Notes under the pieces: generated by a model
The model's database searches: none
The model's input: the letters and a program-made list of their open reading frames with translations, nothing else
What the model was told of the DNA's origin: nothing
Source of the DNA: Gammaproteobacteria bacterium
GTDB lineage: Bacteria > Pseudomonadota > Gammaproteobacteria > Natronospirales > REEB76
Direction of reading: 5' to 3'
DNA: 64,000 nucleotides
NCBI GenBank assembly: GCA_036383255.1
Contig: DASVOS010000013.1
Coordinates: 1-64,000, forward strand
Shown: positions 1 to 64,000 of the stretch, one piece after another
Layout: the number at the start of each line of letters is the position of its first letter
How positions within the stretch are numbered: position 1 is the first letter of the stretch
Translations under genes and position numbers: made by a program

Positions 1-109
1 GGGGAGGGGCTTGCGGTCTCGCGTCACTATCTGAAAAATCACGCCACGCTGGACTCGCGCGTCCGGCGAAACTAAATCAAGGCCGCTGTCGAGAGACAGC
101 GGCCTTTTT
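1..109 (+). repeat. Two-hairpin element, copy A
   Basis: First of three related ~110-nt intergenic elements (others at 5668-5779 and 16053-16143). It has a G-rich start (1-10), a block reading TCGCGTCA then CTGAAAAATC (18-40), hairpin 1 with CGCTGGAC at 47-54 pairing GTCCGGCG at 61-68 around a hexaloop, then hairpin 2 with a 12-bp stem (79-90 / 95-106), a GAGA tetraloop at 91-94 and a T-tract. Hairpin 2 on its own is a good intrinsic terminator for a + strand transcript coming from left of the window. The conserved upstream block and hairpin 1 are not needed for termination, so the unit may be a structured RNA ending in its own terminator. Confidence 0.7.
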
Positions 110-204
110 CTTTTCCATGCGTCGTGAATGGTTGGGTCAATGCTTTGCGCGCCGAAACCTCCGGGAAACCGGCACGACGCACCCTTATCCACCGAAGGAA
201 ATCC

Positions 205-1674
205 ATGCTGCCGGACTGGAACTACGTGCGCCAGGTGCAGGGCGAGCGGGTGTTGCTGGCGAATGCTTACCTGGACATGGCGAACCGCAGCCGCGCGGCG
301 CGGGACTATGCCCAGGCGCAGCAGCTCTACCAGAAGGTGGTGGGCATCCTGCCCCACGACAAGGTGGTATGGACGTGCCTCGGCGAGTGCTGGACTAACC
401 TCGCGAAGTACCCGCGTGCCCATGCCTGCTACAAGCAGGCGCTGGCCTGCGACCCCGCGTTCGTGCCGGCGCTGCTGGGGCTGGCGGACTGCACGACACT
501 GGCGAAGCGGCCGCGGCAGGCGCTCAAGCTCCTGAAGCGCGCGGAAGCGCTGCTGGACGACGATGCCACGATGCAGTGCCAGCTGCAGGTGGCACGAGGC
601 AACGCCCATTTCGCGATGCGGGAACATGCCAAGGCGGAGCGCGCTTACCGGCACGCCATGAAGCTCAGGCCGGACTACTACCCGCCCTACGGCAACCTGG
701 GGAACATCCTTGGCGCGCGCGGCGAGTTCGAGGAGGCTCGGCAGCTCTATGCCAAGGCCTACACCATGGGAAAAGACCCGGTGATGGGCATGAACCTCGG
801 CATCCTGGCGCTGCTCCTGGGTGACTACGAGGAGGGCTGGAAGTGGTATGGGACGCGGATCGAGGACCCGCGGCATTTGGAGTTCCAGCGGTTCGCCAGT
901 AGGGCGCTCTGGCGCGGTGAGACGGTCGACACTCTCTATGTATGTGGGGAGCAGGGGTTGGGGGACCTGGCGCACTTCATGCGCTACTTGCCGCTGGCAC
1001 GGCAGCGGGCCCGGCGCGTGGTGCTGGAAGTGACGCCGGGCTGGGAGAAGTTCGCGGAACTCTTCGGCTGCGCGGATGAGGTGGTGGCGCGGCGGGACGG
1101 TATGCCACCCACGGCGGAGTTCGATGCCTGGGTGCCGCTACTCAGCCTGCCGCCGGTGCTGGACCTGCCACAGCCCTGCCAGGCACCGAAGCCTCCTTAC
1201 CTGAAGGTGGAGGGACGTGCGCCGCGGGAGCGGCCGGCGATCGCGCTGTTCTGGCGAGGGAATCCCCAGCATCCCTGTGATCGCGACCGCTCGATCCCGC
1301 TGGAGGCGCTGGCGCCGCTGGTGCACTCACAGCCCAAGGCCCATTGGTTCACGTTGCACCCGGAGGAAGAGGCAGCGGAGGACCTCCGGCGCACGGGGCT
1401 GCCCATCCAGCGCTTCCCGGGATCCCTCACAGAGGCGACACGTCGGCTCGCGGAAGCAGACCTGGTGATCGGCGTGGATACGGCGCCGTTGCACATCGCC
1501 GGCGCGCTTGGGGTACCGGCCTGGTTCCTGCTGGCGCCCAACCCGGACTGGCGCTGGGGGCTCGAGGGCGAGCGTACTCCTTGGTATCCCCAGGCGCGGC
1601 TGTTCCGCAGCCGGATACCGCGCGAGTGGACTGGCGCGGTGGCACAGGTGAAAGAAGCACTGGGCAGGCTTTAG
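205..1674 (+). CDS. TPR protein with C-terminal glycosyltransferase-9-like domain
   Basis: 489 residues. Residues ~10-225 are helical repeats of TPR type (for example KYPRAHACYKQALACDP near residue 70). The C-terminal half resembles the GT-B fold of heptosyltransferase-like (GT9) proteins often fused to TPRs: GEQGLGDLAHFMRYL at ~248, ALFWRGNP at ~347 and VIGVDTAPLHIAGAL at ~422. Such proteins probably transfer a sugar to a surface or protein acceptor, but the substrate cannot be read here. ATG 205 is chosen because GAAGGAAAT lies just upstream; the in-frame ATG at 124 has no ribosome binding site. It lies downstream of element A, whose terminator isolates it from whatever is upstream. Confidence 0.75.
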   Translation: MLPDWNYVRQVQGERVLLANAYLDMANRSRAARDYAQAQQLYQKVVGILPHDKVVWTCLGECWTNLAKYPRAHACYKQALACDPAFVPALLGLADCTTLAKRPRQALKLLKRAEALLDDDATMQCQLQVARGNAHFAMREHAKAERAYRHAMKLRPDYYPPYGNLGNILGARGEFEEARQLYAKAYTMGKDPVMGMNLGILALLLGDYEEGWKWYGTRIEDPRHLEFQRFASRALWRGETVDTLYVCGEQGLGDLAHFMRYLPLARQRARRVVLEVTPGWEKFAELFGCADEVVARRDGMPPTAEFDAWVPLLSLPPVLDLPQPCQAPKPPYLKVEGRAPRERPAIALFWRGNPQHPCDRDRSIPLEALAPLVHSQPKAHWFTLHPEEEAAEDLRRTGLPIQRFPGSLTEATRRLAEADLVIGVDTAPLHIAGALGVPAWFLLAPNPDWRWGLEGERTPWYPQARLFRSRIPREWTGAVAQVKEALGRL

Positions 1675-1737
1675 CCGGACTGGCGGCGGGACGCGGGCTC
1701 GTCTATAAAAGGCATAGCCATCCACCGGGGTCCCGCC

Positions 1738-2715
1738 ATGAGAACGCATATCCTCGCCAAAAGCACGCTCGCCTGCGCCATCACCCTGGCGCTCTCCCTG
1801 CCCTTGGCAGCGCAGGCCGATACCAAGGTCGAGCGCTTCATCCATTTCGGCGGCGTGTTCGGCGTCGCGGCCAACGACACCACCACGGTCTCCTACGTGC
1901 AGGGCCTGAAGCGCCGCGAGGAGTCCAACACCAAGTTCACCGGTTCGGTGCTGGGCGCGCTGCAGCGCTTCAAGAACGGCAGCAAGGGCTCCGACAGCGT
2001 GACCATCTCGCGGGTGGATCAGAACAAGGTCTACAGCCTGGACCCCAAGGAGAAGACCTACTCCGTGCACGACATGTACCGGCCGGAGGAGCAGAACAAG
2101 GACGAGAAGGGTGCCGAGAAGGATGAAGACACCAAGATCGTGAAGAACGAGTTCGAGGTGAAGGACACGGGCAAGACCCAGAAGATCAACGGCTTCGATA
2201 CCCACGGATACCTCATCACCTGGAACCTTGAGACGGAGAACGTCAAGAGCCACGGGCGCAGCAAGAGCCTCATGACCACGGAGCTCTGGAACGCCAGCGG
2301 CGACAAGCTGGACAAGGCGCGCAAGGAGGACCTGGCCTATACCCAGGCCTACATGAAACTCATGCACCTGCCGACGAACCCCGACGAGTTCAAGGAGTAC
2401 GGCTTCGAGACCGTGACCCTGAGCGGTGCGGACGCCAAGCCCTTCTTCGACAAGCTCAAGACCATCAAGGGTTATCCCATCAGCATGGACGTGAAGTGGG
2501 AGGCCTCCAGCAACGGTAAGGATGAAGAAGGCAAGGACCAGGACGCGGTCAAGACCCTGAGCGGCTTCCTGGGTTCGAGCGATGACGCCAAGAAGGATGA
2601 GAACGCCGACGGCATGACCACGGTGTTCACCTGCCACACTGAGGTGAAGTCGGTGGATACGGAGAGCCTCCCGGCGGACCTGTTCGAGGTGCCGGAGAGC
2701 TACAAGGAAGATTGA
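1738..2715 (+). CDS. Secreted protein, possibly DUF4412-like
   Basis: 325 residues with a clear Sec signal peptide (cleavage after LPLAAQA, ~residue 27). The mature part is charged and rich in Lys, Glu and Asp, with a stretch resembling DUF4412 proteins (KVYSLDPKEKTYSVHDM near residue 100) and a lysine/aspartate-rich middle region. A TATAAA box at ~1704 could be a -10 element. Two cysteine-poor halves and no catalytic motif were seen, so function is unknown; a periplasmic or outer-membrane-associated role is inferred from the signal peptide only. It follows the TPR gene by 63 nt in the same direction. Confidence 0.6.
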   Translation: MRTHILAKSTLACAITLALSLPLAAQADTKVERFIHFGGVFGVAANDTTTVSYVQGLKRREESNTKFTGSVLGALQRFKNGSKGSDSVTISRVDQNKVYSLDPKEKTYSVHDMYRPEEQNKDEKGAEKDEDTKIVKNEFEVKDTGKTQKINGFDTHGYLITWNLETENVKSHGRSKSLMTTELWNASGDKLDKARKEDLAYTQAYMKLMHLPTNPDEFKEYGFETVTLSGADAKPFFDKLKTIKGYPISMDVKWEASSNGKDEEGKDQDAVKTLSGFLGSSDDAKKDENADGMTTVFTCHTEVKSVDTESLPADLFEVPESYKED

Positions 2716-2719
2716 AAGG

Positions 2720-3217
2720 CTAAGGCTGCTTCAACAAAGACTTAGCTGGCCGGTCGGGCAGGCGCCGCGGATCCGGCTTGTCGTGGCCGGGATGCTCGTG
2801 CCAGCGCGGATGGAATGCGCGGGGCATGAAGGCCGAGACGGCGTAGACAGCGGGGACAGGTTCCGGGACCGGCCGTGATTGCGCCTCGGCGAGGGCGGCG
2901 AGCGCCGCCTGGAGTTGGGCCTGCTGTTCGGCGAGCTTCGCGGCCTGTTCCTGCATGGCCTGGACCTCAGCGTTCTTTTGCAGTGCCGCGACGCTGGCGA
3001 GCAGAGCGGCCTGGTCCTGAGCGAGCTTCACCGGGTCTTGGGGCGGCAGGGCGGGCAGGTCGAGGAGTTCGGCCTCCGCCGCCTCGGCCGGCGGCTTGTC
3101 GCTGTAATGGACGACACCCGACACATCCGTCCATTTAAAAACTTGTGCATTGTCCGCCAGGGCCAGAGCAGGCAAGATGGCGGCGAGGGAAAGCAGGCTT
3201 GGGGCAAGGGCCTTCAT
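2720..3217 (-). CDS. DUF4124-domain periplasmic protein
   Basis: 165 residues, signal peptide at residues 1-21 (ALALA then DNAQ), followed by the DUF4124 hallmark VFKWTDVSGVVHYSDKPP (residues ~26-43). A long Gln/Ala/Glu-rich helical segment (residues ~65-115) looks like a coiled coil, and the tail is proline- and histidine-rich. DUF4124 proteins are common small envelope proteins of Gammaproteobacteria without a settled function. Convergent with the preceding gene, 4 nt between stops, so both probably stop transcription independently. Confidence 0.7.
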   Translation of the reverse strand: MKALAPSLLSLAAILPALALADNAQVFKWTDVSGVVHYSDKPPAEAAEAELLDLPALPPQDPVKLAQDQAALLASVAALQKNAEVQAMQEQAAKLAEQQAQLQAALAALAEAQSRPVPEPVPAVYAVSAFMPRAFHPRWHEHPGHDKPDPRRLPDRPAKSLLKQP

Positions 3218-3307
3218 GGATCGGCTCCGGCTGGATACCTAGGGACATCATACGTCTGATGCCACGTCGCCGTTGACGGCGTTACGTTGTGAAACAGGCA
3301 GGGGAAC

Positions 3308-3631
3308 ATGTTGAACGCTTATGTGGCCATGGGCTTCACGTCCACGGCTCTCTTTACAGTCGGCTGGCTCACATATCGCCTGGCGCCGGAAGTGGGACGC
3401 AACCCATGGTTCGGCTTCGTGAGCGACTGGGCCATGGCGACGGAAGGCAACTGGATACGTGCCAACCGCCTGGCGGGCCAGGGCTTCATGATGGCGGGGG
3501 TGGCAGTGATACCGTGCGCGCTGTTGTTCCTGATGGTGATACCGGTGCCACTGGCGCCGCTGGCAGTGATCCTAGCCGCGTTCCTGAACGGTGCGGTCGG
3601 ACTGCACTGGGTGGTGAAGCGCTGCCGCTGA
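3308..3631 (+). CDS. Small membrane protein, SdpI-like
   Basis: 107 residues with three hydrophobic segments (about residues 6-24, 57-78 and 80-98). Between the first two sits VGRNPWFGF followed by W...AN, the pattern of the SdpI C-terminal family. SdpI itself is a Bacillus immunity and signalling membrane protein; small proteobacterial relatives are mostly uncharacterised. ATG 3308 is preceded by AGGGGAAC. Divergent from the DUF4124 gene with ~90 nt between the starts. Confidence 0.5.
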   Translation: MLNAYVAMGFTSTALFTVGWLTYRLAPEVGRNPWFGFVSDWAMATEGNWIRANRLAGQGFMMAGVAVIPCALLFLMVIPVPLAPLAVILAAFLNGAVGLHWVVKRCR

Positions 3632-3939
3632 GCTGACAGCGAAAAGAGCCGACGTCCACAACCGTTGTCCCGCCTCAGGTATTCACCTGCTTCGGCGGGG
3701 GAATATCCCGTAATCCCTGCATATCTGTCTTGAAAGAATTGACCCCGCCGCGTGCCTCCAATATATAACTGCTGATGGCGAGACTCCGCGCAGACGGAAC
3801 GCCAGTCCGATCGACGACAACATATTTTTGACCGGGTGATGGAACACCAGAGGATGGACGATCCATCGCGTGATCGACGCTGCGGGCTCCCCTGAGCCCG
3901 CGCGTGCGCCGTGCCCGGAAATACCAGGAAGCCGATGAC
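3632..3939. other. Intergenic, no gene seen
   Basis: 308 nt between the SdpI-like gene and the cytochrome gene. Short ORFs on the minus strand are shadows without ribosome binding sites or recognisable content. No strong sigma70 promoter or terminator was recognised. The segment is less GC-rich around 3770-3840 (ATATATAACTG, CAACATATTTTTG), which may mark the promoter of the cytochrome gene. Confidence 0.4.
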
Positions 3940-5658
3940 ATGGATAAGTCACGCACGCCCAGGGGCCTGACCCTTTCGCTCACGTTCGCCCTGCTGGCAG
4001 GAAGCTTCGGGTTCGCGGTGCACACAGCATCTGCGGCCGGCACCGGGAAGTTGCCGGTGGAGCGCCTGGGCAAACGCCTGTTCCGGGAGACCCGGTTCGG
4101 GCATTTCTTCATGGCGCATTCCAACGGCGACGTGAACACGGTGTTGAGCAGCGGCGAGCCTCTGGTGGACGCGGAGGCGAACTACACCGGAGACCCGGCC
4201 ACCTTGCCCGACCCGATGCAGGGCCAGGCGATCAACTGCATGCAGTGCCATCTCGGCCGGCAGGACGCGATGGTGGCGGGTGGCGGCAACCGCGCGTTCA
4301 CGGACTTCGCGGTACATTCGCCCATCCCACCGCGCGCGGACGACCCCGGGCATAACTACAACACCGCTCGCAATGCGACGAGCATCGTGGGTGCCCGGGT
4401 GCACGGCGATGCCGATCACATGCTGCATTGGGACGGGCAGTTCGGTTCCATGACGGAGCTGGTGGCGGGAACCCTGTCAGGCCGGAACTTCGGCTGGCTG
4501 GCGACGGAGCAGGCCCAGGCCCTGCATCAAGTGGCGGAAGTCATCCGGGGCGACGATGGGCACAATAGCCTCGCCCGTACGTTCAGCGGCGGCTGGCGTT
4601 ACCGGGCGCTGTTCCAGTGCAACCCACGGGTGCAGGCTGAGTACCGCCTGCCGGCACGGTTCTGCATGGATCTGAAGACAGCGACCGATGCGGAGATCGT
4701 GGGCGCCGTCGCGGGGGTGATGTCCGCCTATCTACAGAGAGTCGACTTCGCGCGAGACAGCATGGGGCGGCACACAGGTTCGCCCTATGACCAGTTCCTG
4801 ATAGCCAATCGACTGCCGCGTTCGCCCAAAGCGGGCGAGACCCCCCTGGAGTATGGGGCACGCCTGCTGAGGCGAGTAGAGGCGCTGTCCAACCCGAAAT
4901 TCGTCAACGACGGGCGCTTCAAGTACCACGGCCAGCGGCCGTTCGCCTTCGGCTCCCACGAACTGCACGGGCTCGTCATGTTCCTGCGCAGGCCGGCGGG
5001 CCCCGTGATCACGCCGGAGGAGGTCGCGCAGAGCGGCATCGGCAACTGCGTGGCCTGCCATGCCCCACCGGAGTTCACGGATTCCATGATGCACAATACG
5101 GGCGCGACGCAGTTCGAATATGACGACATACACGGGGAAGGAAGTTTCGCGAACCTGACGATACCGGACCTGGCGCAACGCGAGGCTGACCCGGACGCTT
5201 ACCTGCCGGTGACCGCCGCGCATCCGAATGCCGCGGAGCCGTTCCGCAGGCCGGCGGACGCCTCTGCGCCCGGGCAGGCCGATCTCGGGGTATGGAACAT
5301 CTTCGCGAACCCGGATTTCGCCAGCCGGCAGGCTTCCTTGCGTGAGTTCCTGTGTGCGATAGACACCAGGCGGTTCGAAGACTGCGGCAGCACCGACGCG
5401 GAGCTGCTGGACAGAGCGATCGGGGTGTTCAGGACGCACACGGTGCGGGACATGGGAGATTCAGGCCCGTACATGCACAGCGGACACTTCAAGACCCTGG
5501 ATGACGTGGCGATGTTCTATCACCACGCGGGTGAGCACGCGCGCGACGGGCTGCTGCGCAACGCGGATCCCGAGATACAGAACATCGCGCTGGAGCACCC
5601 CGACCTGCCGGATCTGGAGGCGTTCATGGCCTCGCTGGACGAGGATTTCCAGGAGTGA
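3940..5658 (+). CDS. Diheme cytochrome c peroxidase-like protein
   Basis: 572 residues. Signal peptide (HTASA then AGTG, cleavage ~residue 32). Two c-type heme sites: CMQCH at ~residue 99 and CVACH at ~370, the spacing and order of the bacterial diheme peroxidase/MauG superfamily. DSGPYMHSGHFKTLDDVAMF near the C-terminus matches the conserved end of that family. It should be an exported periplasmic redox enzyme needing the cytochrome c maturation system; whether it reduces peroxide or oxidises an organic substrate cannot be decided. ATG 3940 is preceded by GGAAG. The family is usually 330-450 residues, so this is a long member. Element B lies 9 nt past the stop. Confidence 0.75.
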   Translation: MDKSRTPRGLTLSLTFALLAGSFGFAVHTASAAGTGKLPVERLGKRLFRETRFGHFFMAHSNGDVNTVLSSGEPLVDAEANYTGDPATLPDPMQGQAINCMQCHLGRQDAMVAGGGNRAFTDFAVHSPIPPRADDPGHNYNTARNATSIVGARVHGDADHMLHWDGQFGSMTELVAGTLSGRNFGWLATEQAQALHQVAEVIRGDDGHNSLARTFSGGWRYRALFQCNPRVQAEYRLPARFCMDLKTATDAEIVGAVAGVMSAYLQRVDFARDSMGRHTGSPYDQFLIANRLPRSPKAGETPLEYGARLLRRVEALSNPKFVNDGRFKYHGQRPFAFGSHELHGLVMFLRRPAGPVITPEEVAQSGIGNCVACHAPPEFTDSMMHNTGATQFEYDDIHGEGSFANLTIPDLAQREADPDAYLPVTAAHPNAAEPFRRPADASAPGQADLGVWNIFANPDFASRQASLREFLCAIDTRRFEDCGSTDAELLDRAIGVFRTHTVRDMGDSGPYMHSGHFKTLDDVAMFYHHAGEHARDGLLRNADPEIQNIALEHPDLPDLEAFMASLDEDFQE

Positions 5659-5667
5659 GCTGACAAC

Positions 5668-5779
5668 CGGGGGAGGGGGTTGTGGCCTCGCGTCAGATTT
5701 GAAAAAATCCCTTTACGCTGGATATGCATGTCCAGCACGGATACCAAGGCCGCTCAGGAGACTGAGCGGCCTTTTCTTT
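5668..5779 (+). repeat. Two-hairpin element, copy B
   Basis: Most regular copy. It has a G-rich start (5669-5680), TCGCGTCA at 5688-5695, TTGAAAAAATCC at 5699-5711, and hairpin 1 with GCTGGAT at 5717-5723 pairing GTCCAGC at 5730-5736 around the palindromic hexaloop ATGCAT. Hairpin 2 has a 12-bp stem (5746-5757 / 5762-5773), GAGA tetraloop 5758-5761 and a T-tract. Relative to copy A, the upper stem of hairpin 2 changes from GCTGTC/GACAGC to GCTCAG/CTGAGC, so pairing is kept while sequence changes. It follows the cytochrome gene and precedes a tiny ORF at 5803. Confidence 0.75.
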
Positions 5780-5802
5780 TCCCCATTAACAGGAGACCAG
5801 GC

Positions 5803-6021
5803 ATGAAGATGGGCAAGAACGATCCCAGAAGCTCCATGGGCAAGTCCGTGAAGGGCAAGCTGCCGGTGAACGTGACGGGGCGCAACCCCATCAAGTCTGC
5901 GAGCCCGGCTGAGACAGCCTGCGTGGGCGAGTACTGCCCGCCGAAGGACCGCAACCTGAAGCAGGCTCCGGCAAAGGACCCGGTGAGCGATATCGAGCGC
6001 GATCGCGCGCTCGAAGACTGA
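5803..6021 (+). CDS. Small basic protein of unknown function
   Basis: 72 residues, lysine- and proline-rich at the N-terminus with a CVGEYCPPK segment in the middle and an acidic end. ATG 5803 has AGGAGA eight nucleotides upstream, which is the main support for this start. It begins just after the terminator of element B and abuts the next ORF. No family recognised; the small size and phage-like tight packing suggest an accessory phage gene, which is inference. Confidence 0.45.
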   Translation: MKMGKNDPRSSMGKSVKGKLPVNVTGRNPIKSASPAETACVGEYCPPKDRNLKQAPAKDPVSDIERDRALED

Positions 6022-6222
6022 ATGCGCTTCGCTTGGCAGACCTACCGGCGCGTGCTGCAGGAAGGTTTCGATGCCTACAAGCTGGCGGGGCCGCTCGCGC
6101 AGTGTCCCTACGGCTCGGATGAGCGCAACGGCATCTGGGTGTTCGCCAAGCAGAAGGCCAAACAGGGCCTGAGCTTCACCCAGACCTGCCGGGCGTTCAG
6201 GCGGATGGAAGGCCTGAGCTGA
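6022..6222 (+). CDS. Small protein of unknown function
   Basis: 66 residues starting directly after the stop of the preceding ORF (TGA then ATG), so probably translationally coupled. It contains two cysteines, is rich in aromatic and basic residues (FAWQTYRRVLQEGFDAYKL at the N-terminus) and has no signal peptide or membrane segment. Not recognised. It is convergent with the lipoprotein gene at 6230-7003, leaving 7 nt between the stops. Confidence 0.4.
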   Translation: MRFAWQTYRRVLQEGFDAYKLAGPLAQCPYGSDERNGIWVFAKQKAKQGLSFTQTCRAFRRMEGLS

Positions 6223-6229
6223 CAGGACT

Positions 6230-7003
6230 TCAGTCGACCTTCACCTCGGCGACGAAGGCGGAATCCCCGCTGAAGCCACCGATGTAGTAGTAGGTCCCGG
6301 GCGCGCCCTTGAAATAGCCGTAAGTGTCGTAGACGCTCTCATAGGCCAAGCCCTCGAAGGTCTTCCCGCACACCGGCAGCGGCCCGGAGCTGGTCAGCAC
6401 CATCGAGAACAGGTCCTCGCCGGGCTTGAGCTGGTCAAGGCGGCCCGCGAGGCTGCAGCCGAACACGTCGTTGCCGCTGATGCGGCCACCGGCCTCCACC
6501 TGCAAAGTCACCGCGTATGGCGTAGGGGTGATGTAGTAGCCGCTCCACTGGCCGGCGACGAGGCCCGGCTCATCGCCGAAGGCTTCCAGCGGATGGAGTT
6601 CGAGCGGTCCTGAGCCCTCATCATTCTGAAGGCTTCCCGTGATGCCGCTATCCAGTACGGTGGCCTGGAGCCGGTAGGAGGCGCTGCTCCGTCCCGTGGT
6701 GAAGGCGTAACCGATGGGCGCGAAGGCCTGCACATCCCCCTGGATGTCGAAGCCGCCATCGAAACGAGGGAGGCGGTACATGATGCCGTGATTGTCGAAG
6801 AAGAAGGCGATGCCATCCTTGCGGATGAACGCGACGGCGGGAAGTGAAAAGGCCGCCCCGGGCGCGGCATAGGTGCCGCTCCAGCGTCCTTCCACCAAGA
6901 CCTCCGTGCTATCGCTGTCCTGACCCTGGTTGCAGGCGGCGAGGAACGCCATGGATGCCGCAAACAGGACCCCTAGGAGAGCACGGGATTCCCTTCCCTG
7001 CAT
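6230..7003 (-). CDS. Lipoprotein, paralogue of the 7218-8018 product
   Basis: 257 residues with a lipobox (MAFLAAC, Cys ~24). The mature part is built of beta-type stretches: WSGTYAAPG, IRKDGIAFFFDNHGIMYRLP and a second half repeating WSGYYITP. This W-G-Y ... G-AFF-D--G--Y-LP pattern is shared with the neighbouring lipoprotein, so the two are paralogues. ATG 7003 is preferred over the upstream ATG 7024 because GGGAAG lies just before it. No known enzyme motif; probably anchored in the outer membrane or inner membrane outer leaflet. Confidence 0.6.
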   Translation of the reverse strand: MQGRESRALLGVLFAASMAFLAACNQGQDSDSTEVLVEGRWSGTYAAPGAAFSLPAVAFIRKDGIAFFFDNHGIMYRLPRFDGGFDIQGDVQAFAPIGYAFTTGRSSASYRLQATVLDSGITGSLQNDEGSGPLELHPLEAFGDEPGLVAGQWSGYYITPTPYAVTLQVEAGGRISGNDVFGCSLAGRLDQLKPGEDLFSMVLTSSGPLPVCGKTFEGLAYESVYDTYGYFKGAPGTYYYIGGFSGDSAFVAEVKVD

Positions 7004-7217
7004 GTGCACTTCCCTTTGTGGCACATGACGATCCGAGCTCGAACGAAAGTATAGACCAGAACTTAGGGATTAAATTCCCAAAGTAAATGTACCCGTGTTC
7101 CATGTCTGAACGGTGATATGTCGGAAAGGTGAGAGATTCGTCACCCGATAAGGTGCCGGACCCAGGGAGAGTGAAGCGAGCATGCGCCGGAGCTAGCGCA
7201 TGCAAAGAGCAGTAGCG

Positions 7218-8018
7218 TCAGAACCTCATTTCCGCGGCGAAGGCGCCCTGGGAACTGGAGACGCCGACATAGAGATAATGGCCGGCGGCGTTGCCGAACA
7301 GGTCACCGAGGTCTTCGTCGGTCACGAACCCGAGGCCCGTCATGTCGCCGGCACAGGCTCCGGAAGCACCGCTGCTCTTGACGGTGACTGCGACCAAGAA
7401 GGGCGCTGACTGGATCTTGGTGAGAGTGCCCACCAGGTTGCATCCGTTCGCGTCAGTGCCGGCGAATACGCCGCTGGACTGGACGGTGAGTGCCACTGCG
7501 GCGCTGCCGGACCCAAAATAGAAGCCCTGCATGTTGCCGGCGAGATCTGCAATACCCATCACCCCCGTGGATTGGGTGGCGAGCGGCGTGAGGGCGAAAC
7601 TGCCGGTCTCACCGTTGCCGGAGAAGGTGCCGGTGATGGACGTATCCGAGGCAGTGCCGGTGAGACTGAAATCTTCCTTGCTGTGACCGTCCGGGAAGGG
7701 GGTGCCGAAGGCGGCATACGCGGTGAGCGTGCCGCTCAGAGTGGCGCTGCCAGTCAGCTTGGGCAACACGTAGATGTTCCCGAACTCGTCATAGAAGAAG
7801 GCGTAACCACCCTGAGCGATTGCAGCGATGATCGGGGTGGAACCGGATTGCCCATTGATGGTGTAGGACCCGAACCAGACTCCCTGCACCGCAGCGGTAG
7901 TGGGTGGCGGGTTGCCGCCGCCTCCGCCTCCGCCATAAGCACCGGAGGTGCCGCCACCACAGGCTACGAGCAGTGTGGCGAGAAAGGCGAGGCTCAGGCG
8001 GCGGATATATCGATACAC
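7218..8018 (-). CDS. Glycine-rich lipoprotein, paralogue of the 6230-7003 product
   Basis: 266 residues from GTG 8018, which has GGAGAG at good spacing (GTG 8024 would overlap that site). Lipobox LLVACGGG, then a poly-glycine linker and PPPTT, then beta-type sequence with WFGSYTING, GGYAFFYDEFGNIYVLP and repeated GTLT/GTFSG elements. The shared layout with the preceding lipoprotein points to a tandem duplication. Three late cysteines could form disulfides. Function unknown. Its upstream region is shared with the divergent phage terminase genes. Confidence 0.6.
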   Translation of the reverse strand: MYRYIRRLSLAFLATLLVACGGGTSGAYGGGGGGGNPPPTTAAVQGVWFGSYTINGQSGSTPIIAAIAQGGYAFFYDEFGNIYVLPKLTGSATLSGTLTAYAAFGTPFPDGHSKEDFSLTGTASDTSITGTFSGNGETGSFALTPLATQSTGVMGIADLAGNMQGFYFGSGSAAVALTVQSSGVFAGTDANGCNLVGTLTKIQSAPFLVAVTVKSSGASGACAGDMTGLGFVTDEDLGDLFGNAAGHYLYVGVSSSQGAFAAEMRF

Positions 8019-8119
8019 GGTCACTCTCCACGGGGATCCGATCCCTTGTTTACTTTACCGCATCCACGCCTGTCATACGCATGCGCCTGCCATGGGTACT
8101 CGCGCATGGCTGCGAAATA

Positions 8120-8128
8120 CGACATATC
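8120..8128 (+). promoter_or_regulatory. CGACATATC motif, possible operator
   Basis: The 9-mer CGACATATC occurs here, at 14741-14749, and inverted at 7115-7123; a diverged form ACGACATTAACG is at 13434-13445. All four are intergenic and all lie upstream of minus-strand cargo genes (two lipoproteins, two WYL-like proteins). A shared regulatory site is inferred from position only. Confidence 0.3.
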
Positions 8129-8139
8129 AACGGTGGCAG

Positions 8140-8406
8140 ATGACGAAGAAGACAGGCAAGACCACGCGAGCGCGGGCCGAGACGCAGGGGATGCGGGAGA
8201 TCGCCCAGCAGCACGCGGTACACGCCTTAAAGAAGCTGGTGACGCTCATAGACAGCAAAAACGAACGGGTAGCGCTCTCGGCAGCACAGACGGTGCTGGA
8301 CCGGGCCCACGGCAAGGTGGCCCAGGCCATGAACCTTAAAGGTCCCGAGGGCGGGCTGACGGTGAAGATCATGCGCTTCAGAGAGGAAGACGGACATGCA
8401 GAGTGA
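8140..8406 (+). CDS. Terminase small subunit-like protein
   Basis: 88 residues, basic N-terminus (MTKKTGKTTRARAETQGM), an amphipathic helical core (HALKKLVTLIDSKNERVALSA is the central helix region) and AAQTVLDRAHGKVAQAM, a pattern common in small phage proteins encoded immediately before large terminase and usually annotated as small terminase. It would recognise phage DNA and recruit the packaging motor. Ribosome binding site weak (GGTGGCAG). The stop overlaps the next start by 11 nt, and it is first of the + strand late cluster. Confidence 0.5.
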   Translation: MTKKTGKTTRARAETQGMREIAQQHAVHALKKLVTLIDSKNERVALSAAQTVLDRAHGKVAQAMNLKGPEGGLTVKIMRFREEDGHAE

Positions 8407-8680
8407 GCAAGAGATCGAGGCCTGTGGCTGGTGCAAGGGCGACGGCAAGGACCATGCGACGCTCGGGATGGCGCGGGTGCGGGACTGTCCCCGCTGCGCC
8501 GGCAGCGGGAGGGTGTACGTGACGAGCCGTGAGTCCACCACGGGCCGGCGGCGGGTATACAAAGGCCCCGTACCGAAGCCAGCCGTGCTCGCCGCGAGAC
8601 AGCAACAGGAGCTCACCGAGGCGCTGCAGAAGCCCAAGAACCGCAGCCGGAGGAAGGATGGCCGAAGTCACGCTGCCTAA
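8396..8680 (+). CDS. DnaJ-type zinc-finger small phage protein
   Basis: 94 residues with two CxxCxGxG-type knuckles, CGWCKGDG (~residue 10) and CPRCAGSG (~residue 31), arranged like half of the DnaJ zinc domain, followed by a basic, helical tail. A structural Zn2+ site is expected. It overlaps the small terminase gene by 11 nt and the large terminase gene by 23 nt, so all three are probably co-translated. It could assist terminase folding or DNA binding; that is inference. Confidence 0.55.
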   Translation: MQSEQEIEACGWCKGDGKDHATLGMARVRDCPRCAGSGRVYVTSRESTTGRRRVYKGPVPKPAVLAARQQQELTEALQKPKNRSRRKDGRSHAA

Positions 8681-9956
8681 CGGCTGGCGGCCACGCGCGC
8701 ACCAGCGGCGGCTGTGGGATTACCTGGAAGGCGGCGGCAAGCGCGCGGTGGCGGTGTGGCACCGGCGCGCGGGCAAGGATTCCACCGCCATCAATTGGAC
8801 GGCGGTGGCGGCGCATCAGCGCGTCGGCACTTACTGGCACATGCTGCCGACGGCTACCCAGGGGCGGATGGTGGTGTGGGAGGGGCGCGACGGCGAAGGC
8901 CGGCGCCTCATAGACCAGGCGTTTCCACCCGGCCTCAGGCTGAGCGAACGCAACGACCGCATGACGATGGAGTTGAAGTGTGGATCAGTATGGCAAGTGG
9001 TGGGATCGGACAATTACGACCGACTGGTGGGAGCCAACCCCGTCGGGGTGGTGTTTAGCGAGTGGAGTCTCACCGATCCGCGTGCTTGGGACTATGTGCG
9101 ACCGATTCTCGCTCAGAACGGCGGATGGGCGGTTTTTGTCTATACCCCGCGCGGGAAGAACCACGGGTCCGAGCTCTATGACATCGCCCGTCATCATGGA
9201 GACTGGTTCGCTGAGAAGCTAGGCGTCGAGGATACCGGCATCCTGAAGCCGGAAGTGGTGGCGGCGGAACGGGCCAGCGGCATGAGCGAGGCGCTGGTGC
9301 AGCAGGAGTACTACTGCTCCTTCGAGGCGGCGAGCGAGGGCAGCTACTACGGCAAGCTGATGGAACAGGCCGAACAGGCGGGAAGGGTGACGCGGGTGCC
9401 GTGGCAGCCGGAACTCGCGGTGGACACCTGGTGGGACCTCGGTATCGGCGACAGCACGGCGGTCTGGTTCAGCCAGCGGACGGGACTCGAGCACCACTTC
9501 ATCGATTACTACGAGTGCAGCGGCGAAGGCCTCGCGCATTACGCCAAGGTGCTGCAGGAGAAGGGCTACGTGTACGGCTCGCACTGGGCGCCCCATGACA
9601 TCGAGGCCCGGGAGCTGGGTACCGGCAAGTCGCGCCTCGAGGTGGCGAAGGGGCTGGGACTGCATTTCAAGGTGGCGCCGCGGCTGTCGGTGGAGGACGG
9701 CATCGAGGCGGTGCGCAACCTCCTGCCGCGGGCCTGGTTCGACGCAGAGCGCTGCTGCCAGGGGCTGCGCGCGCTCAAGAGCTATCACCGGGACTTCAAC
9801 GAGCGGCGGCAGGCTTACCTCCCGCATCCGGTGCATGACTGGGCGTCGCACGGAGCGGACGCATTCCGCACCGGCGCGGTGACAGTAAAGAAGGCAGCTC
9901 CTGTCACCTCTGTGCCTCGACGATCGAGGCACAGAGGCTCATTCATGGGGCGGTGA
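8658..9956 (+). CDS. Phage terminase large subunit
   Basis: 432 residues from ATG 8658 with AGGAAGG immediately upstream. ATPase part: Walker A-like HRRAGKDS (residues ~35-42), Walker B region VVFSEW (~130), and YTPRGKNH (~163), the coupling motif of large terminases. Nuclease part: DLGIGDSTA (~260), HDIEARELG (~315) and SHGADAFR (~413) carry acidic residues expected to bind catalytic metals. It is the packaging motor that cuts concatemeric DNA and pumps it through the portal. Length is normal for the family. The 3' end of the gene contains a 14-bp perfect inverted repeat. Confidence 0.9.
   Translation: MAEVTLPNGWRPRAHQRRLWDYLEGGGKRAVAVWHRRAGKDSTAINWTAVAAHQRVGTYWHMLPTATQGRMVVWEGRDGEGRRLIDQAFPPGLRLSERNDRMTMELKCGSVWQVVGSDNYDRLVGANPVGVVFSEWSLTDPRAWDYVRPILAQNGGWAVFVYTPRGKNHGSELYDIARHHGDWFAEKLGVEDTGILKPEVVAAERASGMSEALVQQEYYCSFEAASEGSYYGKLMEQAEQAGRVTRVPWQPELAVDTWWDLGIGDSTAVWFSQRTGLEHHFIDYYECSGEGLAHYAKVLQEKGYVYGSHWAPHDIEARELGTGKSRLEVAKGLGLHFKVAPRLSVEDGIEAVRNLLPRAWFDAERCCQGLRALKSYHRDFNERRQAYLPHPVHDWASHGADAFRTGAVTVKKAAPVTSVPRRSRHRGSFMGR
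9907..9937 (+). repeat. 14-bp inverted repeat at the end of the terminase gene
   Basis: CCTCTGTGCCTCGA (9907-9920) and its exact complement (9924-9937) around a 3-nt loop, inside the last 20 codons of the large terminase gene. No T-tract follows, so it is not a standard intrinsic terminator; RNA processing or 3'-end protection is possible. Confidence 0.6.
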
Positions 9957-10086
9957 CGATTTGACCCCGGACGGCCTTATGTCGCCTGCGTTCCGGCAAT
10001 TGGCTCAATTGTGATTCACGGCACTTTAGGCGCGGCCTCAAAAGGCGATAAGGAAGCTAACCATCAGAGACAAGGAAGGCGACACC

Positions 10087-10299
10087 ATGGCCCAGGTGAT
10101 CAAACTCGTGCCGGCAGGGACATTGCCGGCGAAAGATGTCCTGGCGGACGCGGAATCCGTCGGCCTCACCGACGCGGTGGTGCTCGGCTGGGACAAGGCC
10201 GGGAACATGTATTTCAAGAGCTCTTATGCGGATGGCCCGAACGTGCTGTGGCTCCTGGAGCAGGCGCGGGACGCGGTGCTGGAAGCGGGGCGAGAGTAA
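10087..10299 (+). CDS. Small phage protein of unknown function
   Basis: 70 residues. ATG 10087 follows AAGGAAGG at good spacing. The sequence is compact, alpha/beta in look: an N-terminal strand (MAQVIKLVPAG), then DAVVLGWDKAGNMYFKSS, then a C-terminal helix. Similar 60-70 residue proteins are frequent in late modules of proteobacterial phages but have no assigned role. About 130 nt separate it from terminase. Confidence 0.5.
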   Translation: MAQVIKLVPAGTLPAKDVLADAESVGLTDAVVLGWDKAGNMYFKSSYADGPNVLWLLEQARDAVLEAGRE

Positions 10300-10326
10300 G
10301 TTAGCCGATTACGTGTGAAGCAAGAA

Positions 10327-10364
10327 CCCACGCCGGAGCCGGGTACAAGCGGCTCCGGCGTGGG
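10327..10364. terminator. 14-bp hairpin between convergent genes
   Basis: CCCACGCCGGAGCC (10327-10340) pairs perfectly with 10351-10364; loop of 10 nt. It lies between the small phage gene (+) and the GFA gene (-), the place for a bidirectional terminator, but there is no T-tract on either side, so strength is uncertain. Confidence 0.45.
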
Positions 10365-10378
10365 CCATCAACGATCCA

Positions 10379-10813
10379 TCACTCAGCGACAGTCGCGCCC
10401 GAACCACCCATCTCCTTGGGCAGGTCCTTCATCTTGGGCAGGCCGTCATGCATGTGCAGCCGGGTCTCCTGGTAGTTCACGTGGACGCCGGCCTGGTATG
10501 GAAAGCCCGGGATGACCGCCGCGTAGACGTCCACCAGGTTCCAGTGCGGATGATCCGTGAAGAGGTGGCCGCCACAGGTCTTGCACCACTTGCGGGCGCT
10601 ACGGGGAGTCTTGTTGAACGTGCCGATGTTGTCGGCACCGCGGGTGATCTTCAGCGCTTCGGGGTTCCAGAGCGTGAAGGCATTGACCGGGCCCGCCGAC
10701 CAATGACGGCATGATTCGCAATGGCAATATCCCGCGCCGGCGGGCTCGCCGGCGACGGTGAACTGCACCGCGCCACAAAAACAGCTGCCTGCATAGCTCT
10801 TTGCTTCGCTCAT
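10379..10813 (-). CDS. GFA-family zinc protein
   Basis: 144 residues. The cysteine pattern of the glutathione-dependent formaldehyde-activating (GFA/Mss4-like) fold is complete: GSCFCGAVQF (~residue 10), CHCESC (~30) and WCKTCGG (~78), giving two zinc sites. Members bind glutathione adducts or small aldehydes; many are uncharacterised. ATG 10813 follows GAGGGAT. It runs against the surrounding phage genes and is separated from them by hairpins, as expected for a cargo (moron) gene carrying its own expression signals. Confidence 0.75.
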   Translation of the reverse strand: MSEAKSYAGSCFCGAVQFTVAGEPAGAGYCHCESCRHWSAGPVNAFTLWNPEALKITRGADNIGTFNKTPRSARKWCKTCGGHLFTDHPHWNLVDVYAAVIPGFPYQAGVHVNYQETRLHMHDGLPKMKDLPKEMGGSGATVAE

Positions 10814-11128
10814 GGTCTCGATCCCTCTGTGGTGATGGACATTCAGGTGAAAGTGCCTGCCGGTGACGGCTGCACACCGATTAAGGAGGCCGCAGACCCC
10901 TCCGCGGCAGACGGTATTGTCGCCACACGCATGCCGGGACTTAGAAAAAGTCGTCCTCGCTGACCAAAACCGGGGCAAGTGGGATCAAGAGCCAGTCGGC
11001 TTGACTGGTGGAGCCGGCAAACCCCGCATGGCATGGGCCTCTGTGACCCATAACAGAGGCCAAGGAGAGCTTATTCCCGGGCGGCGCATGCCGCCCAAAC
11101 CTGCAGATACACAACGTCGGGGGATGAG
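10814..11128. other. Leader of the portal gene with hairpins
   Basis: 315 nt without a convincing gene. Three inverted repeats precede the portal start: CCAGTC/GACTGG near 10990-11010, a 9-bp stem GGCCTCTGT/ACAGAGGCC (11036-11044 / 11053-11061), and GGGCGGC/GCCGCCC with loop GCAT (11079-11096). The promoter of the divergent GFA gene should also lie here. No T-tracts follow, so the hairpins are more likely part of a structured mRNA leader than terminators. Confidence 0.4.
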
Positions 11129-13129
11129 ATGGATGTAGAAGAAGCACAACGGCTGCTGGCCAGGTCCGTAGCCAAGCGCCGGCAGTGGCGGCAGGACGCG
11201 CGCGAGGACTTCGCATTCGTGGCGGGCCACCAGTGGAGCGAGGAGGACGCCTCGCAGATGGACCAGGCGCTGAGGCCCCGCACCACCTTCAACAACATCG
11301 CGCCGGTGGCGGATGCCATCGCAGGGCACGAGGTGGCGAACCGGCAGGAGGTGACCTACCTACCGCGCCAGGCGGGTAGCGCCGGAGTGAACGAAGTGCT
11401 GACGGCGGCGGCGGAGTGGGTGCGTGAGGAGTGCGACGCGGAGCACGAGGAATCCGATGCCTTCTACGACGCGACGGTGTGCGGCGAGGGCTGGACCCAG
11501 ACGGAACTGGAATACGACGTGGACCTGGATGGCCGCATCGACATCTCGCGGGTGGACCCGCTGGAGATGGACTTGGATCCGGCGAGCACGCGCAAGAACC
11601 ACGCGGATGCCAAATGGGTCTGCCGCTCCAAGGTGTATGACCGCCGGGAGGCGCAGGAGCTGTGGCCTGAAGGCGAATTCACGCCTGCCAACGCGATGCG
11701 CGAGGCGGACAGCCCGGTGGACGTGATCGCCGCAGCATTCTACCGGGCCGACTCAGGCAGCGGCGGGCGGGGCGGCGGTGGCGACAAGGTGATCGTGCAC
11801 GATTTCCAATGGTGGGAGCACGAACCCGTATACCGCATACCGGTCCAGCAGCTCGGCCCGGAGCGTGCGTTCCTGATGGTGAACACGCCGGATGAGGATG
11901 GCAGCTTCCTGCTCCCCGCCCACAAGCTTCAGCCCGACGCCCAGGGCCTGATCACACTGGATTCCGATGAGTACGGGAAGGTCGAAGCTCTACTCGAGGG
12001 CGTGCAGGTGCTTAAGCAGAAGCGCCGCCGCTATCAGCGCATGTACTTCAGCGGCGACGAGCTGCTGGAGAAGAAGGAGACGCCGACCGGCGGCAGCTTC
12101 ACCTATAAGGCCATGACGGCGAAGCGGGACCGCAAGCAGAAATGCTGGTATGGCATCGTGCGAGCCATGAAGGACCCGCAGCGCTGGGCCAACAAGTTCA
12201 TGTCATCGATGCTGGAGATCATCGCCACCTCCGGCAAGGGAGGCATCCTCTATGAGCCGGATGCCTTCCTGAACACCCGCGAAGCGGAGGAGGACTGGGC
12301 CGATCCCTCGCGCAACGTGGCCATGACCGAGGGGGCGATCTCCGCCAACAAGATCATGCCGCGGCCGGTGAACAACATGCCACCGCAGATGATGGCGCTG
12401 ATGCAGTACTGCGAACAGTCGCTGAAAGCGGTGGCAGGGGTGAACCCGGAGGTGATGGGCCTCTCCCAGGCGCTGGATCCCTCCGGCGTGATGGAAGAAG
12501 GACGCCGGCAGAGCGGGCTCAACATGCTGGCTTATCTCTTCGACGGCCTGCGCCGTTACCGCAAGGAACAGGGGAGGCTGCTGCTAACGATGATCCGCCG
12601 CTTCATCCCCGAAGGGCGGCTGGTGCGGGTAGTGGGCCAGGACGGCATCCAGTACGTGCCGCTGGTCTATGACGACACGGCGGTGGAATACGACGTGATC
12701 GTGGACGAGGCGCCCACGGCACCGAACGTGAAACAACGCACCTGGGAAGCCTTCACGCTGCTGGCGGGGCAGGTGCCGCAGCTCGTGACGCCGCAGGCCG
12801 TGCTGATCGCACTGGATTATTCCCCCTTCCCGCAGGCGATGGTGCAGAAGCTCAAGGCGGCCGCGGCCGGCGCACTGGCGCCACCTCCGGCGCCGCCACC
12901 GCCGGATCCGGTACTACAGGCGCAAGCCGCGGAACTGATGGCCTCGGCGCAACTCAAGGGCGCGCAAGCCCAGCACATCCAGCGGCAGGATGCGCTGCAG
13001 GTGCCGGTGGAGACGCTGAAGGCCAGGAGCGCAGAAGCGCGAGCCCAGGCGGACACGCTAGGCGCCGTGGCGGGGATGCACAAGGCGGCGGCTGAGATCG
13101 TCCGCGCGCAGTCTCAAAGCCGGGAGTAG
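11129..13129 (+). CDS. Phage portal protein, P22-like
   Basis: 666 residues, close to the size of podoviral P22-type portals. The N-terminal region (WRQDAREDFAFVAGHQWSE ... RPRTTFNNIAPVADAIAGHE) is the typical start of this family, with NNI/NRQEV around residues 55-75. The C-terminal ~120 residues are Ala/Gln-rich and helical after a proline run, matching the barrel-type extension of P22 portal. It forms the dodecameric channel at the capsid vertex and docks terminase and adaptor. ATG 11129 follows GGGATGAG. Its 3' end overlaps the minus-strand WYL-like gene by 16 nt. Confidence 0.85.
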   Translation: MDVEEAQRLLARSVAKRRQWRQDAREDFAFVAGHQWSEEDASQMDQALRPRTTFNNIAPVADAIAGHEVANRQEVTYLPRQAGSAGVNEVLTAAAEWVREECDAEHEESDAFYDATVCGEGWTQTELEYDVDLDGRIDISRVDPLEMDLDPASTRKNHADAKWVCRSKVYDRREAQELWPEGEFTPANAMREADSPVDVIAAAFYRADSGSGGRGGGGDKVIVHDFQWWEHEPVYRIPVQQLGPERAFLMVNTPDEDGSFLLPAHKLQPDAQGLITLDSDEYGKVEALLEGVQVLKQKRRRYQRMYFSGDELLEKKETPTGGSFTYKAMTAKRDRKQKCWYGIVRAMKDPQRWANKFMSSMLEIIATSGKGGILYEPDAFLNTREAEEDWADPSRNVAMTEGAISANKIMPRPVNNMPPQMMALMQYCEQSLKAVAGVNPEVMGLSQALDPSGVMEEGRRQSGLNMLAYLFDGLRRYRKEQGRLLLTMIRRFIPEGRLVRVVGQDGIQYVPLVYDDTAVEYDVIVDEAPTAPNVKQRTWEAFTLLAGQVPQLVTPQAVLIALDYSPFPQAMVQKLKAAAAGALAPPPAPPPPDPVLQAQAAELMASAQLKGAQAQHIQRQDALQVPVETLKARSAEARAQADTLGAVAGMHKAAAEIVRAQSQSRE

Positions 13130-13407
13130 ACGGCCCGGAAGGTGCGGTCACCGGGGTTATAGGCGGCGCGCGGCTTGCGAAAGCGGGTGGACAGGACCCT
13201 GAGATCCCCGACCTTCGTGAGGTCGAACAGCTTCCAGCCGCTGTGTTCGCCCGAGAGACTGCCGCCCGATACCTGGTAGGCGCTCAGTAGCTCATGGCCG
13301 TGACTGTCATGGCCGTAGATATGAGGCTCGACGATGCGGGCAGTGCCGCCGTAATCGAGCTTCAGGAGGTGGTGTGCCTCTATGGCATCACAGATGGCTT
13401 GCTGCAT
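13114..13407 (-). CDS. WYL-domain-like single-domain protein 1
   Basis: 97 residues: an N-terminal helix (AICDAIEAHHLLKL), then DYGG, RIVEPHIYGHDSHGHELLSAY, GWKLFDLTKV and an Arg-rich end. This is the pattern of small stand-alone WYL-like proteins (ligand-sensing part only) seen in Proteobacteria; no helix-turn-helix is present. It is clearly homologous to the product of 14356-14670 (shared RIVEP..YG.D..G and LL.AYQ). ATG 13407 is chosen by alignment with that paralogue; ATG 13440 is an alternative. The gene overlaps the portal 3' end and is divergent from the scaffold gene. Ligand unknown. Confidence 0.6.
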   Translation of the reverse strand: MQQAICDAIEAHHLLKLDYGGTARIVEPHIYGHDSHGHELLSAYQVSGGSLSGEHSGWKLFDLTKVGDLRVLSTRFRKPRAAYNPGDRTFRAVYSRL

Positions 13408-13462
13408 GGCCCGGACCCGACCTGTCGCCACATACGACATTAACGACAAACCCGGAGAAACG

Positions 13463-14359
13463 ATGAGCGCGATGTCACAGTTGAACGAAGCCGAATCCCG
13501 ATTCTTCGAGAGCAAGGGCCAAGACGTGGCGCCCTCGCTCTCGGAGCCTTCACCTGAGCCGGTCGTGGAGAGCCGCGGCGCGGATGCGGAAGCCGCCGAA
13601 GCCACGCCGGATGGCCCACGGACCGACAACCCAGGCAAGCCGGAGCGGGAAGGCCGATTCGTACCCTTGCAGGCGTTGCAGGAGGAGCGCGCGGAGAAGA
13701 GGCAGCTCCGCGAAGAGCTCAGGCAGTACCGGGAATGGCAGGCGCAGCTCGCCCAACGGCTGCAGCAGATGCCGGCGGGGCGCGAGCCGCAGGTACCGGA
13801 TCCGCAGACGCAGCCGCTGGACTACATCAACCACGTGCTGGGCAACATGCAGGCGAGCACCGCGGAACTTCAACACTGGCGCCTGCAACAGGAGCAGGCG
13901 GCCCAAGAGCAGGCGGCCGTGCAGCAGCACGCCTCCTGGGCCACGGAGCAGGAACGGGAGTTCGCGAAGCAGCAGCCGGAATACCATGAGGCCTATCGCT
14001 TCGCCACCCAAGCGCGGGACAAGGAGTTGCAGAGCCTGGGCTATTCAGCCGCCGAGCGGACGGCGATCCTGCGGATGAACACGGCGGAGGTCATCAACAA
14101 CGCGATCCAGCAAGGACACAACCCAGCCGAACTGGTGTGGGAATACGCGCGGGCGCGAGGTTACATGCCGAAGGGCGGACGCGGGAGCAGTTCGGAGGGC
14201 CAGGCGAAGATCGCCGCGGGCCTGCAGGCTGCCGGTGCCAAGCTGAACCAGGGCGGCGCCACTGGAGAAGGCGAGATGAACGCCCGCGACCTGGCCGGGA
14301 TCACCGACCCCGAGGAATTCGAAAAAGCCTGGAAGCGGGTGTTCGGGAAGAAGCGTTAG
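13463..14359 (+). CDS. Probable capsid scaffolding protein
   Basis: 298 residues, no cysteine or hydrophobic core, strongly charged. Residues ~60-100 form an Arg/Glu-rich helix (LQEERAEKRQLREELRQYR), residues ~105-185 are Gln/Ala-rich helical, and a globular-like end carries DLAGITDPEEFEKAWKRVFG. Composition, length and position between portal and capsid genes fit a scaffolding protein that directs procapsid assembly. ATG 13463 follows GGAGAAACG. Its stop overlaps the second WYL-like gene by 4 nt. Confidence 0.65.
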   Translation: MSAMSQLNEAESRFFESKGQDVAPSLSEPSPEPVVESRGADAEAAEATPDGPRTDNPGKPEREGRFVPLQALQEERAEKRQLREELRQYREWQAQLAQRLQQMPAGREPQVPDPQTQPLDYINHVLGNMQASTAELQHWRLQQEQAAQEQAAVQQHASWATEQEREFAKQQPEYHEAYRFATQARDKELQSLGYSAAERTAILRMNTAEVINNAIQQGHNPAELVWEYARARGYMPKGGRGSSSEGQAKIAAGLQAAGAKLNQGGATGEGEMNARDLAGITDPEEFEKAWKRVFGKKR

Positions 14360-14670
14360 GCGATCGCTGCGATGGCGGTCTTGAAGCCGCGCTCGATGCG
14401 GGTCTCATCCCGCCCGGTGCGAGGACGGGGGCCGAGGAAGTGCTCGGTGAGGACGGAGACCCGCTTCATGGCCCGGATGTCGAGCACGCGCCAGCCGGCG
14501 CGGCTGTCATGGCCGCCGCCGCCCTCGGTCTGATAAGCAAGCAGCACTTGATTGCCCCGGGGGTCGGCGCCGTATGCGTTGGGCTCGACTATGCGGTAGT
14601 GGTCGTCGTAGCAGATCTGTAGAAGGGAGCGGGTGGCAAGGGCTTCGCAGATGGTCTCTATCGTGCTCAA
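14356..14670 (-). CDS. WYL-domain-like single-domain protein 2
   Basis: 104 residues, paralogue of the 13114-13407 product: TICEALATRSLLQICYDD, then RIVEPNAYGADPRGNQVLL, AYQTEGG, GWRVLDIRAM and a basic tail. No DNA-binding domain. Like its paralogue it lies head-to-tail against the end of a phage structural gene and diverges from the next one. CGACATATC lies ~70 nt upstream of its start. A role as ligand-binding modulator of host regulators is possible but not shown. Confidence 0.6.
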   Translation of the reverse strand: MSTIETICEALATRSLLQICYDDHYRIVEPNAYGADPRGNQVLLAYQTEGGGGHDSRAGWRVLDIRAMKRVSVLTEHFLGPRPRTGRDETRIERGFKTAIAAIA

Positions 14671-14829
14671 TGCTGGGATCCTCCTGATGCGGCAAACACC
14701 TGAGCCGCGCTAACGGAAGCGATAGTGCGCGCAACGAAAACGACATATCCATAGGGGGAAAGCTGAATTTACTGACTTGGTCCAGCAAGTTGCCGGGAAC
14801 TTCACATTCGACAAGGGCGGGCTCACGAG

Positions 14830-15492
14830 ATGAACCCCTATTTCGACGATGATCAGTTGCAGGACACATTTGGGGGTGTCATAGATCCGCCCCGCAAGCG
14901 GCCCGGACTCGCTGATGCGTTGTTGCGGATGAACCTTCCGACCATGGAGCCTGGATTACCGCTTCCGATAAACACAGGCATACCAGGGGGTACCGTGGCC
15001 TTCAGCAAGGCGCTGGCAGGTTTGCGGTCCAGCGCAACGGCCGCGCCCGCAGCCGCCGATGAGGCTGCCGCTCCGGTGCGTGCCGGCATCTTCGGATCCG
15101 CGGTATCCAAGAGCAAGTTCGACTTGGACAAGGCTACCCAGTATCTGGATGAGCACGCATTGCCCGCCTATGACAAGGAAAAAGCCGGCCATTGTGCCAG
15201 GGCAGTGCGGGTAGCCATCGGAGCAGGTGGGCGCGAGGTGGCTAACACCGAGGAGGCAAAGGACTATGGGCCAAAACTGGTGGATGCCGGGTATACGCGA
15301 TTGGATGCCAATACCCGCAAGAACTATACTCCCCAGAAAGGGGACGTAATCATCTATCCCGCGCTGCTTCCCGATCATGAGCACGGACACATGGAGATGT
15401 ACGATGGCAAGCAATGCGTCTCCGATTTCAAGCAGAAGGGACCGATCCCGTACGGCGATGGCACTCTCCATTACGAGATATATCGCCCTTAG
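14830..15492 (+). CDS. CHAP/NlpC-P60-like peptidoglycan peptidase
   Basis: 220 residues in two parts. Residues 1-90 are low-complexity and Pro/Ala-rich. Residues ~100-220 form a papain-like amidase: catalytic Cys in GHCARAVRVAIGAGG (~residue 119), a central KDYGPKLVDAGY, and PQKGDVIIYP...HGHMEMYDG, whose His (~187) would be the base, ending in SDFKQKGPIPYG. Related domains occur in endolysins and in type VI secretion amidase effectors. No signal peptide. It overlaps the next gene, which encodes a periplasmic protein, by 35 nt. The true endolysin sits elsewhere (24963-25487), so this is a virion-associated lysin or an antibacterial effector. Confidence 0.6.
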   Translation: MNPYFDDDQLQDTFGGVIDPPRKRPGLADALLRMNLPTMEPGLPLPINTGIPGGTVAFSKALAGLRSSATAAPAAADEAAAPVRAGIFGSAVSKSKFDLDKATQYLDEHALPAYDKEKAGHCARAVRVAIGAGGREVANTEEAKDYGPKLVDAGYTRLDANTRKNYTPQKGDVIIYPALLPDHEHGHMEMYDGKQCVSDFKQKGPIPYGDGTLHYEIYRP

Positions 15493-16078
15493 CCTGCTGT
15501 GCATCGGGGTATCCGCGGCTCAGGCGGCTGAACCAAAATCCCCGCAAGCCACCGCACAGGCACAGAACGCCGAGCTGCAATCGGCCCATGATTTCGTCCA
15601 GGGCTTCTACGATTGGTACGTGCAGCAGGCCGAACAGGAGAAGGATGGATGGCCAAGCATGACTGCAGCGCTAAAGAACGAACGCTGGCCTTTCAGCGAT
15701 GAAATCAAGAAGGCGCTTCAGGCCGATACGGAAGCGCAGGCAAAGGTGGAGGGTTATATCGTTGGAATAGACTTCGACCCCTTCCTGAATGCACAAGATA
15801 CCTGTTTCCCCTATAAGGCAGGCAAGGCCATACACGCGGGAAACCGGTACCAAGTCGAGGTATTCAGTAACTGTGCGGGCTCTCACCCTGAGCGAGCAAC
15901 GGTCATTCCGGTGGTGGATAAGCGCAATGGAACATGGCTGTTTGTGAACTTCATCTATCCGGACGACACCACGACTGACCTGCTGTCAACGTTGCAGGCC
16001 CTCAAGAAAGACCGGGAAGAACATCCCAAGCCGCCGTCCGAGGACCAGGGGGGGCTAGACGGTCCGCGTCATTCCTGA
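15458..16078 (+). CDS. Periplasmic DUF3828-type protein, possible immunity protein
   Basis: 206 residues with signal peptide (IALSLLCIGVSAAQA, cleavage near residue 23). FVQGFYDWYV (~residue 47) and GIDFDPFLNAQDT (~residue 105) match the DUF3828 pattern. Two cysteines in the mature part (DTCFPY and NCAGS) may form a disulfide. The alternative start ATG 15404 has a better GGAG site but would give a long Arg-rich leader. Position directly downstream of, and overlapping, a peptidoglycan peptidase gene suggests it protects the producing cell's periplasm. The end of the gene runs into element C. Confidence 0.55.
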   Translation: MALSITRYIALSLLCIGVSAAQAAEPKSPQATAQAQNAELQSAHDFVQGFYDWYVQQAEQEKDGWPSMTAALKNERWPFSDEIKKALQADTEAQAKVEGYIVGIDFDPFLNAQDTCFPYKAGKAIHAGNRYQVEVFSNCAGSHPERATVIPVVDKRNGTWLFVNFIYPDDTTTDLLSTLQALKKDREEHPKPPSEDQGGLDGPRHS

Positions 16079-16143
16079 AATGATCCCACTACGCTGGATG
16101 TGCATGCATCCACGGAAGCCGCCGGGAGACCGAGCGGCTTTTT
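16053..16143 (+). repeat. Two-hairpin element, copy C
   Basis: Third copy, overlapping the last codons of the preceding gene. CGCGTCATTCCTGAAATGATCC (16066-16087, first half inside the gene) is followed by hairpin 1, TGGATG (16095-16100) with CATCCA (16107-16112) around TGCATG. Hairpin 2 has AAGCCGC + CGG (16116-16125), GAGA loop (16126-16129), CCG, one bulged A (16133) and GCGGCTT (16134-16140), then T-tract. Stem bases differ from copies A and B but pairing and the GAGA loop are retained. It should terminate the upstream transcript before the capsid gene. Confidence 0.7.
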
Positions 16144-16158
16144 GTCCCCGCTGCCACT

Positions 16159-16374
16159 GCGTCAAGTGAGCCTCCGCCGGCACGGCGTCAAGTGCGACAT
16201 CCACGGCTAAGCCTTCCGATATAGGCCCTACAGCGACCCGTTCGCTGCGCTATCCCGTTCCGCTCACGGTCCAGGGCGCACATCCTTGTGCGCTCGCGCG
16301 CCGCGTGCGGCGCGCCCATTACGAGTAAATCCGGCTCATAGAGCCGATCCTTTACCCATACGGAGGCAGCCACA
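16159..16374 (+). promoter_or_regulatory. Structured leader of the major capsid gene
   Basis: The direct repeat GCGTCAAGTG occurs at 16159-16168 and 16185-16194. Then three hairpins: GCGCACA/TGTGCGC with loop TCCT (16276-16293), GCGCGCCG/CGGCGCGC with loop CGTG (16296-16315), and GTAAA/TTTAC enclosing CGGCTC/GAGCCG (16325-16354). GGAGG follows at 16361-16366 before GTG 16375. Such a leader could carry the capsid promoter and stabilise an abundant mRNA; no sigma70 promoter was recognised. Confidence 0.45.
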
Positions 16375-17427
16375 GTGGCTAACACCAATTTCACGGTCAA
16401 CGATCCGCTCGCAGTAAAACTGTGGGCGAAGAAACTCGCGGTCCAGGCGATCCAGCAGACTTGGTTCCGCAACTTCATCTCGGACGACGGCAACAACGTC
16501 ATCTATCTGCTGGACGACGCGGAGAAGTCCGCCGGGGACACGGTGAACGTGGGGCTGCGGACGCAGCTCGCGGGCGCCGGCATCCAGGGCGACGGCACGC
16601 TGGAGGGCCAAGAGGAGGCGCTCACCACCTACGCGGACAAGCTGCTCATCGACCAGCTGCGCCACGCGGTGAACGTGGGTGGCCGCATGACCCAGCAGAG
16701 GGTGCCGTTCGAGCTCCGTGAGGAAGCGCGCATGGGCCTGCAGGACTGGTGGGCGGCGAGGTTCGACCTCAGCTTCTTCAACCAGCTCTGCGGCTACACG
16801 GTGCAGACGGACAGCCGCTACACGGGTAACAACGCCTGCACGGCCCCGACCCGCACCATCCTCCCCGGTGGACACACGGCGGAGAGCCAGCTCACCAGCA
16901 CGGATACCTTCTCGCTGGCGCTGGTAGATACCGCGGTCGAACGCGCGTACCTCAACAACCCGTACCTGATCCGGCCGATCCGTATCAAGGGCGAGGACAA
17001 GTACGTGTGCTTCATCCACCCGAGCCAGGTGACGGACCTGCGCACCTCCACCTCGACCGGCCAGTGGCTGGACATCGAGAAGGCGGCGATGACGGGCGGC
17101 GAGGTCTCGGACAACCCGATCTTCACGGGAAGCCTCGGCGAGTACAACGGGGTGATCCTGCACAAGGCTTACCGCGTGTCGCAGGCGGTGAACTCAGGAG
17201 CGGCCATGGCCAACACCTACCGCGCCGTGTTCGCAGGCGCCCAGGCGGGCGCCCTGGCGTTCGGCCGGGAGGAGGGCAAGGAGCAGTTCACCTGGTCCGA
17301 GGAACTCTTCGACTACGGGAACATGCTGGGTGTCTCGGCGGGGTCCATCTTCGGCATCAAGAAGCTGGTGTTCAACAGCAACGACTTCGGCACCCAAGTG
17401 ATCAGCACTTATGCCGCGGCGCACTGA
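16375..17427 (+). CDS. Major capsid protein, N4-gp56 family
   Basis: 350 residues from a GTG codon with GGAGG upstream. The sequence follows the N4-gp56 family of HK97-fold capsid proteins: NFTVNDPLAVKLWAKKL at the N-terminus, GDTVNVGLRTQLAGAGIQG (~residue 55), RMTQQRVPFELREEAR (~107), YVCFIHPSQVTDLR (~207) and the conserved end SAGSIFGIKKLVFN. It builds the icosahedral head. It is followed after 16 nt by a probable decoration protein, both transcribed from the structured leader and ended by the terminator at 17923. Confidence 0.85.
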   Translation: MANTNFTVNDPLAVKLWAKKLAVQAIQQTWFRNFISDDGNNVIYLLDDAEKSAGDTVNVGLRTQLAGAGIQGDGTLEGQEEALTTYADKLLIDQLRHAVNVGGRMTQQRVPFELREEARMGLQDWWAARFDLSFFNQLCGYTVQTDSRYTGNNACTAPTRTILPGGHTAESQLTSTDTFSLALVDTAVERAYLNNPYLIRPIRIKGEDKYVCFIHPSQVTDLRTSTSTGQWLDIEKAAMTGGEVSDNPIFTGSLGEYNGVILHKAYRVSQAVNSGAAMANTYRAVFAGAQAGALAFGREEGKEQFTWSEELFDYGNMLGVSAGSIFGIKKLVFNSNDFGTQVISTYAAAH

Positions 17428-17443
17428 TAAGGAGGAATAGGCA

Positions 17444-17902
17444 ATGGCGACTTATACCAGCGCGCAGGTGCTGAGCGGGACGGTGCCGATCAACGAGCGG
17501 GGCGCGAGCTTCTTCGTGTACGGCAGCATCTCGCTCACCACCGCGCTCGCGGCGAACGACGTGGTGCAGCTCATGAACGTGCCGAACGGCTACAAGGTGC
17601 TGAACGTGACGGTGGACACGGACGACCTGGACAGCGGCGCCTCGCCGGCGCTCAAGTTCAACCTGGGGGACTCCGGCTCGGCCACCCGCTACCTCAGCCA
17701 GTCCACGCTGGCACAGGCGGGCGGCGTGGCCTACAACAACGTGGCGGGCTCGACGGGGTACGTGTATCCCATCGCCACCACGGGCGGGAACTCGGGATCA
17801 TCCCTGATCCAGCTCGTGTGCACCACCGCGGCCCAGACCTGGGCCAACGGCACGGTGCGGTGTGCTGCCGAAATGCAAGTGGACCATGCGAGCTTCGCGT
17901 GA
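17444..17902 (+). CDS. Probable capsid decoration protein
   Basis: 152 residues, AAGGAGGAAT nine nucleotides before ATG. Beta-rich composition (many Thr, Val, Ser, Gly), with FFVYGSISLTTALAANDVV and a central VLNVTVDTDDLDSG segment, no charge clusters and no cysteine pair of note. Proteins of this size and look directly after an N4-gp56 capsid gene are usually virion head components. No specific family assigned. Confidence 0.5.
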   Translation: MATYTSAQVLSGTVPINERGASFFVYGSISLTTALAANDVVQLMNVPNGYKVLNVTVDTDDLDSGASPALKFNLGDSGSATRYLSQSTLAQAGGVAYNNVAGSTGYVYPIATTGGNSGSSLIQLVCTTAAQTWANGTVRCAAEMQVDHASFA

Positions 17903-17922
17903 GTGAGCGTTAGGAAACTTGA

Positions 17923-17946
17923 GGGGCCCCGCGGGGCCCCTTTTTT
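17923..17946 (+). terminator. Intrinsic terminator after the capsid genes
   Basis: GGGGCCCC (17923-17930), GC loop, GGGGCCCC (17933-17940), followed by TTTTTT. A strong hairpin with T-tract 20 nt past the decoration gene; it also shields that transcript from the convergent FNR-like gene. Confidence 0.85.
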
Positions 17947-17955
17947 ATTCCAGCT

Positions 17956-18390
17956 CTATTGGATGCGCTGGGCAGCCGCCAGGGCGTCCAGCATGTGGAG
18001 GGGCACCCGGCAGACGGTTGAGGTCTCAAGGGCCACGAGATCGGCGGGATAAGTGCCCCTGCGCAGTGCATCGAAGCCGATGACGTCACCCGGCATGAAC
18101 TCACCGAGCAGACGGACATGGCCTCCTGCGTCAGGGATGCTGGCCTGGATACGCCCGGAGCGGACGGCATAGAGGTCGCGGAACGGATAGCCGTAACGGG
18201 CGACGTAGCTGCCGGCCTGGATGAGCAAAGTGCCTTGGGTGAGGCGTTCCAGACGCTCGAGATCGCCTGCGCGCAAGCGCCCGAGCTGCAAGGTACGCGG
18301 GAGCCGCAGCCTGGGGATGGCGGCCGGAACGGGCCGTGCCTTGGCGCGGCGTCCTATCAATCCCAGTGCGGCGCTGATGCTGGCGTTCAT
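17956..18390 (-). CDS. FNR/CRP-like sensor domain without DNA-binding domain
   Basis: 144 residues. From residue ~35 it aligns with the FNR sensory beta-barrel: ERLERLTQGTLLIQAG, DLYAVRSGRIQASI, GEFMPGDVIGFDALRRGTYP and ALETSTVCRVP. The protein ends at LAAAQRIQ, just before the dimerisation helix and helix-turn-helix of FNR. The three N-terminal cysteines that bind the FNR iron-sulfur cluster are absent; only the equivalent of the internal Cys (in STVCRVP) remains. ATG 18390 follows AAGGA. It is either a gene remnant or a free-standing decoy of the anaerobic regulator. It lies on the strand opposite to the phage structural genes. Confidence 0.65.
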   Translation of the reverse strand: MNASISAALGLIGRRAKARPVPAAIPRLRLPRTLQLGRLRAGDLERLERLTQGTLLIQAGSYVARYGYPFRDLYAVRSGRIQASIPDAGGHVRLLGEFMPGDVIGFDALRRGTYPADLVALETSTVCRVPLHMLDALAAAQRIQ

Positions 18391-18563
18391 AAGAGCAGTC
18401 CTTGCCGTATGTACGGACCCATCATCCCGCCGCCAGTGCGGGCCGACCATCGGGTTTGGCGCCATCTTGGCGTCAGGGAACCCCTGAATACCGCCTAGGC
18501 CCCACGACTGGGGCGGGCATCCATGCACTCGGGGGCCGCAGGGCCCTCTTTTCGGAGGTTGTG

Positions 18564-19181
18564 ATGGCATTTTCGGACATGCAGGGGGCGATCGCCGGCG
18601 AGCTGGCGCGCTCGGACCTGACCACAGAGATCCAGCGGGAGATCAACAACGCCATCACCTTCTACGGCAACAAGGCCTTCTGGTTCAACGAGGCCACGAT
18701 GGCGGACATCACCACGGTGCAAGGGCAGCGCTATTACCCATTGCCGACGAACTTCGCCTCCGTGCTGGACGTGCTGGCGACGCTCGGCAACTACACCTAC
18801 CGCCTGGAGCCGCGCACGGAGCAGTACCTGGACCAGGTGGACTGGGGCAACGACTTCTGGTCTGGCTACCCGACGGATTACTCATTCTGGAACGGGCAGA
18901 TCCGCCTGTTCCCGCCGCCGCAGGGCGGCCTGCCGGTGAAGGTGAAGGGGACGGTGATCCTCTCGCCGGCACCGCTCACGCAGGACAGCGATACAAACGC
19001 CTGGCTCACCAGCGCTGAGGAACTGATACGCACCCGCGCCGTGCGCCAGCTCTACGGGCGCTATATCCGTGACCCGGAGCAATACATGCTCTACACGCAG
19101 CTCGAGAAGGAAGCCCTGGCGAACCTGCAGGAGAAGAACATCGGCCAGACAGGCCTTAACACAATCCGGCCACACCTCTGA
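18564..19181 (+). CDS. Head-tail adaptor protein, P22 gp4-like
   Basis: 205 residues from ATG 18564 with GGAGGTTGTG upstream. N-terminal helix (LARSDLTTEIQREINNAITFY), then RYYPLPTNFASVLDVLATLG and YRLEPRTEQYLDQVD, and a C-terminal helix after LIRTRAVRQLYGRYI. This order is typical of podoviral adaptors that ring the portal and extend the DNA channel. Its stop overlaps the next start by 1 nt. Confidence 0.6.
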   Translation: MAFSDMQGAIAGELARSDLTTEIQREINNAITFYGNKAFWFNEATMADITTVQGQRYYPLPTNFASVLDVLATLGNYTYRLEPRTEQYLDQVDWGNDFWSGYPTDYSFWNGQIRLFPPPQGGLPVKVKGTVILSPAPLTQDSDTNAWLTSAEELIRTRAVRQLYGRYIRDPEQYMLYTQLEKEALANLQEKNIGQTGLNTIRPHL

Positions 19182-20710
19182 TGGCGAAGCTATTGGCGAG
19201 ATTGAAATTCGGTGAATGGCTGCCGGACATGCCGGCGCAGGACAATCCAGGTTCGCCGCTGGTGCAGAACGCGCTGTGGGTAAACGGAACCTATGTGCCA
19301 GCGCCGGGATTCTCGGCGCTGGGGGCTTCCATCGGCGCGCGCTGCCAGGGGGCCTATGCGGCCACGGACGCGAACGCGGATACGCATGTGTACGTGGGGA
19401 CAGCGGCGCAGCTCCTGGAGTACACCGGCACCGCCTTCACGGACCGCTCCGGAACCGGCTACACCACGGCAGACGGCGGCTACTGGAAGTTCGCGGAGTT
19501 CTCGAGTCCGGGATTCCCGACGCTGCTGGTGGCGACGAACCTGGCGGATCCGGTGCAGTCCATCGATGTGGGGAACCCGGCGTTCGCCAACCTGGCAGGT
19601 TCACCCCCCAAAGCGGCGACGGTGGCGGCGGTTAACCAGTTCGTGATGCTGGGCAGCACGGAGGATCCGCTGAACGGGCTGGTGCCGAACCGGGTGCAGT
19701 GGTGCGCCATAGGCGACCCCACCAACTGGGATTTCGGGACCCTCGCGGCGCAGCAGGCGCAGGCAGGCGAACAGTTCCTGAACGCCGTGTACGGCCCGGT
19801 GACGCATATCGCCGACGGCTATGCCTACGGCCTCATCTTCCAGCAAAGGGCCATCACCCGCGCCTATTACACGGGCGGGGACGCGATCTTCAGCTTCGAC
19901 ACCTACGAGAAGCAGCGCGGCGCCTATTACCCCAACTCGCCGGTGCAGCTCGGCAACGTGGTGTATTTCATCGCGGAAGACGGGTTCTGCATGACCGACG
20001 GGCAGCAGGTGACGCAGATCGGGCACGACAAGGTGGACACCACTTTCCTGAACGGCATCTCGCAGGCCTACGCGGACCGAGTGGTGGGCGCCTACGACCC
20101 GGTGACGAAATTGATCCGCTGGTGCTACTGCTCAGCGGGCAACGCCACCGGAGTGCCGGACAAGACCATCGCCTACAACTACGCAGAGCAGCGGTTCATG
20201 CCCACGACGCAGGATCTCTCGCGCATCTTCAGCAGCAAGAGCTTCGGCTACACGATGGAGACGCTGGACGGCGTGAACACGGACCTGGACCTGGTCACGC
20301 CCTCGCTGGATGACCCGTTCTGGCAGGGAGGCAACCTGCAGGTCCAGGCCTTCGATTCGAGCAACAACTACGGGCAACTGGGCGGCGACCCCCTCGATGC
20401 CGCGCTGGACACGCTGGAATCCGTACCGAATCCCGGCGGCATCACCTATCTGGATGGCGCACGGCCGGTGCTGACCCAGGCGGCGGGAGGGGCGAGCGCG
20501 CCCACGGTGCAGTTCCTGACGCGGAACCTGGAGAACAGCGACTACTCCGCTACGGGTGCGGCGGCACAGGAAGCGGCCACCGGCATCTGTCACGCGCGGG
20601 TCGCGGGCCGATACGTGCGCGCCAGGGTGAGCATCCCCGGCGGCGCCGGCGCCGGATTCGGGCAGGCGCTGGGCGTCGATATCTACGGCACACAAGCCGG
20701 TCAGCGATGA
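19181..20710 (+). CDS. Packaged DNA stabilization protein, P22 gp10-like
   Basis: 509 residues, beta-rich throughout with repeated short Gly/Thr/Asp loops. The start FGEWLPDMPAQDNPGSPLVQNA, the central PNRVQWCAIGDPTNWDFGT and the YFIAEDGFCMTDGQQVTQIG segment fit the beta-propeller hub proteins of the gp10 type that plug the portal and anchor tail fibres. Length is close to P22 gp10 (~470). Overlaps the next gene by 4 nt. Confidence 0.6.
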   Translation: MAKLLARLKFGEWLPDMPAQDNPGSPLVQNALWVNGTYVPAPGFSALGASIGARCQGAYAATDANADTHVYVGTAAQLLEYTGTAFTDRSGTGYTTADGGYWKFAEFSSPGFPTLLVATNLADPVQSIDVGNPAFANLAGSPPKAATVAAVNQFVMLGSTEDPLNGLVPNRVQWCAIGDPTNWDFGTLAAQQAQAGEQFLNAVYGPVTHIADGYAYGLIFQQRAITRAYYTGGDAIFSFDTYEKQRGAYYPNSPVQLGNVVYFIAEDGFCMTDGQQVTQIGHDKVDTTFLNGISQAYADRVVGAYDPVTKLIRWCYCSAGNATGVPDKTIAYNYAEQRFMPTTQDLSRIFSSKSFGYTMETLDGVNTDLDLVTPSLDDPFWQGGNLQVQAFDSSNNYGQLGGDPLDAALDTLESVPNPGGITYLDGARPVLTQAAGGASAPTVQFLTRNLENSDYSATGAAAQEAATGICHARVAGRYVRARVSIPGGAGAGFGQALGVDIYGTQAGQR

Positions 20711-21033
20711 GCCAGCTGCAACAGCTACGGACTACGCCGCCCTACGATGAGGCGTGGAAGACGGCGACGCTGGTGAACCTGCTGGCGAACGGCCGGCTGA
20801 ACAGCGTGGGCAGCGTGACGCTCACGCAGAACGGGACCTCGACGACACTCAGCGACAACCACATCCGGCGCGGCAGCAAGCTGTTCCTGGCGCCCACCAC
20901 GGCTAACGCCGTGTCGGTGGCGGGCCTCTGGTACGACCCGGCGAGCGTGCCGGAAGCCGGCGGCATGATCACGCTCAACCATTCCGCCGTGAACCAAGCA
21001 GACCTCAACTTCGACTACGTGGTGTTCGCATGA
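20707..21033 (+). CDS. Small virion-associated protein
   Basis: 108 residues. NGTSTTLSDNHIRRGSKLFLAPTTANA (residues ~40-66) is a pattern recurring in short beta-rich phage tail proteins. Starts in the ATGA overlap with the stabilization gene and ends in an ATGA overlap with the next one, so translation is coupled. Probably a tail or fibre accessory protein; exact role unknown. Confidence 0.5.
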   Translation: MSQLQQLRTTPPYDEAWKTATLVNLLANGRLNSVGSVTLTQNGTSTTLSDNHIRRGSKLFLAPTTANAVSVAGLWYDPASVPEAGGMITLNHSAVNQADLNFDYVVFA

Positions 21034-21434
21034 TCCGGCAGATCCCGTACTGGGAGGTCGAGAACGTGTGGAAGGACGCGGAACCGCTGATCGCCAAAGT
21101 GGTTGCAGTGCAAGATGAATGGGACCTGCGCTCGGTCTACCAGAAACTGGTGAATCCCCACGATCCCATGCCGTTCCAGCTCTGGCTGGGAGGCGGGTTC
21201 GCACTGATCACCCAGGTCCAGGCATTCCCGAGCGGCAAGCGCAAATGCCTGCTGTTCATGTGCGGAGGCGAAGACATCACCGCCATCGCTGCGGCCCAGC
21301 CCACGGTAGAGGACTGGGCGCGCCGGTTCATGGGCTGCCAAAAACTGATGATCAGCGGACGCCCAGGCTGGCTCAAGGTCCTGGACGGTTTCAAGGCCAC
21401 CAACACGGTCATGGAGAAAGAACTATGCAGATGA
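21030..21434 (+). CDS. GNAT-like small phage protein
   Basis: 134 residues. The layout W..VE..WKDAEPLIAKV, LWLGGGFALITQV, KCLLFMCGGED and VEDWARRFMGCQKLMISGRPGW resembles short acetyltransferase-fold proteins common in late modules of tailed phages. The usual acetyl-CoA loop is not obvious, so catalytic activity is doubtful. ATGA overlap with the upstream gene and 10-nt overlap with the downstream gene. Confidence 0.5.
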   Translation: MIRQIPYWEVENVWKDAEPLIAKVVAVQDEWDLRSVYQKLVNPHDPMPFQLWLGGGFALITQVQAFPSGKRKCLLFMCGGEDITAIAAAQPTVEDWARRFMGCQKLMISGRPGWLKVLDGFKATNTVMEKELCR

Positions 21435-21991
21435 TCCCTATGGCGATCGGGCAGGGGCTCAACAATGCCCAGTATCGGAATCGCGGACAGTCCACGGGCC
21501 TGCTCGGCGGGCCAGGGGCCATCGATGGGACCGCGCAGTCCTTCTATAACTTCCTGGATCCGGCCAATTTCACGGGGAAGGCTTCGTCCGGCCACGTGTT
21601 GGCCAACTTCTTCGATCCCGGGAACGTCTTCGGTTTCAACCAGGCCGCAAACCCTTACGGCCCCGGTGGTGTTCCTGGCGGCGCGGGCGGCATGTCGAGC
21701 AGCGCATTACCCAACCTGGGCGACGCCACGCTGATGGCGCGCATGCCCAGCGGCGCATTCCAGCGCCCTGACATGAGCGGCGGCCGATTCAACGACATGG
21801 CGGCGCTCGGCGCTGGCCGGCTGTTCAATCCGGCTATGGCGCAGCCGCCACTTGGTGGCGTCTCCGGCAGCAAGGGTGCCGTAGGCCAAACCCCAGGGGG
21901 CGCCGGTGGTGCCAAGCCCAATCAGCCAACCCTGCCCATCAATCCGCAGATGCTGGAACGCCTGCGGCAGATGCAAGGGGGAAGGAAATGA
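21425..21991 (+). CDS. Gly/Ala/Pro-rich phage protein
   Basis: 188 residues, low in charge and rich in Gly, Ala, Asn and Pro (GPGGVPGGAGG, GGAGGAKPNQP), with FYNFLDPANF and VLANFFDPGNVFGF as aromatic anchors. Start ATG 21425 follows GGAGAAAG inside the preceding gene. No family recognised; composition suggests a flexible virion or ejection protein. Overlaps the next gene by 4 nt. Confidence 0.5.
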   Translation: MQMIPMAIGQGLNNAQYRNRGQSTGLLGGPGAIDGTAQSFYNFLDPANFTGKASSGHVLANFFDPGNVFGFNQAANPYGPGGVPGGAGGMSSSALPNLGDATLMARMPSGAFQRPDMSGGRFNDMAALGAGRLFNPAMAQPPLGGVSGSKGAVGQTPGGAGGAKPNQPTLPINPQMLERLRQMQGGRK

Positions 21992-22929
21992 GCGGCGGGG
22001 GAAAAGGGGCACAGCAGACCGGCACCGCGACGACCACCACGATGCCGCCTTCCTACATGTTGCCCTACATCGGAACAGCCTATGGGCAGGCAGCGAACCT
22101 CCTGCAGGTCGGCGGGCCCGGCTACTACCCCGGGCGGCAGACGGCGCAGTTCAATCCTGTCCAGGAACAGGCCTTCGGAAACATCCAGAAGCTCGCGCGT
22201 AGCAACCCCTACCAGGCGGCGACGCAATACAACAATGCCCTGCTGAAGGGCAACTTCGGCGGGCCGGCATCGCAACTGGAGGCGATGGGGCAGGGCGGCG
22301 CGATGAATCCGCACCTGGACGAAATGTTCCAGCAGGCGGCAGGCACGACCCGCAACCAGCTCAGCAGCGAGTTCGCGAACGCAGGAAGGAACCTCGGCGC
22401 GGCGGCACCGCTGCGCAGCGAGCAGCTCAACAACCTCGCGACGTCGCTCTACGGCGGCGCCTATGCCCAGGACCAGGCGAACGCCCTGGCGGCCAACCAG
22501 GCGCTAAGCGGCCTGCAGCAGCAGGCGGTGGGCAACGCGCAAAACCTGGTGAACTCGAAGTTGGGACTGCAGAACGCTGCAGCGCAAGTGGGCCAGAGAG
22601 TGCAGGACCAGAGCCAGAAGCTCATCGACGCGAGCATGAATGCCTACAACTACGACCAGAACCAACCTTACAAGAACCTGCAATGGTTCGAAAGCATGTT
22701 GGGAGGTCTGCAGCCAGGCTCACAGACCCAGAATCCCATCACCGGCAATCCCGGCGCCGACGCTCTTGGCAACTTGCTGGCCATGCAGAAGCTCTACCAA
22801 GGCTTCAGCAGCAAGGGAGGTAGCGGGGGTGACTCCGACTCCGGTTTCAGCATGAGCGGCGGCTTTGGCAGCACCGGCAGTCCCCTCACCACGCCAGGTA
22901 GTTTCGATATCGGGGGTGATAGCGGCTGA
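21988..22929 (+). CDS. Probable DNA ejection / internal virion protein
   Basis: 313 residues. Rich in Ala, Gln and Asn with a long helical central part (residues ~60-230: FQQAAGTTRNQLSSEFANAG, QAVGNAQNLVNSKLGLQ) and a Gly/Ser-rich tail. PAYTGYG-like YIGTAYGQAANLLQ and FNPVQEQAFGNI near the start are common in ejection-type proteins of podovirus-like late modules. Likely delivered with the DNA into the host envelope; this is inferred from composition and position. Confidence 0.5.
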   Translation: MSGGGKGAQQTGTATTTTMPPSYMLPYIGTAYGQAANLLQVGGPGYYPGRQTAQFNPVQEQAFGNIQKLARSNPYQAATQYNNALLKGNFGGPASQLEAMGQGGAMNPHLDEMFQQAAGTTRNQLSSEFANAGRNLGAAAPLRSEQLNNLATSLYGGAYAQDQANALAANQALSGLQQQAVGNAQNLVNSKLGLQNAAAQVGQRVQDQSQKLIDASMNAYNYDQNQPYKNLQWFESMLGGLQPGSQTQNPITGNPGADALGNLLAMQKLYQGFSSKGGSGGDSDSGFSMSGGFGSTGSPLTTPGSFDIGGDSG

Positions 22930-22975
22930 CTGCTCTCAGGCAAAACTGTTATCGGCAAAACATGAGGAAGATGTG

Positions 22976-23665
22976 ATGGCAATCCAAGACGACGAAGACA
23001 TGCGACCGGGGCTTGCGCAGGGGCTGCTGAGTCGACCACGAGGAGCATCGGGGGCAGGGTTGGGTGCCGCATTGACTGCTGCAGGCGCTCCGGCCTCTAT
23101 CACCCGGCCTAAACGACGGATGGTGGGATACATCGATAGCAGTACCGGCAAATTCATCCCGCTGCTGCCGGACGTCTCGCCTGCGGCATTTGCAGCGCAG
23201 CAAAGTTCCCCAGTGCAGAACGCCCTGGCGGGGTACGGAGCCGAAACACTCCACATGGGACGTAGTCTGGGCCACTTCCTCGACGGGGTTTCGGGGGCGA
23301 TGCAAGGGAACCCAACAGGACTCATGTTCAAGAACCCCTCCGAACCGGATGAGGACATAAGGAAAGATCTCATGGCCAACTCTACGGCAGCCCGTTTTGG
23401 GGCTGCAGCGGCGGATTACATCAATACCTTGCCAGCCCAGATGGCGGGTGGTGAATTAGTCGCGCCGTTGGCGAAGGGGATACAAGGCTCCGGTTTGCTG
23501 GCCTCGATGGCTCGCGCTGGAATCAAAGGCGCCGGAGAAGGGGTCGGGAAAGGCATGATGATGCCGGCGGATGATGCTGAAGAGCGTCTCAAGAATGCCG
23601 GGATAGAAGGGTTGATTGAGGGACTGAAGGGAGCTGCCACAGGATATTTGAAGAGAAGGTCTTAG
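22976..23665 (+). CDS. Phage protein with glycine-zipper-like C-terminus
   Basis: 229 residues from ATG 22976 with GAGGAAG upstream. N-terminus DDEDMRPGLAQGLLSRPRG shares the RPGLA..LL motif with the CHAP-like protein of 14830-15492. The C-terminal third (LLASMARAGIKGAGEGVGKG) is small-residue-rich and amphipathic, as in proteins that enter membranes during DNA ejection. Not assigned to a family. Confidence 0.45.
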   Translation: MAIQDDEDMRPGLAQGLLSRPRGASGAGLGAALTAAGAPASITRPKRRMVGYIDSSTGKFIPLLPDVSPAAFAAQQSSPVQNALAGYGAETLHMGRSLGHFLDGVSGAMQGNPTGLMFKNPSEPDEDIRKDLMANSTAARFGAAAADYINTLPAQMAGGELVAPLAKGIQGSGLLASMARAGIKGAGEGVGKGMMMPADDAEERLKNAGIEGLIEGLKGAATGYLKRRS

Positions 23666-23722
23666 TAAAAAGGCCGACAAATATGTATGCGAAGAATATT
23701 TCCAATCTAGTCGGGTATCTCC

Positions 23723-24715
23723 ATGTCCATCGACCAATACAGCACAACGCCCTCCAGCAATGACCTGACCAACTACTTCAAGACCGGGATGCGTCCCAGT
23801 CAGGTGAAGAACGCAGGCTGGGACATCATGGCGGATCTTGCCAGCTACAGCGTCAGCCTACCGACCGCCGGCGGCACGGCCAATGCCCTCACGATCAGTA
23901 ACGGGCGTGCATTCGGCTCCCTGGTCACAGGCCTGCTGCAGGTGCTCAATCCCGCATCCACCAATACCGGCGCGGCCACACTCGCGCCGGATGGGCTCAC
24001 TGCAAAGAGCATCTTCGCCAATGGAGCGACGCTGTTGGGCGGAGAACTGCAACCTGGCGTACCTGCGCTACTGAAGTACGACGGCACGCAGTGGAACCTG
24101 CTCAATCCGCTCGTGAGCCCGAAGGGAATACTCAGCGGTGCACTAGAGGCGACCATCTTCACTGCCAACGGTAGCTTCATTCCGAAGGCGACGGCTAACT
24201 ACCTGGTCATAGGCATAGGTGGAGGGGGAAGTGGGGGTGGAGGTGGGGGCGGTAATGGCAATGTCGGTGGTAACGGGGCTACAGGAGGTGGTGGCGGCGC
24301 AATAGGGTTCTCTGTCATCAGTCTTACCGCTGGTACAGCTTATCCCGTTGTTATTGGAGCAGGCGGCACGCAAGGGAGTGCCGGTTCGTCATCTGGTAGT
24401 AATGGAACCCCTGGAGGGAATGGGACAGCAACGAGTTTCAACGGTACTACCATAGCGACTGGGGGCGCAGGAGGAAATCAGGGGCGTGGTTCCGTATCCA
24501 CCGGATCTGGTCCTTTTTCATCAGGCACAAATGGTGGTGGTTATGGTGGTGGTAGTGGTGGTTTCGCAACGGCTGGCATCGGTCCTGCTGGTCAGGCCGG
24601 AGTCGCCAATACAGGTGGGGGCGGAGGTGGCGGTGGCGGAGGTGGTGGCTCTGGCAATCAAGGTGGCGTAGGTGGTCTTGGTGCCTCCGGTATTTTGATT
24701 GTGATTCGCGCTTAA
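23723..24715 (+). CDS. Glycine-rich tail tip / adhesin
   Basis: 330 residues. Residues 1-150 are non-repetitive and likely attach to the tail. From ~residue 165 on the protein is dominated by poly-glycine stretches separated by short variable loops, ending in GASGILIVIRA. This resembles phage adhesins with polyglycine-II sandwiches (Salmonella phage S16 Gp38 type) and the glycine-rich domain of phage tail proteins, where the loops between glycine runs set receptor specificity. Base composition drops in GC here compared with neighbouring genes (GGTGGTGGTTATGG type repeats), suggesting exchange. No ribosome binding site of note. Confidence 0.65.
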   Translation: MSIDQYSTTPSSNDLTNYFKTGMRPSQVKNAGWDIMADLASYSVSLPTAGGTANALTISNGRAFGSLVTGLLQVLNPASTNTGAATLAPDGLTAKSIFANGATLLGGELQPGVPALLKYDGTQWNLLNPLVSPKGILSGALEATIFTANGSFIPKATANYLVIGIGGGGSGGGGGGGNGNVGGNGATGGGGGAIGFSVISLTAGTAYPVVIGAGGTQGSAGSSSGSNGTPGGNGTATSFNGTTIATGGAGGNQGRGSVSTGSGPFSSGTNGGGYGGGSGGFATAGIGPAGQAGVANTGGGGGGGGGGGGSGNQGGVGGLGASGILIVIRA

Positions 24716-24750
24716 CAACATTGAATAAATTGGGGAAGCATACATTGGGC

Positions 24751-24966
24751 ATGGATCGCACAGTACCTGAACGTCTTGCTGTCTTAGAAGCCGCGTATCC
24801 AGAGTTGAAGGCAAATGTGGCCGAGATTAAAGCTGACGTGAAAATCTTGGTGGCCGCTCACAATCGCCAAACTGGCGCAGCGAGGCTGGCAGCCGTGATC
24901 TGGGGCGGGCTACTGTCCCTCGGCGGACTGCTTGGCGGGCTTTTTATGGGCCGGGGCCACGGATGA
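24751..24966 (+). CDS. XhlA-like coiled-coil membrane protein, lysis cassette
   Basis: 71 residues: a coiled-coil heptad stretch (ERLAVLEAAYPELKANVAEI) then one transmembrane segment (AVIWGGLLSLGGLLGGLFMG). This is the plan of haemolysin XhlA-type holin accessories. The in-frame TTG at 24745 sits better behind GGGGAAG, so the start is uncertain by two codons. Overlaps the endolysin gene by 4 nt. Confidence 0.55.
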   Translation: MDRTVPERLAVLEAAYPELKANVAEIKADVKILVAAHNRQTGAARLAAVIWGGLLSLGGLLGGLFMGRGHG

Positions 24967-25487
24967 ATTCTGCTTTCCCGCTGGCACTTGCATTCACGTT
25001 AAAGGAGGAGGGCGGCTGCGTGGATAACCCGCACGATGCAGGTGGAGCTACAAATCGGGGTATCACACAGGCTTCTTATGACGAGTGGCGGCACGCACAA
25101 GAGAAACCGCGCCGCAGCGTTGATCTTATCGAAGACTCCGAAATACGGAGCCTGTACGGGATGATGTACTGGATGCCGGGTCAGTGCGAAGGGATGAGCC
25201 CCGCATTGGGGGTGTGCCATTTCGATTGGTGCGTGAATCACGGTGTCGCGGGAGCCATCAAGACTTTGCAGGAAGCGTTGCATGTGGCCGCCGATGGTGA
25301 ACTCGGGCCCAAGACGCGGGCGGCGTTAGCGTCATGCGATGAGGCTGAGTTGCAGCGTATCTATAACGACTTGCGGCGAGCGTGGTACCGAAAGCGGGCA
25401 CATGCACGCCCGGACCAAGGGGTGTTCCTTAAAGGATGGCTGGCGCGAGTGGATAGGCTGGATAGATACGTGGAGGAGCTGGCATGA
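24963..25487 (+). CDS. Endolysin, glycoside hydrolase 108 family
   Basis: 174 residues. The GH108 N-terminus is clear: LALAFTLKEEGGCVDNP, where the first Glu of EEGG is the expected catalytic acid, followed by DAGGATNRGIT. A C-terminal peptidoglycan-binding-3-like part contains LHVAADGELGPKTRAAL. Cleaves the glycan backbone of peptidoglycan at lysis. No signal peptide, so it depends on the neighbouring holin genes. Overlaps both neighbours by 4 nt. Confidence 0.85.
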   Translation: MNSAFPLALAFTLKEEGGCVDNPHDAGGATNRGITQASYDEWRHAQEKPRRSVDLIEDSEIRSLYGMMYWMPGQCEGMSPALGVCHFDWCVNHGVAGAIKTLQEALHVAADGELGPKTRAALASCDEAELQRIYNDLRRAWYRKRAHARPDQGVFLKGWLARVDRLDRYVEELA

Positions 25488-25885
25488 GCATCCTGGGCAC
25501 GGTAGCGAACCTGATCCTGCCGGGGGTCTTCAAGGAAGTGGACAAGGCGATCCCGGACCAGGACCTGCAAGCCAAGCTCAAGGCCAGCATCCAGACTGCT
25601 GTGCTTTCGGCGGATGTCTTGGCGCTGGAATCCCAGGCGGGGGTGGTGAAGGCGGAGGCGCAGGGGGAAAGCTGGCTGCAAAGGAACTGGCGGCCCATCA
25701 CGATGATGGTGTTCGTCGGGGTGGTGTTCAACAACTATCTATTGGCGCCATATCTGCAGGCGATGTTCTCCTGGTCAGTGAAGCTCGATACGCCGCCGGA
25801 CCTGTGGGAGCTCATCAAGCTGGGCCTCGGAGGCTATCTCATGGGCCGCTCGGCGGAGAAATGCGTCGCCGCGTGGAAGGCCTGA
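25484..25885 (+). CDS. Holin, 3TM (GTA-type) family
   Basis: 133 residues. An N-terminal amphipathic stretch, then WLQRNWRPITMMVFVGVVFNNYLLAPYL, the signature of the 3TM holin family also found in gene transfer agents, with a second hydrophobic segment near the end (LIKLGLGGYLMG). Forms the inner-membrane lesion that releases the endolysin. It overlaps the endolysin gene by 4 nt and the following gene by 1 nt. Confidence 0.75.
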   Translation: MSILGTVANLILPGVFKEVDKAIPDQDLQAKLKASIQTAVLSADVLALESQAGVVKAEAQGESWLQRNWRPITMMVFVGVVFNNYLLAPYLQAMFSWSVKLDTPPDLWELIKLGLGGYLMGRSAEKCVAAWKA

Positions 25886-26193
25886 TGGAACTTAAACAGC
25901 TCAAGATCGGCCGCATCTGCTACCCCGTGGACTACAAGCACATGCCGGAGCTCTACGGCATGATCCGGCTCGATACCCGGCGCATCCAACTGGCAGATGA
26001 CCTGCAGGACATGGATGCGGTGTACGGAGTGGTGCACGAGATGCTGCACGGCATCTGGGACAGCCGGAAGATCCCGGAGCGGGCACGGGAGGAGAGGGTG
26101 GTGACGGAACTCTCCTGGGGGCTGGCGGCCGCCTTCCGGGACAACCCGGGCCTGCTCACCTATATGGACACGCTGCTCAGGGATGCGCGTTAA
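25885..26193 (+). CDS. HExxH-type small metalloprotease-like protein
   Basis: 102 residues with VVHEMLHGIWD (~residue 49), an HExxH zincin motif, preceded by IRLDTRRIQLADDL and followed by ERVVTELSWGLAAAF, where Glu could be the third zinc ligand. Short zincins of this kind occur in phages and integrative elements. It starts in a TGATG overlap with the holin gene, so it is the last gene of the lysis cassette. Possible roles are cleavage of a host regulator or a lysis timing function; both are guesses. Confidence 0.55.
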   Translation: MELKQLKIGRICYPVDYKHMPELYGMIRLDTRRIQLADDLQDMDAVYGVVHEMLHGIWDSRKIPERAREERVVTELSWGLAAAFRDNPGLLTYMDTLLRDAR

Positions 26194-26711
26194 GGTCCGG
26201 AGGGCTTGAGCGCCGCCATCTGCCGGGCCGCCGTGGTGGCGTCCACCGGAGTGACGCTGGTGTTGCCTTTCTCCTGGCTGCCCAGGAAGTACACGAGGAA
26301 GTAGTAGTCCTGACCGGCCCGGAAGCTGGTGGAGTAAGGGATACTGCCCGCGCCGGAACCCAGGGCCTTCAGGCTGCGGGGGCCAGGATCGGCGTAGTAA
26401 TCCAGGTATGTGCCGCTCTTGAGGGTCCCAATGGGGCGGCCGGCATCATATATAGAGAGAATCGTAGGGCCCAAGGGCAAGGCCCTGCGGTAGAGGTGCA
26501 CGGCAGCCTTGCCTTCGGGGATGGCGGGCGCACTGGGTGCTGCAGGCCGGGGAGCCGGCGCGGGGGCCGGTGAAGGCGGCGCCGAGACGGGCACCTGGGT
26601 GGCGCAGGCGCTCAGGAGCAAGAGCAGCGGCAGGACTAGCTTGCGCACGATGGGGATCCGGGATGGCTTGAGGGAGAGTCTGCCGCTCAAGCTAGGGACA
26701 AAACTGGACAC
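26190..26711 (-). CDS. DUF2846-type lipoprotein
   Basis: 173 residues from GTG 26711 (an internal GTG at 26648 is an alternative). Lipobox LLLSAC, then a Pro/Ala-rich linker (APAPAPRPAAPSAPA) and a beta-rich domain with GKAAVHLYRRALPLGPTILSIYD and GTYLDYYADPGPRSL, the DUF2846 pattern. It ends 4 nt inside the last phage gene, tail to tail, so it marks the phage/host border or is itself cargo. No enzymatic motif. Confidence 0.6.
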   Translation of the reverse strand: MSSFVPSLSGRLSLKPSRIPIVRKLVLPLLLLLSACATQVPVSAPPSPAPAPAPRPAAPSAPAIPEGKAAVHLYRRALPLGPTILSIYDAGRPIGTLKSGTYLDYYADPGPRSLKALGSGAGSIPYSTSFRAGQDYYFLVYFLGSQEKGNTSVTPVDATTAARQMAALKPSGP

Positions 26712-26723
26712 GGGTCACAAATT

Positions 26724-26755
26724 AAAAAACCTGGGCGGCCTCGAGGCCGCCCAGG
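26724..26755 (-). terminator. Intrinsic terminator for the sensor-protein gene
   Basis: On the minus strand CCTGGGCGGCC pairs with GGCCGCCCAGG around TCGA, followed by TTTTTT (26729-26724). Lies just past the stop of the gene at 26767-27669. Confidence 0.85.
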
Positions 26756-26766
26756 CCTTTGCATGT

Positions 26767-27669
26767 TCAACCGGCCTTCACCAGCAAGGCCTTGGCGAGA
26801 TGGCCATGGAGCCAGCCCATGCCGCGGGCGAGATGCATGAGGATGGCGAGCAATACGATGCCGAACACGGTGAAGATCGGCGTCACGATCCAGGGCAGGT
26901 TGAAGACGTCGTAGCCTCCGATGTCGAACCAGATGTCGTGGCTGAAGCCCATCTCGATGGGCATGAAGATGAGGGAAAGAGACAGGCTGCCCAGGAACAC
27001 GAAGATGACGAAATCCACGATACCGAGTGGCAGCTTGAGGACCATGTAGAACAGGGTGCTCCAGGTGCGCGGGTCGGTGAAGACTTCCTTGACGCGCTCC
27101 ATGAGCGGGCGCGAGTTGCCGTTGCCGGGGTGCACGGGGCGGCGCGGCATGCGCACGCCGAGCAGCACCTCGACGATGCGGCCTTCCACCAGGGACAGGA
27201 GCCGGGTGCTGCTGAGGAACAGCAGGCAGAAGGGCAGGCCGATGATGAGCACCATGAGGCCGATGGAGAGGGCGGTGCCGGTGACGGCCCAGACGAAGTA
27301 GAAGATGCCGGTGACGAAGGCCAGCAGCATGAAGAGGAGCGAGGTGTAGGCACGGGGGTCGGCGAACACCGAGAAGAAGCGCCCGATGAGGGATTCGCGC
27401 TTCCTGGGCCGCGGGGTGCGAAGGGCGAGCTGCACCTTCGCTTCGGTATTCCGATAGGCTTCCGCCACTTCTTCCGGAGCTCCGTAGGTGGTGGCGATGG
27501 CGGCGAGGATCTGCTCCTCGCTCTTGTCAGGGTGGGCATGGAGCTCGCCGCGCAGGTATTCCTCCGCGTCGTAGAGGGCGTCCTGTATCAGGGCAGGGTC
27601 CGCGCCGGTGAGTTCGGCGCGGAGCTGGTCCAGATACTCCTGGATGGAGCGTGGCACGGAGTTGCTCAT
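26767..27669 (-). CDS. HAAS-type sensor-domain membrane protein
   Basis: 300 residues. Residues ~8-75 form a helical HAAS-like domain (EYLDQLRAELTGADPALI, IATTYGAPEEVAEAY), followed by a membrane part with paired hydrophobic segments (FVTGIFYFVWAVTGTALSIG, LMVLIIGLPFCLLFL) and a second similar pair, as in putative sensor domains. Such proteins are almost always encoded with a PadR regulator and modulate envelope-stress or resistance responses. The start overlaps the padR-like stop by 4 nt (ATGA), so the two are co-translated. Substrate or signal unknown. Confidence 0.7.
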   Translation of the reverse strand: MSNSVPRSIQEYLDQLRAELTGADPALIQDALYDAEEYLRGELHAHPDKSEEQILAAIATTYGAPEEVAEAYRNTEAKVQLALRTPRPRKRESLIGRFFSVFADPRAYTSLLFMLLAFVTGIFYFVWAVTGTALSIGLMVLIIGLPFCLLFLSSTRLLSLVEGRIVEVLLGVRMPRRPVHPGNGNSRPLMERVKEVFTDPRTWSTLFYMVLKLPLGIVDFVIFVFLGSLSLSLIFMPIEMGFSHDIWFDIGGYDVFNLPWIVTPIFTVFGIVLLAILMHLARGMGWLHGHLAKALLVKAG

Positions 27670-28049
27670 GGCGTTGATCCCCTGAGGATGGCGTCTACGA
27701 AATCCCGGGTGGTGACCCAGGCATTCTTCCACTGGGCGAGCACGGTCTGGCCCGCTTCGGTGATGTGGTAATAGCGGCGCGGGGGCCCGGAGACGGAGGG
27801 CTCGACCTTGCTGTCGAGGAGGCCCGCGGCGCAAAGGGAGCGGAGCACGGGGTAGAGGGTCCCCTGCTTCATGATGGCCGTGCCGATGCCCTCGTGCTCC
27901 ATCTGCTTGGCGATCTGGTACCCATAGAGGGGCTCCCGGGCGCCGGCCATGATGGAGAGGAGGACGAGCGAGACGATGCCGGCGTTCAGTTCCTTCTGGA
28001 ACTTGCGCTGCTGGCCCTGGAGGGCTTCGTCTTCGGTATCGGTGGCCAC
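27666..28049 (-). CDS. PadR-family transcriptional regulator
   Basis: 127 residues from GTG 28049. Winged-helix sequence typical of PadR: GYQIAKQMEHEGIG, TLYPVLRSLCAAGLLDSKV (residues ~60-80) and PPRRYYHITEAGQTVLAQW (~88-106). PadR proteins repress their own operon until a ligand or a membrane partner relieves it. The promoter and an inverted repeat lie directly upstream, supporting autoregulation of this two-gene unit. Confidence 0.8.
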   Translation of the reverse strand: MATDTEDEALQGQQRKFQKELNAGIVSLVLLSIMAGAREPLYGYQIAKQMEHEGIGTAIMKQGTLYPVLRSLCAAGLLDSKVEPSVSGPPRRYYHITEAGQTVLAQWKNAWVTTRDFVDAILRGSTP

Positions 28050-28110
28050 TGTGTAGTGCTCAATACTATCGATTTGATAATACTGTAGACTACACAATAG
28101 TACATTGCAA
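28050..28110 (-). promoter_or_regulatory. Promoter and operator of the PadR operon
   Basis: On the minus strand TTGCAA (28110-28105) and TACAGT (28087-28082) are spaced by 17 nt, a usable sigma70 promoter. TGTGTAGT (28050-28057) and ACTACACA (28089-28096) are exact inverted copies flanking the start region, and an imperfect palindrome (AATACTATC / GATAATACT) lies between them. These are probable PadR binding sites. Confidence 0.65.
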
Positions 28111-28113
28111 GAC

Positions 28114-28464
28114 CTATTTCGGGACCCTCCGGGGACTGGCCGGCCATCCATAAATCTTGAGGTCAATGCGCCCCCGCAGGCTGAAATGGACCCCTTCTGC
28201 TTCTAAAAGCCGCCTTTGGCGTATTTCTCCATCCCCACCCTTCCTCAGGCTGATCTCTCCCTTGTGGTTCACCACCCGCTGCCAAGGCACCGCGGAGCCG
28301 TCATGCAGCGCGGCCATGGCATAGCCCACCACCCGTGGTCCCGGCGCCTTGGCCAGTTTGGCGATGCGGCCATAGGTGCTGACCCGGCCCTTGGGTATCT
28401 TGCGGACGGCAGCGTAAATGCGGGTGTAGAGGGAGTCCTTGGACTCAGGGCTTTTCGGCGTCAT
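28114..28464 (-). CDS. Alkyltransferase-like protein (ATL)
   Basis: 116 residues. The MGMT C-terminal fold is clear: IYAAVRKIPKGRVSTYGRIA, GPRVVGYAMA and VPWQRVVNHKGEISLR. In true O6-alkylguanine transferases the motif is PCHRV with a reactive Cys; here it is PWQRV, the hallmark of alkyltransferase-like proteins that bind O6-alkylguanine and hand the lesion to nucleotide excision repair. Translation probably follows the upstream lipoprotein gene, which overlaps it by 20 nt. Confidence 0.85.
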   Translation of the reverse strand: MTPKSPESKDSLYTRIYAAVRKIPKGRVSTYGRIAKLAKAPGPRVVGYAMAALHDGSAVPWQRVVNHKGEISLRKGGDGEIRQRRLLEAEGVHFSLRGRIDLKIYGWPASPRRVPK

Positions 28465-28822
28465 CCGTGGGGTCGCAGAGGATGTAGTCGCGCTTGTCTT
28501 CGGTGACGAGGCGGCAGTCGAAGTGGTCCGGATCCATGGGCCGATAGTGCTCGCGGGGTATATAGGGCGAGGGCACGTTGGGTGGCTGGGTCTGGCCCTG
28601 GCGCATGAGCTGCAGGTTCAGCCAGTCCTGGTGCAGGCGATCGTCCTGAAGCTGCATGCGGCAGCTCACATAGCGGTATTCGGGATATCTCCAGCCCTGC
28701 TGGTTGCAGGCCTGGTCATCCTTGAGCGCAGTGTTCAGGACACGTGCGTGCTCGCGGGCATCGTAGCTCGCGCAGGCGCCGAGGGAAACCGGCAGGAGGA
28801 CGATGAGTAAAAGACGTTTCAT
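28445..28822 (-). CDS. Small lipoprotein of unknown function
   Basis: 125 residues, signal peptide with lipobox SLGACAS (Cys ~17). Four cysteines in the mature part (DQACNQQG, YVSCRMQ, FDCRLV, ILCDPT) suggest two disulfides. Otherwise polar with many Asp, Arg and Tyr. No family recognised. First gene of the minus-strand pair with the ATL gene. Confidence 0.55.
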   Translation of the reverse strand: MKRLLLIVLLPVSLGACASYDAREHARVLNTALKDDQACNQQGWRYPEYRYVSCRMQLQDDRLHQDWLNLQLMRQGQTQPPNVPSPYIPREHYRPMDPDHFDCRLVTEDKRDYILCDPTDDAEKP

Positions 28823-29022
28823 ATGCGATGCCTTGGACTGCCTGTTGAGCTTAAACCCCTTGCGGCGGGCGGGGTAGTACGGTGCACCAGTGCGCCAGGG
28901 GCGCGTTCTCTTGACTTAACGCAGCGTCAGGCCCTGCCCATGGGGGTTCCGCTGACGTAGCATATGCAATATAGAGGACGCCGGCCCCGTGGCCGGTGAG
29001 GCAACCGCAGGGGAGAATCCGC

Positions 29023-29586
29023 ATGAAATCCGTATCCATGGCCCGTCTCGGGCTCCTGGTGTTTTTGGCAGGGGCGCTCAGTGCCTGTTCCAGCAACCAG
29101 CTCAAGGGCGACCTGGGCATCAAGGGTGCGCCTGACTGGGTCAACGAAGGCACCCAGGTGGTGAACGACAAGGACGGCCGCTTGATCCACGGCGTCGGCA
29201 TGGCACCGAACATGAACGACCTCTCCCTGCAGACCTCCACCGCGGACGACCGCGCCCGCACCGAGGTGGCGCGGGTGCTGAACTCCTTCATGCACGTGGT
29301 GTCGCAGGACTACTCGGCTTCCGCCGGCAGCGGCCAGGACCAGCAGAGCGAGCAGTCGGTCTCGCGCCAGATCCAGAACATCACCGAGCAGAACGTGAGC
29401 GGCGCACGCATCATCCGTCACTGGCGGAACGAGAAGGACGGCAGCGTCTGGAGCATCGCCGAACTCGACCTCAAGCAGGTCAAGGACATGGTGGCCAACT
29501 CCAAGGACATGAACGGCGCGTTCCGCGATTACTTCAACTCGCACGCCGATAACATCTTCGACGGCATGCCCAAGGGAGACCACTGA
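29023..29586 (+). CDS. LPP20-family lipoprotein
   Basis: 187 residues. Lipobox AGALSACSS, then the LPP20 core: APDWVNEG, GRLIHGVGMAPNMNDLSLQ, DDRARTEVARVLNSF and ITEQNVSGARIIRHW. LPP20 proteins include FlgP-type outer-membrane lipoproteins, but most are uncharacterised. ATG 29023 follows GGGGAGAAT. It opens a four-gene + strand operon with lpoB-like, COG3014-like and a second LPP20 gene; the stop overlaps the next start by 1 nt. Confidence 0.75.
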   Translation: MKSVSMARLGLLVFLAGALSACSSNQLKGDLGIKGAPDWVNEGTQVVNDKDGRLIHGVGMAPNMNDLSLQTSTADDRARTEVARVLNSFMHVVSQDYSASAGSGQDQQSEQSVSRQIQNITEQNVSGARIIRHWRNEKDGSVWSIAELDLKQVKDMVANSKDMNGAFRDYFNSHADNIFDGMPKGDH

Positions 29587-30191
29587 TGAAGACCCTGAAA
29601 CTGATGGCCGCGGCTTCCCTGGGGCTGCTGCTGGCCGCCTGCCAGACCATGCCGAAGGTCGAGCGCATCGCGCCTGACCAGGTGACGGACGTCAGCGGCT
29701 TCTGGAACGACACCGACGCGAACCAGACAGCGCAGCAGATGATCGGCCAGATGCTGGGCGATCCGTGGCTCAACAACTTCGAGAGCGCGAACCAGGGCAA
29801 CCAGCCCACCGTGATCGTGAGCCAGATCAAGAATCTCAGCGCCGAGCACATCAGCACCTCGACCTTCATCGATGACATCCAGCGGACCCTGATCAATTCC
29901 GGCAAGGTGCAGTTCGTGGCGAGCCAGGACCAGCGCGGCGCGGTGCGCAAGGAGCGCAAGGACCAGGACCTGAACGCCACCAGCGACACGCGCAGCGCCA
30001 TGGGCCAGGAGAGCGGTGCCGACTTCATGATGCAGGGGACCATCAACACCATCATCGATGCAGCCGGCAACTATCAGGTCAAGTACTACCAGGTGGACCT
30101 GACCCTCATCAACATGCATAACAACAGGATCGTCTGGGTCGGCCAGCAGAAGATCAAGAAGACGGTGAAGAACGGCAGCGTCCGTCCCTGA
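29586..30191 (+). CDS. LpoB-like lipoprotein
   Basis: 201 residues. Lipobox LLLAACQTM. The domain contains QTAQQMIGQMLGDPW, PTVIVSQIKNLSAEHIST, DIQRTLINSGKVQFVA and AMGQESGADFMMQGTINTI, the layout of LpoB, the outer-membrane activator of penicillin-binding protein 1B. Without an adjacent mrcB gene the partner is not certain; in this operon type the protein may serve another envelope complex. Confidence 0.75.
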   Translation: MKTLKLMAAASLGLLLAACQTMPKVERIAPDQVTDVSGFWNDTDANQTAQQMIGQMLGDPWLNNFESANQGNQPTVIVSQIKNLSAEHISTSTFIDDIQRTLINSGKVQFVASQDQRGAVRKERKDQDLNATSDTRSAMGQESGADFMMQGTINTIIDAAGNYQVKYYQVDLTLINMHNNRIVWVGQQKIKKTVKNGSVRP

Positions 30192-30205
30192 TCCGGAGCC
30201 GGCCG

Positions 30206-31498
30206 ATGTCGGCGGCCATCCGCTGCCGTCCGCGCCTGTGGTTTCTGGCCGCGGCGCTCGCACTTGGCGGCTGCGCGCTGAACTACATGGATGTGATGCG
30301 CCAGGTGGACCAGGACCTGGCCTCGCAAAAGCCAGACGCGGCGCTCAAGGCGCTGGACAAACTGGCGGGCGGCGGGGACCAGGCGCTATACCTGCTCAAC
30401 AAGGCTATGGTGCTGCGCATGACCGGAGATTACGCCGCCAGCGCCCAGGTCTTCGAGCAGGCGAAGCCGCTGATGCAATATCTGGAGGCAACCAGCGTCT
30501 CCGAGTCTGCGGCAGCCTTCACGCTCACCGAGAACCTGCGCGCCTATCAGCCCCCGCTATACGAGCGGCTGCTGATGCACGTCTACCAGGGCCTGAACTA
30601 CCTGCAGCTCCATCAGCCGGATGCAGCGCGGGTGGAGGCGGTGCAGATGGATGACCTCCTTAAACGCCTGTATCCCGCCGCCGCCGCGGCCCCCAACGGG
30701 AGCGATGCGTTCCCGCGCTATTTCTCGGGGCTCATCTACGAGAACATGGGCGAGTACAGCGACGCGATGATCGCCTATCGCCAGGCTTACAAGGCCTACA
30801 AGGCGCAGGGCACTTCCGACGATGCGATCCCGGACGACCTCAGGCTCAGCCTGTGCCGCTTCGCCGAATATCTCGGACTCGACGAGGAACTCGAGGATTA
30901 CAAGAAACGCTTCGACCTGAAGCAATGGCCACCGGTGAACAAGCAGGATGAGGAAGGCCAGCTCCTCTTCGTGTTCAGCGATGGCATGGGACCGGTGAAG
31001 TACGCGCAGTCGAGCCTACTGCCGGATCCGGTGAACGGGCATTACTACAGCATCACGCTGCCGGTGCTGCGGCGGCGGCCGCCGGGGACCGGCGGCGCCA
31101 CCATCTCGGCTGGAGGCGCGGAGACGGGCACCGAGAAGGTGGCGAACATCGCTGCGGATGCCTCGCAACAGATGGCAGCGGACCGGCCGAAGCTGCTGGC
31201 GGCGGAGTTCGCCCGCAACGTGACCCGTAGCGCGGTGGCCAACCAGGCCGACAAAAACGCGCAGGGGTTGGGCAGCCTGATCAGCCTGGTGGCTTCCGCC
31301 GTGGACCAGGCGGATACCCGCATCTGGACCACGCTTCCCGACAACATCCAGCTCGCGCGGCTCAGGCTCGCCCCCGGGACCTACGACCTGACGGTCGAGC
31401 TCAGAGGCGGGCACGGCGGCTCGCGCACGCTGAAGGGCGTGACCATCAGCCCAGGCCAGATGACTTTCGCCTCCCTGCAATGGACCTCATTAAACTGA
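30206..31498 (+). CDS. COG3014-type lipoprotein
   Basis: 430 residues. Lipobox ALGGCALN. Residues ~30-260 are TPR-like helices (YLLNKAMVLRMTGDYAASAQ, FPRYFSGLIYENMGEYSDA). The second half is an extracytoplasmic domain with GQLLFVFSDGMGP, LPDPVNGHYYSITLPV, MAADRPKLLAAEFARNVTR and a final beta part ending in PGQMTFASLQW. This is the architecture of COG3014 lipoproteins encoded with LpoB- and LPP20-like genes in Gammaproteobacteria. Probable outer-membrane assembly factor. Confidence 0.65.
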   Translation: MSAAIRCRPRLWFLAAALALGGCALNYMDVMRQVDQDLASQKPDAALKALDKLAGGGDQALYLLNKAMVLRMTGDYAASAQVFEQAKPLMQYLEATSVSESAAAFTLTENLRAYQPPLYERLLMHVYQGLNYLQLHQPDAARVEAVQMDDLLKRLYPAAAAAPNGSDAFPRYFSGLIYENMGEYSDAMIAYRQAYKAYKAQGTSDDAIPDDLRLSLCRFAEYLGLDEELEDYKKRFDLKQWPPVNKQDEEGQLLFVFSDGMGPVKYAQSSLLPDPVNGHYYSITLPVLRRRPPGTGGATISAGGAETGTEKVANIAADASQQMAADRPKLLAAEFARNVTRSAVANQADKNAQGLGSLISLVASAVDQADTRIWTTLPDNIQLARLRLAPGTYDLTVELRGGHGGSRTLKGVTISPGQMTFASLQWTSLN

Positions 31499-31511
31499 CG
31501 AGGGTACGAGC

Positions 31512-32531
31512 ATGAACAAGATCCTGTGCATCCTGACCATGGCCGCGACGCTGCTGCTCGCAGCCTGCAGCAGTGCCAAGCCTGGTGACGCGCGTCCCGA
31601 TTGGGTCACGGGCAACAGCAGCCGGTATCCGGCCGCTTCGTACCTCACGGGCCATGGCGAATCGGACAACATGGCGGTGGCGAAGGACCGTGCCCGCGGC
31701 GAACTCGCCAAGGTGTTCTCGGTGAACGTGAGCGAGCAGACCCACGACGCCTCGTCGTACTCGCAGACCAATGCCGGTGGTGCGGCCGTGATGCAGAACA
31801 CCCTTGATGTGAGCCGCAACATCAACACCCGCACCGACCAGATGCTGAACGGCGTAGAGATCTCGGATACCTGGCAGGATCCCCAGACCCACCTGTACTA
31901 CGCGCTGGCGACGCTGTCGCGCGCCAAGGCGGCCACGGCGTTGCGTCAGCAGATCAGCGACCTTGATGCGGGCACTGCCACCTACCTGAGCCAGGCGCAG
32001 GGCAGCAGCGACCTGTTCGACAAGATCTCGGCCGCGGGGCAGGCGGTGACGGCACAGCAGACCCGCGCGGGGCTGCAGAAGTCGTTGCAGGTGGTGGATG
32101 TGAGCGGCCTCGGCATGCCCTCATCCTGGTCGCTCGGTAAGCTGCAGGCCGACCGCGCCGCGCTGCTCAAGCAGCTCGCGATCGCGCCGGCGGCGGATGG
32201 ACGCGACGCCGGCGCGGTGAAGAAGCTTCTGGCGGGCGCGCTGGCGGATGCCGGATTCACCGTCACCGATGGTGCGCCGTACACCATGACCGCAAACCTG
32301 GACTATGCGAACCTCAAACCGCAGAACGGCTGGTACTGGATCACCGGCACGCTGCAGGTGACGCTGGATGGCGCGAACCGCGCTCACGGAGTACGGCGTT
32401 GGGAACTCAAGGTGTCGGGGCAGGACCCACAGCTCGCGCAGCAGCGGCTGCTGGAGCAGGTCTCGCAGGATCTGCAGAGTGACATCCAGGGCACCGTGTT
32501 GGACTTCGCCGGCGGTGCGCGCACGCACTGA
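31512..32531 (+). CDS. LPP20-family lipoprotein, larger form
   Basis: 339 residues. Lipobox LLLAACSS. N-terminal LPP20 core (RPDWVTGNSSRYPAASYLTG, ESDNMAVAKDRARGELAKVF) followed by a domain of ~170 residues carrying VVDVSGLGMPSSWSLGK and ANLDYANLKPQNGWYW, which resembles periplasmic beta domains. It closes the four-gene operon; an intrinsic terminator follows at 32560. Likely to act with the other three lipoproteins at the outer membrane. Confidence 0.7.
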   Translation: MNKILCILTMAATLLLAACSSAKPGDARPDWVTGNSSRYPAASYLTGHGESDNMAVAKDRARGELAKVFSVNVSEQTHDASSYSQTNAGGAAVMQNTLDVSRNINTRTDQMLNGVEISDTWQDPQTHLYYALATLSRAKAATALRQQISDLDAGTATYLSQAQGSSDLFDKISAAGQAVTAQQTRAGLQKSLQVVDVSGLGMPSSWSLGKLQADRAALLKQLAIAPAADGRDAGAVKKLLAGALADAGFTVTDGAPYTMTANLDYANLKPQNGWYWITGTLQVTLDGANRAHGVRRWELKVSGQDPQLAQQRLLEQVSQDLQSDIQGTVLDFAGGARTH

Positions 32532-32559
32532 CGCGGCGCGTCTGGCGAGTTTTTATCCA

Positions 32560-32590
32560 ACGCCCGCAGGCCCCGGCGGGCGTCTTTTTT
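32560..32590 (+). terminator. Intrinsic terminator of the lipoprotein operon
   Basis: ACGCCCGC (32560-32567) pairs with GCGGGCGT (32576-32583) around an 8-nt loop, followed by TTTTTT (32585-32590). Confidence 0.85.
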
Positions 32591-32705
32591 GCGGCCGCTT
32601 CCGCGACCTGCGCGTGTATACTCCTTGTGGGTTTTAAAACCCATAAATCAGGCCTGCGTGCTCGAGGTGTCTCTCCTTGAGGGGGGCGCCGGAAGGGACC
32701 CTGCG

Positions 32706-35126
32706 TTGCGAAAACAGAGCGATACCGGCCGACCGGCCATGGATGCATTCAGGCTGGTCTTCGTGTGCGATGCCGCGGGCAGCACGGGGTTCTGGCAACA
32801 TCCTTTCACCGGTACCCGCACACGGAGCGGAGGAGATCTCACTCAGCGGTTCAACCCGGCTGATCGCGGCCGGGTGCGCGAGGCGATCATCGAGGCTTTC
32901 AAACAGGGCCAAGCGAACCTGGTGGCGACGCTCAAGGCCGGTCCGGATGCGGGCAAGCTCGTGGAGCTGCAGCTCGAGCGCATCGGCCTGGATGGACGGC
33001 AGCTGTTGCTGGGGTTCATCCGCACCCATACCCTCGGCGGGCATCCGCGCACGGCCACGGCCCTGCGCGAGAGCGAACTGCGCCTGCGGCTGATCTCCAG
33101 TGTCACCACGGACGTGATGTGGGATCTCAACCTTGCGACCGGGGAGTCCTGGCACAGCGAGGGTGCCGCCAGGATGTTCGGCTATCCCCAGGACACCACC
33201 CTCGGCGTAGCCAATTGGTGGCTGGAGACGGTGCACCCGGAAGATAGGGAACGGATCCAGGCCAGCCTACAAGCCTATCTCGAGCAAGGGGACGGCTTCT
33301 GGGAGGAGCGCTACCGCATGCGCCGTCCCGATGGCGGCTATTCCCATGTGCAGGACCGCGGACGCGCCGTACGTAACATGGAAGGCAAACCGATGCGGGT
33401 GGTCGGCGCGATGCTGGACATCACCAGGCGTGTCCAGGCGGAAGAGCGATTGCAGCTCGCGCACGAGGCCCTGGAGAACATCGCCGAAGGCCTGCTGATC
33501 CTGGACCAGGACATGCACGTGGTTTCGGCAAACCTGGCCTACTGCAGCCTCACCGGCAGCGGCCGCGAGGCGCTGACGGGACAGGTGCCGTTCTGCCTCC
33601 GGCCGGAGACGCTGGATGCAGTGCTATACAAGGAGATATTGGCGACCGTTGACCGTGAAGGCCATTGGCGCGGCGAGCTCACGGACCGGCGCAGCGACGG
33701 CAGCACTTTCCCGGAGCTCGTGAGCCTGAGCAAGCTGCGCGGCAGGCAAGGCCATCCCGGGCACTATGTGGCGGTGGTGACGGACGCGACTCAGGCGCAC
33801 AAATACGAGGACCGCATGGCGTTCCTCTCCAGCCACGACGCCCTGAGTGGCCTGCCCAACCGCTTCATGCTGATGCGCCGCTTGGCCCAATCGGTGGAGC
33901 ATCCGGGCCGCGACGGCCGGCTCATGGCGCTGCTCTACCTCGACATAGACAACTTCAGCCTGGTCAACCGCTCCTTCGGCACCGCCGTGGGGGATGACGC
34001 GCTGCGCAAGCTGGCGAGGCGCCTGGAGGAGACGGTGGCGGGCTGGGGCGAGGCATTCCATCTGGGCAGCGACGGCTTCGGCGTACTACTCACACAGATC
34101 GCTTCAGAGGCAGAGGCGCGTGACATGGCGCGCAACATCCTCGCCAGCCTCGAGGCGCCGTTGGACATCCAGGGGCACAGTCTGACGCTGTCCGCGAGCA
34201 TCGGCATCGCCCTCTCACCGCCGGACCAGGACGCACAGACACTGTTCCGGCATGCAGGACATGCGATGCATGCTGCGATGCGCCGCGGCGCCGGCAGCAT
34301 CGAGAGCTTCTCCGGCGTGGAGACCGATGCGGCGGAGTCGTTGAGGCTCACTACCGGCCTCAGGCATGCGGTGGAGCATGGCGAGCTGTTCCTGCACTAC
34401 CAGCCTTATTTCGACCTCTACACCGGGCGCATCAGCGGAGCCGAAGCGCTGCTGCGCTGGCACCATCCCGAGCTCGGATTGATACCGCCGTCGCGGTTCA
34501 TCCCGGTGGCGGAGGAGACCGGCCACATCGTGCGTCTTGGCGAGTGGGTGCTGAGGAGCGCCTGCCTGCAGATGCGGGCGTGGCAGGAGGCGGGACTGCA
34601 GGACATGCACATGGCGGTGAACATCTCCGCGCGCCAGCTACGCCAGCCGGACTTCCTCGACCGGCTCGTTGCGATCCTGGACGAGACAGGGCTGCTACCC
34701 GGCGGGCTGGTACTGGAACTCACCGAGAGCAGCATGATGGAGAACCCGGAGCGGACACGCGAGGTGCTGGCTGCCCTACATGATCTCGGGGTCGGCATCG
34801 CCATCGACGACTTCGGCACCGGCTATTCCTCGCTGAATTACCTGCGCCAATACCAAGTGGACTACCTGAAGGTGGACCGGGCCTTCGTTAGCAACCTGCC
34901 CCATGACGAGCACCAGCAGGCGATCGTTCGAGCGATCGTGGCCATGGCCAAGAGCTTGGGTATCCAGGTGATCGCCGAAGGCGTGGAGACCGCTGCCCAG
35001 TGGGAGTTACTCAAGACCCTGGAATGCGAGCAAGGACAAGGTTACTTGTTCGCCCATCCCCAGGCCGCGAACCACATCGAGGCGCTGCTACACAGCGGCC
35101 TCGCGATGTTCAACGAAGCCCCTTAA
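32706..35126 (+). CDS. PAS-PAS-GGDEF(degenerate)-EAL c-di-GMP phosphodiesterase
   Basis: 806 residues from TTG 32706, chosen because GGAAGGGA lies 7 nt upstream; ATG 32739 has no such site. PAS-type segments at ~120-245 (VMWDLNLATGESWHSEGA, then DRGRAVRNMEGKP) and ~250-365. The GGDEF position reads GSDGF (~residue 454) and lacks the acidic residues of an active cyclase, and no RxxD inhibitory site precedes it. The EAL domain is intact: EALLRW (~579), ELTESSMM, IDDFGTGYSS and VIAEGVET. It should hydrolyse c-di-GMP under control of the PAS sensors. Cytosolic, no membrane segment. Confidence 0.8.
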   Translation: MRKQSDTGRPAMDAFRLVFVCDAAGSTGFWQHPFTGTRTRSGGDLTQRFNPADRGRVREAIIEAFKQGQANLVATLKAGPDAGKLVELQLERIGLDGRQLLLGFIRTHTLGGHPRTATALRESELRLRLISSVTTDVMWDLNLATGESWHSEGAARMFGYPQDTTLGVANWWLETVHPEDRERIQASLQAYLEQGDGFWEERYRMRRPDGGYSHVQDRGRAVRNMEGKPMRVVGAMLDITRRVQAEERLQLAHEALENIAEGLLILDQDMHVVSANLAYCSLTGSGREALTGQVPFCLRPETLDAVLYKEILATVDREGHWRGELTDRRSDGSTFPELVSLSKLRGRQGHPGHYVAVVTDATQAHKYEDRMAFLSSHDALSGLPNRFMLMRRLAQSVEHPGRDGRLMALLYLDIDNFSLVNRSFGTAVGDDALRKLARRLEETVAGWGEAFHLGSDGFGVLLTQIASEAEARDMARNILASLEAPLDIQGHSLTLSASIGIALSPPDQDAQTLFRHAGHAMHAAMRRGAGSIESFSGVETDAAESLRLTTGLRHAVEHGELFLHYQPYFDLYTGRISGAEALLRWHHPELGLIPPSRFIPVAEETGHIVRLGEWVLRSACLQMRAWQEAGLQDMHMAVNISARQLRQPDFLDRLVAILDETGLLPGGLVLELTESSMMENPERTREVLAALHDLGVGIAIDDFGTGYSSLNYLRQYQVDYLKVDRAFVSNLPHDEHQQAIVRAIVAMAKSLGIQVIAEGVETAAQWELLKTLECEQGQGYLFAHPQAANHIEALLHSGLAMFNEAP

Positions 35127-35129
35127 GCA

Positions 35130-35153
35130 GACGGCCCGCTCGCGCGGGCCGTC
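35130..35153. terminator. Hairpin between convergent genes
   Basis: GACGGCCCGC (35130-35139) and GCGGGCCGTC (35144-35153) around TCGC, 4 nt after the EAL gene and 24 nt before the end of the DUF4382 gene. No T-tract on either strand; weak or Rho-assisted terminator. Confidence 0.5.
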
Positions 35154-35176
35154 CACGTCCAATGCCGTCGTCGAGT

Positions 35177-37063
35177 TCAGTCCAGGGATACTAGGATATC
35201 GTTCGAATCCAATGTGTCCGTCGTGATACCGAACCCGCCGCGGGCGAAGAAGCCGCGCACCTTCGCTCCGCCGGAGAGGGCATCCTGCAGAGCGGCCACG
35301 AAGTCGCTGTAGCGCACATAGCCATGCACTTCCCCGCTCTGGAGCAGCGAGTAGCTGCCCAGGTCCGCGCCCTTGACGGTGGGTGCGGTCGCCAGGCTCT
35401 TGAGGTCCAGCGTCGCGCCGCCCCGGCGCAGGCTGTGGTGCGATGAGCCATCCAGGTCCAGCACGATGCCGCTGTGGACGTCGATGTCCGTGAAGGCATC
35501 GGCGGTGCCGGTGCCCGGCCAGGTGACGATCACGGTCGAGCCACCGACATCGTAGTCCACCAGCGTCTGTGCCTTGAAGTCCGGCTGAGCGGAGCCGAAG
35601 GGCGTCACGAAACCGGTGACGCGCACGGGGTCGCTGGTGTTGACACCGGTGCTCAGGCAGCTGCAGGGTAGCCGTACCTCGTAGTTCGCACTGTCGCTGT
35701 TGGTGCCGGTGAAGTCGAAGGCGCTCACGTCACGCCCTCCCAAGGCCTGCACATCCAGGTTGATGCTGGCCTGGGTGCTGCTACCTCCACTGTTGATGGT
35801 CAGCACCGTACCGTCCAGAGGCGTCTCTTCGAGGAGGGCGAAGTTGCCGGAAGCGTCCAGGCGGGTGGCGGCGGTCAAATCGCCGAACACCAGCAGTTTC
35901 TGTCCCACGGAGATGTCGTCGCTGTGGAAGGCGGTCTTCGGTCGCTCAGCCTCACGCACCACGGTCGCCGTATCGACGATCACGGTCACGGTGTCGTGGA
36001 AACTAGCACTACCGCCGGTACGGTAGATGTTGGCGCCACGCAAGGTGAGGGTGTTGCCGCTACGCTTGGTCACAAGACCCTCGACGGCGTCTGAGGTGCC
36101 ACCTGGGGTGGAGGAGCCGGCGAACACCAGGTCAGCGACAAAGCGGTGACTGCTGAAGTCGAACTGGCCCCGGGCCAGCACAGCCGTGCCGCTACCGGCA
36201 GACTTCAGGGCAGATAGGCCGGTGCTGCCCAGGGACATCTTGCCGTCCACCACGTAGACGGTGGATGCCGCGCCGTGCGCAGCCAGCTTGCCGTAGTCCT
36301 GGCTGGTGGCACGGAACGGATGCAGCTCGAGCGTGAAGTCGCTGCCGCCGGTGTCCACGCTGTCCAGCGACCCCTGGATCCGTTGCAGCTTGCCGTCGCT
36401 AGGGTCCACCGTCGCGACCAGGAAGGGATGCACGGTGACAGTCTTGCTGGTGTTGTTGATGCTGTTGGAGGCATCGAGATCAAAGTCCACGCCGAGGACG
36501 TGGGGCACGCCCGCCACAGGATCGAATGGATGGTCCGAATCCAGGGTGAAGGTGACATCCTGCGTCGTGAGGGCCTTGCCGCTGCCATCTACCGGCATCA
36601 ACTGCACGGCCGCCCCAGAAACGCTCTGTTCCTGGATATCCGCGTGAGTGAAGTCGAGCGTGATCTTGCCGCCCTGATAGTCGCCGGTCGAGATGCCGCC
36701 CAGCGCGAGGTACTCGCTGAGGTCATTGTACTGAGCGAAATCCACGGTGATGGGATGAGGCAGGACGTTGACTTCGGTGCCGTCACGCTTGGTTATGGTG
36801 AAACGGGTGACGCTGACGGTATAGGTGAGGAAGTCGCCGGCTTCATCCGTCATGGATACATAGATACAGCCGTCGTCATCCGTCGACTTTGGTTGGGTGC
36901 AGTCCACGTTGGAGTCCGTGATCCCGCCACCGCCGCCGCCATTTCCGCCGCCGCCACCGTTAGAGGCGAGGTTTGAGCCGGAGCCGCCGCAGGCGGCGAG
37001 CGCGAGCAGCGTGGAGAGCGCCGTGAACTGCAGCGCGCGTGAAGTCATGCTTTGGAGAAACAT
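35177..37063 (-). CDS. DUF4382-domain lipoprotein
   Basis: 628 residues from ATG 37063 (AAGGGA upstream). Lipobox LLALAACGG, a poly-glycine linker, then a DUF4382 domain (CIYVSMTDEAGDFLTYTVSV, GISTGDYQGGKITLDFT) and a long beta-rich region that contains recurring short OB-like units (VEGLVTKRSGNTLTLRG, QRIQGSLDSVDTGGSDFTL). Such proteins are exposed, large surface lipoproteins without known enzymatic activity. Transcribed against the two flanking c-di-GMP genes. Confidence 0.65.
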   Translation of the reverse strand: MFLQSMTSRALQFTALSTLLALAACGGSGSNLASNGGGGGNGGGGGGITDSNVDCTQPKSTDDDGCIYVSMTDEAGDFLTYTVSVTRFTITKRDGTEVNVLPHPITVDFAQYNDLSEYLALGGISTGDYQGGKITLDFTHADIQEQSVSGAAVQLMPVDGSGKALTTQDVTFTLDSDHPFDPVAGVPHVLGVDFDLDASNSINNTSKTVTVHPFLVATVDPSDGKLQRIQGSLDSVDTGGSDFTLELHPFRATSQDYGKLAAHGAASTVYVVDGKMSLGSTGLSALKSAGSGTAVLARGQFDFSSHRFVADLVFAGSSTPGGTSDAVEGLVTKRSGNTLTLRGANIYRTGGSASFHDTVTVIVDTATVVREAERPKTAFHSDDISVGQKLLVFGDLTAATRLDASGNFALLEETPLDGTVLTINSGGSSTQASINLDVQALGGRDVSAFDFTGTNSDSANYEVRLPCSCLSTGVNTSDPVRVTGFVTPFGSAQPDFKAQTLVDYDVGGSTVIVTWPGTGTADAFTDIDVHSGIVLDLDGSSHHSLRRGGATLDLKSLATAPTVKGADLGSYSLLQSGEVHGYVRYSDFVAALQDALSGGAKVRGFFARGGFGITTDTLDSNDILVSLD

Positions 37064-37328
37064 GGAAGAGTCCCTTCTTTTAGTAATCTGGCAAGCGCAT
37101 CCTGCCCTGCCGGTCATGAGGGGTTTGTGATGATTTGCTCAAATCCATGCGCGATTTGGCGCATTCCTAGGGTATTCACCCGGGGAAAGCCGCCGCTGGT
37201 ATAGTGAATTTAAGTTAACTAATATCCTTCTACGGGGAGCGTTCGTCTCAAGGCCAGGGTTCGGCGCGTCAAGAAGGGTGGGTTCCAAACGAACCTGATT
37301 TTCCGCAAGACGTGGAGAGGCTCCGGGC

Positions 37329-39863
37329 GTGCCCATTACCACTGCGGTCTGTCCCGAGATACATAACGAAGAAGTCGCGCGGCAGGTCCGGGCCGAACAG
37401 ACCAACTTGCTGTATCGCTTCGGCTGGGCGGCGGATTGGCCGAGCCTTGCTGCTGCCGCGATCTTCTTCTGGGTGTATTGGGGTGAGGAGGGCGGCAACT
37501 ACTCCGCATGGTGCGCGGTGGTGCTCGCCTTGAGCGCACTGCTGCGAGCCTGTCTTGGCATCCTGTTCCGGCGGCGCACCATCCCGGTGGAGGAGGCGCA
37601 GCCTTGGCAGCGCGGCTACCTCATCCTCACGCTGCTGGTCGCGGCAAGCTGGGGTGCCCTCGGCGCGGGGCTGGTGCTGCCTGGCTATTGGAGCACTGCT
37701 GCACCGGGGATGCTGCTCATGGCCTGCGTGGCGGCACTCGCGGTCCCCTTGCTCAGTGCCAGCGTGCTGCATTATTTCCCGTTCTTGGCGTTGGTGCTGG
37801 TGCCTGCGGCCTCACGGCTGATCATAGGCGGCGACCGTGCCTCGCTGTTGATCCTGGTGCTGACCGCCGCTGCCGCCGCCCTGATGTGCGCCGTGGCGAG
37901 CATCGCCAACGAACGGCTCATGGAAGGGCTTAACCTGCGCTTCTCCTACGCCACCATCGTGGAAGAGCTCACCGGCCAGGTGTCGGAGCGCACCCGCATC
38001 GAGACCAAGTTGCGTGAGGGAGAGGAGCGGATGCGGCGCCAGAGCCAATCGCTGCTGGACTTGGCGCGCGAATCCACCATCTCGGGCGGCGACCTCAAGG
38101 GTGCCCTCACCGTGATCAGCGAGAAGGCAGCGCAGGCCATGAACTGCCGGCGCATCGGCATCTGGTTCCTGGACGACAGCGGTTCCACGTTGCGCTGCGT
38201 GCATGTCTACAGTGGCGGCGAGCACGGCAATGGAGGCGGGGAACTCATCGACAAACGCCGCAGTCCGTCCTTGTTCCACTCGATCCAGGAGACACGCACT
38301 TATGCGGTAAGCGACGTGGCCGGCGATGCCCGCATCAGCGAGCTGCGCCAGGAGTATCTCAAGCCTAACGGCATCACCGCGCTCCTGGTGGCACCGTTCC
38401 GGCAGGGCCATAAGGTGCGCGGCATCATCACCCACGAGTATCAGGGCGGCACGCGGGAATGGACCCGAGACGAGGCGAGTTTCGCGAGCTCACTGGCGGA
38501 TTTCGTGGCCTTGGGGCTCACCTCCAACGACCGGCGCGCGGCCGAGGACAAGCTGCGCGAGATGGCCAACTACGACCGGCTCACGGGCCTGCCGAACCGC
38601 TCGTTGTTCCTGGACCGCCTGGCACAGGGGCTGGCGAAGGCACGCCGTGCCCGCCAGCGCACCGCGCTGCTGTTCATAGACGTGGATCGTTTCAAGAGCA
38701 TCAATGATTCCCTGGGTCATCACGCCGGCGACCTGGTGCTGCGTTCCATCGGCAAGCGCATCCTGGCCTGCGTGCGTGCCTCGGATACCGTGGCCCGCCT
38801 CGGCGGCGACGAGTTCACGGTTATCCTGGAGAACTGCCAGGATGCCGAGTACATCACCATGGTCTGCGAGCGCATCCTGTCGGCGGTCGTGGAGCCCATC
38901 TCCCTGGGCCAGACCGACGTGAACCTTACCTGCAGCATCGGTATCAGTCTGTTCCCCGGCGACGGAGAGGACGGGGACATGCTGCTGCAGAACGCCGACA
39001 GCGCCATGTATAAAGCCAAGGAACGCGGCCGCAACAATTACCAGTTCTTCACCCAGGACATGCATGCACGGGCGATGCTGCACCTCTCCCGCGAGAACGC
39101 CCTGCGCAAGGCCCTGCAGCGCACCGAGATGGTGCTGCACTACCAGCCGCAGTTCGACGTGGAGAAGGGCGGCATCGTGGGCCTGGAGGCACTGGTGCGC
39201 TGGCATGATCCCGAGCTCGGTCTCATCTGGCCGGGGGAGTTCATACCCCTCGCGGAGGAGACCGGGCTGATCGTGCCGCTAGGGCAGTGGGTCCTGGAGC
39301 AGGCCTGCAAGCGGGCACGGCAGTGGCACGACGCCGCCAACGGCCGGCCGTTCCACATCGCGGTGAACCTGTCGGTTCGCCAGTTCGGCATGAAGAACCT
39401 GGTGGAGGTGGTGCGAGGCGCGTTGCAGGATTCGGGGTTGCCACCGGCGGCATTGCAGCTTGAGATCACCGAGAGCCTTATCATGCGGGACGTGGAGAAC
39501 AACATCGGGGTGCTTGAGCAGCTCAAGGTACTGGGGGTGCGCATCGCCCTGGACGACTTCGGCACCGGCCATTCCTCGTTGCTTTACCTCAAGCGCCTGC
39601 CGGTGGATGTGCTCAAGATTGACCGGGAATTCGTGGATGTCATCCATAAGAGCCAATATGACGCCGCCATCGCCCGGACCGTCATCGCCCTGGGGGATAG
39701 CCTGAAGCTTTCGGTGATCGCCGAAGGGGTGGAGAGCGTGGCCCAGATGCAGAGTCTTCAAGCCCAGGGCTGCCATCTGATGCAGGGTTATCTCTTCAGT
39801 CCCCCTCTGGAAGAGGAGGACTGCGACCGACTGTTGCGTGGAATAGTGGATCTCGCCGTCTAG
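37329..39863 (+). CDS. Membrane GAF-GGDEF-EAL c-di-GMP protein 1
   Basis: 844 residues from GTG 37329 with GGAGAGG upstream. Residues ~30-200 hold about six membrane segments (SLAAAAIFFWVYW, GYLILTLLVAASWGALGAG). A coiled-coil linker is followed by a GAF-like domain (~250-400: AMNCRRIGIWFLDD, LLVAPFRQGHKVRGII). GGDEF is intact (RLGGDEF, ~492) with an RxxD I-site (RASD) five residues before it, and EAL is intact (EALVRW ~619, EITESLIM, LDDFGTGHSS). It could both make and break c-di-GMP, with product inhibition of the cyclase. Paralogue of the next gene. Confidence 0.85.
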   Translation: MPITTAVCPEIHNEEVARQVRAEQTNLLYRFGWAADWPSLAAAAIFFWVYWGEEGGNYSAWCAVVLALSALLRACLGILFRRRTIPVEEAQPWQRGYLILTLLVAASWGALGAGLVLPGYWSTAAPGMLLMACVAALAVPLLSASVLHYFPFLALVLVPAASRLIIGGDRASLLILVLTAAAAALMCAVASIANERLMEGLNLRFSYATIVEELTGQVSERTRIETKLREGEERMRRQSQSLLDLARESTISGGDLKGALTVISEKAAQAMNCRRIGIWFLDDSGSTLRCVHVYSGGEHGNGGGELIDKRRSPSLFHSIQETRTYAVSDVAGDARISELRQEYLKPNGITALLVAPFRQGHKVRGIITHEYQGGTREWTRDEASFASSLADFVALGLTSNDRRAAEDKLREMANYDRLTGLPNRSLFLDRLAQGLAKARRARQRTALLFIDVDRFKSINDSLGHHAGDLVLRSIGKRILACVRASDTVARLGGDEFTVILENCQDAEYITMVCERILSAVVEPISLGQTDVNLTCSIGISLFPGDGEDGDMLLQNADSAMYKAKERGRNNYQFFTQDMHARAMLHLSRENALRKALQRTEMVLHYQPQFDVEKGGIVGLEALVRWHDPELGLIWPGEFIPLAEETGLIVPLGQWVLEQACKRARQWHDAANGRPFHIAVNLSVRQFGMKNLVEVVRGALQDSGLPPAALQLEITESLIMRDVENNIGVLEQLKVLGVRIALDDFGTGHSSLLYLKRLPVDVLKIDREFVDVIHKSQYDAAIARTVIALGDSLKLSVIAEGVESVAQMQSLQAQGCHLMQGYLFSPPLEEEDCDRLLRGIVDLAV

Positions 39864-39910
39864 TTTGCACACTAAGTGAACGTTTTAGCTGGATTTATCA
39901 TTTCAATATG

Positions 39911-39933
39911 ACATAATCTTTTTCAGATTATGT
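39911..39933. promoter_or_regulatory. 9-bp inverted repeat before the second GGDEF-EAL gene
   Basis: ACATAATCT (39911-39919) and AGATTATGT (39925-39933) form a perfect AT-rich inverted repeat in the 131-nt gap between the two paralogous genes. No T-tract follows, so an operator is more likely than a terminator. Confidence 0.45.
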
Positions 39934-39994
39934 GTTCAAGCCTCCTGGGAGGGAGCTTGGGCATCCGGCAAACTAGCGCTTCAGGGGTTGGAGC

Positions 39995-42520
39995 GTGGCG
40001 GCAGAGCAACCAGTCCGTAAATTCATGTCCTTCGACCAGCATGTGCAGCTGGCTCGGGTCAATGCGCTTCGTAAATTCGGTCGCTGGACCGACGTGGCGG
40101 TGATCTGCGCCGCCCTGCTGGCAGCGGTGGCATTTTGGCCTGAGATCAACCATGCGGTGATGCTCTCTTGGCTTGCCTGCATGGTGCTGGTGAGCGGCAT
40201 CCGCATCTGGCTGAGCTGGCGCGCCGACGGCGACATCGATTCCATCACCACCGCGACGCACTGGCAGAAGCTATTCCTTGTACTCACCACGCTGCTCGGC
40301 ATCGCCTGGGGCGGCGCAGGCTGGATGATGTTCACCCCGGGCTCGATGCAGCACCAGGTCACGCTGCTGGTGCTGCTGGTGGCCATGGGCGCACTGCCGG
40401 CCATGATGTTCGCCGGCAATGTGATCTTCTACATCGCCTACCTCACCATGCTGTTCCTGCCTATCGACATACGGTTGGCGATGGAGCCGGGCCCGGTGGG
40501 CCTGCTGGTGGCGTGCGTGAGCGCGGTGGTCATGGTCACCCTGTGCCTGATCGCCCGCGCCCAGCAGGGCGAGATCGCTGAACGGTTGCGGCTTAAGCTC
40601 TCCTACGAGGGCATGACCGAGGAACTGGACAACGAAGTCAACCAGCGCACCCGGCTCGAGACCCGGCTCAAGCGCGAGGAAGAGAAGACCCGCCACAAGG
40701 ATTCCCAGCTCTACGAGCTCACCCGGGACCCCAGCATCTCCACCGGCGACCTGCGAGCAGCCTTCGAGGTGATCAGCTCACGCTCCACCCAGGCCACCCA
40801 GTGCGAGCGCATCAGCATCTGGCTGATGAACTCCATCGGCACCGCCATGCGCTGTGTGCACATCTACGAGCGCGGCGAGCACTCCACCCAGTCCCGCGCC
40901 AACATCGAGAAGGATGAGTGCCCGCAGCTGTTCGAGGACCTGCAGCAGAGCCGCGCAGTACCGGTGCCGGACATCGAGCGCGACACGGGTCTTGGCAAGG
41001 TCTGGCACCACTACTTCAAGCCAAACAACACCAGTGCAGTGCTGTTCGTGCCGTTCCGCCACGGATACAAGGTTCGCGGCGTGGTGTTCCACGAGTGGAC
41101 CGGGGGTGTGCGTCCCTGGACCGCCGAGGAGATGAACTACGCGAGCGCGCTCGCCGATTTCATGGCGCTGGCTCTCTCCGCCGCCGACCGCAAGCAGGCA
41201 GAGGAGGAGATGCGGCGGCTCGCGAACTATGACCATCTCACCGGGCTGCCGAACCGAACCCTGTTCCTGGACCGCATGGAACAGTCGCTGGCGCGGGCGC
41301 GCCGCTCGCGCAAGCCCATGGCGCTGTTGTTCATCGACGTGGACCGCTTCAAGAGCGTGAACGACTCGCTCGGTCACAACGTGGGCGACCAGATGCTCTA
41401 CCAGATCGGCCAGCGCCTGCTGGAGTGTGTGCGTACTTCAGATACGGTGGCCCGCCTCGGCGGGGATGAGTTCACGGTGATCATCGAGGACTGCAACGAA
41501 CCACAGTCGGTCACGCTGACCTGCGAGCGCATCCTATCGTCGCTGTCGGAGTCCATGCTGCTCGAGGGTACCGAGGTGAATCTCGGCGCCAGCATCGGCG
41601 TGAGCATGTATCCGGGTGACGGCACAACGGTGCAAGCACTATTACAGAACGCCGACAGCGCCATGTACAAGGCCAAGGAGCGCGGCCGCAACAACTACCA
41701 GTTCTTCACCCAGGACATGCACGCCAAGGCGATGCAGCGCCTTTCCAGCGAGAACGCACTGCGCCGCGCCCTCAAGCATAACGAGATGGTGCTGCACTAC
41801 CAGCCGCAGTTCGACATCCGGGAAGGCGGCGTGGTGGGCGTGGAAGCGCTGGTGCGCTGGCAGGATCCGGAGATCGGCCTGGTGCCGCCGGGCGAGTTCA
41901 TCCAGCTCGCGGAAGAGACCGGCTTGATCGTCCCGCTGGGCCAGTGGGTCCTGGAGGAGGCTTGCCGCCAAGTTGGTCTCTGGTACAAGTCCTCGAGGGC
42001 CAAGCGCCTGCACGTGGCGGTGAACCTCTCGGTGCGCCAGTTCACCATGCAGAACCTAAAACGGGTGGTGGAGGACGCGCTCATGGCCTCGGGCCTGCCG
42101 CCCTCGGCACTGCAGTTCGAGATCACCGAGAGCCTGATCATGCAGGACGTGAAGGCCAGCATCCGCATCCTGGAGGACCTGAAGTCCCTGGGCGTGCGCA
42201 TCGCGCTCGACGATTTCGGCACCGGCCATTCCTCGCTGATGTACATCAAGCACCTGCCGGTGGACATCATCAAGATCGACCGTGCTTTCGTGCAGGGCAT
42301 CGCCACCAACGAATACGACGCCGCCATCGCGCGGGTGATCCTGACCCTGGCGGACCGGCTCAAGTTCCGTGTCATCGCCGAGGGCGTGGAGACGGTGGAG
42401 CAGATGAAGCAGCTGGCAGCGGAGGGCTGCCACTTGATGCAGGGTTTCCTGTTCAGCCCGCCGCTGCCCGCCGACCAGTGCGACCGCCTGCTGCGCGGCG
42501 CGCCCGATCTAGAGATCTAA
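39995..42520 (+). CDS. Membrane GAF-GGDEF-EAL c-di-GMP protein 2
   Basis: 841 residues from GTG 39995 (GGGGTTGGAG upstream). Same architecture as the preceding gene product: about six membrane segments (residues ~35-190, such as VTLLVLLVAMGALPAMMFAG), coiled coil, GAF-like domain, intact GGDEF (~489) with RTSD I-site, intact EAL (~617). The two share long identical stretches, for example NADSAMYKAKERGRNNYQF, so they arose by tandem duplication. The divergent N-terminal halves suggest different signals. Bifunctional or context-dependent c-di-GMP enzyme at the inner membrane. Confidence 0.85.
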   Translation: MAAEQPVRKFMSFDQHVQLARVNALRKFGRWTDVAVICAALLAAVAFWPEINHAVMLSWLACMVLVSGIRIWLSWRADGDIDSITTATHWQKLFLVLTTLLGIAWGGAGWMMFTPGSMQHQVTLLVLLVAMGALPAMMFAGNVIFYIAYLTMLFLPIDIRLAMEPGPVGLLVACVSAVVMVTLCLIARAQQGEIAERLRLKLSYEGMTEELDNEVNQRTRLETRLKREEEKTRHKDSQLYELTRDPSISTGDLRAAFEVISSRSTQATQCERISIWLMNSIGTAMRCVHIYERGEHSTQSRANIEKDECPQLFEDLQQSRAVPVPDIERDTGLGKVWHHYFKPNNTSAVLFVPFRHGYKVRGVVFHEWTGGVRPWTAEEMNYASALADFMALALSAADRKQAEEEMRRLANYDHLTGLPNRTLFLDRMEQSLARARRSRKPMALLFIDVDRFKSVNDSLGHNVGDQMLYQIGQRLLECVRTSDTVARLGGDEFTVIIEDCNEPQSVTLTCERILSSLSESMLLEGTEVNLGASIGVSMYPGDGTTVQALLQNADSAMYKAKERGRNNYQFFTQDMHAKAMQRLSSENALRRALKHNEMVLHYQPQFDIREGGVVGVEALVRWQDPEIGLVPPGEFIQLAEETGLIVPLGQWVLEEACRQVGLWYKSSRAKRLHVAVNLSVRQFTMQNLKRVVEDALMASGLPPSALQFEITESLIMQDVKASIRILEDLKSLGVRIALDDFGTGHSSLMYIKHLPVDIIKIDRAFVQGIATNEYDAAIARVILTLADRLKFRVIAEGVETVEQMKQLAAEGCHLMQGFLFSPPLPADQCDRLLRGAPDLEI

Positions 42521-42525
42521 GCGAT

Positions 42526-42557
42526 AAAAAAGCCCGCCCCCTTTGCAGGAGCGGGCT
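42526..42557 (-). terminator. Intrinsic terminator of fadE
   Basis: On the minus strand AGCCCGC (42557-42551) pairs with GCGGGCT (42537-42531), then TTTTT. It also lies just past the GGDEF-EAL stop and may act for both strands. Confidence 0.8.
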
Positions 42558-42572
42558 ACCCACCATTCCAGG

Positions 42573-44987
42573 TCATTCGCCCCGCATCGTCCCGAACTCG
42601 TCCACGTCGATGGCATCGCGGGCCACCGCGTGAGCGTCCCGCAACAGCCGGGCTTCGTCCGTGCTCAGCACGTTTTTGGCTGCGGCTTCGTCCACCAATT
42701 TGAGGTAGTTGGCCGGTGCCAGGCGCTTCTTGAGGCCCGCCTGCAGCTTCTCTTCCACCGGTTCCGCGGCCAGGGTCTGCTTGAGCGCATGCTCCATCCT
42801 GCCCACCGGATCCTTGGGATCGGTGGAGGTGAAGGCGTAGCGCGTCAGCCTGTCGCGGGCGTCCGAGGGTTGCAGCAGCAGGCTCGCTGCCTTGTGGCCC
42901 AGCCTGTCGCTGGCCGGGGCATAAGGCCTTCCCAGCGGCAACACGATCAACCGCATCAACCAGGCGGCCGGCCGTGAGGGGAAGTTGCGCAGGATGCCCT
43001 CGAGCGCCTGTTGCATGGCGTAGAGGGAATCCTGGCAGGCCCATTCCACCAGCGGCAGGTCCGTCTCAGGCCGGCCCTGGTCCTCGTACTGCTTCAGCAC
43101 CGCCGAGGTGAGGTACAGGTGGCTCAGCATGTCGCCGTAGCGGGCCGAGAGCTTCTCCTTGCGCTTCATCTCGCCGCCCAGCATCAGCAGGCCCACATCC
43201 GCCGTGAAGGTGAACGCGGCACTCATGCGCGAGAGCTGGCGGAAGTAGCGGCGGGTGCGGCCGGTACCCGGGGCGGCGGCGAACAGCGCACCGGTGAGGC
43301 CCAGGAACAGGGACCGCGCGGCATTGCTGATGGTGAAGCCGATATGCGCGAATAGAGCCTTGTCGAAGTCCACCGCAGCCTTGGCCTGGTCGGCGCTTGA
43401 GGCCGCTTCCATCTCCTTGAGCAGATAAGGATGGGCGCGGATCGCGCCCTGGCCGAAGATGATCATGCTGCGCGTGAGGATGTTCGCGCCCTCGACGGTG
43501 ATGCTCACCGGCACCGCCTGGTAGCCGCGGGCTAGGTAGTTGCGCGGACCCATCATCACGCCGCGCCCACCATGCACGTCCATGGCGTCCGCCAGTACCT
43601 GGCGCATGCCCTCGGTACAGTGGTACTTGAGGATGGCCGACAGTACCGAGGGCTTCTCGCCCCGGTCCAAGGCGCCGGCAGTGAGCTTGCGCGCCGCCTC
43701 CATGCGGTAGGTGATGCCGGCGATGCGCGCCAGCGCCTCTTCCACGCCCTCGAACTTGCCGATGGGCACGCGGAACTGCTTGCGCACCCGCGCATAGGCA
43801 CCCGCCACACGGCTGGCGTGCTTGCCCGCGCCGGTGCCGAGGGCCGGCAGCGAGATCGCGCGGCCCACCGACAGGCAGTTCATCAGCATCATCCAACCCT
43901 TGCCGATGTACTGGGTGCCGCCGATCAGGCAGTCGAAGGGGATGAACACGTCCTTGCCGCGGGTCGGGCCGTTCATGAAGGCTGCGTTCAGCGGATTGTG
44001 GCGTGTGCCGATCTCGATGCCGGGCAGGTTGGTGGGGATCAGCGCAAGGGTGATGCCGAGATCCACCTTGTCGCCCAGGAGGTGGTCCGGATCGTAGGCC
44101 TTGAAGGCCACGCCCAGCAGTGTCGAGATGGGCGCGAGGGTGATGTAGCGCTTGTCCCAACTCACGCGGAAGCCCAGCGTCTCCTTGCCCTGGTATGTGC
44201 CCTTGCAGACGACACCGGTGTCCGGTAGCGCACCGGCATCGGAGCCCACGTAGGGGCCGGTGAGGGCAAAGCAGGGTATCTCCTCTGCACGCGCGAGGCG
44301 CGGCAGGTAGTGCTGCTTCTGCTCCTCGGTGCCGTAGTGCAGGAGCAGCTCGCCGGGACCGAGCGAGTTCGGCACCATCACGGTGACGGCGGCGCTGGTG
44401 CTGCGGGTGCCGATCTTCATCACCACCGTGGAGTGCGCCAGGGCCGAGAAGCCCAGGCCACCATACTGCTTGGGGATGATCATGCCGAAGAAGCGGTGCT
44501 TGCGGATCTGCTCCCAGGCCTGGGGCGGCAGGTCCTGCAGGTCGTGGGTGATATGCCAGTCGTCCAGCGACTTGCAGAACTCCTCCACGGGACCATCCAG
44601 GAAAGCCTGCTCCTCGTCACTGAGCGTTGCGGGCGGGGTGGCTAGCAGCTTGTTCCAGTCCGGCCGGCCGGTGAAGAGGTCCGCATCCCACCAGGTGTTG
44701 CCGGCATCGATGGCGATGCGCTCGGTCTCGGAGATGGGTGGCAGCACCTTGCGGAACCAGCCCAAGAGGTGGTCGCTGATGAGCAGCCGCCGCAGCGGCT
44801 GCACGTTGAGCACCACGGCCGCGATGAGGAACACGATCCAGGCGGCTGTGGGGGCCTGGTGGCAGAGCCAGCCGTCCGCCACCAGCGCCAGCGCGATGGC
44901 TGCGGTCCAGGCCCACAGCGGGGCGGCGAAATAGGCCAGCGCCCACAGCGTGGCGATGACTATGAGCGCGAAGAGGAGTCCCGACAT
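42573..44987 (-). CDS. fadE: Acyl-CoA dehydrogenase FadE
   Basis: 804 residues (E. coli FadE is 814). An N-terminal membrane segment pair (LLFALIVIATLWALAYFAAP, WIVFLIAAVVLNV) is followed by the acyl-CoA dehydrogenase core: FGMIIPKQYGGLGFSALAHS, CFALTGPYVGSDAGALPDTG, RKQFRVPIGKFEGVEEALAR and DVHGGRGVMMGPRNYLARGY, and the long FadE-specific C-terminal region. Catalyses the first, FAD-dependent step of fatty acid beta-oxidation at the inner membrane. Adjacent nadC is unrelated in function; both read in the same direction 50 nt apart. Confidence 0.9.
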   Translation of the reverse strand: MSGLLFALIVIATLWALAYFAAPLWAWTAAIALALVADGWLCHQAPTAAWIVFLIAAVVLNVQPLRRLLISDHLLGWFRKVLPPISETERIAIDAGNTWWDADLFTGRPDWNKLLATPPATLSDEEQAFLDGPVEEFCKSLDDWHITHDLQDLPPQAWEQIRKHRFFGMIIPKQYGGLGFSALAHSTVVMKIGTRSTSAAVTVMVPNSLGPGELLLHYGTEEQKQHYLPRLARAEEIPCFALTGPYVGSDAGALPDTGVVCKGTYQGKETLGFRVSWDKRYITLAPISTLLGVAFKAYDPDHLLGDKVDLGITLALIPTNLPGIEIGTRHNPLNAAFMNGPTRGKDVFIPFDCLIGGTQYIGKGWMMLMNCLSVGRAISLPALGTGAGKHASRVAGAYARVRKQFRVPIGKFEGVEEALARIAGITYRMEAARKLTAGALDRGEKPSVLSAILKYHCTEGMRQVLADAMDVHGGRGVMMGPRNYLARGYQAVPVSITVEGANILTRSMIIFGQGAIRAHPYLLKEMEAASSADQAKAAVDFDKALFAHIGFTISNAARSLFLGLTGALFAAAPGTGRTRRYFRQLSRMSAAFTFTADVGLLMLGGEMKRKEKLSARYGDMLSHLYLTSAVLKQYEDQGRPETDLPLVEWACQDSLYAMQQALEGILRNFPSRPAAWLMRLIVLPLGRPYAPASDRLGHKAASLLLQPSDARDRLTRYAFTSTDPKDPVGRMEHALKQTLAAEPVEEKLQAGLKKRLAPANYLKLVDEAAAKNVLSTDEARLLRDAHAVARDAIDVDEFGTMRGE

Positions 44988-45037
44988 GCTTGTCCCTCAG
45001 TGGCGGCGCGGACGCGTTGCGGCCGGCTGGTACGTGA

Positions 45038-45883
45038 TCAACCCTTTCCGAATTCGAAGCGCAGCGACAGGTCCACACCCTGCACGTGTTTGGTGAGCGC
45101 GCCCACCGATATGTAGTCCACCCCGGTCTCGGCCACCCGGCGGATCCCCTCCTGGCCTATGCCGCCGGAAGCCTCCAGCTTCGCGCGGCCAGCAGTAAGC
45201 TTCACCGCCTCGCGCATGCCCTCGGCATCGAAATTATCCAGCAGCAGGATGTCTGCGCCAGCCGCCAGCGCCTCCCGCACCTGCTCCAGCGTCTCTACCT
45301 CCACTTCCACCGGCACCTGAGCGCCGCCCGCGCGTGCCGCCGCGACCGCGGGGCCGATACCCCCAGAGGCCATGATGTGGTTCTCCTTGATAAGGATACC
45401 GTCATACAGGCCCATGCGGTGGTTGTTGGCGCCGCCGCAGCGCACCGCATATTTCTGGGCGGTGCGCAGCCCCGGCAGGGTCTTGCGCGTGTCCAGGATG
45501 GTGGCGCGGGTACCCTTCACGGCCTCCGCGTAATGCCGCGCCGCGGTAGCGGTGCCGGAGAGGGTCTGCAGGAAGTTGAGCGCGGTGCGTTCGCCAGTGA
45601 GGAGGCCCCGGGCCGGGCCCTGCAGCCGGCACAGCACCTGGTCGGGCCGCAGCGTGTCACCTTCCCGCGCCTGCCACTGCACCTGGATCGTGTCATCCAC
45701 CTGGCGGAACACCTCGTCGAACCAGGCGGTACCGCACAGCACCGCCACGTCCCGCGAGATGACCTGGCCCCGCGCCTGGGCGCTCGCAGGCACCAGCGCT
45801 GCGGTGAGGTCGCCCTCGCCGATGTCCTCGGCGAGCGCGCGGCTCACCGTGGCGGGGATGTCGTGGGGAAGGGAGACGGACAT
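45038..45883 (-). CDS. nadC: Nicotinate-nucleotide pyrophosphorylase
   Basis: 281 residues. Signature segments of quinolinate phosphoribosyltransferase: [65 protein letters not shown] and [19 protein letters not shown]. Converts quinolinate and PRPP to nicotinate mononucleotide in de novo NAD synthesis. ATG 45883 is chosen from family alignment; the longer frame upstream is not conserved-looking. A TATAAT box on the minus strand (45919-45914) gives a plausible short leader. Confidence 0.9.
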
Positions 45884-45913
45884 GGGTCGCCGGACGGTTG
45901 GAAGACGATGCCT

Positions 45914-45919
45914 ATTATA
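45914..45919 (-). promoter_or_regulatory. Candidate -10 box of nadC
   Basis: TATAAT on the minus strand, 31 nt before the nadC start codon. The -35 position (TTTTGG at 17-nt spacing) is weak. Confidence 0.35.
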
Positions 45920-45941
45920 AGGCGGCTGGACCGCCCAAAAG

Positions 45942-45969
45942 AAAAGCCCGGCCTCATGGCCGGGCTTTT
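45942..45969. terminator. Bidirectional intrinsic terminator
   Basis: AAAAGCCCGGCC (45942-45953) pairs with GGCCGGGCTTTT (45958-45969) around TCAT. On the minus strand it ends the transcript of the PuuD-like gene 18 nt past its stop. Confidence 0.8.
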
Positions 45970-45986
45970 CGATGTGCACTGTCCGC

Positions 45987-46601
45987 TCAGCCGTGCAGGA
46001 AGGGCACGCCGTGGAACGCGGAAGCCATGCACAGCAGCATGGGGATGGAGAGCATGGTGTTGGTGCGGGAGGCCATGGCCGCGACCTTGCGGGCCTTGGC
46101 CTTCTCCTCGTCGCTGGCGGCGACAATGCCGAGGACCTTCTTCTGGTTCGGCCAGATCAGCACCCACACGTTGAACAGCATGATGGTGCCGAGCCAGGCG
46201 CCGATGCCGATGGTGAGTTGGTAGGTGTTCACCGCCTCGCCCATCATGCCGAAGGCGAAGGCGCCCAGGTTGCCGGTCCAGGCCAGGTAGATGAAGCCCA
46301 GCACCCAGGTGACCGCCGCCGACATGCGGAACCACAGCAGGGCGCGCGGCACCACGTACTTGGATATGCCGGCCCCACCCGGGCCGCCCTTGTCCGCGGC
46401 CGCATCGGCCATGGCCGGGGTCTGCACGAAGTTGAAGTAGTAGAGCAGGCCGATCCAGGTGATGCCGGCCAGGATATGGAACCAGCGGACCAGGACCAGC
46501 CAGTTCAGGCTGCCCACGCCCATGCTGGCTATCAGCGCCACCACGATGGCGAGCACGAAGCCCAGGGTGAGAGTGCCTTTGATGCTGTTCAGGGGGTTCA
46601 T
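45987..46601 (-). CDS. PuuD-like membrane protein
   Basis: 204 residues, five hydrophobic segments. [20 protein letters not shown] (residues ~40-59) with conserved His and Trp, and the end [20 protein letters not shown] match the membrane domain that genomes annotate as urate hydroxylase PuuD. The cytochrome c domain of the full enzyme is absent and no urate pathway genes are nearby, so activity on urate is doubtful. ATG 46601 follows GAGGAGTATGCG-type sequence (AGAGGAG). Confidence 0.6.
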
Positions 46602-46722
46602 CGCATACTCCTCTGTTTGAATTCTCGCGGGGCCCTTAGGGGACGCGGCGGGACACGTTACGTCCAATCGCATTATGCCCTCTAGTATAATCCTTCCCAC
46701 AAGCCACGCCATCGCATCCCCA

Positions 46723-46920
46723 ATGTACAGCCCGGCACTCTCCACGGTCCCTTCCCCCTGCATCGGGGTCTGCACGCTGGACGATGCCGATTATTGTCAT
46801 GGGTGCAAGCGTCACATAAACGAGATCGCGGGGTGGATGCGGTTATCCGAGCAAGAGCGGCGTCGTATACTCGATGAACTCCCGCTGCGGCATGCCAAGG
46901 TGGCGTCCGCGCGGCAATGA
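46723..46920 (+). CDS. DUF1289 protein
   Basis: 65 residues. The DUF1289 cysteine motif is complete: SPCIGVCTLDDADYCHGCKR (two Cys pairs, likely metal-binding), then INEIAGWMRLSEQERRRIL. Family members are small Fe-S or zinc proteins of unknown role. A TATAAT box (46686-46691) lies 31 nt upstream of ATG 46723. Divergent from the PuuD-like gene. Confidence 0.75.
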   Translation: MYSPALSTVPSPCIGVCTLDDADYCHGCKRHINEIAGWMRLSEQERRRILDELPLRHAKVASARQ

Positions 46921-46938
46921 AATCGAGGAGATAGAAGA

Positions 46939-47271
46939 ATGAACATGAAGAGAAGCGCTTTGATCGTCGCCCTGCTGTCGACAGTATCGGTAACGGCCGT
47001 CGTCACTGGCTGTGCCAGCGACAAGCCCATGCCCGCCCAGAGGGCTGGGACTTTCGTGGATGACTCCTACCTCACCACGGCCGTGAAGACCAAGCTCCTG
47101 GGTGACACGGGCCTGAAGTCCTTCGACATCCATGTCGAGACCACCCATCAGGTGGTCGCGCTGAGCGGCACCCTGCCGACCCAGGCGCTGAAGGACCAGG
47201 CCGAGACCGTGGCCAAGAGCGTGGACGGTGTGAAGGACGTGGTCAACAACATCGAAGTGAAATCCGACTGA
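46939..47271 (+). CDS. BON-domain lipoprotein
   Basis: 110 residues. Lipobox VVTGCASD (Cys ~25), then one BON domain (residues ~42-107: DDSYLTTAVKTKLLGD, VVALSGTLPTQALKDQAE, VDGVKDVVNNIEV). BON domains bind phospholipid or maintain envelope integrity (OsmY/DolP family). GAGGAGATAG precedes ATG. It lies between DUF1289 and grxD on the same strand. Confidence 0.8.
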   Translation: MNMKRSALIVALLSTVSVTAVVTGCASDKPMPAQRAGTFVDDSYLTTAVKTKLLGDTGLKSFDIHVETTHQVVALSGTLPTQALKDQAETVAKSVDGVKDVVNNIEVKSD

Positions 47272-47300
47272 CGCAACAGGGCGATTCCCGGAGGGAGACG

Positions 47301-47627
47301 ATGGACGAGGTGGTGGAACGCATCAAGCGCGAGATCGAGAGCCGGCCGGTGGTGCTCTTCATGAAAGGCACCCCGGACTTCCCACAGTGCGGCTTCTCGG
47401 CGCGCACTTCCCAGGTGCTGAAGGCGCTGGGCGTGGAGTTCGGGCACGTCAACGTGCTGGCCGAGCCGGAGGTGCGCGCCAACTTGCCGCGCTACTCCAA
47501 CTGGCCTACCTTCCCGCAGCTGTTCGTGAAGGGCGAACTCATCGGTGGTTGCGACATCACCGTCGAGATGTTCGAATCCGGCGAGCTGAAAAAGCTGCTG
47601 GAGGAAAAAGGCATAAAGCACGCCTGA
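47301..47627 (+). CDS. grxD: Monothiol glutaredoxin Grx4
   Basis: 108 residues. Contains PVVLFMKGTPDFPQCGFSAR with the CGFS active site of monothiol glutaredoxins, YSNWPTFPQLFVKGELIGG and the GGCDI end motif. Binds a bridging [2Fe-2S] cluster with glutathione and delivers clusters, often with BolA. GGAGGGAGACG precedes ATG. A terminator follows at 47652. Confidence 0.95.
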   Translation: MDEVVERIKREIESRPVVLFMKGTPDFPQCGFSARTSQVLKALGVEFGHVNVLAEPEVRANLPRYSNWPTFPQLFVKGELIGGCDITVEMFESGELKKLLEEKGIKHA

Positions 47628-47651
47628 AGCCGCCAAGACGGCAACAAGGAA

Positions 47652-47679
47652 ACGGGGCCTCGCGGCTCCGTTTTCTTTT
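47652..47679 (+). terminator. Intrinsic terminator of grxD
   Basis: ACGGGGCC (47652-47659) pairs with GGCTCCGT (47664-47671), one G-T wobble, loop TCGC, then TTTTCTTTT. Confidence 0.8.
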
Positions 47680-48314
47680 CAGCGTCTAAGCGAGGCCAGA
47701 TAGATGTCCTGGAAGCGGTTGACGATCTCGCAAAAGAGGTCGGCGGTCTTCTCCGCATCGTAGGAGGCGGAATGGGCCGCGGCGCTGTCCCAGGCCAGTC
47801 CCATGGCCTCCGCCGCCCGCGCCAGCACCGTCTGTCCCACCGCCACGCCGCCGAGGGTGGCGGTGTCGAAGCTCGAGAAGGGGTGGAAAGGGTTGCGCTT
47901 GACGCCGCTGCGTGTCACGGCGGCGTTGAGGAAGTTCAGGTCGAAGAACGAGTTGTGTCCCACCAGCACCGCCCGGGTGCAGCCGTACTTGTCCAGGTCG
48001 TTGCGCACCTCACGGAACAGGCGCCGCAGGGCTTCGCGTTCCGGCAGTGCCGGGCGCAGAGGGTGGTAAGGGTCGATGCCGGTGATGGCGAGCGCCGCCG
48101 GCTCCATGTTCGCGCCCTCGAAGGGCTGCACGTGGAAGCTGTGGGTGGAACCCCGCCGGATCAGGCCGGAGTCGTCCATCTCCAGCAGCACACCCGCGAT
48201 CTCCAGCAGCGCATCGGTCTGGGCATTGAAGCCGCCGGTCTCCACGTCCACCACCACCGGCAGGAAGCCGCGGAAGCGCTGGGAGAATGGGTGCGGGTGG
48301 GTGGAGTGGTCCAT
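47679..48314 (-). CDS. rnt: Ribonuclease T
   Basis: 211 residues. DEDD exonuclease with DVETGGFN (~residue 23), GHNSFFDLNFLNAA (~122) and HSASYDAEKTADLF (~181), the family's catalytic acids and His. Removes 3' residues from tRNA and trims 5S and 23S rRNA precursors. Length matches E. coli RNase T (215). Convergent with grxD. Confidence 0.92.
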   Translation of the reverse strand: MDHSTHPHPFSQRFRGFLPVVVDVETGGFNAQTDALLEIAGVLLEMDDSGLIRRGSTHSFHVQPFEGANMEPAALAITGIDPYHPLRPALPEREALRRLFREVRNDLDKYGCTRAVLVGHNSFFDLNFLNAAVTRSGVKRNPFHPFSSFDTATLGGVAVGQTVLARAAEAMGLAWDSAAAHSASYDAEKTADLFCEIVNRFQDIYLASLRR

Positions 48315-48354
48315 GGGGGAGCAGGATAAAGGAAGCGTATCGGGGAAGATACGC

Positions 48355-49386
48355 TCAGCCCAGGGTCCAGTTCACTTCCTCGCCCGCGCGGAACGGCACC
48401 AGCCAGTGCTCGCCGAAGGAATAGCTCTCGGGCGGCGTCCAGGGCTTCTTCACGAGGGTGATGCGGTCGCGGTTGCGGGGCAGGCCGTAGAAGTCCGCGC
48501 CGTGGAAGCTGGCGAAGCCCTCCAGCCGGTCCAGCCTGCCGGCCGCCTCGAACACCTCGGCATAGAGCTCGATGGCGGCGTGGGCCGTGTAGATGCCGGC
48601 ACAGCCGCAGGCATTCTCCTTGAGGTGCTGGGCGTGAGGTGCGCTGTCGGTACCCAGGAAGAACTTGGGATCGCCGCTCACCGCGGCCTGCACCAGCGCT
48701 TCCCGGTCCCGCTCGCGCTTCAGGATCGGCAGGCAATACAGGTGCGGGCGGATGCCACCCTTGAAGATGGCGTTTCGGTTGTGCAGCAGGTGCTGCGGCG
48801 TGAGGGTGGCTCCCACGTTCGCCGGCGCCGCGCGCACGAAATCCACGGCGGTCTTGGTGGTGATGTGCTCCAGCACCACCTTGAGGTTCGGCAGGCGCCG
48901 CACCAGGGACGCGAGCACCTTATCGATGAATACCGTCTCCCGGTCGAACACGTCCACTGCCGGGTCCGTCACCTCGCCGTGGATCAGGAGCGGCAGGCCC
49001 ACGTCCGCCATGGTCTCCAGCACCTTCTGGCAGCGCAGGATGTCGCGCACTCCGGAATCCGCGTTGGTGGTGGCGCCGGCCGGGTAATATTTCACCGCGT
49101 GCACATGGCCGTTGGCCTTCGCCCTGTGGATCTCCTCCGGCGACGTGCTCTCCGTGAGATAGAGCGTCATGAGCGGCGTGAAGTCGGAGCCTTTGGGCAT
49201 CACCGCCATGATGCGCTCGCGGTACTGCAGCGCCAGCTCCAGGGTGGTCACGGGCGGCTTGAGGTTGGGCATCACGATGGCGCGGCCGAAGCGCGCGGCC
49301 GTGTGGGGCAGCACGTCCTTGAGCACCGCGCCATCCCTGAGGTGCAGGTGCCAGTCGTCAGGGCGGATGAGGGTGAGCTGGTTCAT
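48355..49386 (-). CDS. pyrC: Dihydroorotase
   Basis: 343 residues. PyrC type: [12 protein letters not shown] (metal-binding HxH), [26 protein letters not shown] with the carboxylated Lys, [17 protein letters not shown] and [15 protein letters not shown]. Forms dihydroorotate in pyrimidine synthesis. ATG 49386 lies in a 4-nt overlap with the upstream aminopeptidase gene, so both are translated from one mRNA. Confidence 0.93.
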
Positions 49387-50876
49387 GCCACCATGCCCCG
49401 GTCCTGCAGCAGCTGCAGGGTGAAGCGCACGCCGAAGCCGGTGGTGTCGGTGGGCACATGGGCGAGGCCGCCCTTGTGCTCCGCGCAGGACAGGTCCACG
49501 TGCACCCAGGGCACCGAATCCGGCACGAAGCGGCCCAGGAAGCGCGCCGCGAGGATGTGGTCCGCCTCGCTCTCGATGATGCACTGCTTGACGTCCGCGA
49601 CCTGGCTCTCGATGGCCTCGTCGTAGTCCGCGTCCACCGGCAGGGGCCAGACCCGCTCGCCGCTCGCGACACCGGCGGCGATCACGGCCTTGCCGAGCTC
49701 GCCGCTACGGGTGAAGGCGCCGGCATAACGGCTGCCGAGCGCCACGATGCAGCTGCCCGTGAGCGTCGCGTAGTCCAGCATCAGGCCCGGCGCGCCGCGG
49801 CTCGCCAGGGCCAGGGTATCCGACAGCACCATGCGGCCTTCCGCATCCGTGTGCACGATCTCGACGGTGACGCCGTTGGAGGCGCGCACTACCTCGTTCT
49901 GGGTGTAAGCCCGGGGACCGATCTCGTTGCGCGAGAGCGCGAGCCAGGCGTCCACCTGGAAAGGCACCTCGAGGCGGGTGAGGGCAAGCAGGGTACCCAG
50001 CGCCACCGCCGAGCCCTGCATGTCGCCGTGCATGCCGAACATGGACTTGGCGGACTTCAGGTTCACGCCGCCTGTGTCGTAGCAGATGCCCTTGCCCACC
50101 AGCGCGAGAGGCTTGGCGCCCTTCGCCGCCTTGGCCGGCTTGTACGTGAGATGGACGATCCCGGCATCCCGCTCGGCGCTGCCTTGGGCGACAGCCAGGA
50201 ATGCACCGGCGCCCGCCTTGTGCAGTTTCTTCTCATCCAGGAACTCGAGCTTCCAACCCTCGCGCTTGGCGAGTTCCTTCACGTAGCCGAGGTAGAGACC
50301 GGGCGTGAGGTGGTTCGCAGGCAGCAGCGTGAGCCAGCGGGCGAGGGCATTGCCTTCCGCCTCCGCCAGGCGCCGGCTGAAGTCCAGCGGCTTGCCGCCG
50401 TGGAGCAGCACAAGGTTGCGGATGTGGCGGGTTCCGGCCGGCTCGGCCTTGAAGCTCGGCGCATCGAAGTTGGAGGCCGCCGCCGCGGACACCACCGCGT
50501 CCAGCAGCGCCGGCCGGCGGGTCTCGTCCACTGCCGGCAGCATCACGCCCACGTCCGCCGCCTCGCTCTCGCGTACCTTGGCGATGCAGCGGCGGGCGAG
50601 GGTGAGGAGATCGAACGTAGAGGCGTCCGGCTTGTAGCCGGCCAGGACCGCGACGGTGCCGCGGCTGTTGGAGAGGTCCAGGCGCGTGGGGGCGAGCGTC
50701 TTCTTGCCGTCCACACGTTTCTGCAGCCGCTCGGAGTGGGCAAATTCCGGCCAGCGCTTTTGGAGCGCGCTTTCCGGCAGCAGTATAATGACCGCGTCCA
50801 GGGCATCCACCCGGGCGGCATCCACGGCCAGCTGGCGTATCTCGAGCCTGGGAAGACGCGGCAGCTTGGCGGGCAT
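49383..50876 (-). CDS. M17 leucyl aminopeptidase family protein
   Basis: 497 residues from ATG 50876. M17 signatures: [20 protein letters not shown] (~residue 255), the catalytic [17 protein letters not shown] (~335) and [17 protein letters not shown]. The usual NTDAEGR has His for Asn, as in some family members. Dimetallic cytosolic exopeptidase, also a DNA-binding protein in some bacteria. Terminal overlap with pyrC. Confidence 0.85.
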
Positions 50877-50958
50877 CGGGTGGTCCGGACCGGTAGGATT
50901 TCCGGGAGTGATGATATAGGGCTTCCGGCCCTGCCGAAAGCGCGACACCAGCATCGGG

Positions 50959-51001
50959 ACGGCCTTAAGTCGGCCGTACACCCCGCGGCGGCGGGGTTTT
51001 T
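50959..51001 (+). terminator. Two hairpins in the aceE leader
   Basis: ACGGCC/GGCCGT (50959-50964 / 50972-50977) followed by CCCCGC/GCGGGG (50981-50986 / 50991-50996, loop GGCG) and TTTTT. The second is an intrinsic terminator 41 nt before aceE. As aceE is the next + strand gene and the aminopeptidase gene reads away, it can only act on a transcript starting just upstream, which suggests attenuation of the pdh operon. Confidence 0.5.
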
Positions 51002-51041
51002 ATTCCCCGTACGACGCGACAACCACAGGGCATGCCTTGCC

Positions 51042-53708
51042 ATGGCGAACGACATGACGAACATCGAGGACCTGGATCCGGCCGAGACCCACGAGTGGCT
51101 CGATGCCCTGGCGTCCGTCCTGGACGTGGAGGGCGCCGAGCGCGCCCACTACCTGATCGAACAGCTGATAGATAAAGCGCGCCGTACCGGCGCCTACCTG
51201 CCGTACAGTCCGAACACCGCTTACGTCAACACCATCAACGCCAACCAGCAGCCGGCCTATCCCGGCGACCGCGCCATCGAGAAACGCATCGAGGCCTACC
51301 TGCGCTGGAACGCCATGGCCATGGTGGTGCATGCCAACAAGGCCAACAGCGGCATCGGCGGCCACATCGCCACCTACGCCTCCTCCGGCACCTTATATGA
51401 GGTGGGCTTCAACCACTTCTGGCGCGCGCCGACCCAGGACAACGGCGGCGACATGATCTACATCCAGGGCCACTCCTCGCCTGGCATCTATGCCCGCTCC
51501 TTCCTGGAAGGGCGCTTCACCGAGGAACAGCTCCTGAACTTCCGCCGCGAGGTGGAACGGGACGGCCTCACCTCCTACCCGCATCCCTGGCTGATGCCGG
51601 ACTACTGGCAGTTCCCGACGGTGTCCATGGGCCTGGGGCCCCTCCAGGCCATCTACCAGGCGCGCTTCATGCGCTACATGGAGCATCGCGGCTTCATCCC
51701 CGAGAGCGACCGCAAGGTGTGGGCGTTCCTGGGCGACGGCGAGATGGACGAGCCGGAGTCGCTCGGCGCCATCTCCCTCGCCTCCCGCGAGAAGCTCGAC
51801 AACCTCATCTTCGTGGTCAACTGCAACCTGCAGCGCCTGGATGGCCCGGTGCGCGGCAACGGCAAGATCATCCAGGAGCTGGAGGCGAACTTCCGCGGCA
51901 GCGGCTGGAACGTGATCAAGGTGCTGTGGGGTTCGCGCTGGGACCCGCTGCTGGAGCGCGACAAGGACGACCTCCTGAAGCGCCTCATGATGGAATGCGT
52001 GGACGGCGAGTACCAGAACTTCAAGTCCAAGGACGGCAAGTTCGTCCGCGAGAAGTTCTTCGGCAAGTACCCGGAACTCCTGGAGATGGTCGCCAACATG
52101 AGCGACGAGGAGATCTGGAACCTGAACCGCGGCGGCCACGACGCGCGCAAGGTGCATGCGGCCTACCAGGCGGCGGTCACCCACAAGGGGCAGCCCACCG
52201 TGATCCTGGCGAAGACCGTCAAGGGCTTCGGCATGGGCAAGGCCGGGCAGGGCGCCATGGGCGCGCACCAGCAGAAGAAGCTGGACGAGGACGCGCTCAA
52301 GTCCTTCCGCGACCAGTTCAACATCCAGGTGAGCAACGAGGAGATCGGCAAGGTCCCGTTCGCGCGTCCGCCGGCGGACAGCGACGAGGTGAAGTACCTC
52401 AAGGCCCGCCGCGAGAAGCTGGGCGGTTTCCTCCCGCAGCGCCGCCGCAAGGCGAAGGCGCTGCCGGTGCCGGCGCTGGATTTCTTCAAGACCTTCCTCG
52501 AGAGCACCGGCGACCGCGAGATCTCCACCACCATGGCGATCGTGCGCATCATCACCGCGCTGGTGAAGGACAAGGGCATCGGCAGGCACGTCGTGCCCAT
52601 CGTGCCGGACGAGGCGCGCACCTTCGGCATGGAGGGCCTGTTCCGCCAGATCGGCATCTACTCCTCCGTGGGCCAGCTCTACGAGCCCGCCGACGCCGAT
52701 CAGCTCATGTTCTACAAGGAAGACAAGTCCGGCCAGATCCTGGAAGAGGGCATCACCGAGGCCGGCTCCATGTCCTCCTGGATCTCCGCGGCCACCGCCT
52801 ACAGCAACCACGGCGTGCAGATGGTGCCGTTCTACATCTACTACTCCATGTTCGGCTTCCAGCGCATCGGCGACCTGGCTTGGGCGGCGGGCGACATCCA
52901 GGCCCGTGGCTTCCTCATCGGAGGTACCGCAGGAAGGACCACGCTGGAGGGCGAGGGCCTGCAGCACGAGGACGGCCACAGCCACATCATGTCCTCCACC
53001 ATCCCCAACTGCGTGTCCTACGATCCCACGTACGCCTACGAGGTGGCGGTGATCGTGCAGGACGGCATGCGCCGCATGTTCCAGGAGCAGGAGAACGTCT
53101 TCTATTACCTGACCTGCATGAACGAGAACTACGTGCAGCCGGCCATGCCGGCGGGCGCCGAACAGGGCATCCTCAAGGGCCTGTATCTCCTGAAGGAAGG
53201 CGGCAAGAACAAGCTGCGCGTGCAGCTCATGGGCTCCGGCACCATCCTGCGAGAGGTGGAGGCTGCCGCCGAGATGCTGGAGAAGGAATGGGGCGTGTCG
53301 GCGGCCGTGTGGAGCGCCACCAGCTTCACGGAGCTGCGCCGCGAGGGCCAGGACTGCAGCCGCTGGAACCTGTTCCATGCTGGGGAGAAGCCCCGCATCC
53401 CTTACGTGACCCAGATGCTGGAGAAGCATGCGGGCCCGGTGATCGCCGCCACCGACTACATGAAGCTCTTCGCCGACCAGGTGCGCGAGTACGTGCCACG
53501 CCGCTACACGGTGCTGGGCACGGACGGCTACGGCCGCAGCGACACCCGCACCGGCCTGCGCCATTTCTTCGAGGTGGACCGCCGTTACGTCACGGTCGCG
53601 GCGCTTAAATCACTGGTAGATGAAAACCAGCTGGATGCCAAGAAGGTGGTCGAGGCCATGAAGAAATACGGCATCGACCCCAACAAGCCCAACCCGGTCA
53701 CGGTGTAA
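51042..53708 (+). CDS. aceE: Pyruvate dehydrogenase E1 component
   Basis: 888 residues, the normal size of homodimeric AceE (E. coli 887). Recognisable parts: GHIATYASSGTLYEVGFNHF, HGRGFIPESDRKVWAFLGDG, the thiamin diphosphate motif GDGEMDEPES...NLIFVVNCN (~residue 228-265), DGPVRGNGKIIQELE and GRSDTRTGLRHFFEVDRRY. Decarboxylates pyruvate and acetylates the lipoyl group of AceF. First gene of aceE-aceF-VOC-lpd. ATG 51042 or ATG 51054 could start it. Confidence 0.95.
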   Translation: MANDMTNIEDLDPAETHEWLDALASVLDVEGAERAHYLIEQLIDKARRTGAYLPYSPNTAYVNTINANQQPAYPGDRAIEKRIEAYLRWNAMAMVVHANKANSGIGGHIATYASSGTLYEVGFNHFWRAPTQDNGGDMIYIQGHSSPGIYARSFLEGRFTEEQLLNFRREVERDGLTSYPHPWLMPDYWQFPTVSMGLGPLQAIYQARFMRYMEHRGFIPESDRKVWAFLGDGEMDEPESLGAISLASREKLDNLIFVVNCNLQRLDGPVRGNGKIIQELEANFRGSGWNVIKVLWGSRWDPLLERDKDDLLKRLMMECVDGEYQNFKSKDGKFVREKFFGKYPELLEMVANMSDEEIWNLNRGGHDARKVHAAYQAAVTHKGQPTVILAKTVKGFGMGKAGQGAMGAHQQKKLDEDALKSFRDQFNIQVSNEEIGKVPFARPPADSDEVKYLKARREKLGGFLPQRRRKAKALPVPALDFFKTFLESTGDREISTTMAIVRIITALVKDKGIGRHVVPIVPDEARTFGMEGLFRQIGIYSSVGQLYEPADADQLMFYKEDKSGQILEEGITEAGSMSSWISAATAYSNHGVQMVPFYIYYSMFGFQRIGDLAWAAGDIQARGFLIGGTAGRTTLEGEGLQHEDGHSHIMSSTIPNCVSYDPTYAYEVAVIVQDGMRRMFQEQENVFYYLTCMNENYVQPAMPAGAEQGILKGLYLLKEGGKNKLRVQLMGSGTILREVEAAAEMLEKEWGVSAAVWSATSFTELRREGQDCSRWNLFHAGEKPRIPYVTQMLEKHAGPVIAATDYMKLFADQVREYVPRRYTVLGTDGYGRSDTRTGLRHFFEVDRRYVTVAALKSLVDENQLDAKKVVEAMKKYGIDPNKPNPVTV

Positions 53709-53719
53709 GGAGAAGCGCC

Positions 53720-54997
53720 GTGGCGGAAAAAGAAGTCAAAGTCCCGGACATCGGCAACTTCCAGGGCGTCGAGGTCATCGAGGTCATGGTCAAGGCCGGC
53801 GACAAGATCGCCAAGGAGCAGGGGCTCATCACCCTCGAGACCGACAAGGCCGCCATGGACGTGCCCGCGCCCTACGCCGGCACCGTCAAGAGCGTGGCGG
53901 TGAAGAAGGGCGACAAGGTCTCGGAAGGCACTTTGGTGCTCGTCATGGACGCGGAGGCGGAGGCATCCAAGCCTGCCGCTGCCGCCCCAACCAAGGCCGC
54001 GGCACCCGCGAAGGAAGCGCCGAAAGCCGCTCCTGCGCCCGCACCTCAGGTCCCGCGCGCTGCGGCGCCCGCTTCCTTGCCGCCCATCAACGAGTCCGGT
54101 TTCGGCAAGGCCCATGCGGGTCCCTCGGTGCGCAAGTTCGCCCGCGAACTGGGCGTGGACCTCTCCCGCGTCAACGGCTCCGGCCGCAAGGGGCGCATCA
54201 CGCCCGATGACGTGAAGGCCTTCGTGAAGGCTGTCATGCAGGGCGGTGCCGTCGCCGGCGGCGGGCTGCCCAAGGTGCCGGAGGTGGACTTCGCGCGCTT
54301 CGGCACGGTCGAGGTGAAGCCGCTCTCCCGCATCAAGAAGATATCCGGCCCGCGCCTGCAGGCCGCCTGGGTCAACGTGCCCCACGTCACCCAGCACGAC
54401 GAGGCGGACATCACCGACCTCGAGACCCTGCGCAAGGAACTGAAGGCGGACGCCGAGAAGATCGGCGCCAAGCTCACGCCCCTGGCGTTCCTGGTGAAAG
54501 CCAGCGTCGCCGCGCTCAAGGAGTATCCGGACTTCAACTCCTCCCTGGATGCGTCGGGCCAGAACCAGGTGATGAAGAAGTACATCCACATCGGTTTCGC
54601 GGCCGACACCCCCAACGGCCTGGTGGTGCCGGTGATCCGCGACGCCGACAGGAAGAACGTGTTCGAGGTGGCGAAGGAACTGGGCGAGCTCGCCGCCAAG
54701 GCCCGCGACGGCAAGCTCAAGGCCGACGAGATGCAGGGCGGCTGCTTCAGCATCTCGAGCCTGGGCGGCATCGGCGGTACCGCCTTCACGCCCATCGTGA
54801 ACGCGCCGGAAGTGGCCATCCTCGGCGTCTCCAAGTCCCAGATGAAGCCGGTGTGGGACGGCAAGGCCTTCCAGCCTCGCCTCATGCTGCCGCTGTCGCT
54901 GTCCTACGACCACCGTGTCATCGACGGCGCTTCCGCAGCGCGCTTCACCACCTTCCTCTCCAAGATCCTGTCGGAAGCCCGGGGGCTCGTGCTCTAA
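53720..54997 (+). CDS. aceF: Dihydrolipoyllysine acetyltransferase, E2
   Basis: 425 residues from GTG 53720 (GGAG upstream). One lipoyl domain (residues 1-78, lipoylated Lys in TLETDKAAMDVP), an Ala/Pro-rich linker, a peripheral subunit-binding domain (SVRKFARELGVDLSRV, GRKGRITPDDV) and the catalytic domain ending in SLSYDHRVIDGASAARF (His and Asp of the active site). Core of the pyruvate dehydrogenase complex. E. coli AceF has three lipoyl domains, this one has one, and Lpd supplies another. Confidence 0.95.
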   Translation: MAEKEVKVPDIGNFQGVEVIEVMVKAGDKIAKEQGLITLETDKAAMDVPAPYAGTVKSVAVKKGDKVSEGTLVLVMDAEAEASKPAAAAPTKAAAPAKEAPKAAPAPAPQVPRAAAPASLPPINESGFGKAHAGPSVRKFARELGVDLSRVNGSGRKGRITPDDVKAFVKAVMQGGAVAGGGLPKVPEVDFARFGTVEVKPLSRIKKISGPRLQAAWVNVPHVTQHDEADITDLETLRKELKADAEKIGAKLTPLAFLVKASVAALKEYPDFNSSLDASGQNQVMKKYIHIGFAADTPNGLVVPVIRDADRKNVFEVAKELGELAAKARDGKLKADEMQGGCFSISSLGGIGGTAFTPIVNAPEVAILGVSKSQMKPVWDGKAFQPRLMLPLSLSYDHRVIDGASAARFTTFLSKILSEARGLVL

Positions 54998-55014
54998 GGC
55001 GCAAGGGATAGCAA

Positions 55015-55395
55015 ATGCATCACTCTCGCCTTTGTGCCGTGCTTATCGACTGCAAGACCGATGACGTGGATGCGGCCGCCGAGTTCTGGGGCGCCGCCCT
55101 CGGCCGTCCGGTCGATCACAAGCATCCCGCCACTCGCGGCAACTACCGCATGCTGGAGACCCCGCCCGACGAGCCCATCGTCGAGATCCAGAAGGTGGAG
55201 CATGAGAGCCGGGTGCACATCGACATCGAGACCGACGACATCCCCGCCGAGGTGAAGCGCCTGCAGAAGCTGGGTGCCACCGTGGTGGCGGAGCTGCCCC
55301 GCTGGGTGGTGATGCAGGCCCCCAGCGGCCAGCGCTTCTGCGTGGTGCGCATCCAGCGCCCCGGTTTTCCCAAGAACGCCAACCGCTGGGACTGA
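55015..55395 (+). CDS. VOC-family (glyoxalase-like) protein
   Basis: 126 residues. One vicinal-oxygen-chelate repeat pair: RLCAVLIDCKTDDVDAAAEF with WGAALGRP, VEIQKVEHESRVHIDIETDD, and FCVVRIQRPGFP at the end. A His/Glu metal site is likely (VHIDIE). It sits inside the pdh operon, 17 nt after aceF and 29 nt before lpd, without its own promoter. Possible roles are detoxifying a 2-oxoaldehyde side product or binding a metabolite. Confidence 0.7.
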   Translation: MHHSRLCAVLIDCKTDDVDAAAEFWGAALGRPVDHKHPATRGNYRMLETPPDEPIVEIQKVEHESRVHIDIETDDIPAEVKRLQKLGATVVAELPRWVVMQAPSGQRFCVVRIQRPGFPKNANRWD

Positions 55396-55424
55396 TCCCG
55401 GCCTCCGAACCAAAGGCTGAACCC

Positions 55425-57206
55425 ATGGCCAAGACCCTCGAAGTCAAAGTCCCGGACATCGGCAACTTCAAGGACGTCGACGTGATCGACGTGCTGGTGA
55501 AAGCCGGCGAGCAGGTCGCGAAGGAACAGGGGCTCGTGACCCTGGAGACCGACAAGGCCGCCATGGACATCCCTTCCCCCGCCGCGGGCGTGGTGAAGGA
55601 AGTGAAGCTCAAGAAGGGTGACAAGGCCTCGCAAGGCACCCTCGTCGCCGTGCTGGAAGTGGACGAAGCTGCCGCCACGGCAAAGCCCGCCGCATCCAAA
55701 CCTGCTGCCCCTGCACCCGCTGCGGCTGCTCCCAAGGCAGAAGCACCCAAGCCCGCGCCGGCCGCCGCAGCGAACGTGCCCGAGTATTCCGGCAAGCACG
55801 ACATCGAATGCCAGCTCGTGGTCATCGGTTCCGGCCCGGGCGGCTACAGCGCCGCCTATCGCGCCTCGGACCTCGGCCTCAACACCGTGATGGTGGAGCG
55901 CTACGCGGCGCTGGGCGGCGTCTGCACCAACGTGGGCTGCATCCCCTCCAAGGCGCTGCTGCATGCCGCCAAGGTCATCGAGGACGCGGAAGCCATGGCC
56001 GAGAACGGCGTGGTGTTCGGCGAGCCCAAGATCGACCTCGACAAGCTGCGTGGCTTTAAGGAGAAGGTGGTCAAGAAGTCCACCGACGGCCTCGCCATGC
56101 TGGCGAAGCAGCGCAAGGTGCAGGTGGTCACGGGCACGGCCAAGTTCCTGGGGCCGCACCATCTCGCGGCGGAACAGGACGGCAAGCAGACCGTCATCAA
56201 GTTCGAGCAGTGCATCGTCGCCGCCGGCAGCTCCGTGACGAAGATCCCGGGCCTGCCGGACGATCCGCGCATCATGGATTCCACGGGAGCCTTGGAGCTC
56301 AAGGACCTGCCGGAGCGCATGCTGGTGGTGGGCGGCGGCATCATCGGCCTGGAGATGGCCTGCGTGTACGATGCCCTCGGCGTGAAGGTCACCGTGGTGG
56401 AACTCACCGAGACCCTGATCCCCGGCGCGGACCGGGACGTGGTGCGCCCCCTGGAGCAGCGTATCAAGAAGCGCTACGAATCGATCCTGCTGGGCGTGAA
56501 GGTGGCGAAGCTGGAAGCGACGAAGCAGGGCATCAAGGCCAGCTTCGAGGGCAACGGCGCGCCGGAACCCCAGACCTACGGCCGCGTGCTGGTGGCGGTG
56601 GGCCGCCGGCCCAACGGCAAGCTATTGGATGCCGGGAAGGCGGGCGTCTCGGTGGACGAGCGCGGCTTCATCCCCGTGGACCGGCAGATGCGCACGTCCG
56701 CGCCAAATATTTTCGCGATCGGCGACGTGGTCGGTAATCCCATGCTGGCCCACAAGGCCAGCCACGAGGCCCACGTGGCTGCGGAAGTGGCGGCGGGCCA
56801 TAAGCGCTTCTTCGACGCGCGCGTGATCCCGTCCGTCGCCTACACCGACCCCGAAGTGGCCTGGGTCGGCATGACCGAGACCGAGGCCAAGGAGAAGGGC
56901 ATCGCCTACGGCAAGGGCGTGTTCCCCTGGGCCGCCTCCGGACGCGCCCGCTCCATCGACCGCACCGACGGCCAGACCAAGCTCATCTTCGAGGAGAGCA
57001 CCGGCCGGCTCATCGGCGCGGCGGCCACCGGCGTCAACGCCGGCGAGCTCACCGGCGAGTTCGCCCTCGCCATCGAGATGGGCGCCAACGCCGAGGACAT
57101 CGGCCTCACCATCCACCCGCATCCGACCCTCAACGAGAGCGTGATGCTGGCAGCGGAGGTGTTCGAGGGTACCATCACAGACCTCTACGCACCGAAGAAG
57201 CACTAG
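55425..57206 (+). CDS. lpd: Dihydrolipoamide dehydrogenase with N-terminal lipoyl domain, E3
   Basis: 593 residues, ~120 more than plain E3 because of an N-terminal lipoyl domain (residues 1-80, LETDKAAMDIP) and an Ala/Pro-rich linker. Enzyme part: FAD motif VVIGSGPGGYSAAYRASDLG (~residue 129), redox disulfide GGVCTNVGCIPSK (~163), NAD motif VVGGGIIGLEMAC and the His-Glu base HPHPTLNE (~563). Reoxidises dihydrolipoamide of E2. Lipoyl-E3 fusions of this type occur in several Gammaproteobacteria and Betaproteobacteria. Confidence 0.95.
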   Translation: MAKTLEVKVPDIGNFKDVDVIDVLVKAGEQVAKEQGLVTLETDKAAMDIPSPAAGVVKEVKLKKGDKASQGTLVAVLEVDEAAATAKPAASKPAAPAPAAAAPKAEAPKPAPAAAANVPEYSGKHDIECQLVVIGSGPGGYSAAYRASDLGLNTVMVERYAALGGVCTNVGCIPSKALLHAAKVIEDAEAMAENGVVFGEPKIDLDKLRGFKEKVVKKSTDGLAMLAKQRKVQVVTGTAKFLGPHHLAAEQDGKQTVIKFEQCIVAAGSSVTKIPGLPDDPRIMDSTGALELKDLPERMLVVGGGIIGLEMACVYDALGVKVTVVELTETLIPGADRDVVRPLEQRIKKRYESILLGVKVAKLEATKQGIKASFEGNGAPEPQTYGRVLVAVGRRPNGKLLDAGKAGVSVDERGFIPVDRQMRTSAPNIFAIGDVVGNPMLAHKASHEAHVAAEVAAGHKRFFDARVIPSVAYTDPEVAWVGMTETEAKEKGIAYGKGVFPWAASGRARSIDRTDGQTKLIFEESTGRLIGAAATGVNAGELTGEFALAIEMGANAEDIGLTIHPHPTLNESVMLAAEVFEGTITDLYAPKKH

Positions 57207-57820
57207 AAAGCCAGGCTCACCAGTGCATAGATGCCGAAGGCGGACAGGAAAGCACCTGAAGCGTAATTGATCCACTGCAGGGTCGCGGGCTTGAGCTTGT
57301 GGCGTACCAGCGCCACGCCGCCCGAGAGCAGCAGCCACCAGATGGCCGAGCCCACGAACACGCCCGCCACCACGACCCCCGCCGCGCCGTAGTCTCCCGC
57401 CGTCGTCCCAAGTCCCAAACCCGCGAACACCGCCATGAACGAGAGGATGGTGGCGGGATTCGTGAGCGTCAGCGCCAGGGTGGAGAGGAAGGCGGTCGCA
57501 TAGCGTACGTTAGAGGCACCCGTGCTCTCCTCCTGCGGCTTGGACCGGAAGGTACTGATGCCGAGATAGACCAGGAAAGTCCCGCCGATCAGCTTGGTCC
57601 AGAAGGCGTAGCCCATGAGCAAGCTCGAGATGAAGGTGAGGCCGAAGGCCCCCACGCAGCCGTAGAGCGCGTCCGCCACGGCGGCGCCCAGCCCCGTGAG
57701 CAGGCCCAGCAGGCGTCCCTCCGTGAGGGTGCGGCGGATCACCAGGAGGCCGATGGGCCCCACCGGTGCCGCGATGGCGAAGCCGATGAGCAGTCCCCGC
57801 GCGAATAGTTCGATACCCAT
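57203..57820 (-). CDS. LysE-family amino acid exporter
   Basis: 205 residues with about six hydrophobic segments. The family signature is near the N-terminus: LLIGFAIAAPVGPIGLLVIRRTL, and ALTLTNPATILSFMAVFAGL (residues ~125) carries the conserved NP. Members export amino acids such as lysine, arginine or threonine; the substrate cannot be read. ATG 57820 follows GAGGATGGGG. The leader contains a probable attenuator (57846-58007). Overlaps the lpd stop by 4 nt, tail to tail. Confidence 0.8.
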   Translation of the reverse strand: MGIELFARGLLIGFAIAAPVGPIGLLVIRRTLTEGRLLGLLTGLGAAVADALYGCVGAFGLTFISSLLMGYAFWTKLIGGTFLVYLGISTFRSKPQEESTGASNVRYATAFLSTLALTLTNPATILSFMAVFAGLGLGTTAGDYGAAGVVVAGVFVGSAIWWLLLSGGVALVRHKLKPATLQWINYASGAFLSAFGIYALVSLAF

Positions 57821-57845
57821 TTCCCCATCCTCCGAACAGAAGCTC

Positions 57846-58007
57846 AAAAAAAGAAACCGCCTGTCCGGCGGTTTTCTTGAGGAAAACATGCGGGCATGGC
57901 TGCCCAGTGCCGGACCTCAAGGTTGTCGGCTCGCTTGCTGCAACGTGCGGCGGAGGCGGGTGGTCTTCATGGGGCGGCTATCTTAGGGCTGGCCCGCTTC
58001 CTGTCAA
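57846..58007 (-). promoter_or_regulatory. Promoter and attenuator leader of the LysE-type gene
   Basis: Minus-strand promoter TTGACA (58007-58002), 16-nt spacer, TAAGAT (57985-57980). In the ~150-nt leader, GTTTTC/GAAAAC (57887-57882 / 57876-57871) can form a hairpin whose 3' arm is also the 5' arm of a terminator, AAACCGCC/GGCGGTTT (57874-57867 / 57861-57854), followed by TTTTTTT (57852-57846). The two are mutually exclusive. A short frame MKTTRLRRTLQQASRQP (57970-57917) starts almost at the expected transcript start. The layout is that of transcription attenuation, with the gene start 25 nt further on. Confidence 0.5.
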
Positions 58008-58053
58008 GCATCTGGTCCAAGACCCGCGCGGCGCGTCACGTTAGAATGGGCAC

Positions 58054-58668
58054 ATGCAGCCTTGGGCATCCCATCAGCGCATCCCTGCACGCCTGCTTCC
58101 GGCCGCCTTGGCGGCGCTCGTGGTCTGCGGCTGCGTGCCCAGGGAACTCAACCAGTACATCGGCAAGGATCCCAAGACGGTATACGGTCCCAAGTTCCTG
58201 GTGGACCAGGACACCATGCAGTTCGACGAGTCCCGCCCCGGCGTGGACTGGGGCATGTCGCTCGTGTGGCAGGGGGATCACTACCTCCTGAGCGCCGACC
58301 AGAACACCACGCCCAACCGGCTCACCCAGGTCTGGCAGGTGGTGGCGGTGCAGGACGTGCCGCTGTTGAAGGCCGGGCAGATGTTCGCCATGGGCAGCTG
58401 CATGGACGATGGCGCGCCCAACTCCCGCGTGGTGGCGGTGGTGGACTACGACTTGGACAAGCAGTGGTTCGACCGCTTCGAATCCGCCTGGGCCTACGAC
58501 TACGCCCGGAACGCATTCCTGCCGTATCCCACCGCGCACCTCCTGTGCTCCAACCCGCGCTACGGCCTGGGGCTAGACGCGCCCCCGCCCGCCGCCACTT
58601 CCACGCTGCCTGCCATCACGCCGCCGGCGCCCGTCACCCTCGCGCCGCCCGCGTCCCATCCGTTCTGA
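58054..58668 (+). CDS. Lipoprotein of unknown function
   Basis: 204 residues. Signal peptide with lipobox LVVCGCVP (Cys ~27), then a polar domain (DESRPGVDWGMSLVWQGDHY, QVWQVVAVQDVPLLKAGQMF, RVVAVVDYDLDKQWFDRFES) and a Pro/Ala-rich tail. No family recognised. Starts a + strand run of lipoprotein, DUF1272 and another lipoprotein gene. Confidence 0.55.
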   Translation: MQPWASHQRIPARLLPAALAALVVCGCVPRELNQYIGKDPKTVYGPKFLVDQDTMQFDESRPGVDWGMSLVWQGDHYLLSADQNTTPNRLTQVWQVVAVQDVPLLKAGQMFAMGSCMDDGAPNSRVVAVVDYDLDKQWFDRFESAWAYDYARNAFLPYPTAHLLCSNPRYGLGLDAPPPAATSTLPAITPPAPVTLAPPASHPF

Positions 58669-58678
58669 GGAGAGAGCC

Positions 58679-58927
58679 ATGCTCGAGATGCGCCCCAACT
58701 GCGAATGCTGCGACCGGGACCTCCCGCCGGACTCGGCCGAAGCGCTCATCTGCACTTTCGAATGCACCTACTGCGCCGCCTGCGCCAGCGGACGCCTCAA
58801 GGGCATGTGCCCCAACTGCGGCGGCGACTTGAAGCCCCGGCCCATGCGTCCCGCACGGCTGCTGGAGAAGTACCCGCCCTCCGGCAAGCGCGTCCACAAC
58901 CCCAAGTGCGCCGGCGCCGCCGCTTGA
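58679..58927 (+). CDS. DUF1272 zinc-finger protein
   Basis: 82 residues. MRPNCECCDRDLPPDSAEAL, CTFECTYCAACASGRLKG and MCPNCGGDLKPRP give nine cysteines in C-x2-C pairs, the DUF1272 pattern, likely a zinc ribbon. GGAGAGAG precedes ATG 58679. The last codons overlap the TTG start of the next gene. Confidence 0.8.
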   Translation: MLEMRPNCECCDRDLPPDSAEALICTFECTYCAACASGRLKGMCPNCGGDLKPRPMRPARLLEKYPPSGKRVHNPKCAGAAA

Positions 58928-59634
58928 AGGCCTCACGCGCTATCCTCGCCGCGCTGCTGCTGGCCGGCTGCGCCGGCGCACCCGCGCCTGCCCAGGGCCC
59001 GGTGCTGGTCAAGGGCGTGCTGTACGGCCACCTGGACAAGGGCCGCTACCATGACATGCGCGACTGGTTCGGGGTGACCACGCCCGTCGCGCCCTTGGAC
59101 CCGGCTTACCGCAACCTCAGCCTCACCGAGGAGTACCACCCGAACCTGAGCTATGCGAGCTTCATGCCGCTCGACAGGCCGGGGGAGTACTACCGCGCCT
59201 ACGTCGAGGAGTTCTCCAGCGACGGCCGCTCCACGCCGGACATCGGCCGCGTGGCGGATGGCGCCATGCGGTTCTTCGCCCGCCAGATGGTGGCGGCACG
59301 GGGCGAGCCCATGCAGCTGGTCGAGGAACGGCCCTGGCACACCGGTGCCACCCAGGGCCTGTTGCGGCTCTACACCGAGCGCACGCCGATGACCACCCTG
59401 ACCCAGGATCCCCAGTGGATGGCCGAGGACTACACGGCCTATATACTGATGTACACGGCCGCCCGCGAGGGCAAGGTCGCGGTGCTGTGGATGGAGTGGC
59501 CCGTGGGCTGCAAGGCCTGCACCGCGCCGCCGCCCGGACCGCCGGCCACAGGTGACGACGCGATAGACAAGGCGCTGTCGGTGGACGGCCGCGCCGCCGC
59601 GTTCCTGGATTCCTTCCGCTTCGGCGGCGATTGA
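58924..59634 (+). CDS. Lipoprotein of unknown function
   Basis: 236 residues from TTG 58924, which overlaps the DUF1272 stop (TTGA) and gives a signal peptide with lipobox LLLAGCAG. Mature part: VLYGHLDKGRYHDMRDWFGV, SRTLSLTEEYHPNLSYASF-like segment and a VGCKAC pair near the end that could form a disulfide. No family recognised. No ribosome binding site, so translational coupling is likely. Confidence 0.5.
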   Translation: MKASRAILAALLLAGCAGAPAPAQGPVLVKGVLYGHLDKGRYHDMRDWFGVTTPVAPLDPAYRNLSLTEEYHPNLSYASFMPLDRPGEYYRAYVEEFSSDGRSTPDIGRVADGAMRFFARQMVAARGEPMQLVEERPWHTGATQGLLRLYTERTPMTTLTQDPQWMAEDYTAYILMYTAAREGKVAVLWMEWPVGCKACTAPPPGPPATGDDAIDKALSVDGRAAAFLDSFRFGGD

Positions 59635-59653
59635 ACGGCAGGAGAGAGCAACG

Positions 59654-59680
59654 ATGATCATCGAGGGGCAGGCGGCATGA
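59654..59680 (+). other. Eight-codon leader ORF before carbonic anhydrase
   Basis: ATG 59654 follows AGGAGAGAG at ideal spacing and encodes MIIEGQAA; its stop codon overlaps the ATG of the carbonic anhydrase gene (ATGA). The better ribosome binding site belongs to this mini-ORF, so the next gene may be translated by coupling. Confidence 0.4.
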
Positions 59681-60333
59681 ACAAGAACAAGCTCCCGGAA
59701 CTCTTCGCCAACAATCGCGCGTGGGCAGAGGGGATAGTCAAAGAGAAGCCCGACTTCTTCCAGCGACTCTCGGCCCAGCAGAACCCCAAGTACCTGTGGA
59801 TCGGCTGCGCCGACAGCCGGGTGCCCGCCAACGAGATCATCGGCCTCATGCCGGGCGAGGTGTTCGTGCACCGCAACGTGGCGAACGTGGTGGTGCACAC
59901 CGACCTCAACTGCCTCTCGGTGCTGCAGTACGCGGTAGATGTGCTCAAGGTCGAGCACGTCATCGTCTGCGGCCACTACGGCTGCGGCGGCGTGCAGGCT
60001 GCCTACGGCAACGCCTCCCTCGGTCTCATCGACAACTGGCTCCGTCACGTGAAGGACGTCGCCGAGAAGTACGAATCCGATATCGGCATCCGTCCCACCC
60101 ATGAGACTCGCCTCGACCGGCTCTGCGAGCTCAACGTCATCGAGCAGGTGCTGCACGTCTGCCGCACCACCATCGTTCTGGACGCCTGGGCGCGCGGCCA
60201 GCCGCTCAACGTGCATGGCTGGGTGTACCGCCTGCAGAGCGGCCTGCTCAAGGAGATCGGCGTGGACATCAGCGGCGCCAAGGAGCTGGAGACGCTCCTG
60301 GCCCAGAAGGTCATGCCCGGCGCCGCGTTCTGA
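59677..60333 (+). CDS. can: Beta-class carbonic anhydrase
   Basis: 218 residues (E. coli Can 220). Zinc ligands and partners are visible: WIGCADSRVPANEI (Cys and Asp-Arg dyad, ~residue 44), FVHRNVANVV and VCGHYGCGGV (His and Cys, ~102). Hydrates CO2 to bicarbonate for carboxylation reactions in the cytoplasm. Downstream FUSC-like and GNAT genes overlap in sequence, so they form one unit. Confidence 0.93.
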   Translation: MNKNKLPELFANNRAWAEGIVKEKPDFFQRLSAQQNPKYLWIGCADSRVPANEIIGLMPGEVFVHRNVANVVVHTDLNCLSVLQYAVDVLKVEHVIVCGHYGCGGVQAAYGNASLGLIDNWLRHVKDVAEKYESDIGIRPTHETRLDRLCELNVIEQVLHVCRTTIVLDAWARGQPLNVHGWVYRLQSGLLKEIGVDISGAKELETLLAQKVMPGAAF

Positions 60334-60875
60334 TGCGCCCCGTCGCCTGGCGTCCCGCTGCCATCTTCCGCAAGCCGCGGCGCATGACCCTCGTCATCGC
60401 CGCCGAGGGCGTGCTCATCACGCTGCTGGCCTACTACCTGGGCTCGCGCTTCACCGCCATCTTCCACGGGCCCTCGGCGGAGGTGGGCGGGGTATGGTCC
60501 GTGATCTCGGGACTGGTGGTGCTGCAGAGCACCATCCGCGAGACCCTGAAGTCCTCGCTGCTGCGCAGCATCGGCACCTTCATTGGCGCGCTCATCGCCG
60601 GGCTGTACCTCACATTGTTCGGCTTCGGCATGGTAGGCATGGCGCTCTGCGCCGGCCTGACGCTGGCCATCTGCTACCTGGTGGACATCTTCGAGTACGC
60701 GCGCCTCGCCGCCGCCACCGTGGTCATCATCGCCGCCCTGAGCCAGTCCTCGCCCGGTGTGCCGCCGTTCCTGAACGCGTTCCTGCGCTTCGTGGAGTCC
60801 AGTATCGGCATCGGGGTGTGCATCCTCAGCGTCTACTCCATGCGCGTGTTCGTGCGCCGCAACGCACCCACGTGA
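60333..60875 (+). CDS. FUSC-family-like membrane protein
   Basis: 180 residues, five or six hydrophobic segments. VWSVISGLVVLQSTIRETLK followed by SIGTFIGALIAGLYLTLFGF resembles the first module of FUSC/aromatic acid exporter proteins, which are usually longer and carry a soluble domain. Role as a small transporter or remnant is unclear. Starts in the TGATG overlap with can. Confidence 0.6.
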   Translation: MRPVAWRPAAIFRKPRRMTLVIAAEGVLITLLAYYLGSRFTAIFHGPSAEVGGVWSVISGLVVLQSTIRETLKSSLLRSIGTFIGALIAGLYLTLFGFGMVGMALCAGLTLAICYLVDIFEYARLAAATVVIIAALSQSSPGVPPFLNAFLRFVESSIGIGVCILSVYSMRVFVRRNAPT

Positions 60876-61462
60876 TCAAGCCCGCGCCCGTCACCCTCGA
60901 GGGCACCCAGGTACGCCTCGTGCCCCTGGGTCAGGGCCACCTGGACGGCCTCTGCGCCGTGGGCCTGGAGCCGGAGCTGTGGCAGTGGATACCCACGCGG
61001 GTGCTGGACCGGCAGCAGATGCAGGCTTACGTGGAGCTCGCGCTGGATGAACAGCGCCGCGGCATGTCCGTGCCGTTCACCACCACGCTGAAGGAGACGG
61101 GACAGGTCGTGGGCTGCACCCGCTACGCCAACATCAGCGTGCCGGACGGGCGCCTGGAGATAGGCTGGACCTGGATCGGCAAGCCCTGGCAGCGCAGCGC
61201 CGTGAACATCGAGGCCAAGTACCTGATGCTGCGCCATGCCTTCGAGGTGCTGGGCTGCACCCGGGTGGAACTGAAGACCGATGGCCTGAACGACAAGTCG
61301 CGGAATGCCATCTTGCGGCTCGGCGCGAAACAGGATGGCATCCTACGCAAGCACATGATGACTTACTCAGGCCGTATCAGGGATACGGTCTACTTCAGTA
61401 TCTTGGACGACGAATGGCCCGGCGTGAAAGCCGGTCTCGAAGCCAGACTCAGCCGCGCATAA
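60872..61462 (+). CDS. GNAT-family N-acetyltransferase
   Basis: 196 residues from GTG 60872, overlapping the previous stop (GTGA). RimJ/RimL-type sequence: VTLEGTQVRLVPLGQGHLDG, EIGWTWIGKPWQRSAVNIEA, LRHAFEVLGCTRVELKTDG and NDKSRNAILRLGAKQDGILR, the acetyl-CoA region. Acetylates an amine, possibly a protein N-terminus; acceptor unknown. Confidence 0.8.
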   Translation: MIKPAPVTLEGTQVRLVPLGQGHLDGLCAVGLEPELWQWIPTRVLDRQQMQAYVELALDEQRRGMSVPFTTTLKETGQVVGCTRYANISVPDGRLEIGWTWIGKPWQRSAVNIEAKYLMLRHAFEVLGCTRVELKTDGLNDKSRNAILRLGAKQDGILRKHMMTYSGRIRDTVYFSILDDEWPGVKAGLEARLSRA

Positions 61463-61464
61463 AA

Positions 61465-61490
61465 AAGCCCGCGGCTCGCGCCGCGGGCTT
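61465..61490 (-). terminator. Intrinsic terminator of the rhlE-like gene
   Basis: AAGCCCGCGGC and GCCGCGGGCTT around TCGC, with AAAAAA on the + side, that is TTTTTT following the stem on the minus strand. 20 nt past the helicase stop; also just past the GNAT gene. Confidence 0.85.
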
Positions 61491-61509
61491 CGACGTCCCC
61501 CGTCAATCT

Positions 61510-62817
61510 CTAGCGGTTACCGCTGTTGCCGTTGCGGCGCTGGCCGTTGCCGCGGCCCTGGCCACGGCCGTGGCCATGGTGATGCCCGCCGCCCTGGCGC
61601 TGGCCGCCGCCGGAGTGGCGGCGCTGTCCATGGTGCTGGCGCGGTGGACGGCTGTCAGGCTCTTCGCCGCCGCCGCTGCCCGGCTCGAAGCCCGGCACCA
61701 CCGTGCGCGGCAACTCGGCCCGCAGCAGCCGCTCGATGTCCCGCAGCAGGCCGCGCTCGGCGCCCGCCACCAGCGAGATGGCCTCGCCGGAGCTGCCGGC
61801 ACGGCCGGTGCGGCCGATGCGGTGCACGTAGTCCTCAGGCACGTTCGGCAGCTCGTAGTTGACGACGTGCGGCAACTGGTCGATGTCCAGCCCGCGCGCG
61901 GCGATGTCGGTCGCCACCAGCACCCGCACCCGGTTGGACTTGAAGTCCGCCAGCGCGCGCGTGCGCGCACCCTGGCTCTTGTTGCCGTGGATGGCGGCGG
62001 AGTGGATGCCGTCCTTGCCGAGCTGCTCGGCCAGGCGGTTGGCACCGTGCTTGGTGCGGGTGAACACCAGCACCTGCTTCCAGTCGCCCTCGGTGATGAG
62101 CTTGGAGAGCAGCGCGCGCTTCTTGCCCTGGTCCACGGGGTAGATGCGCTGGCTGACGCGCTCCGCGGTGGAGTTGCGCGGCGCCACGTCGATGGTCTCG
62201 GGCGCGCGCAGGATGCCGGCGGCGAGCGCGCGGATCTCGTCGGAGAAGGTGGCGGAGAACATGAGGTTCTGCCGGTTCACGGGCAAGAGCGCCAGCACCC
62301 GGCGGATGTCGCGGATGAAGCCCATGTCCAGCATGCGGTCCGCTTCGTCCAGCACCAGGATCTCGACCCTGGAGAGGTCGATGGTCCGCTGCTCCACATG
62401 GTCCAGCAGCCGGCCCGGAGTGGCGATCACGATGTCCACGCCGCGGCGCAGCTTGTCGATCTGGGGGTTGATGTTCACGCCGCCGAAGATCACCGCGCTC
62501 GAGAAGCGCAGGTACTTGCCGTAGGCGGAGACGCTCTCGGCCACCTGGGCAGCGAGCTCACGGGTGGGGGTGAGGATCAGCGCCCGTACCGGATGCTTGT
62601 GCCCGCCGGAGGGGGCAGCGACGGTGTGCAGCCGCTGCAGCAGGGGCAGGGTGAAGCCTGCGGTCTTGCCGGTGCCCGTCTGGGCGGCGGCCTGCAGGTC
62701 GCGGCCGGAGATGACCACGGGGATGGCGCGCGCCTGAACCGGAGTGGGCTCGGTGTAGCCCTGTTCCTTGACAGCACGCAGCAGTTCGGCCGAAAGGCCG
62801 AGGGAATCGAATGACAT
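61510..62817 (-). CDS. RhlE-type DEAD-box RNA helicase
   Basis: 435 residues. Q motif [14 protein letters not shown], motif [10 protein letters not shown], Ia [49 protein letters not shown]. The last ~65 residues are His/Gly/Gln/Arg-rich and disordered, as in RhlE proteins. ATP-dependent remodelling of RNA in ribosome assembly and mRNA decay. GGAG precedes ATG 62817. A TATAAT box (62977-62972, minus strand) lies 155 nt upstream, giving a long leader typical of cold-induced helicase genes. Confidence 0.9.
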
Positions 62818-63156
62818 TTTTGCTCCTGGAGAAGCCTGCTGGCGCACTTGAGGCGCACTGCCGGTCCAGGCATGGATGGGTTACTTAAGGATCGGGGATA
62901 CTTTGGAAGGTACGCCGCGACAGGTTTGCGGGGACTTGAGACCGGATCGTGCCACGTCAAACTCGGGGGGCATTATACAGGCCCGGGCCCGGATTACCTA
63001 ATGAAATCAGTCAGGAAACCCCTTCCGGCGTAACAAATCGGGGGGTCCTGGGGTCTTGGGAGGCAGAGGCGGGTGCCTCCATCCGGACGGCTTTCGAGTA
63101 GTCTGGGTGCGGGGATTCCCGCGAATGTCTTCAAAACCCAAGTGGAGGATTGGACC
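62818..63156. other. Divergent intergenic region
   Basis: 339 nt between the rhlE-like and bufA-like genes. On the minus strand TATAAT at 62977-62972 is a likely -10 box for the helicase with a poor -35. The bufferin promoter should lie at ~63060-63130, but no sigma70 consensus was seen; bufferin operons elsewhere are often under an ECF sigma factor. Short ORFs here are not supported. Confidence 0.4.
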
Positions 63157-63426
63157 ATGAACAGAGACATCAAGCTCGCCATCACCGCCGCCGTGGCGGG
63201 TGTCGCGACCATCGCCGCCGCGTCCGCCATGGCGGCCGATAAGCCCGCCCAGGAGAAGTGCTTCGGCGTGGCCGCGGCCCACCAGAACGACTGCGCCACC
63301 GCCACCAACTCCTGTGCCGGCAGCGCCACCAAGGACCACCAGGCGGATGCCTTCGTGTACCTGCCGAAGGGCCTGTGCGAGAAGCTGGCCGGCGGCACCA
63401 CCACCGCGCCCGCCAAGAAGGGCTGA
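63157..63426 (+). CDS. bufA: Bufferin precursor (DUF2282, BufA type)
   Basis: 89 residues. Signal peptide (VAGVATIAAASAMA then ADKP), then the DUF2282 core with four cysteines: KCFGVAAAHQNDC, TNSCAGSATKDHQ and LPKGLCEKLAGG. In bufferins these Cys are modified by a DUF692 enzyme to make copper-chelating thiooxazole-type groups, and the product is exported to the periplasm to buffer copper. GGAGGATTGG precedes ATG. The modifying-enzyme gene follows after 18 nt. Confidence 0.85.
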   Translation: MNRDIKLAITAAVAGVATIAAASAMAADKPAQEKCFGVAAAHQNDCATATNSCAGSATKDHQADAFVYLPKGLCEKLAGGTTTAPAKKG

Positions 63427-63444
63427 GTCCCCAGGGGATCAGCC

Positions 63445-64000
63445 ATGGATACGACGGTATCCCGTCCGGACCCGGTCCCCGCACGCGCGGGGATCGGCCT
63501 CCGGGCGCCCCACCTGCGGGAAGTGCTCGAGCACAAGCCCGCCGTCGCCTGGTTCGAGGTCCACAGCGAGAACTACTTCGCGCCGGGCGGCCGCGCGGTC
63601 GCCGAGCTGGATGCGGTGCGCCGCGACTACGCCCTGAGCCTGCACGGCGTGGGCCTGTCGCTGGGCGGCTGCGATCCCCTGGACGCGGCTCACCTGCAGC
63701 ACCTCAAGCAGGCCATCGCGCGCTTCAGCCCCGCGCTCGTCTCCGAGCATCTGTGCTGGACCGCCGCAGGTTCCCACCTGCATGACCTCCTGCCGCTGCC
63801 CTACACCGAGGAAGCGCTCGCGCACGTCACCGCGCGCATCGCCGAAGCCCAGGACCGGCTTGGCCGGCGCCTGCTGGTGGAGAATGTCTCGAGCTATCTC
63901 GAGTTCGAGCACTCGACGATCCCGGAATGGGATTTCCTGCGGGAGGTGGCGGCCCGTTCCGGCTGCGGCATCCTGCTCGACGTGAACAACATCTACGTGA
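63445..64000 (+). CDS. bufB: DUF692 multinuclear iron oxidase, BufB type (partial)
   Basis: First 185 residues; the frame is open at the window end, so the gene is cut. RAGIGLRAPHLREVLE, AWFEVHSENYF, LSLHGVGLSLGG, SEHLCWTAAG, LLVENVSSYLEF and GILLDVNNIYV match the TIM-barrel DUF692 (MbnB-like) family, and their His, Glu, Asp and Asn are the expected iron ligands. It would oxidise cysteines of the BufA peptide. A DUF2063 partner (BufC) and a DoxX-type membrane protein are expected just outside the window. Confidence 0.85.
   Translation, partial: MDTTVSRPDPVPARAGIGLRAPHLREVLEHKPAVAWFEVHSENYFAPGGRAVAELDAVRRDYALSLHGVGLSLGGCDPLDAAHLQHLKQAIARFSPALVSEHLCWTAAGSHLHDLLPLPYTEEALAHVTARIAEAQDRLGRRLLVENVSSYLEFEHSTIPEWDFLREVAARSGCGILLDVNNIYV

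Follow-up and report, generated by a model that had tools for sequence, protein, structure and literature searches.

The window analysed here is a stretch of 64,000 nucleotides that begins at base 1 of contig C13, in a host genome of 2.59 Mb and 18 contigs. Its first 26 kb are a prophage of the P22-portal type, with genes for a P22-type portal, a Phage_capsid_3 capsid, TerL, a DNA-ejection-like protein and a GH108 lysozyme; the capsid gene was found in none of 55 host relatives. Within this region, an element of ~110 bp occurs in three full-length copies, all on the + strand (1-110, 5670-5781 and 16046-16145). In an alignment of 13 copies, three from the window and ten from phage relatives, it separates into a 5' part of 45 columns with promoter-like determinants and a part from column 46 onward that folds as a hairpin (hairpin 1) and an intrinsic terminator. 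The copies and the surrounding genes are listed below; the promoter halves rest on alignment, a PWM and the lack of conserved pairing, the predicted leader RNAs on folding and covariation.

1..45, + strand: predicted promoter half of copy 1, with GGGGAGGGG at 1-9, -35-like TTGCGG at 11-16, GCGTCA at 21-26 (-25 to -20) and -10 AAAAAT at 34-39
46..110, + strand: predicted leader RNA of copy 1 from A46, with -10-like CACGCT at 45-50, hairpin 1 at 47-68, terminator hairpin with GAGA loop at 79-106, and T tract
205..1674, + strand: TPR/glycosyltransferase-9-like phage gene behind copy 1, with homologues on 33 phage contigs
5670..5714, + strand: predicted promoter half of copy 2, with -35-like TTGTGG at 5680-5685, GCGTCA at 5690-5695 and extended -10 TGA AAAAAT (-10 at 5703-5708)
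5715..5781, + strand: predicted leader RNA of copy 2 from A5715, with -10-like TACGCT at 5714-5719, hairpin 1 at 5717-5736 and terminator at 5746-5773
5803..6222, + strand: two small phage genes behind copy 2 (5803-6021; 6022-6222, RMF-like), which precede TerS/TerL in this order in phage contig L117 as well
8143..14359, + strand: packaging genes that follow copy 2 (TerS-like, TerL, P22-type portal, scaffold-position protein)
14830..16078, + strand: cassette of cargo genes ahead of copy 3 (CHAP/amidase-like, 14830-15492; secreted immunity-like protein, ~15395-16078)
16046..16090, + strand: predicted promoter half of copy 3, with -35 TAGACG at 16056-16061, GCGTCA at 16066-16071 and -10 AATGAT at 16079-16084
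16091..16145, + strand: predicted leader RNA of copy 3 from A16091, with -10-like TACGCT at 16090-16095, hairpin 1 at 16092-16114 and terminator with GAGA loop at 16115-16141
16375..17427, + strand: gene for the major capsid protein, behind copy 3

Searches of the 2.59-Mb genome with blastn, a covariance model and a pattern agree on a copy number of three, all in the window. The initial annotation had placed three copies on the + strand at near-identical coordinates, which is borne out with no others in the genome. The covariance model recovers them with E-values of 4e-32, 2e-29 and 2e-20, the next genome matches being bare terminators, and a 33-nt core pattern allowing ≤ 3 mismatches gave three forward matches genome-wide versus none for the reversed-pattern control. 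The blocks described as shared (a G-rich lead-in, CGCGTCA, TGAAA..ATC, ACGCTGGA and a GAGA terminator loop) are all present in the window copies. Copy 1 starts at base 1 of C13, and a comparison of the contig ends in the genome revealed no partner contig for this left end. In 55 host relatives and 369 class genomes, matches resemble bare terminators (18-35 bits; the best ones were read as alignments). A host repeat or REP-like element was rejected, given three copies per 2.59 Mb and none in same-family genomes. A pattern match from the genome collection in L058 (Rhizobiales), which has neither the G-rich lead-in nor the terminator, was considered chance.

The element is a phage feature. A capsid-seeded IMG/VR search yielded 51 metagenomic phage contigs, and all eight with ≥ 91% capsid identity (L062-L069) carry the element, with one or two copies each and ten in total (48-77 bits, E-values down to 1e-19 with the three-copy covariance model); the number observed per contig is thus 1-3. 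No copy was found in the ~43 phage contigs with ≤ 76% capsid identity, the portal- and terminase-seeded sets gave no further ones, and pattern scans of viral collections refound at most the same contigs. The close phages match the whole element and not the terminator hairpin alone, and the match in genomes outside the phage clade is restricted to the terminator. The claim that the element is longer than a simple terminator holds in the eight closest contigs as well. No Rfam family scored above the gathering threshold in the window or the eight relatives; Trp_leader, trpB and BSR0739 matched below threshold. The remark that no known family came to mind is correct as to Rfam, but the layout matches that of Q/AlpA-type antitermination promoters.

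Every copy lies upstream of, and on the same strand as, a late or cargo module: the TPR gene, the packaging block and the capsid gene in the window, and capsid or cargo genes in the relatives. Copies precede cargo genes in L063, L068 and L069, and cassettes are flanked by two copies in L068 and L069. Because the gene before the element is divergent in L064 and L067, as is one ORF in L062, the element is not merely the 3' terminator of these genes. A plain terminator of the upstream gene was rejected on account of the divergent neighbors in L064 and L067 and of conservation that extends 45 nt upstream of the hairpins.

Exchangeable cargo is located between scaffold and capsid (window 14830-16078; L062, L063, L068 and L069) and consists of genes for CHAP-like or NC-motif hydrolase-like proteins, each followed by one for an immunity-like protein of secreted or membrane type; neither Pfam nor NCBIfam gave a convincing match for the cargo proteins. 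Two unrelated cargo protein types have an N-terminal DDxxxxGLAxxLL-like motif in common, which also occurs in the protein encoded at 22979-23665 in the window; its position beside the ejection protein hints at packaging into the virion. The 6022-6222 gene, which lies past copy 2 and ahead of the terminase genes, encodes a phage-borne protein resembling ribosome modulation factor (Pfam RMF, E 0.004, short of the cut-off). Between copies 1 and 2, positions 1738-5658 form a non-phage-like island (DUF4412, DUF4124, cytochrome-c-peroxidase-like), the genes of which occur in none of the phage contigs retrieved. For the last of these, at 3940-5658, a paralogue (56%) exists on contig C10, and 19 related genomes gave no match; a blast match beside the C10 paralogue was dismissed as chance. 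On the - strand before the terminase genes (6230-8024), there are two paralogous lipoprotein genes that look like mobile moron genes, since their relative is placed elsewhere in L066 (2620-3447). Two small related proteins are encoded on the - strand beside the scaffold gene (13114-13638 and 14356-14670); they are conserved in L062, L063 and L065 and have no Pfam match.

The capsid 5' leader (window 16159-16374; L062-L069) has its own conserved small hairpins before the ribosome site (CACTGCGTSAAGTG; GCCTTCCGACATAGGC; CTCTCCGACATGAG), with loops of the form TCCGnnAn, and similar hairpins are found in the distant phages L072 and L150, both of which are without the element. Long palindromic inserts occur in intergenic regions (L065 1303-1480; L066 511-800; L064 1480-1600; window 16240-16320). 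Those of L065 and L066 have the ends CTCAnCAGGAAC..GTTCCTGATGAG and come after a truncated element copy that is cut just past GCGTC/CCGTC.

The part of the element from column 46 onward is structured. In the model-fitted alignment, which is biased towards structure, 91% of cells pair and both-sided changes occur in 9 of 19 pairs (3/7 in hairpin 1, 6/12 in the terminator). None of 500 shuffles reached as high a covariation score, and slid controls scored far lower. The proposal that paired stem changes reflect selection on RNA structure is upheld for both hairpins when the relatives are added, hairpin 1 included with its three supporting pairs, but not for hairpin 1 in the window trio, where both-sided changes within the two hairpins are confined to the terminator stem. 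The hexaloop ascribed to hairpin 1 is seen only in copy 1, the fold of the other two copies having a tetraloop, and the GAGA terminator loop of the three window copies gives way to GCAA, GTGA or triloops in the relatives. The terminator stem begins at ~+34, and in 13/13 copies the hairpin and its T tract are located ahead of any gene start. The view of the whole ~110 nt as RNA is not supported: the first 45 nt have no conserved pairing and bear promoter-like determinants, so that the predicted RNA measures only ~60-65 nt.

These 45 nt upstream of the predicted start are the best-conserved part of the element. Columns 1-45 align without gaps, are near-invariant (consensus GGGGAGGGGCTAGACnnnnnGCGTSAnnTYTGAAARAAT) and have no predicted consensus structure. 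With a sigma70 PWM based on approximate E. coli hexamer frequencies, its values and the architecture both being our own and picked after the alignment was seen, the top placement over the 13 copies has the -35 at column 11, a 17-bp spacer and the -10 at column 34 (mean 7.8 bits, lowest copy 5.7; runner-up placement 2.6); since the copies are homologous, this consistency is not independent evidence. Column 34 (3.95) and column 45 (3.87) are the only positions at which the -10 hexamer scores above zero. In the first of these, A34, A35, A38 and T39 are invariant, and most copies have the T at -15 and G at -14 of an extended -10. The predicted start is column 46, an invariant A preceded by T or C. 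The hexamers are weak, with ~4/6 consensus matches each; a strict consensus promoter scan of positions 1-18000 of the window returned no promoter, and the score of a single copy is not above that of shuffles. Columns 1-45 are probably a weak sigma70-type promoter; a sigma54 promoter was rejected, as the GG..GC spacing is 11 rather than 10.

Two further DNA features accompany these hexamers. GCGTSA, at -25 to -20 between the -35 and the -10, has C-24, G-23, T-22 and A-20 invariant in all 13 copies and is a conserved candidate factor-binding site. Another hexamer of -10 type, TAnnnT, stands at column 45 at a distance of 11 bp from the -10; A46 and T50 do not vary in it. It is followed by GGA and constitutes a putative pause element, much like that of lambda pR'. 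T50 also lies in the 5' arm of hairpin 1, where its partner alternates between A and G, as expected if this arm doubles as a DNA signal.

In the lambda pR' record, the promoter reads TTGACT-17-TAAATT, and AACGAT follows 12 bp downstream of the -10 (11 bp in the element) and precedes GGG (GGA in the element). The lambdoid pR'/tR'/Q systems (lambda, 21, 82) share with the predicted layout of the element a sigma70 promoter with 17-bp spacer, a protein site between the hexamers, a -10-like pause element near the start and a short leader that ends at an intrinsic terminator before the late genes. The 5'-terminal hairpin, the G-rich upstream block and the 1-3 copies per contig are features of the element, whereas lambdoid pR'-type late promoters are usually present in one copy per phage. 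Neither hairpin 1 nor the GGGGAGGGG lead-in is known to be required in Q systems. The site itself differs, TGAGCA in Q21 versus GCGTSA here; Q21 subsite 1 has its C at -21 (PMC6606751) and hence spans -25 to -20.

The AlpA promoters of Pseudomonas aeruginosa (PalpB and PPA0807) have a loading site (GGGACG rather than GCGTSA) at exactly -25 to -20, between the -35 and the -10 (PMC9371919; PMC7969949), and at the PA0807 promoter a terminator begins 26 bp past the start (PMC7969949), compared with ~+34 in the element. One factor serves two separate operons there, and the element is proposed to serve several modules. The descriptions consulted report no conserved leader hairpin for AlpA promoters. 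The genes under AlpA control are chromosomal and serve programmed lysis, whereas the element belongs to a structural prophage with cargo. In the Caulobacter GTA, GafZ has its site (ZBE) between the -35 and the -10 (PMC11150451); the phage-like structural cluster, the degenerate -35 and, as proposed for the element, the terminator bypass are also shared, but there is one GafZ target promoter, the terminator comes after the first gene, and IHF and GafY are needed. StxS, a real sRNA, is the pR'-tR' leader from the late promoter of Stx phages (review PMC7873438). It resembles the predicted leader in being a short RNA that arises in lysogeny when transcription from a late promoter stops early; StxS is a proven Hfq-dependent regulator, whereas the element's leader is a predicted RNA. 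In the distant phage L097 (8228-8320), a strong promoter (TTGACA-16-TATAGT) with an immediate intrinsic terminator precedes the capsid gene; the sequence is unrelated, and this is possibly the same control in another lineage.

The coincidence of distances with AlpA, Q21 and PA0807 is the main argument for antitermination. The proposed membership in the Q/AlpA type is supported by five sequence features, namely sigma70 hexamers with 17-bp spacing, a site in the spacer, a -10-like element, a terminator and late genes downstream. Based on the conservation, placement, structure and gene context observed in the copies, we consider it fairly probable that the element is a multi-copy late promoter-leader-terminator module of the Q/AlpA type under processive antitermination, of which promoter activity, pause, loading factor and antitermination itself are the inferred components. 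Against this reading, a search of the genome for the Q families PF06530 and PF03589 gave nothing above cut-off, although the contig starts at copy 1, where the antiterminator gene would be expected. Each late-gene control module would start with a weak sigma70-type promoter. A Q/AlpA-like antiterminator would load at the DNA site at -25 to -20, aided by the -10-like pause element just past the start. The ~60-nt leader RNA would open with a hairpin and end at the intrinsic terminator ahead of late or cargo genes. In the default state, polymerase would stop after the short leader; with the antiterminator present, it would be modified at the promoter-proximal pause, pass the terminator and transcribe the downstream module. 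With several copies present, one factor would jointly activate separate late modules together with exchangeable cassettes of cargo.

A multi-copy sRNA gene, in which promoter and terminator are its own and the ~60-nt two-hairpin transcript acts in trans or binds protein, is in our judgment unlikely as the main function. The predicted RNA does start at a hairpin and end in a terminator in nearly all copies, the hairpin-1 pairs covary, and StxS offers a precedent (PMC7873438). However, the linker and terminator, the would-be seed region, are the least conserved part of the element and drift between phages, and placement on the same strand upstream of late and cargo genes is needless for action in trans. 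The two readings may hold together, as an RNA role of the leader, like that of StxS, can be compatible with the antitermination model.

Somewhat less probable again is a plain insulator or relay that terminates incoming transcription and adds an ordinary promoter, without dedicated antiterminator, downstream expression being due to leaky readthrough or other promoters. It would fit with the good sigma70 promoters without terminator 70-170 bp before the capsid gene in L071, L072, L082 and L103, and with the negative genome search for the two Q families. This explanation, however, does not say why GCGTSA in the spacer and GGGGAGGGG upstream are conserved, and a simple relay would silence its own promoter because the terminator lies downstream of the predicted start.

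We regard as improbable that the element is mainly a homology block for exchange, duplication and loss of cargo cassettes. Cassettes between two copies (L069, L068) and truncated copies beside the palindromic inserts of L065 and L066 are in line with such a recombination joint, as are terminator halves that are alike within a phage as if homogenised (similarity 0.67 within vs 0.50 between phages, permutation p = 0.006). Yet neither a recombinase nearby nor a fixed crossover point was seen, the conserved features fit transcription signals better, and recombination may be a by-product of repetition. The promoter halves are equally similar within and between phages (0.68 vs 0.68); one trans-acting factor that reads all promoter halves, together with local homogenisation of the remainder, would explain this contrast. 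A promoter for a non-sigma70 or phage-encoded polymerase or sigma factor reading GGGGAGGGG and GCGTCA, followed by a terminator, is very improbable: GGGGAGGGG is among the best-conserved parts, and no function is known for such a block in Q promoters, but the invariant columns fit a sigma70 -10 (A at -11, A at -8, T at -7) and no phage RNAP or sigma gene was seen in the first 26 kb of the window.

Returning to the antitermination model, a wider version can be put forward only tentatively: dispersed, self-homogenising Q-type modules would act both as the switch of a late and cargo regulon and as a homology joint for swaps of toxin/immunity-like cassettes, with the leader hairpin adding an RNA-level function. 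Single switches of the pR' type are known; one virus scattering several copies, also before exchangeable cargo, is unusual. If the antitermination model is correct, processive antitermination would not always be a single late switch per phage, as the whole switch would be distributed before separate modules, and newly acquired cargo would come under late control at once. It would also provide an outside test, in uncultivated bacteria, of the AlpA/Q rule (site at -25 to -20, pause element just past the start, terminator within ~35 nt), and would predict a new antiterminator family.
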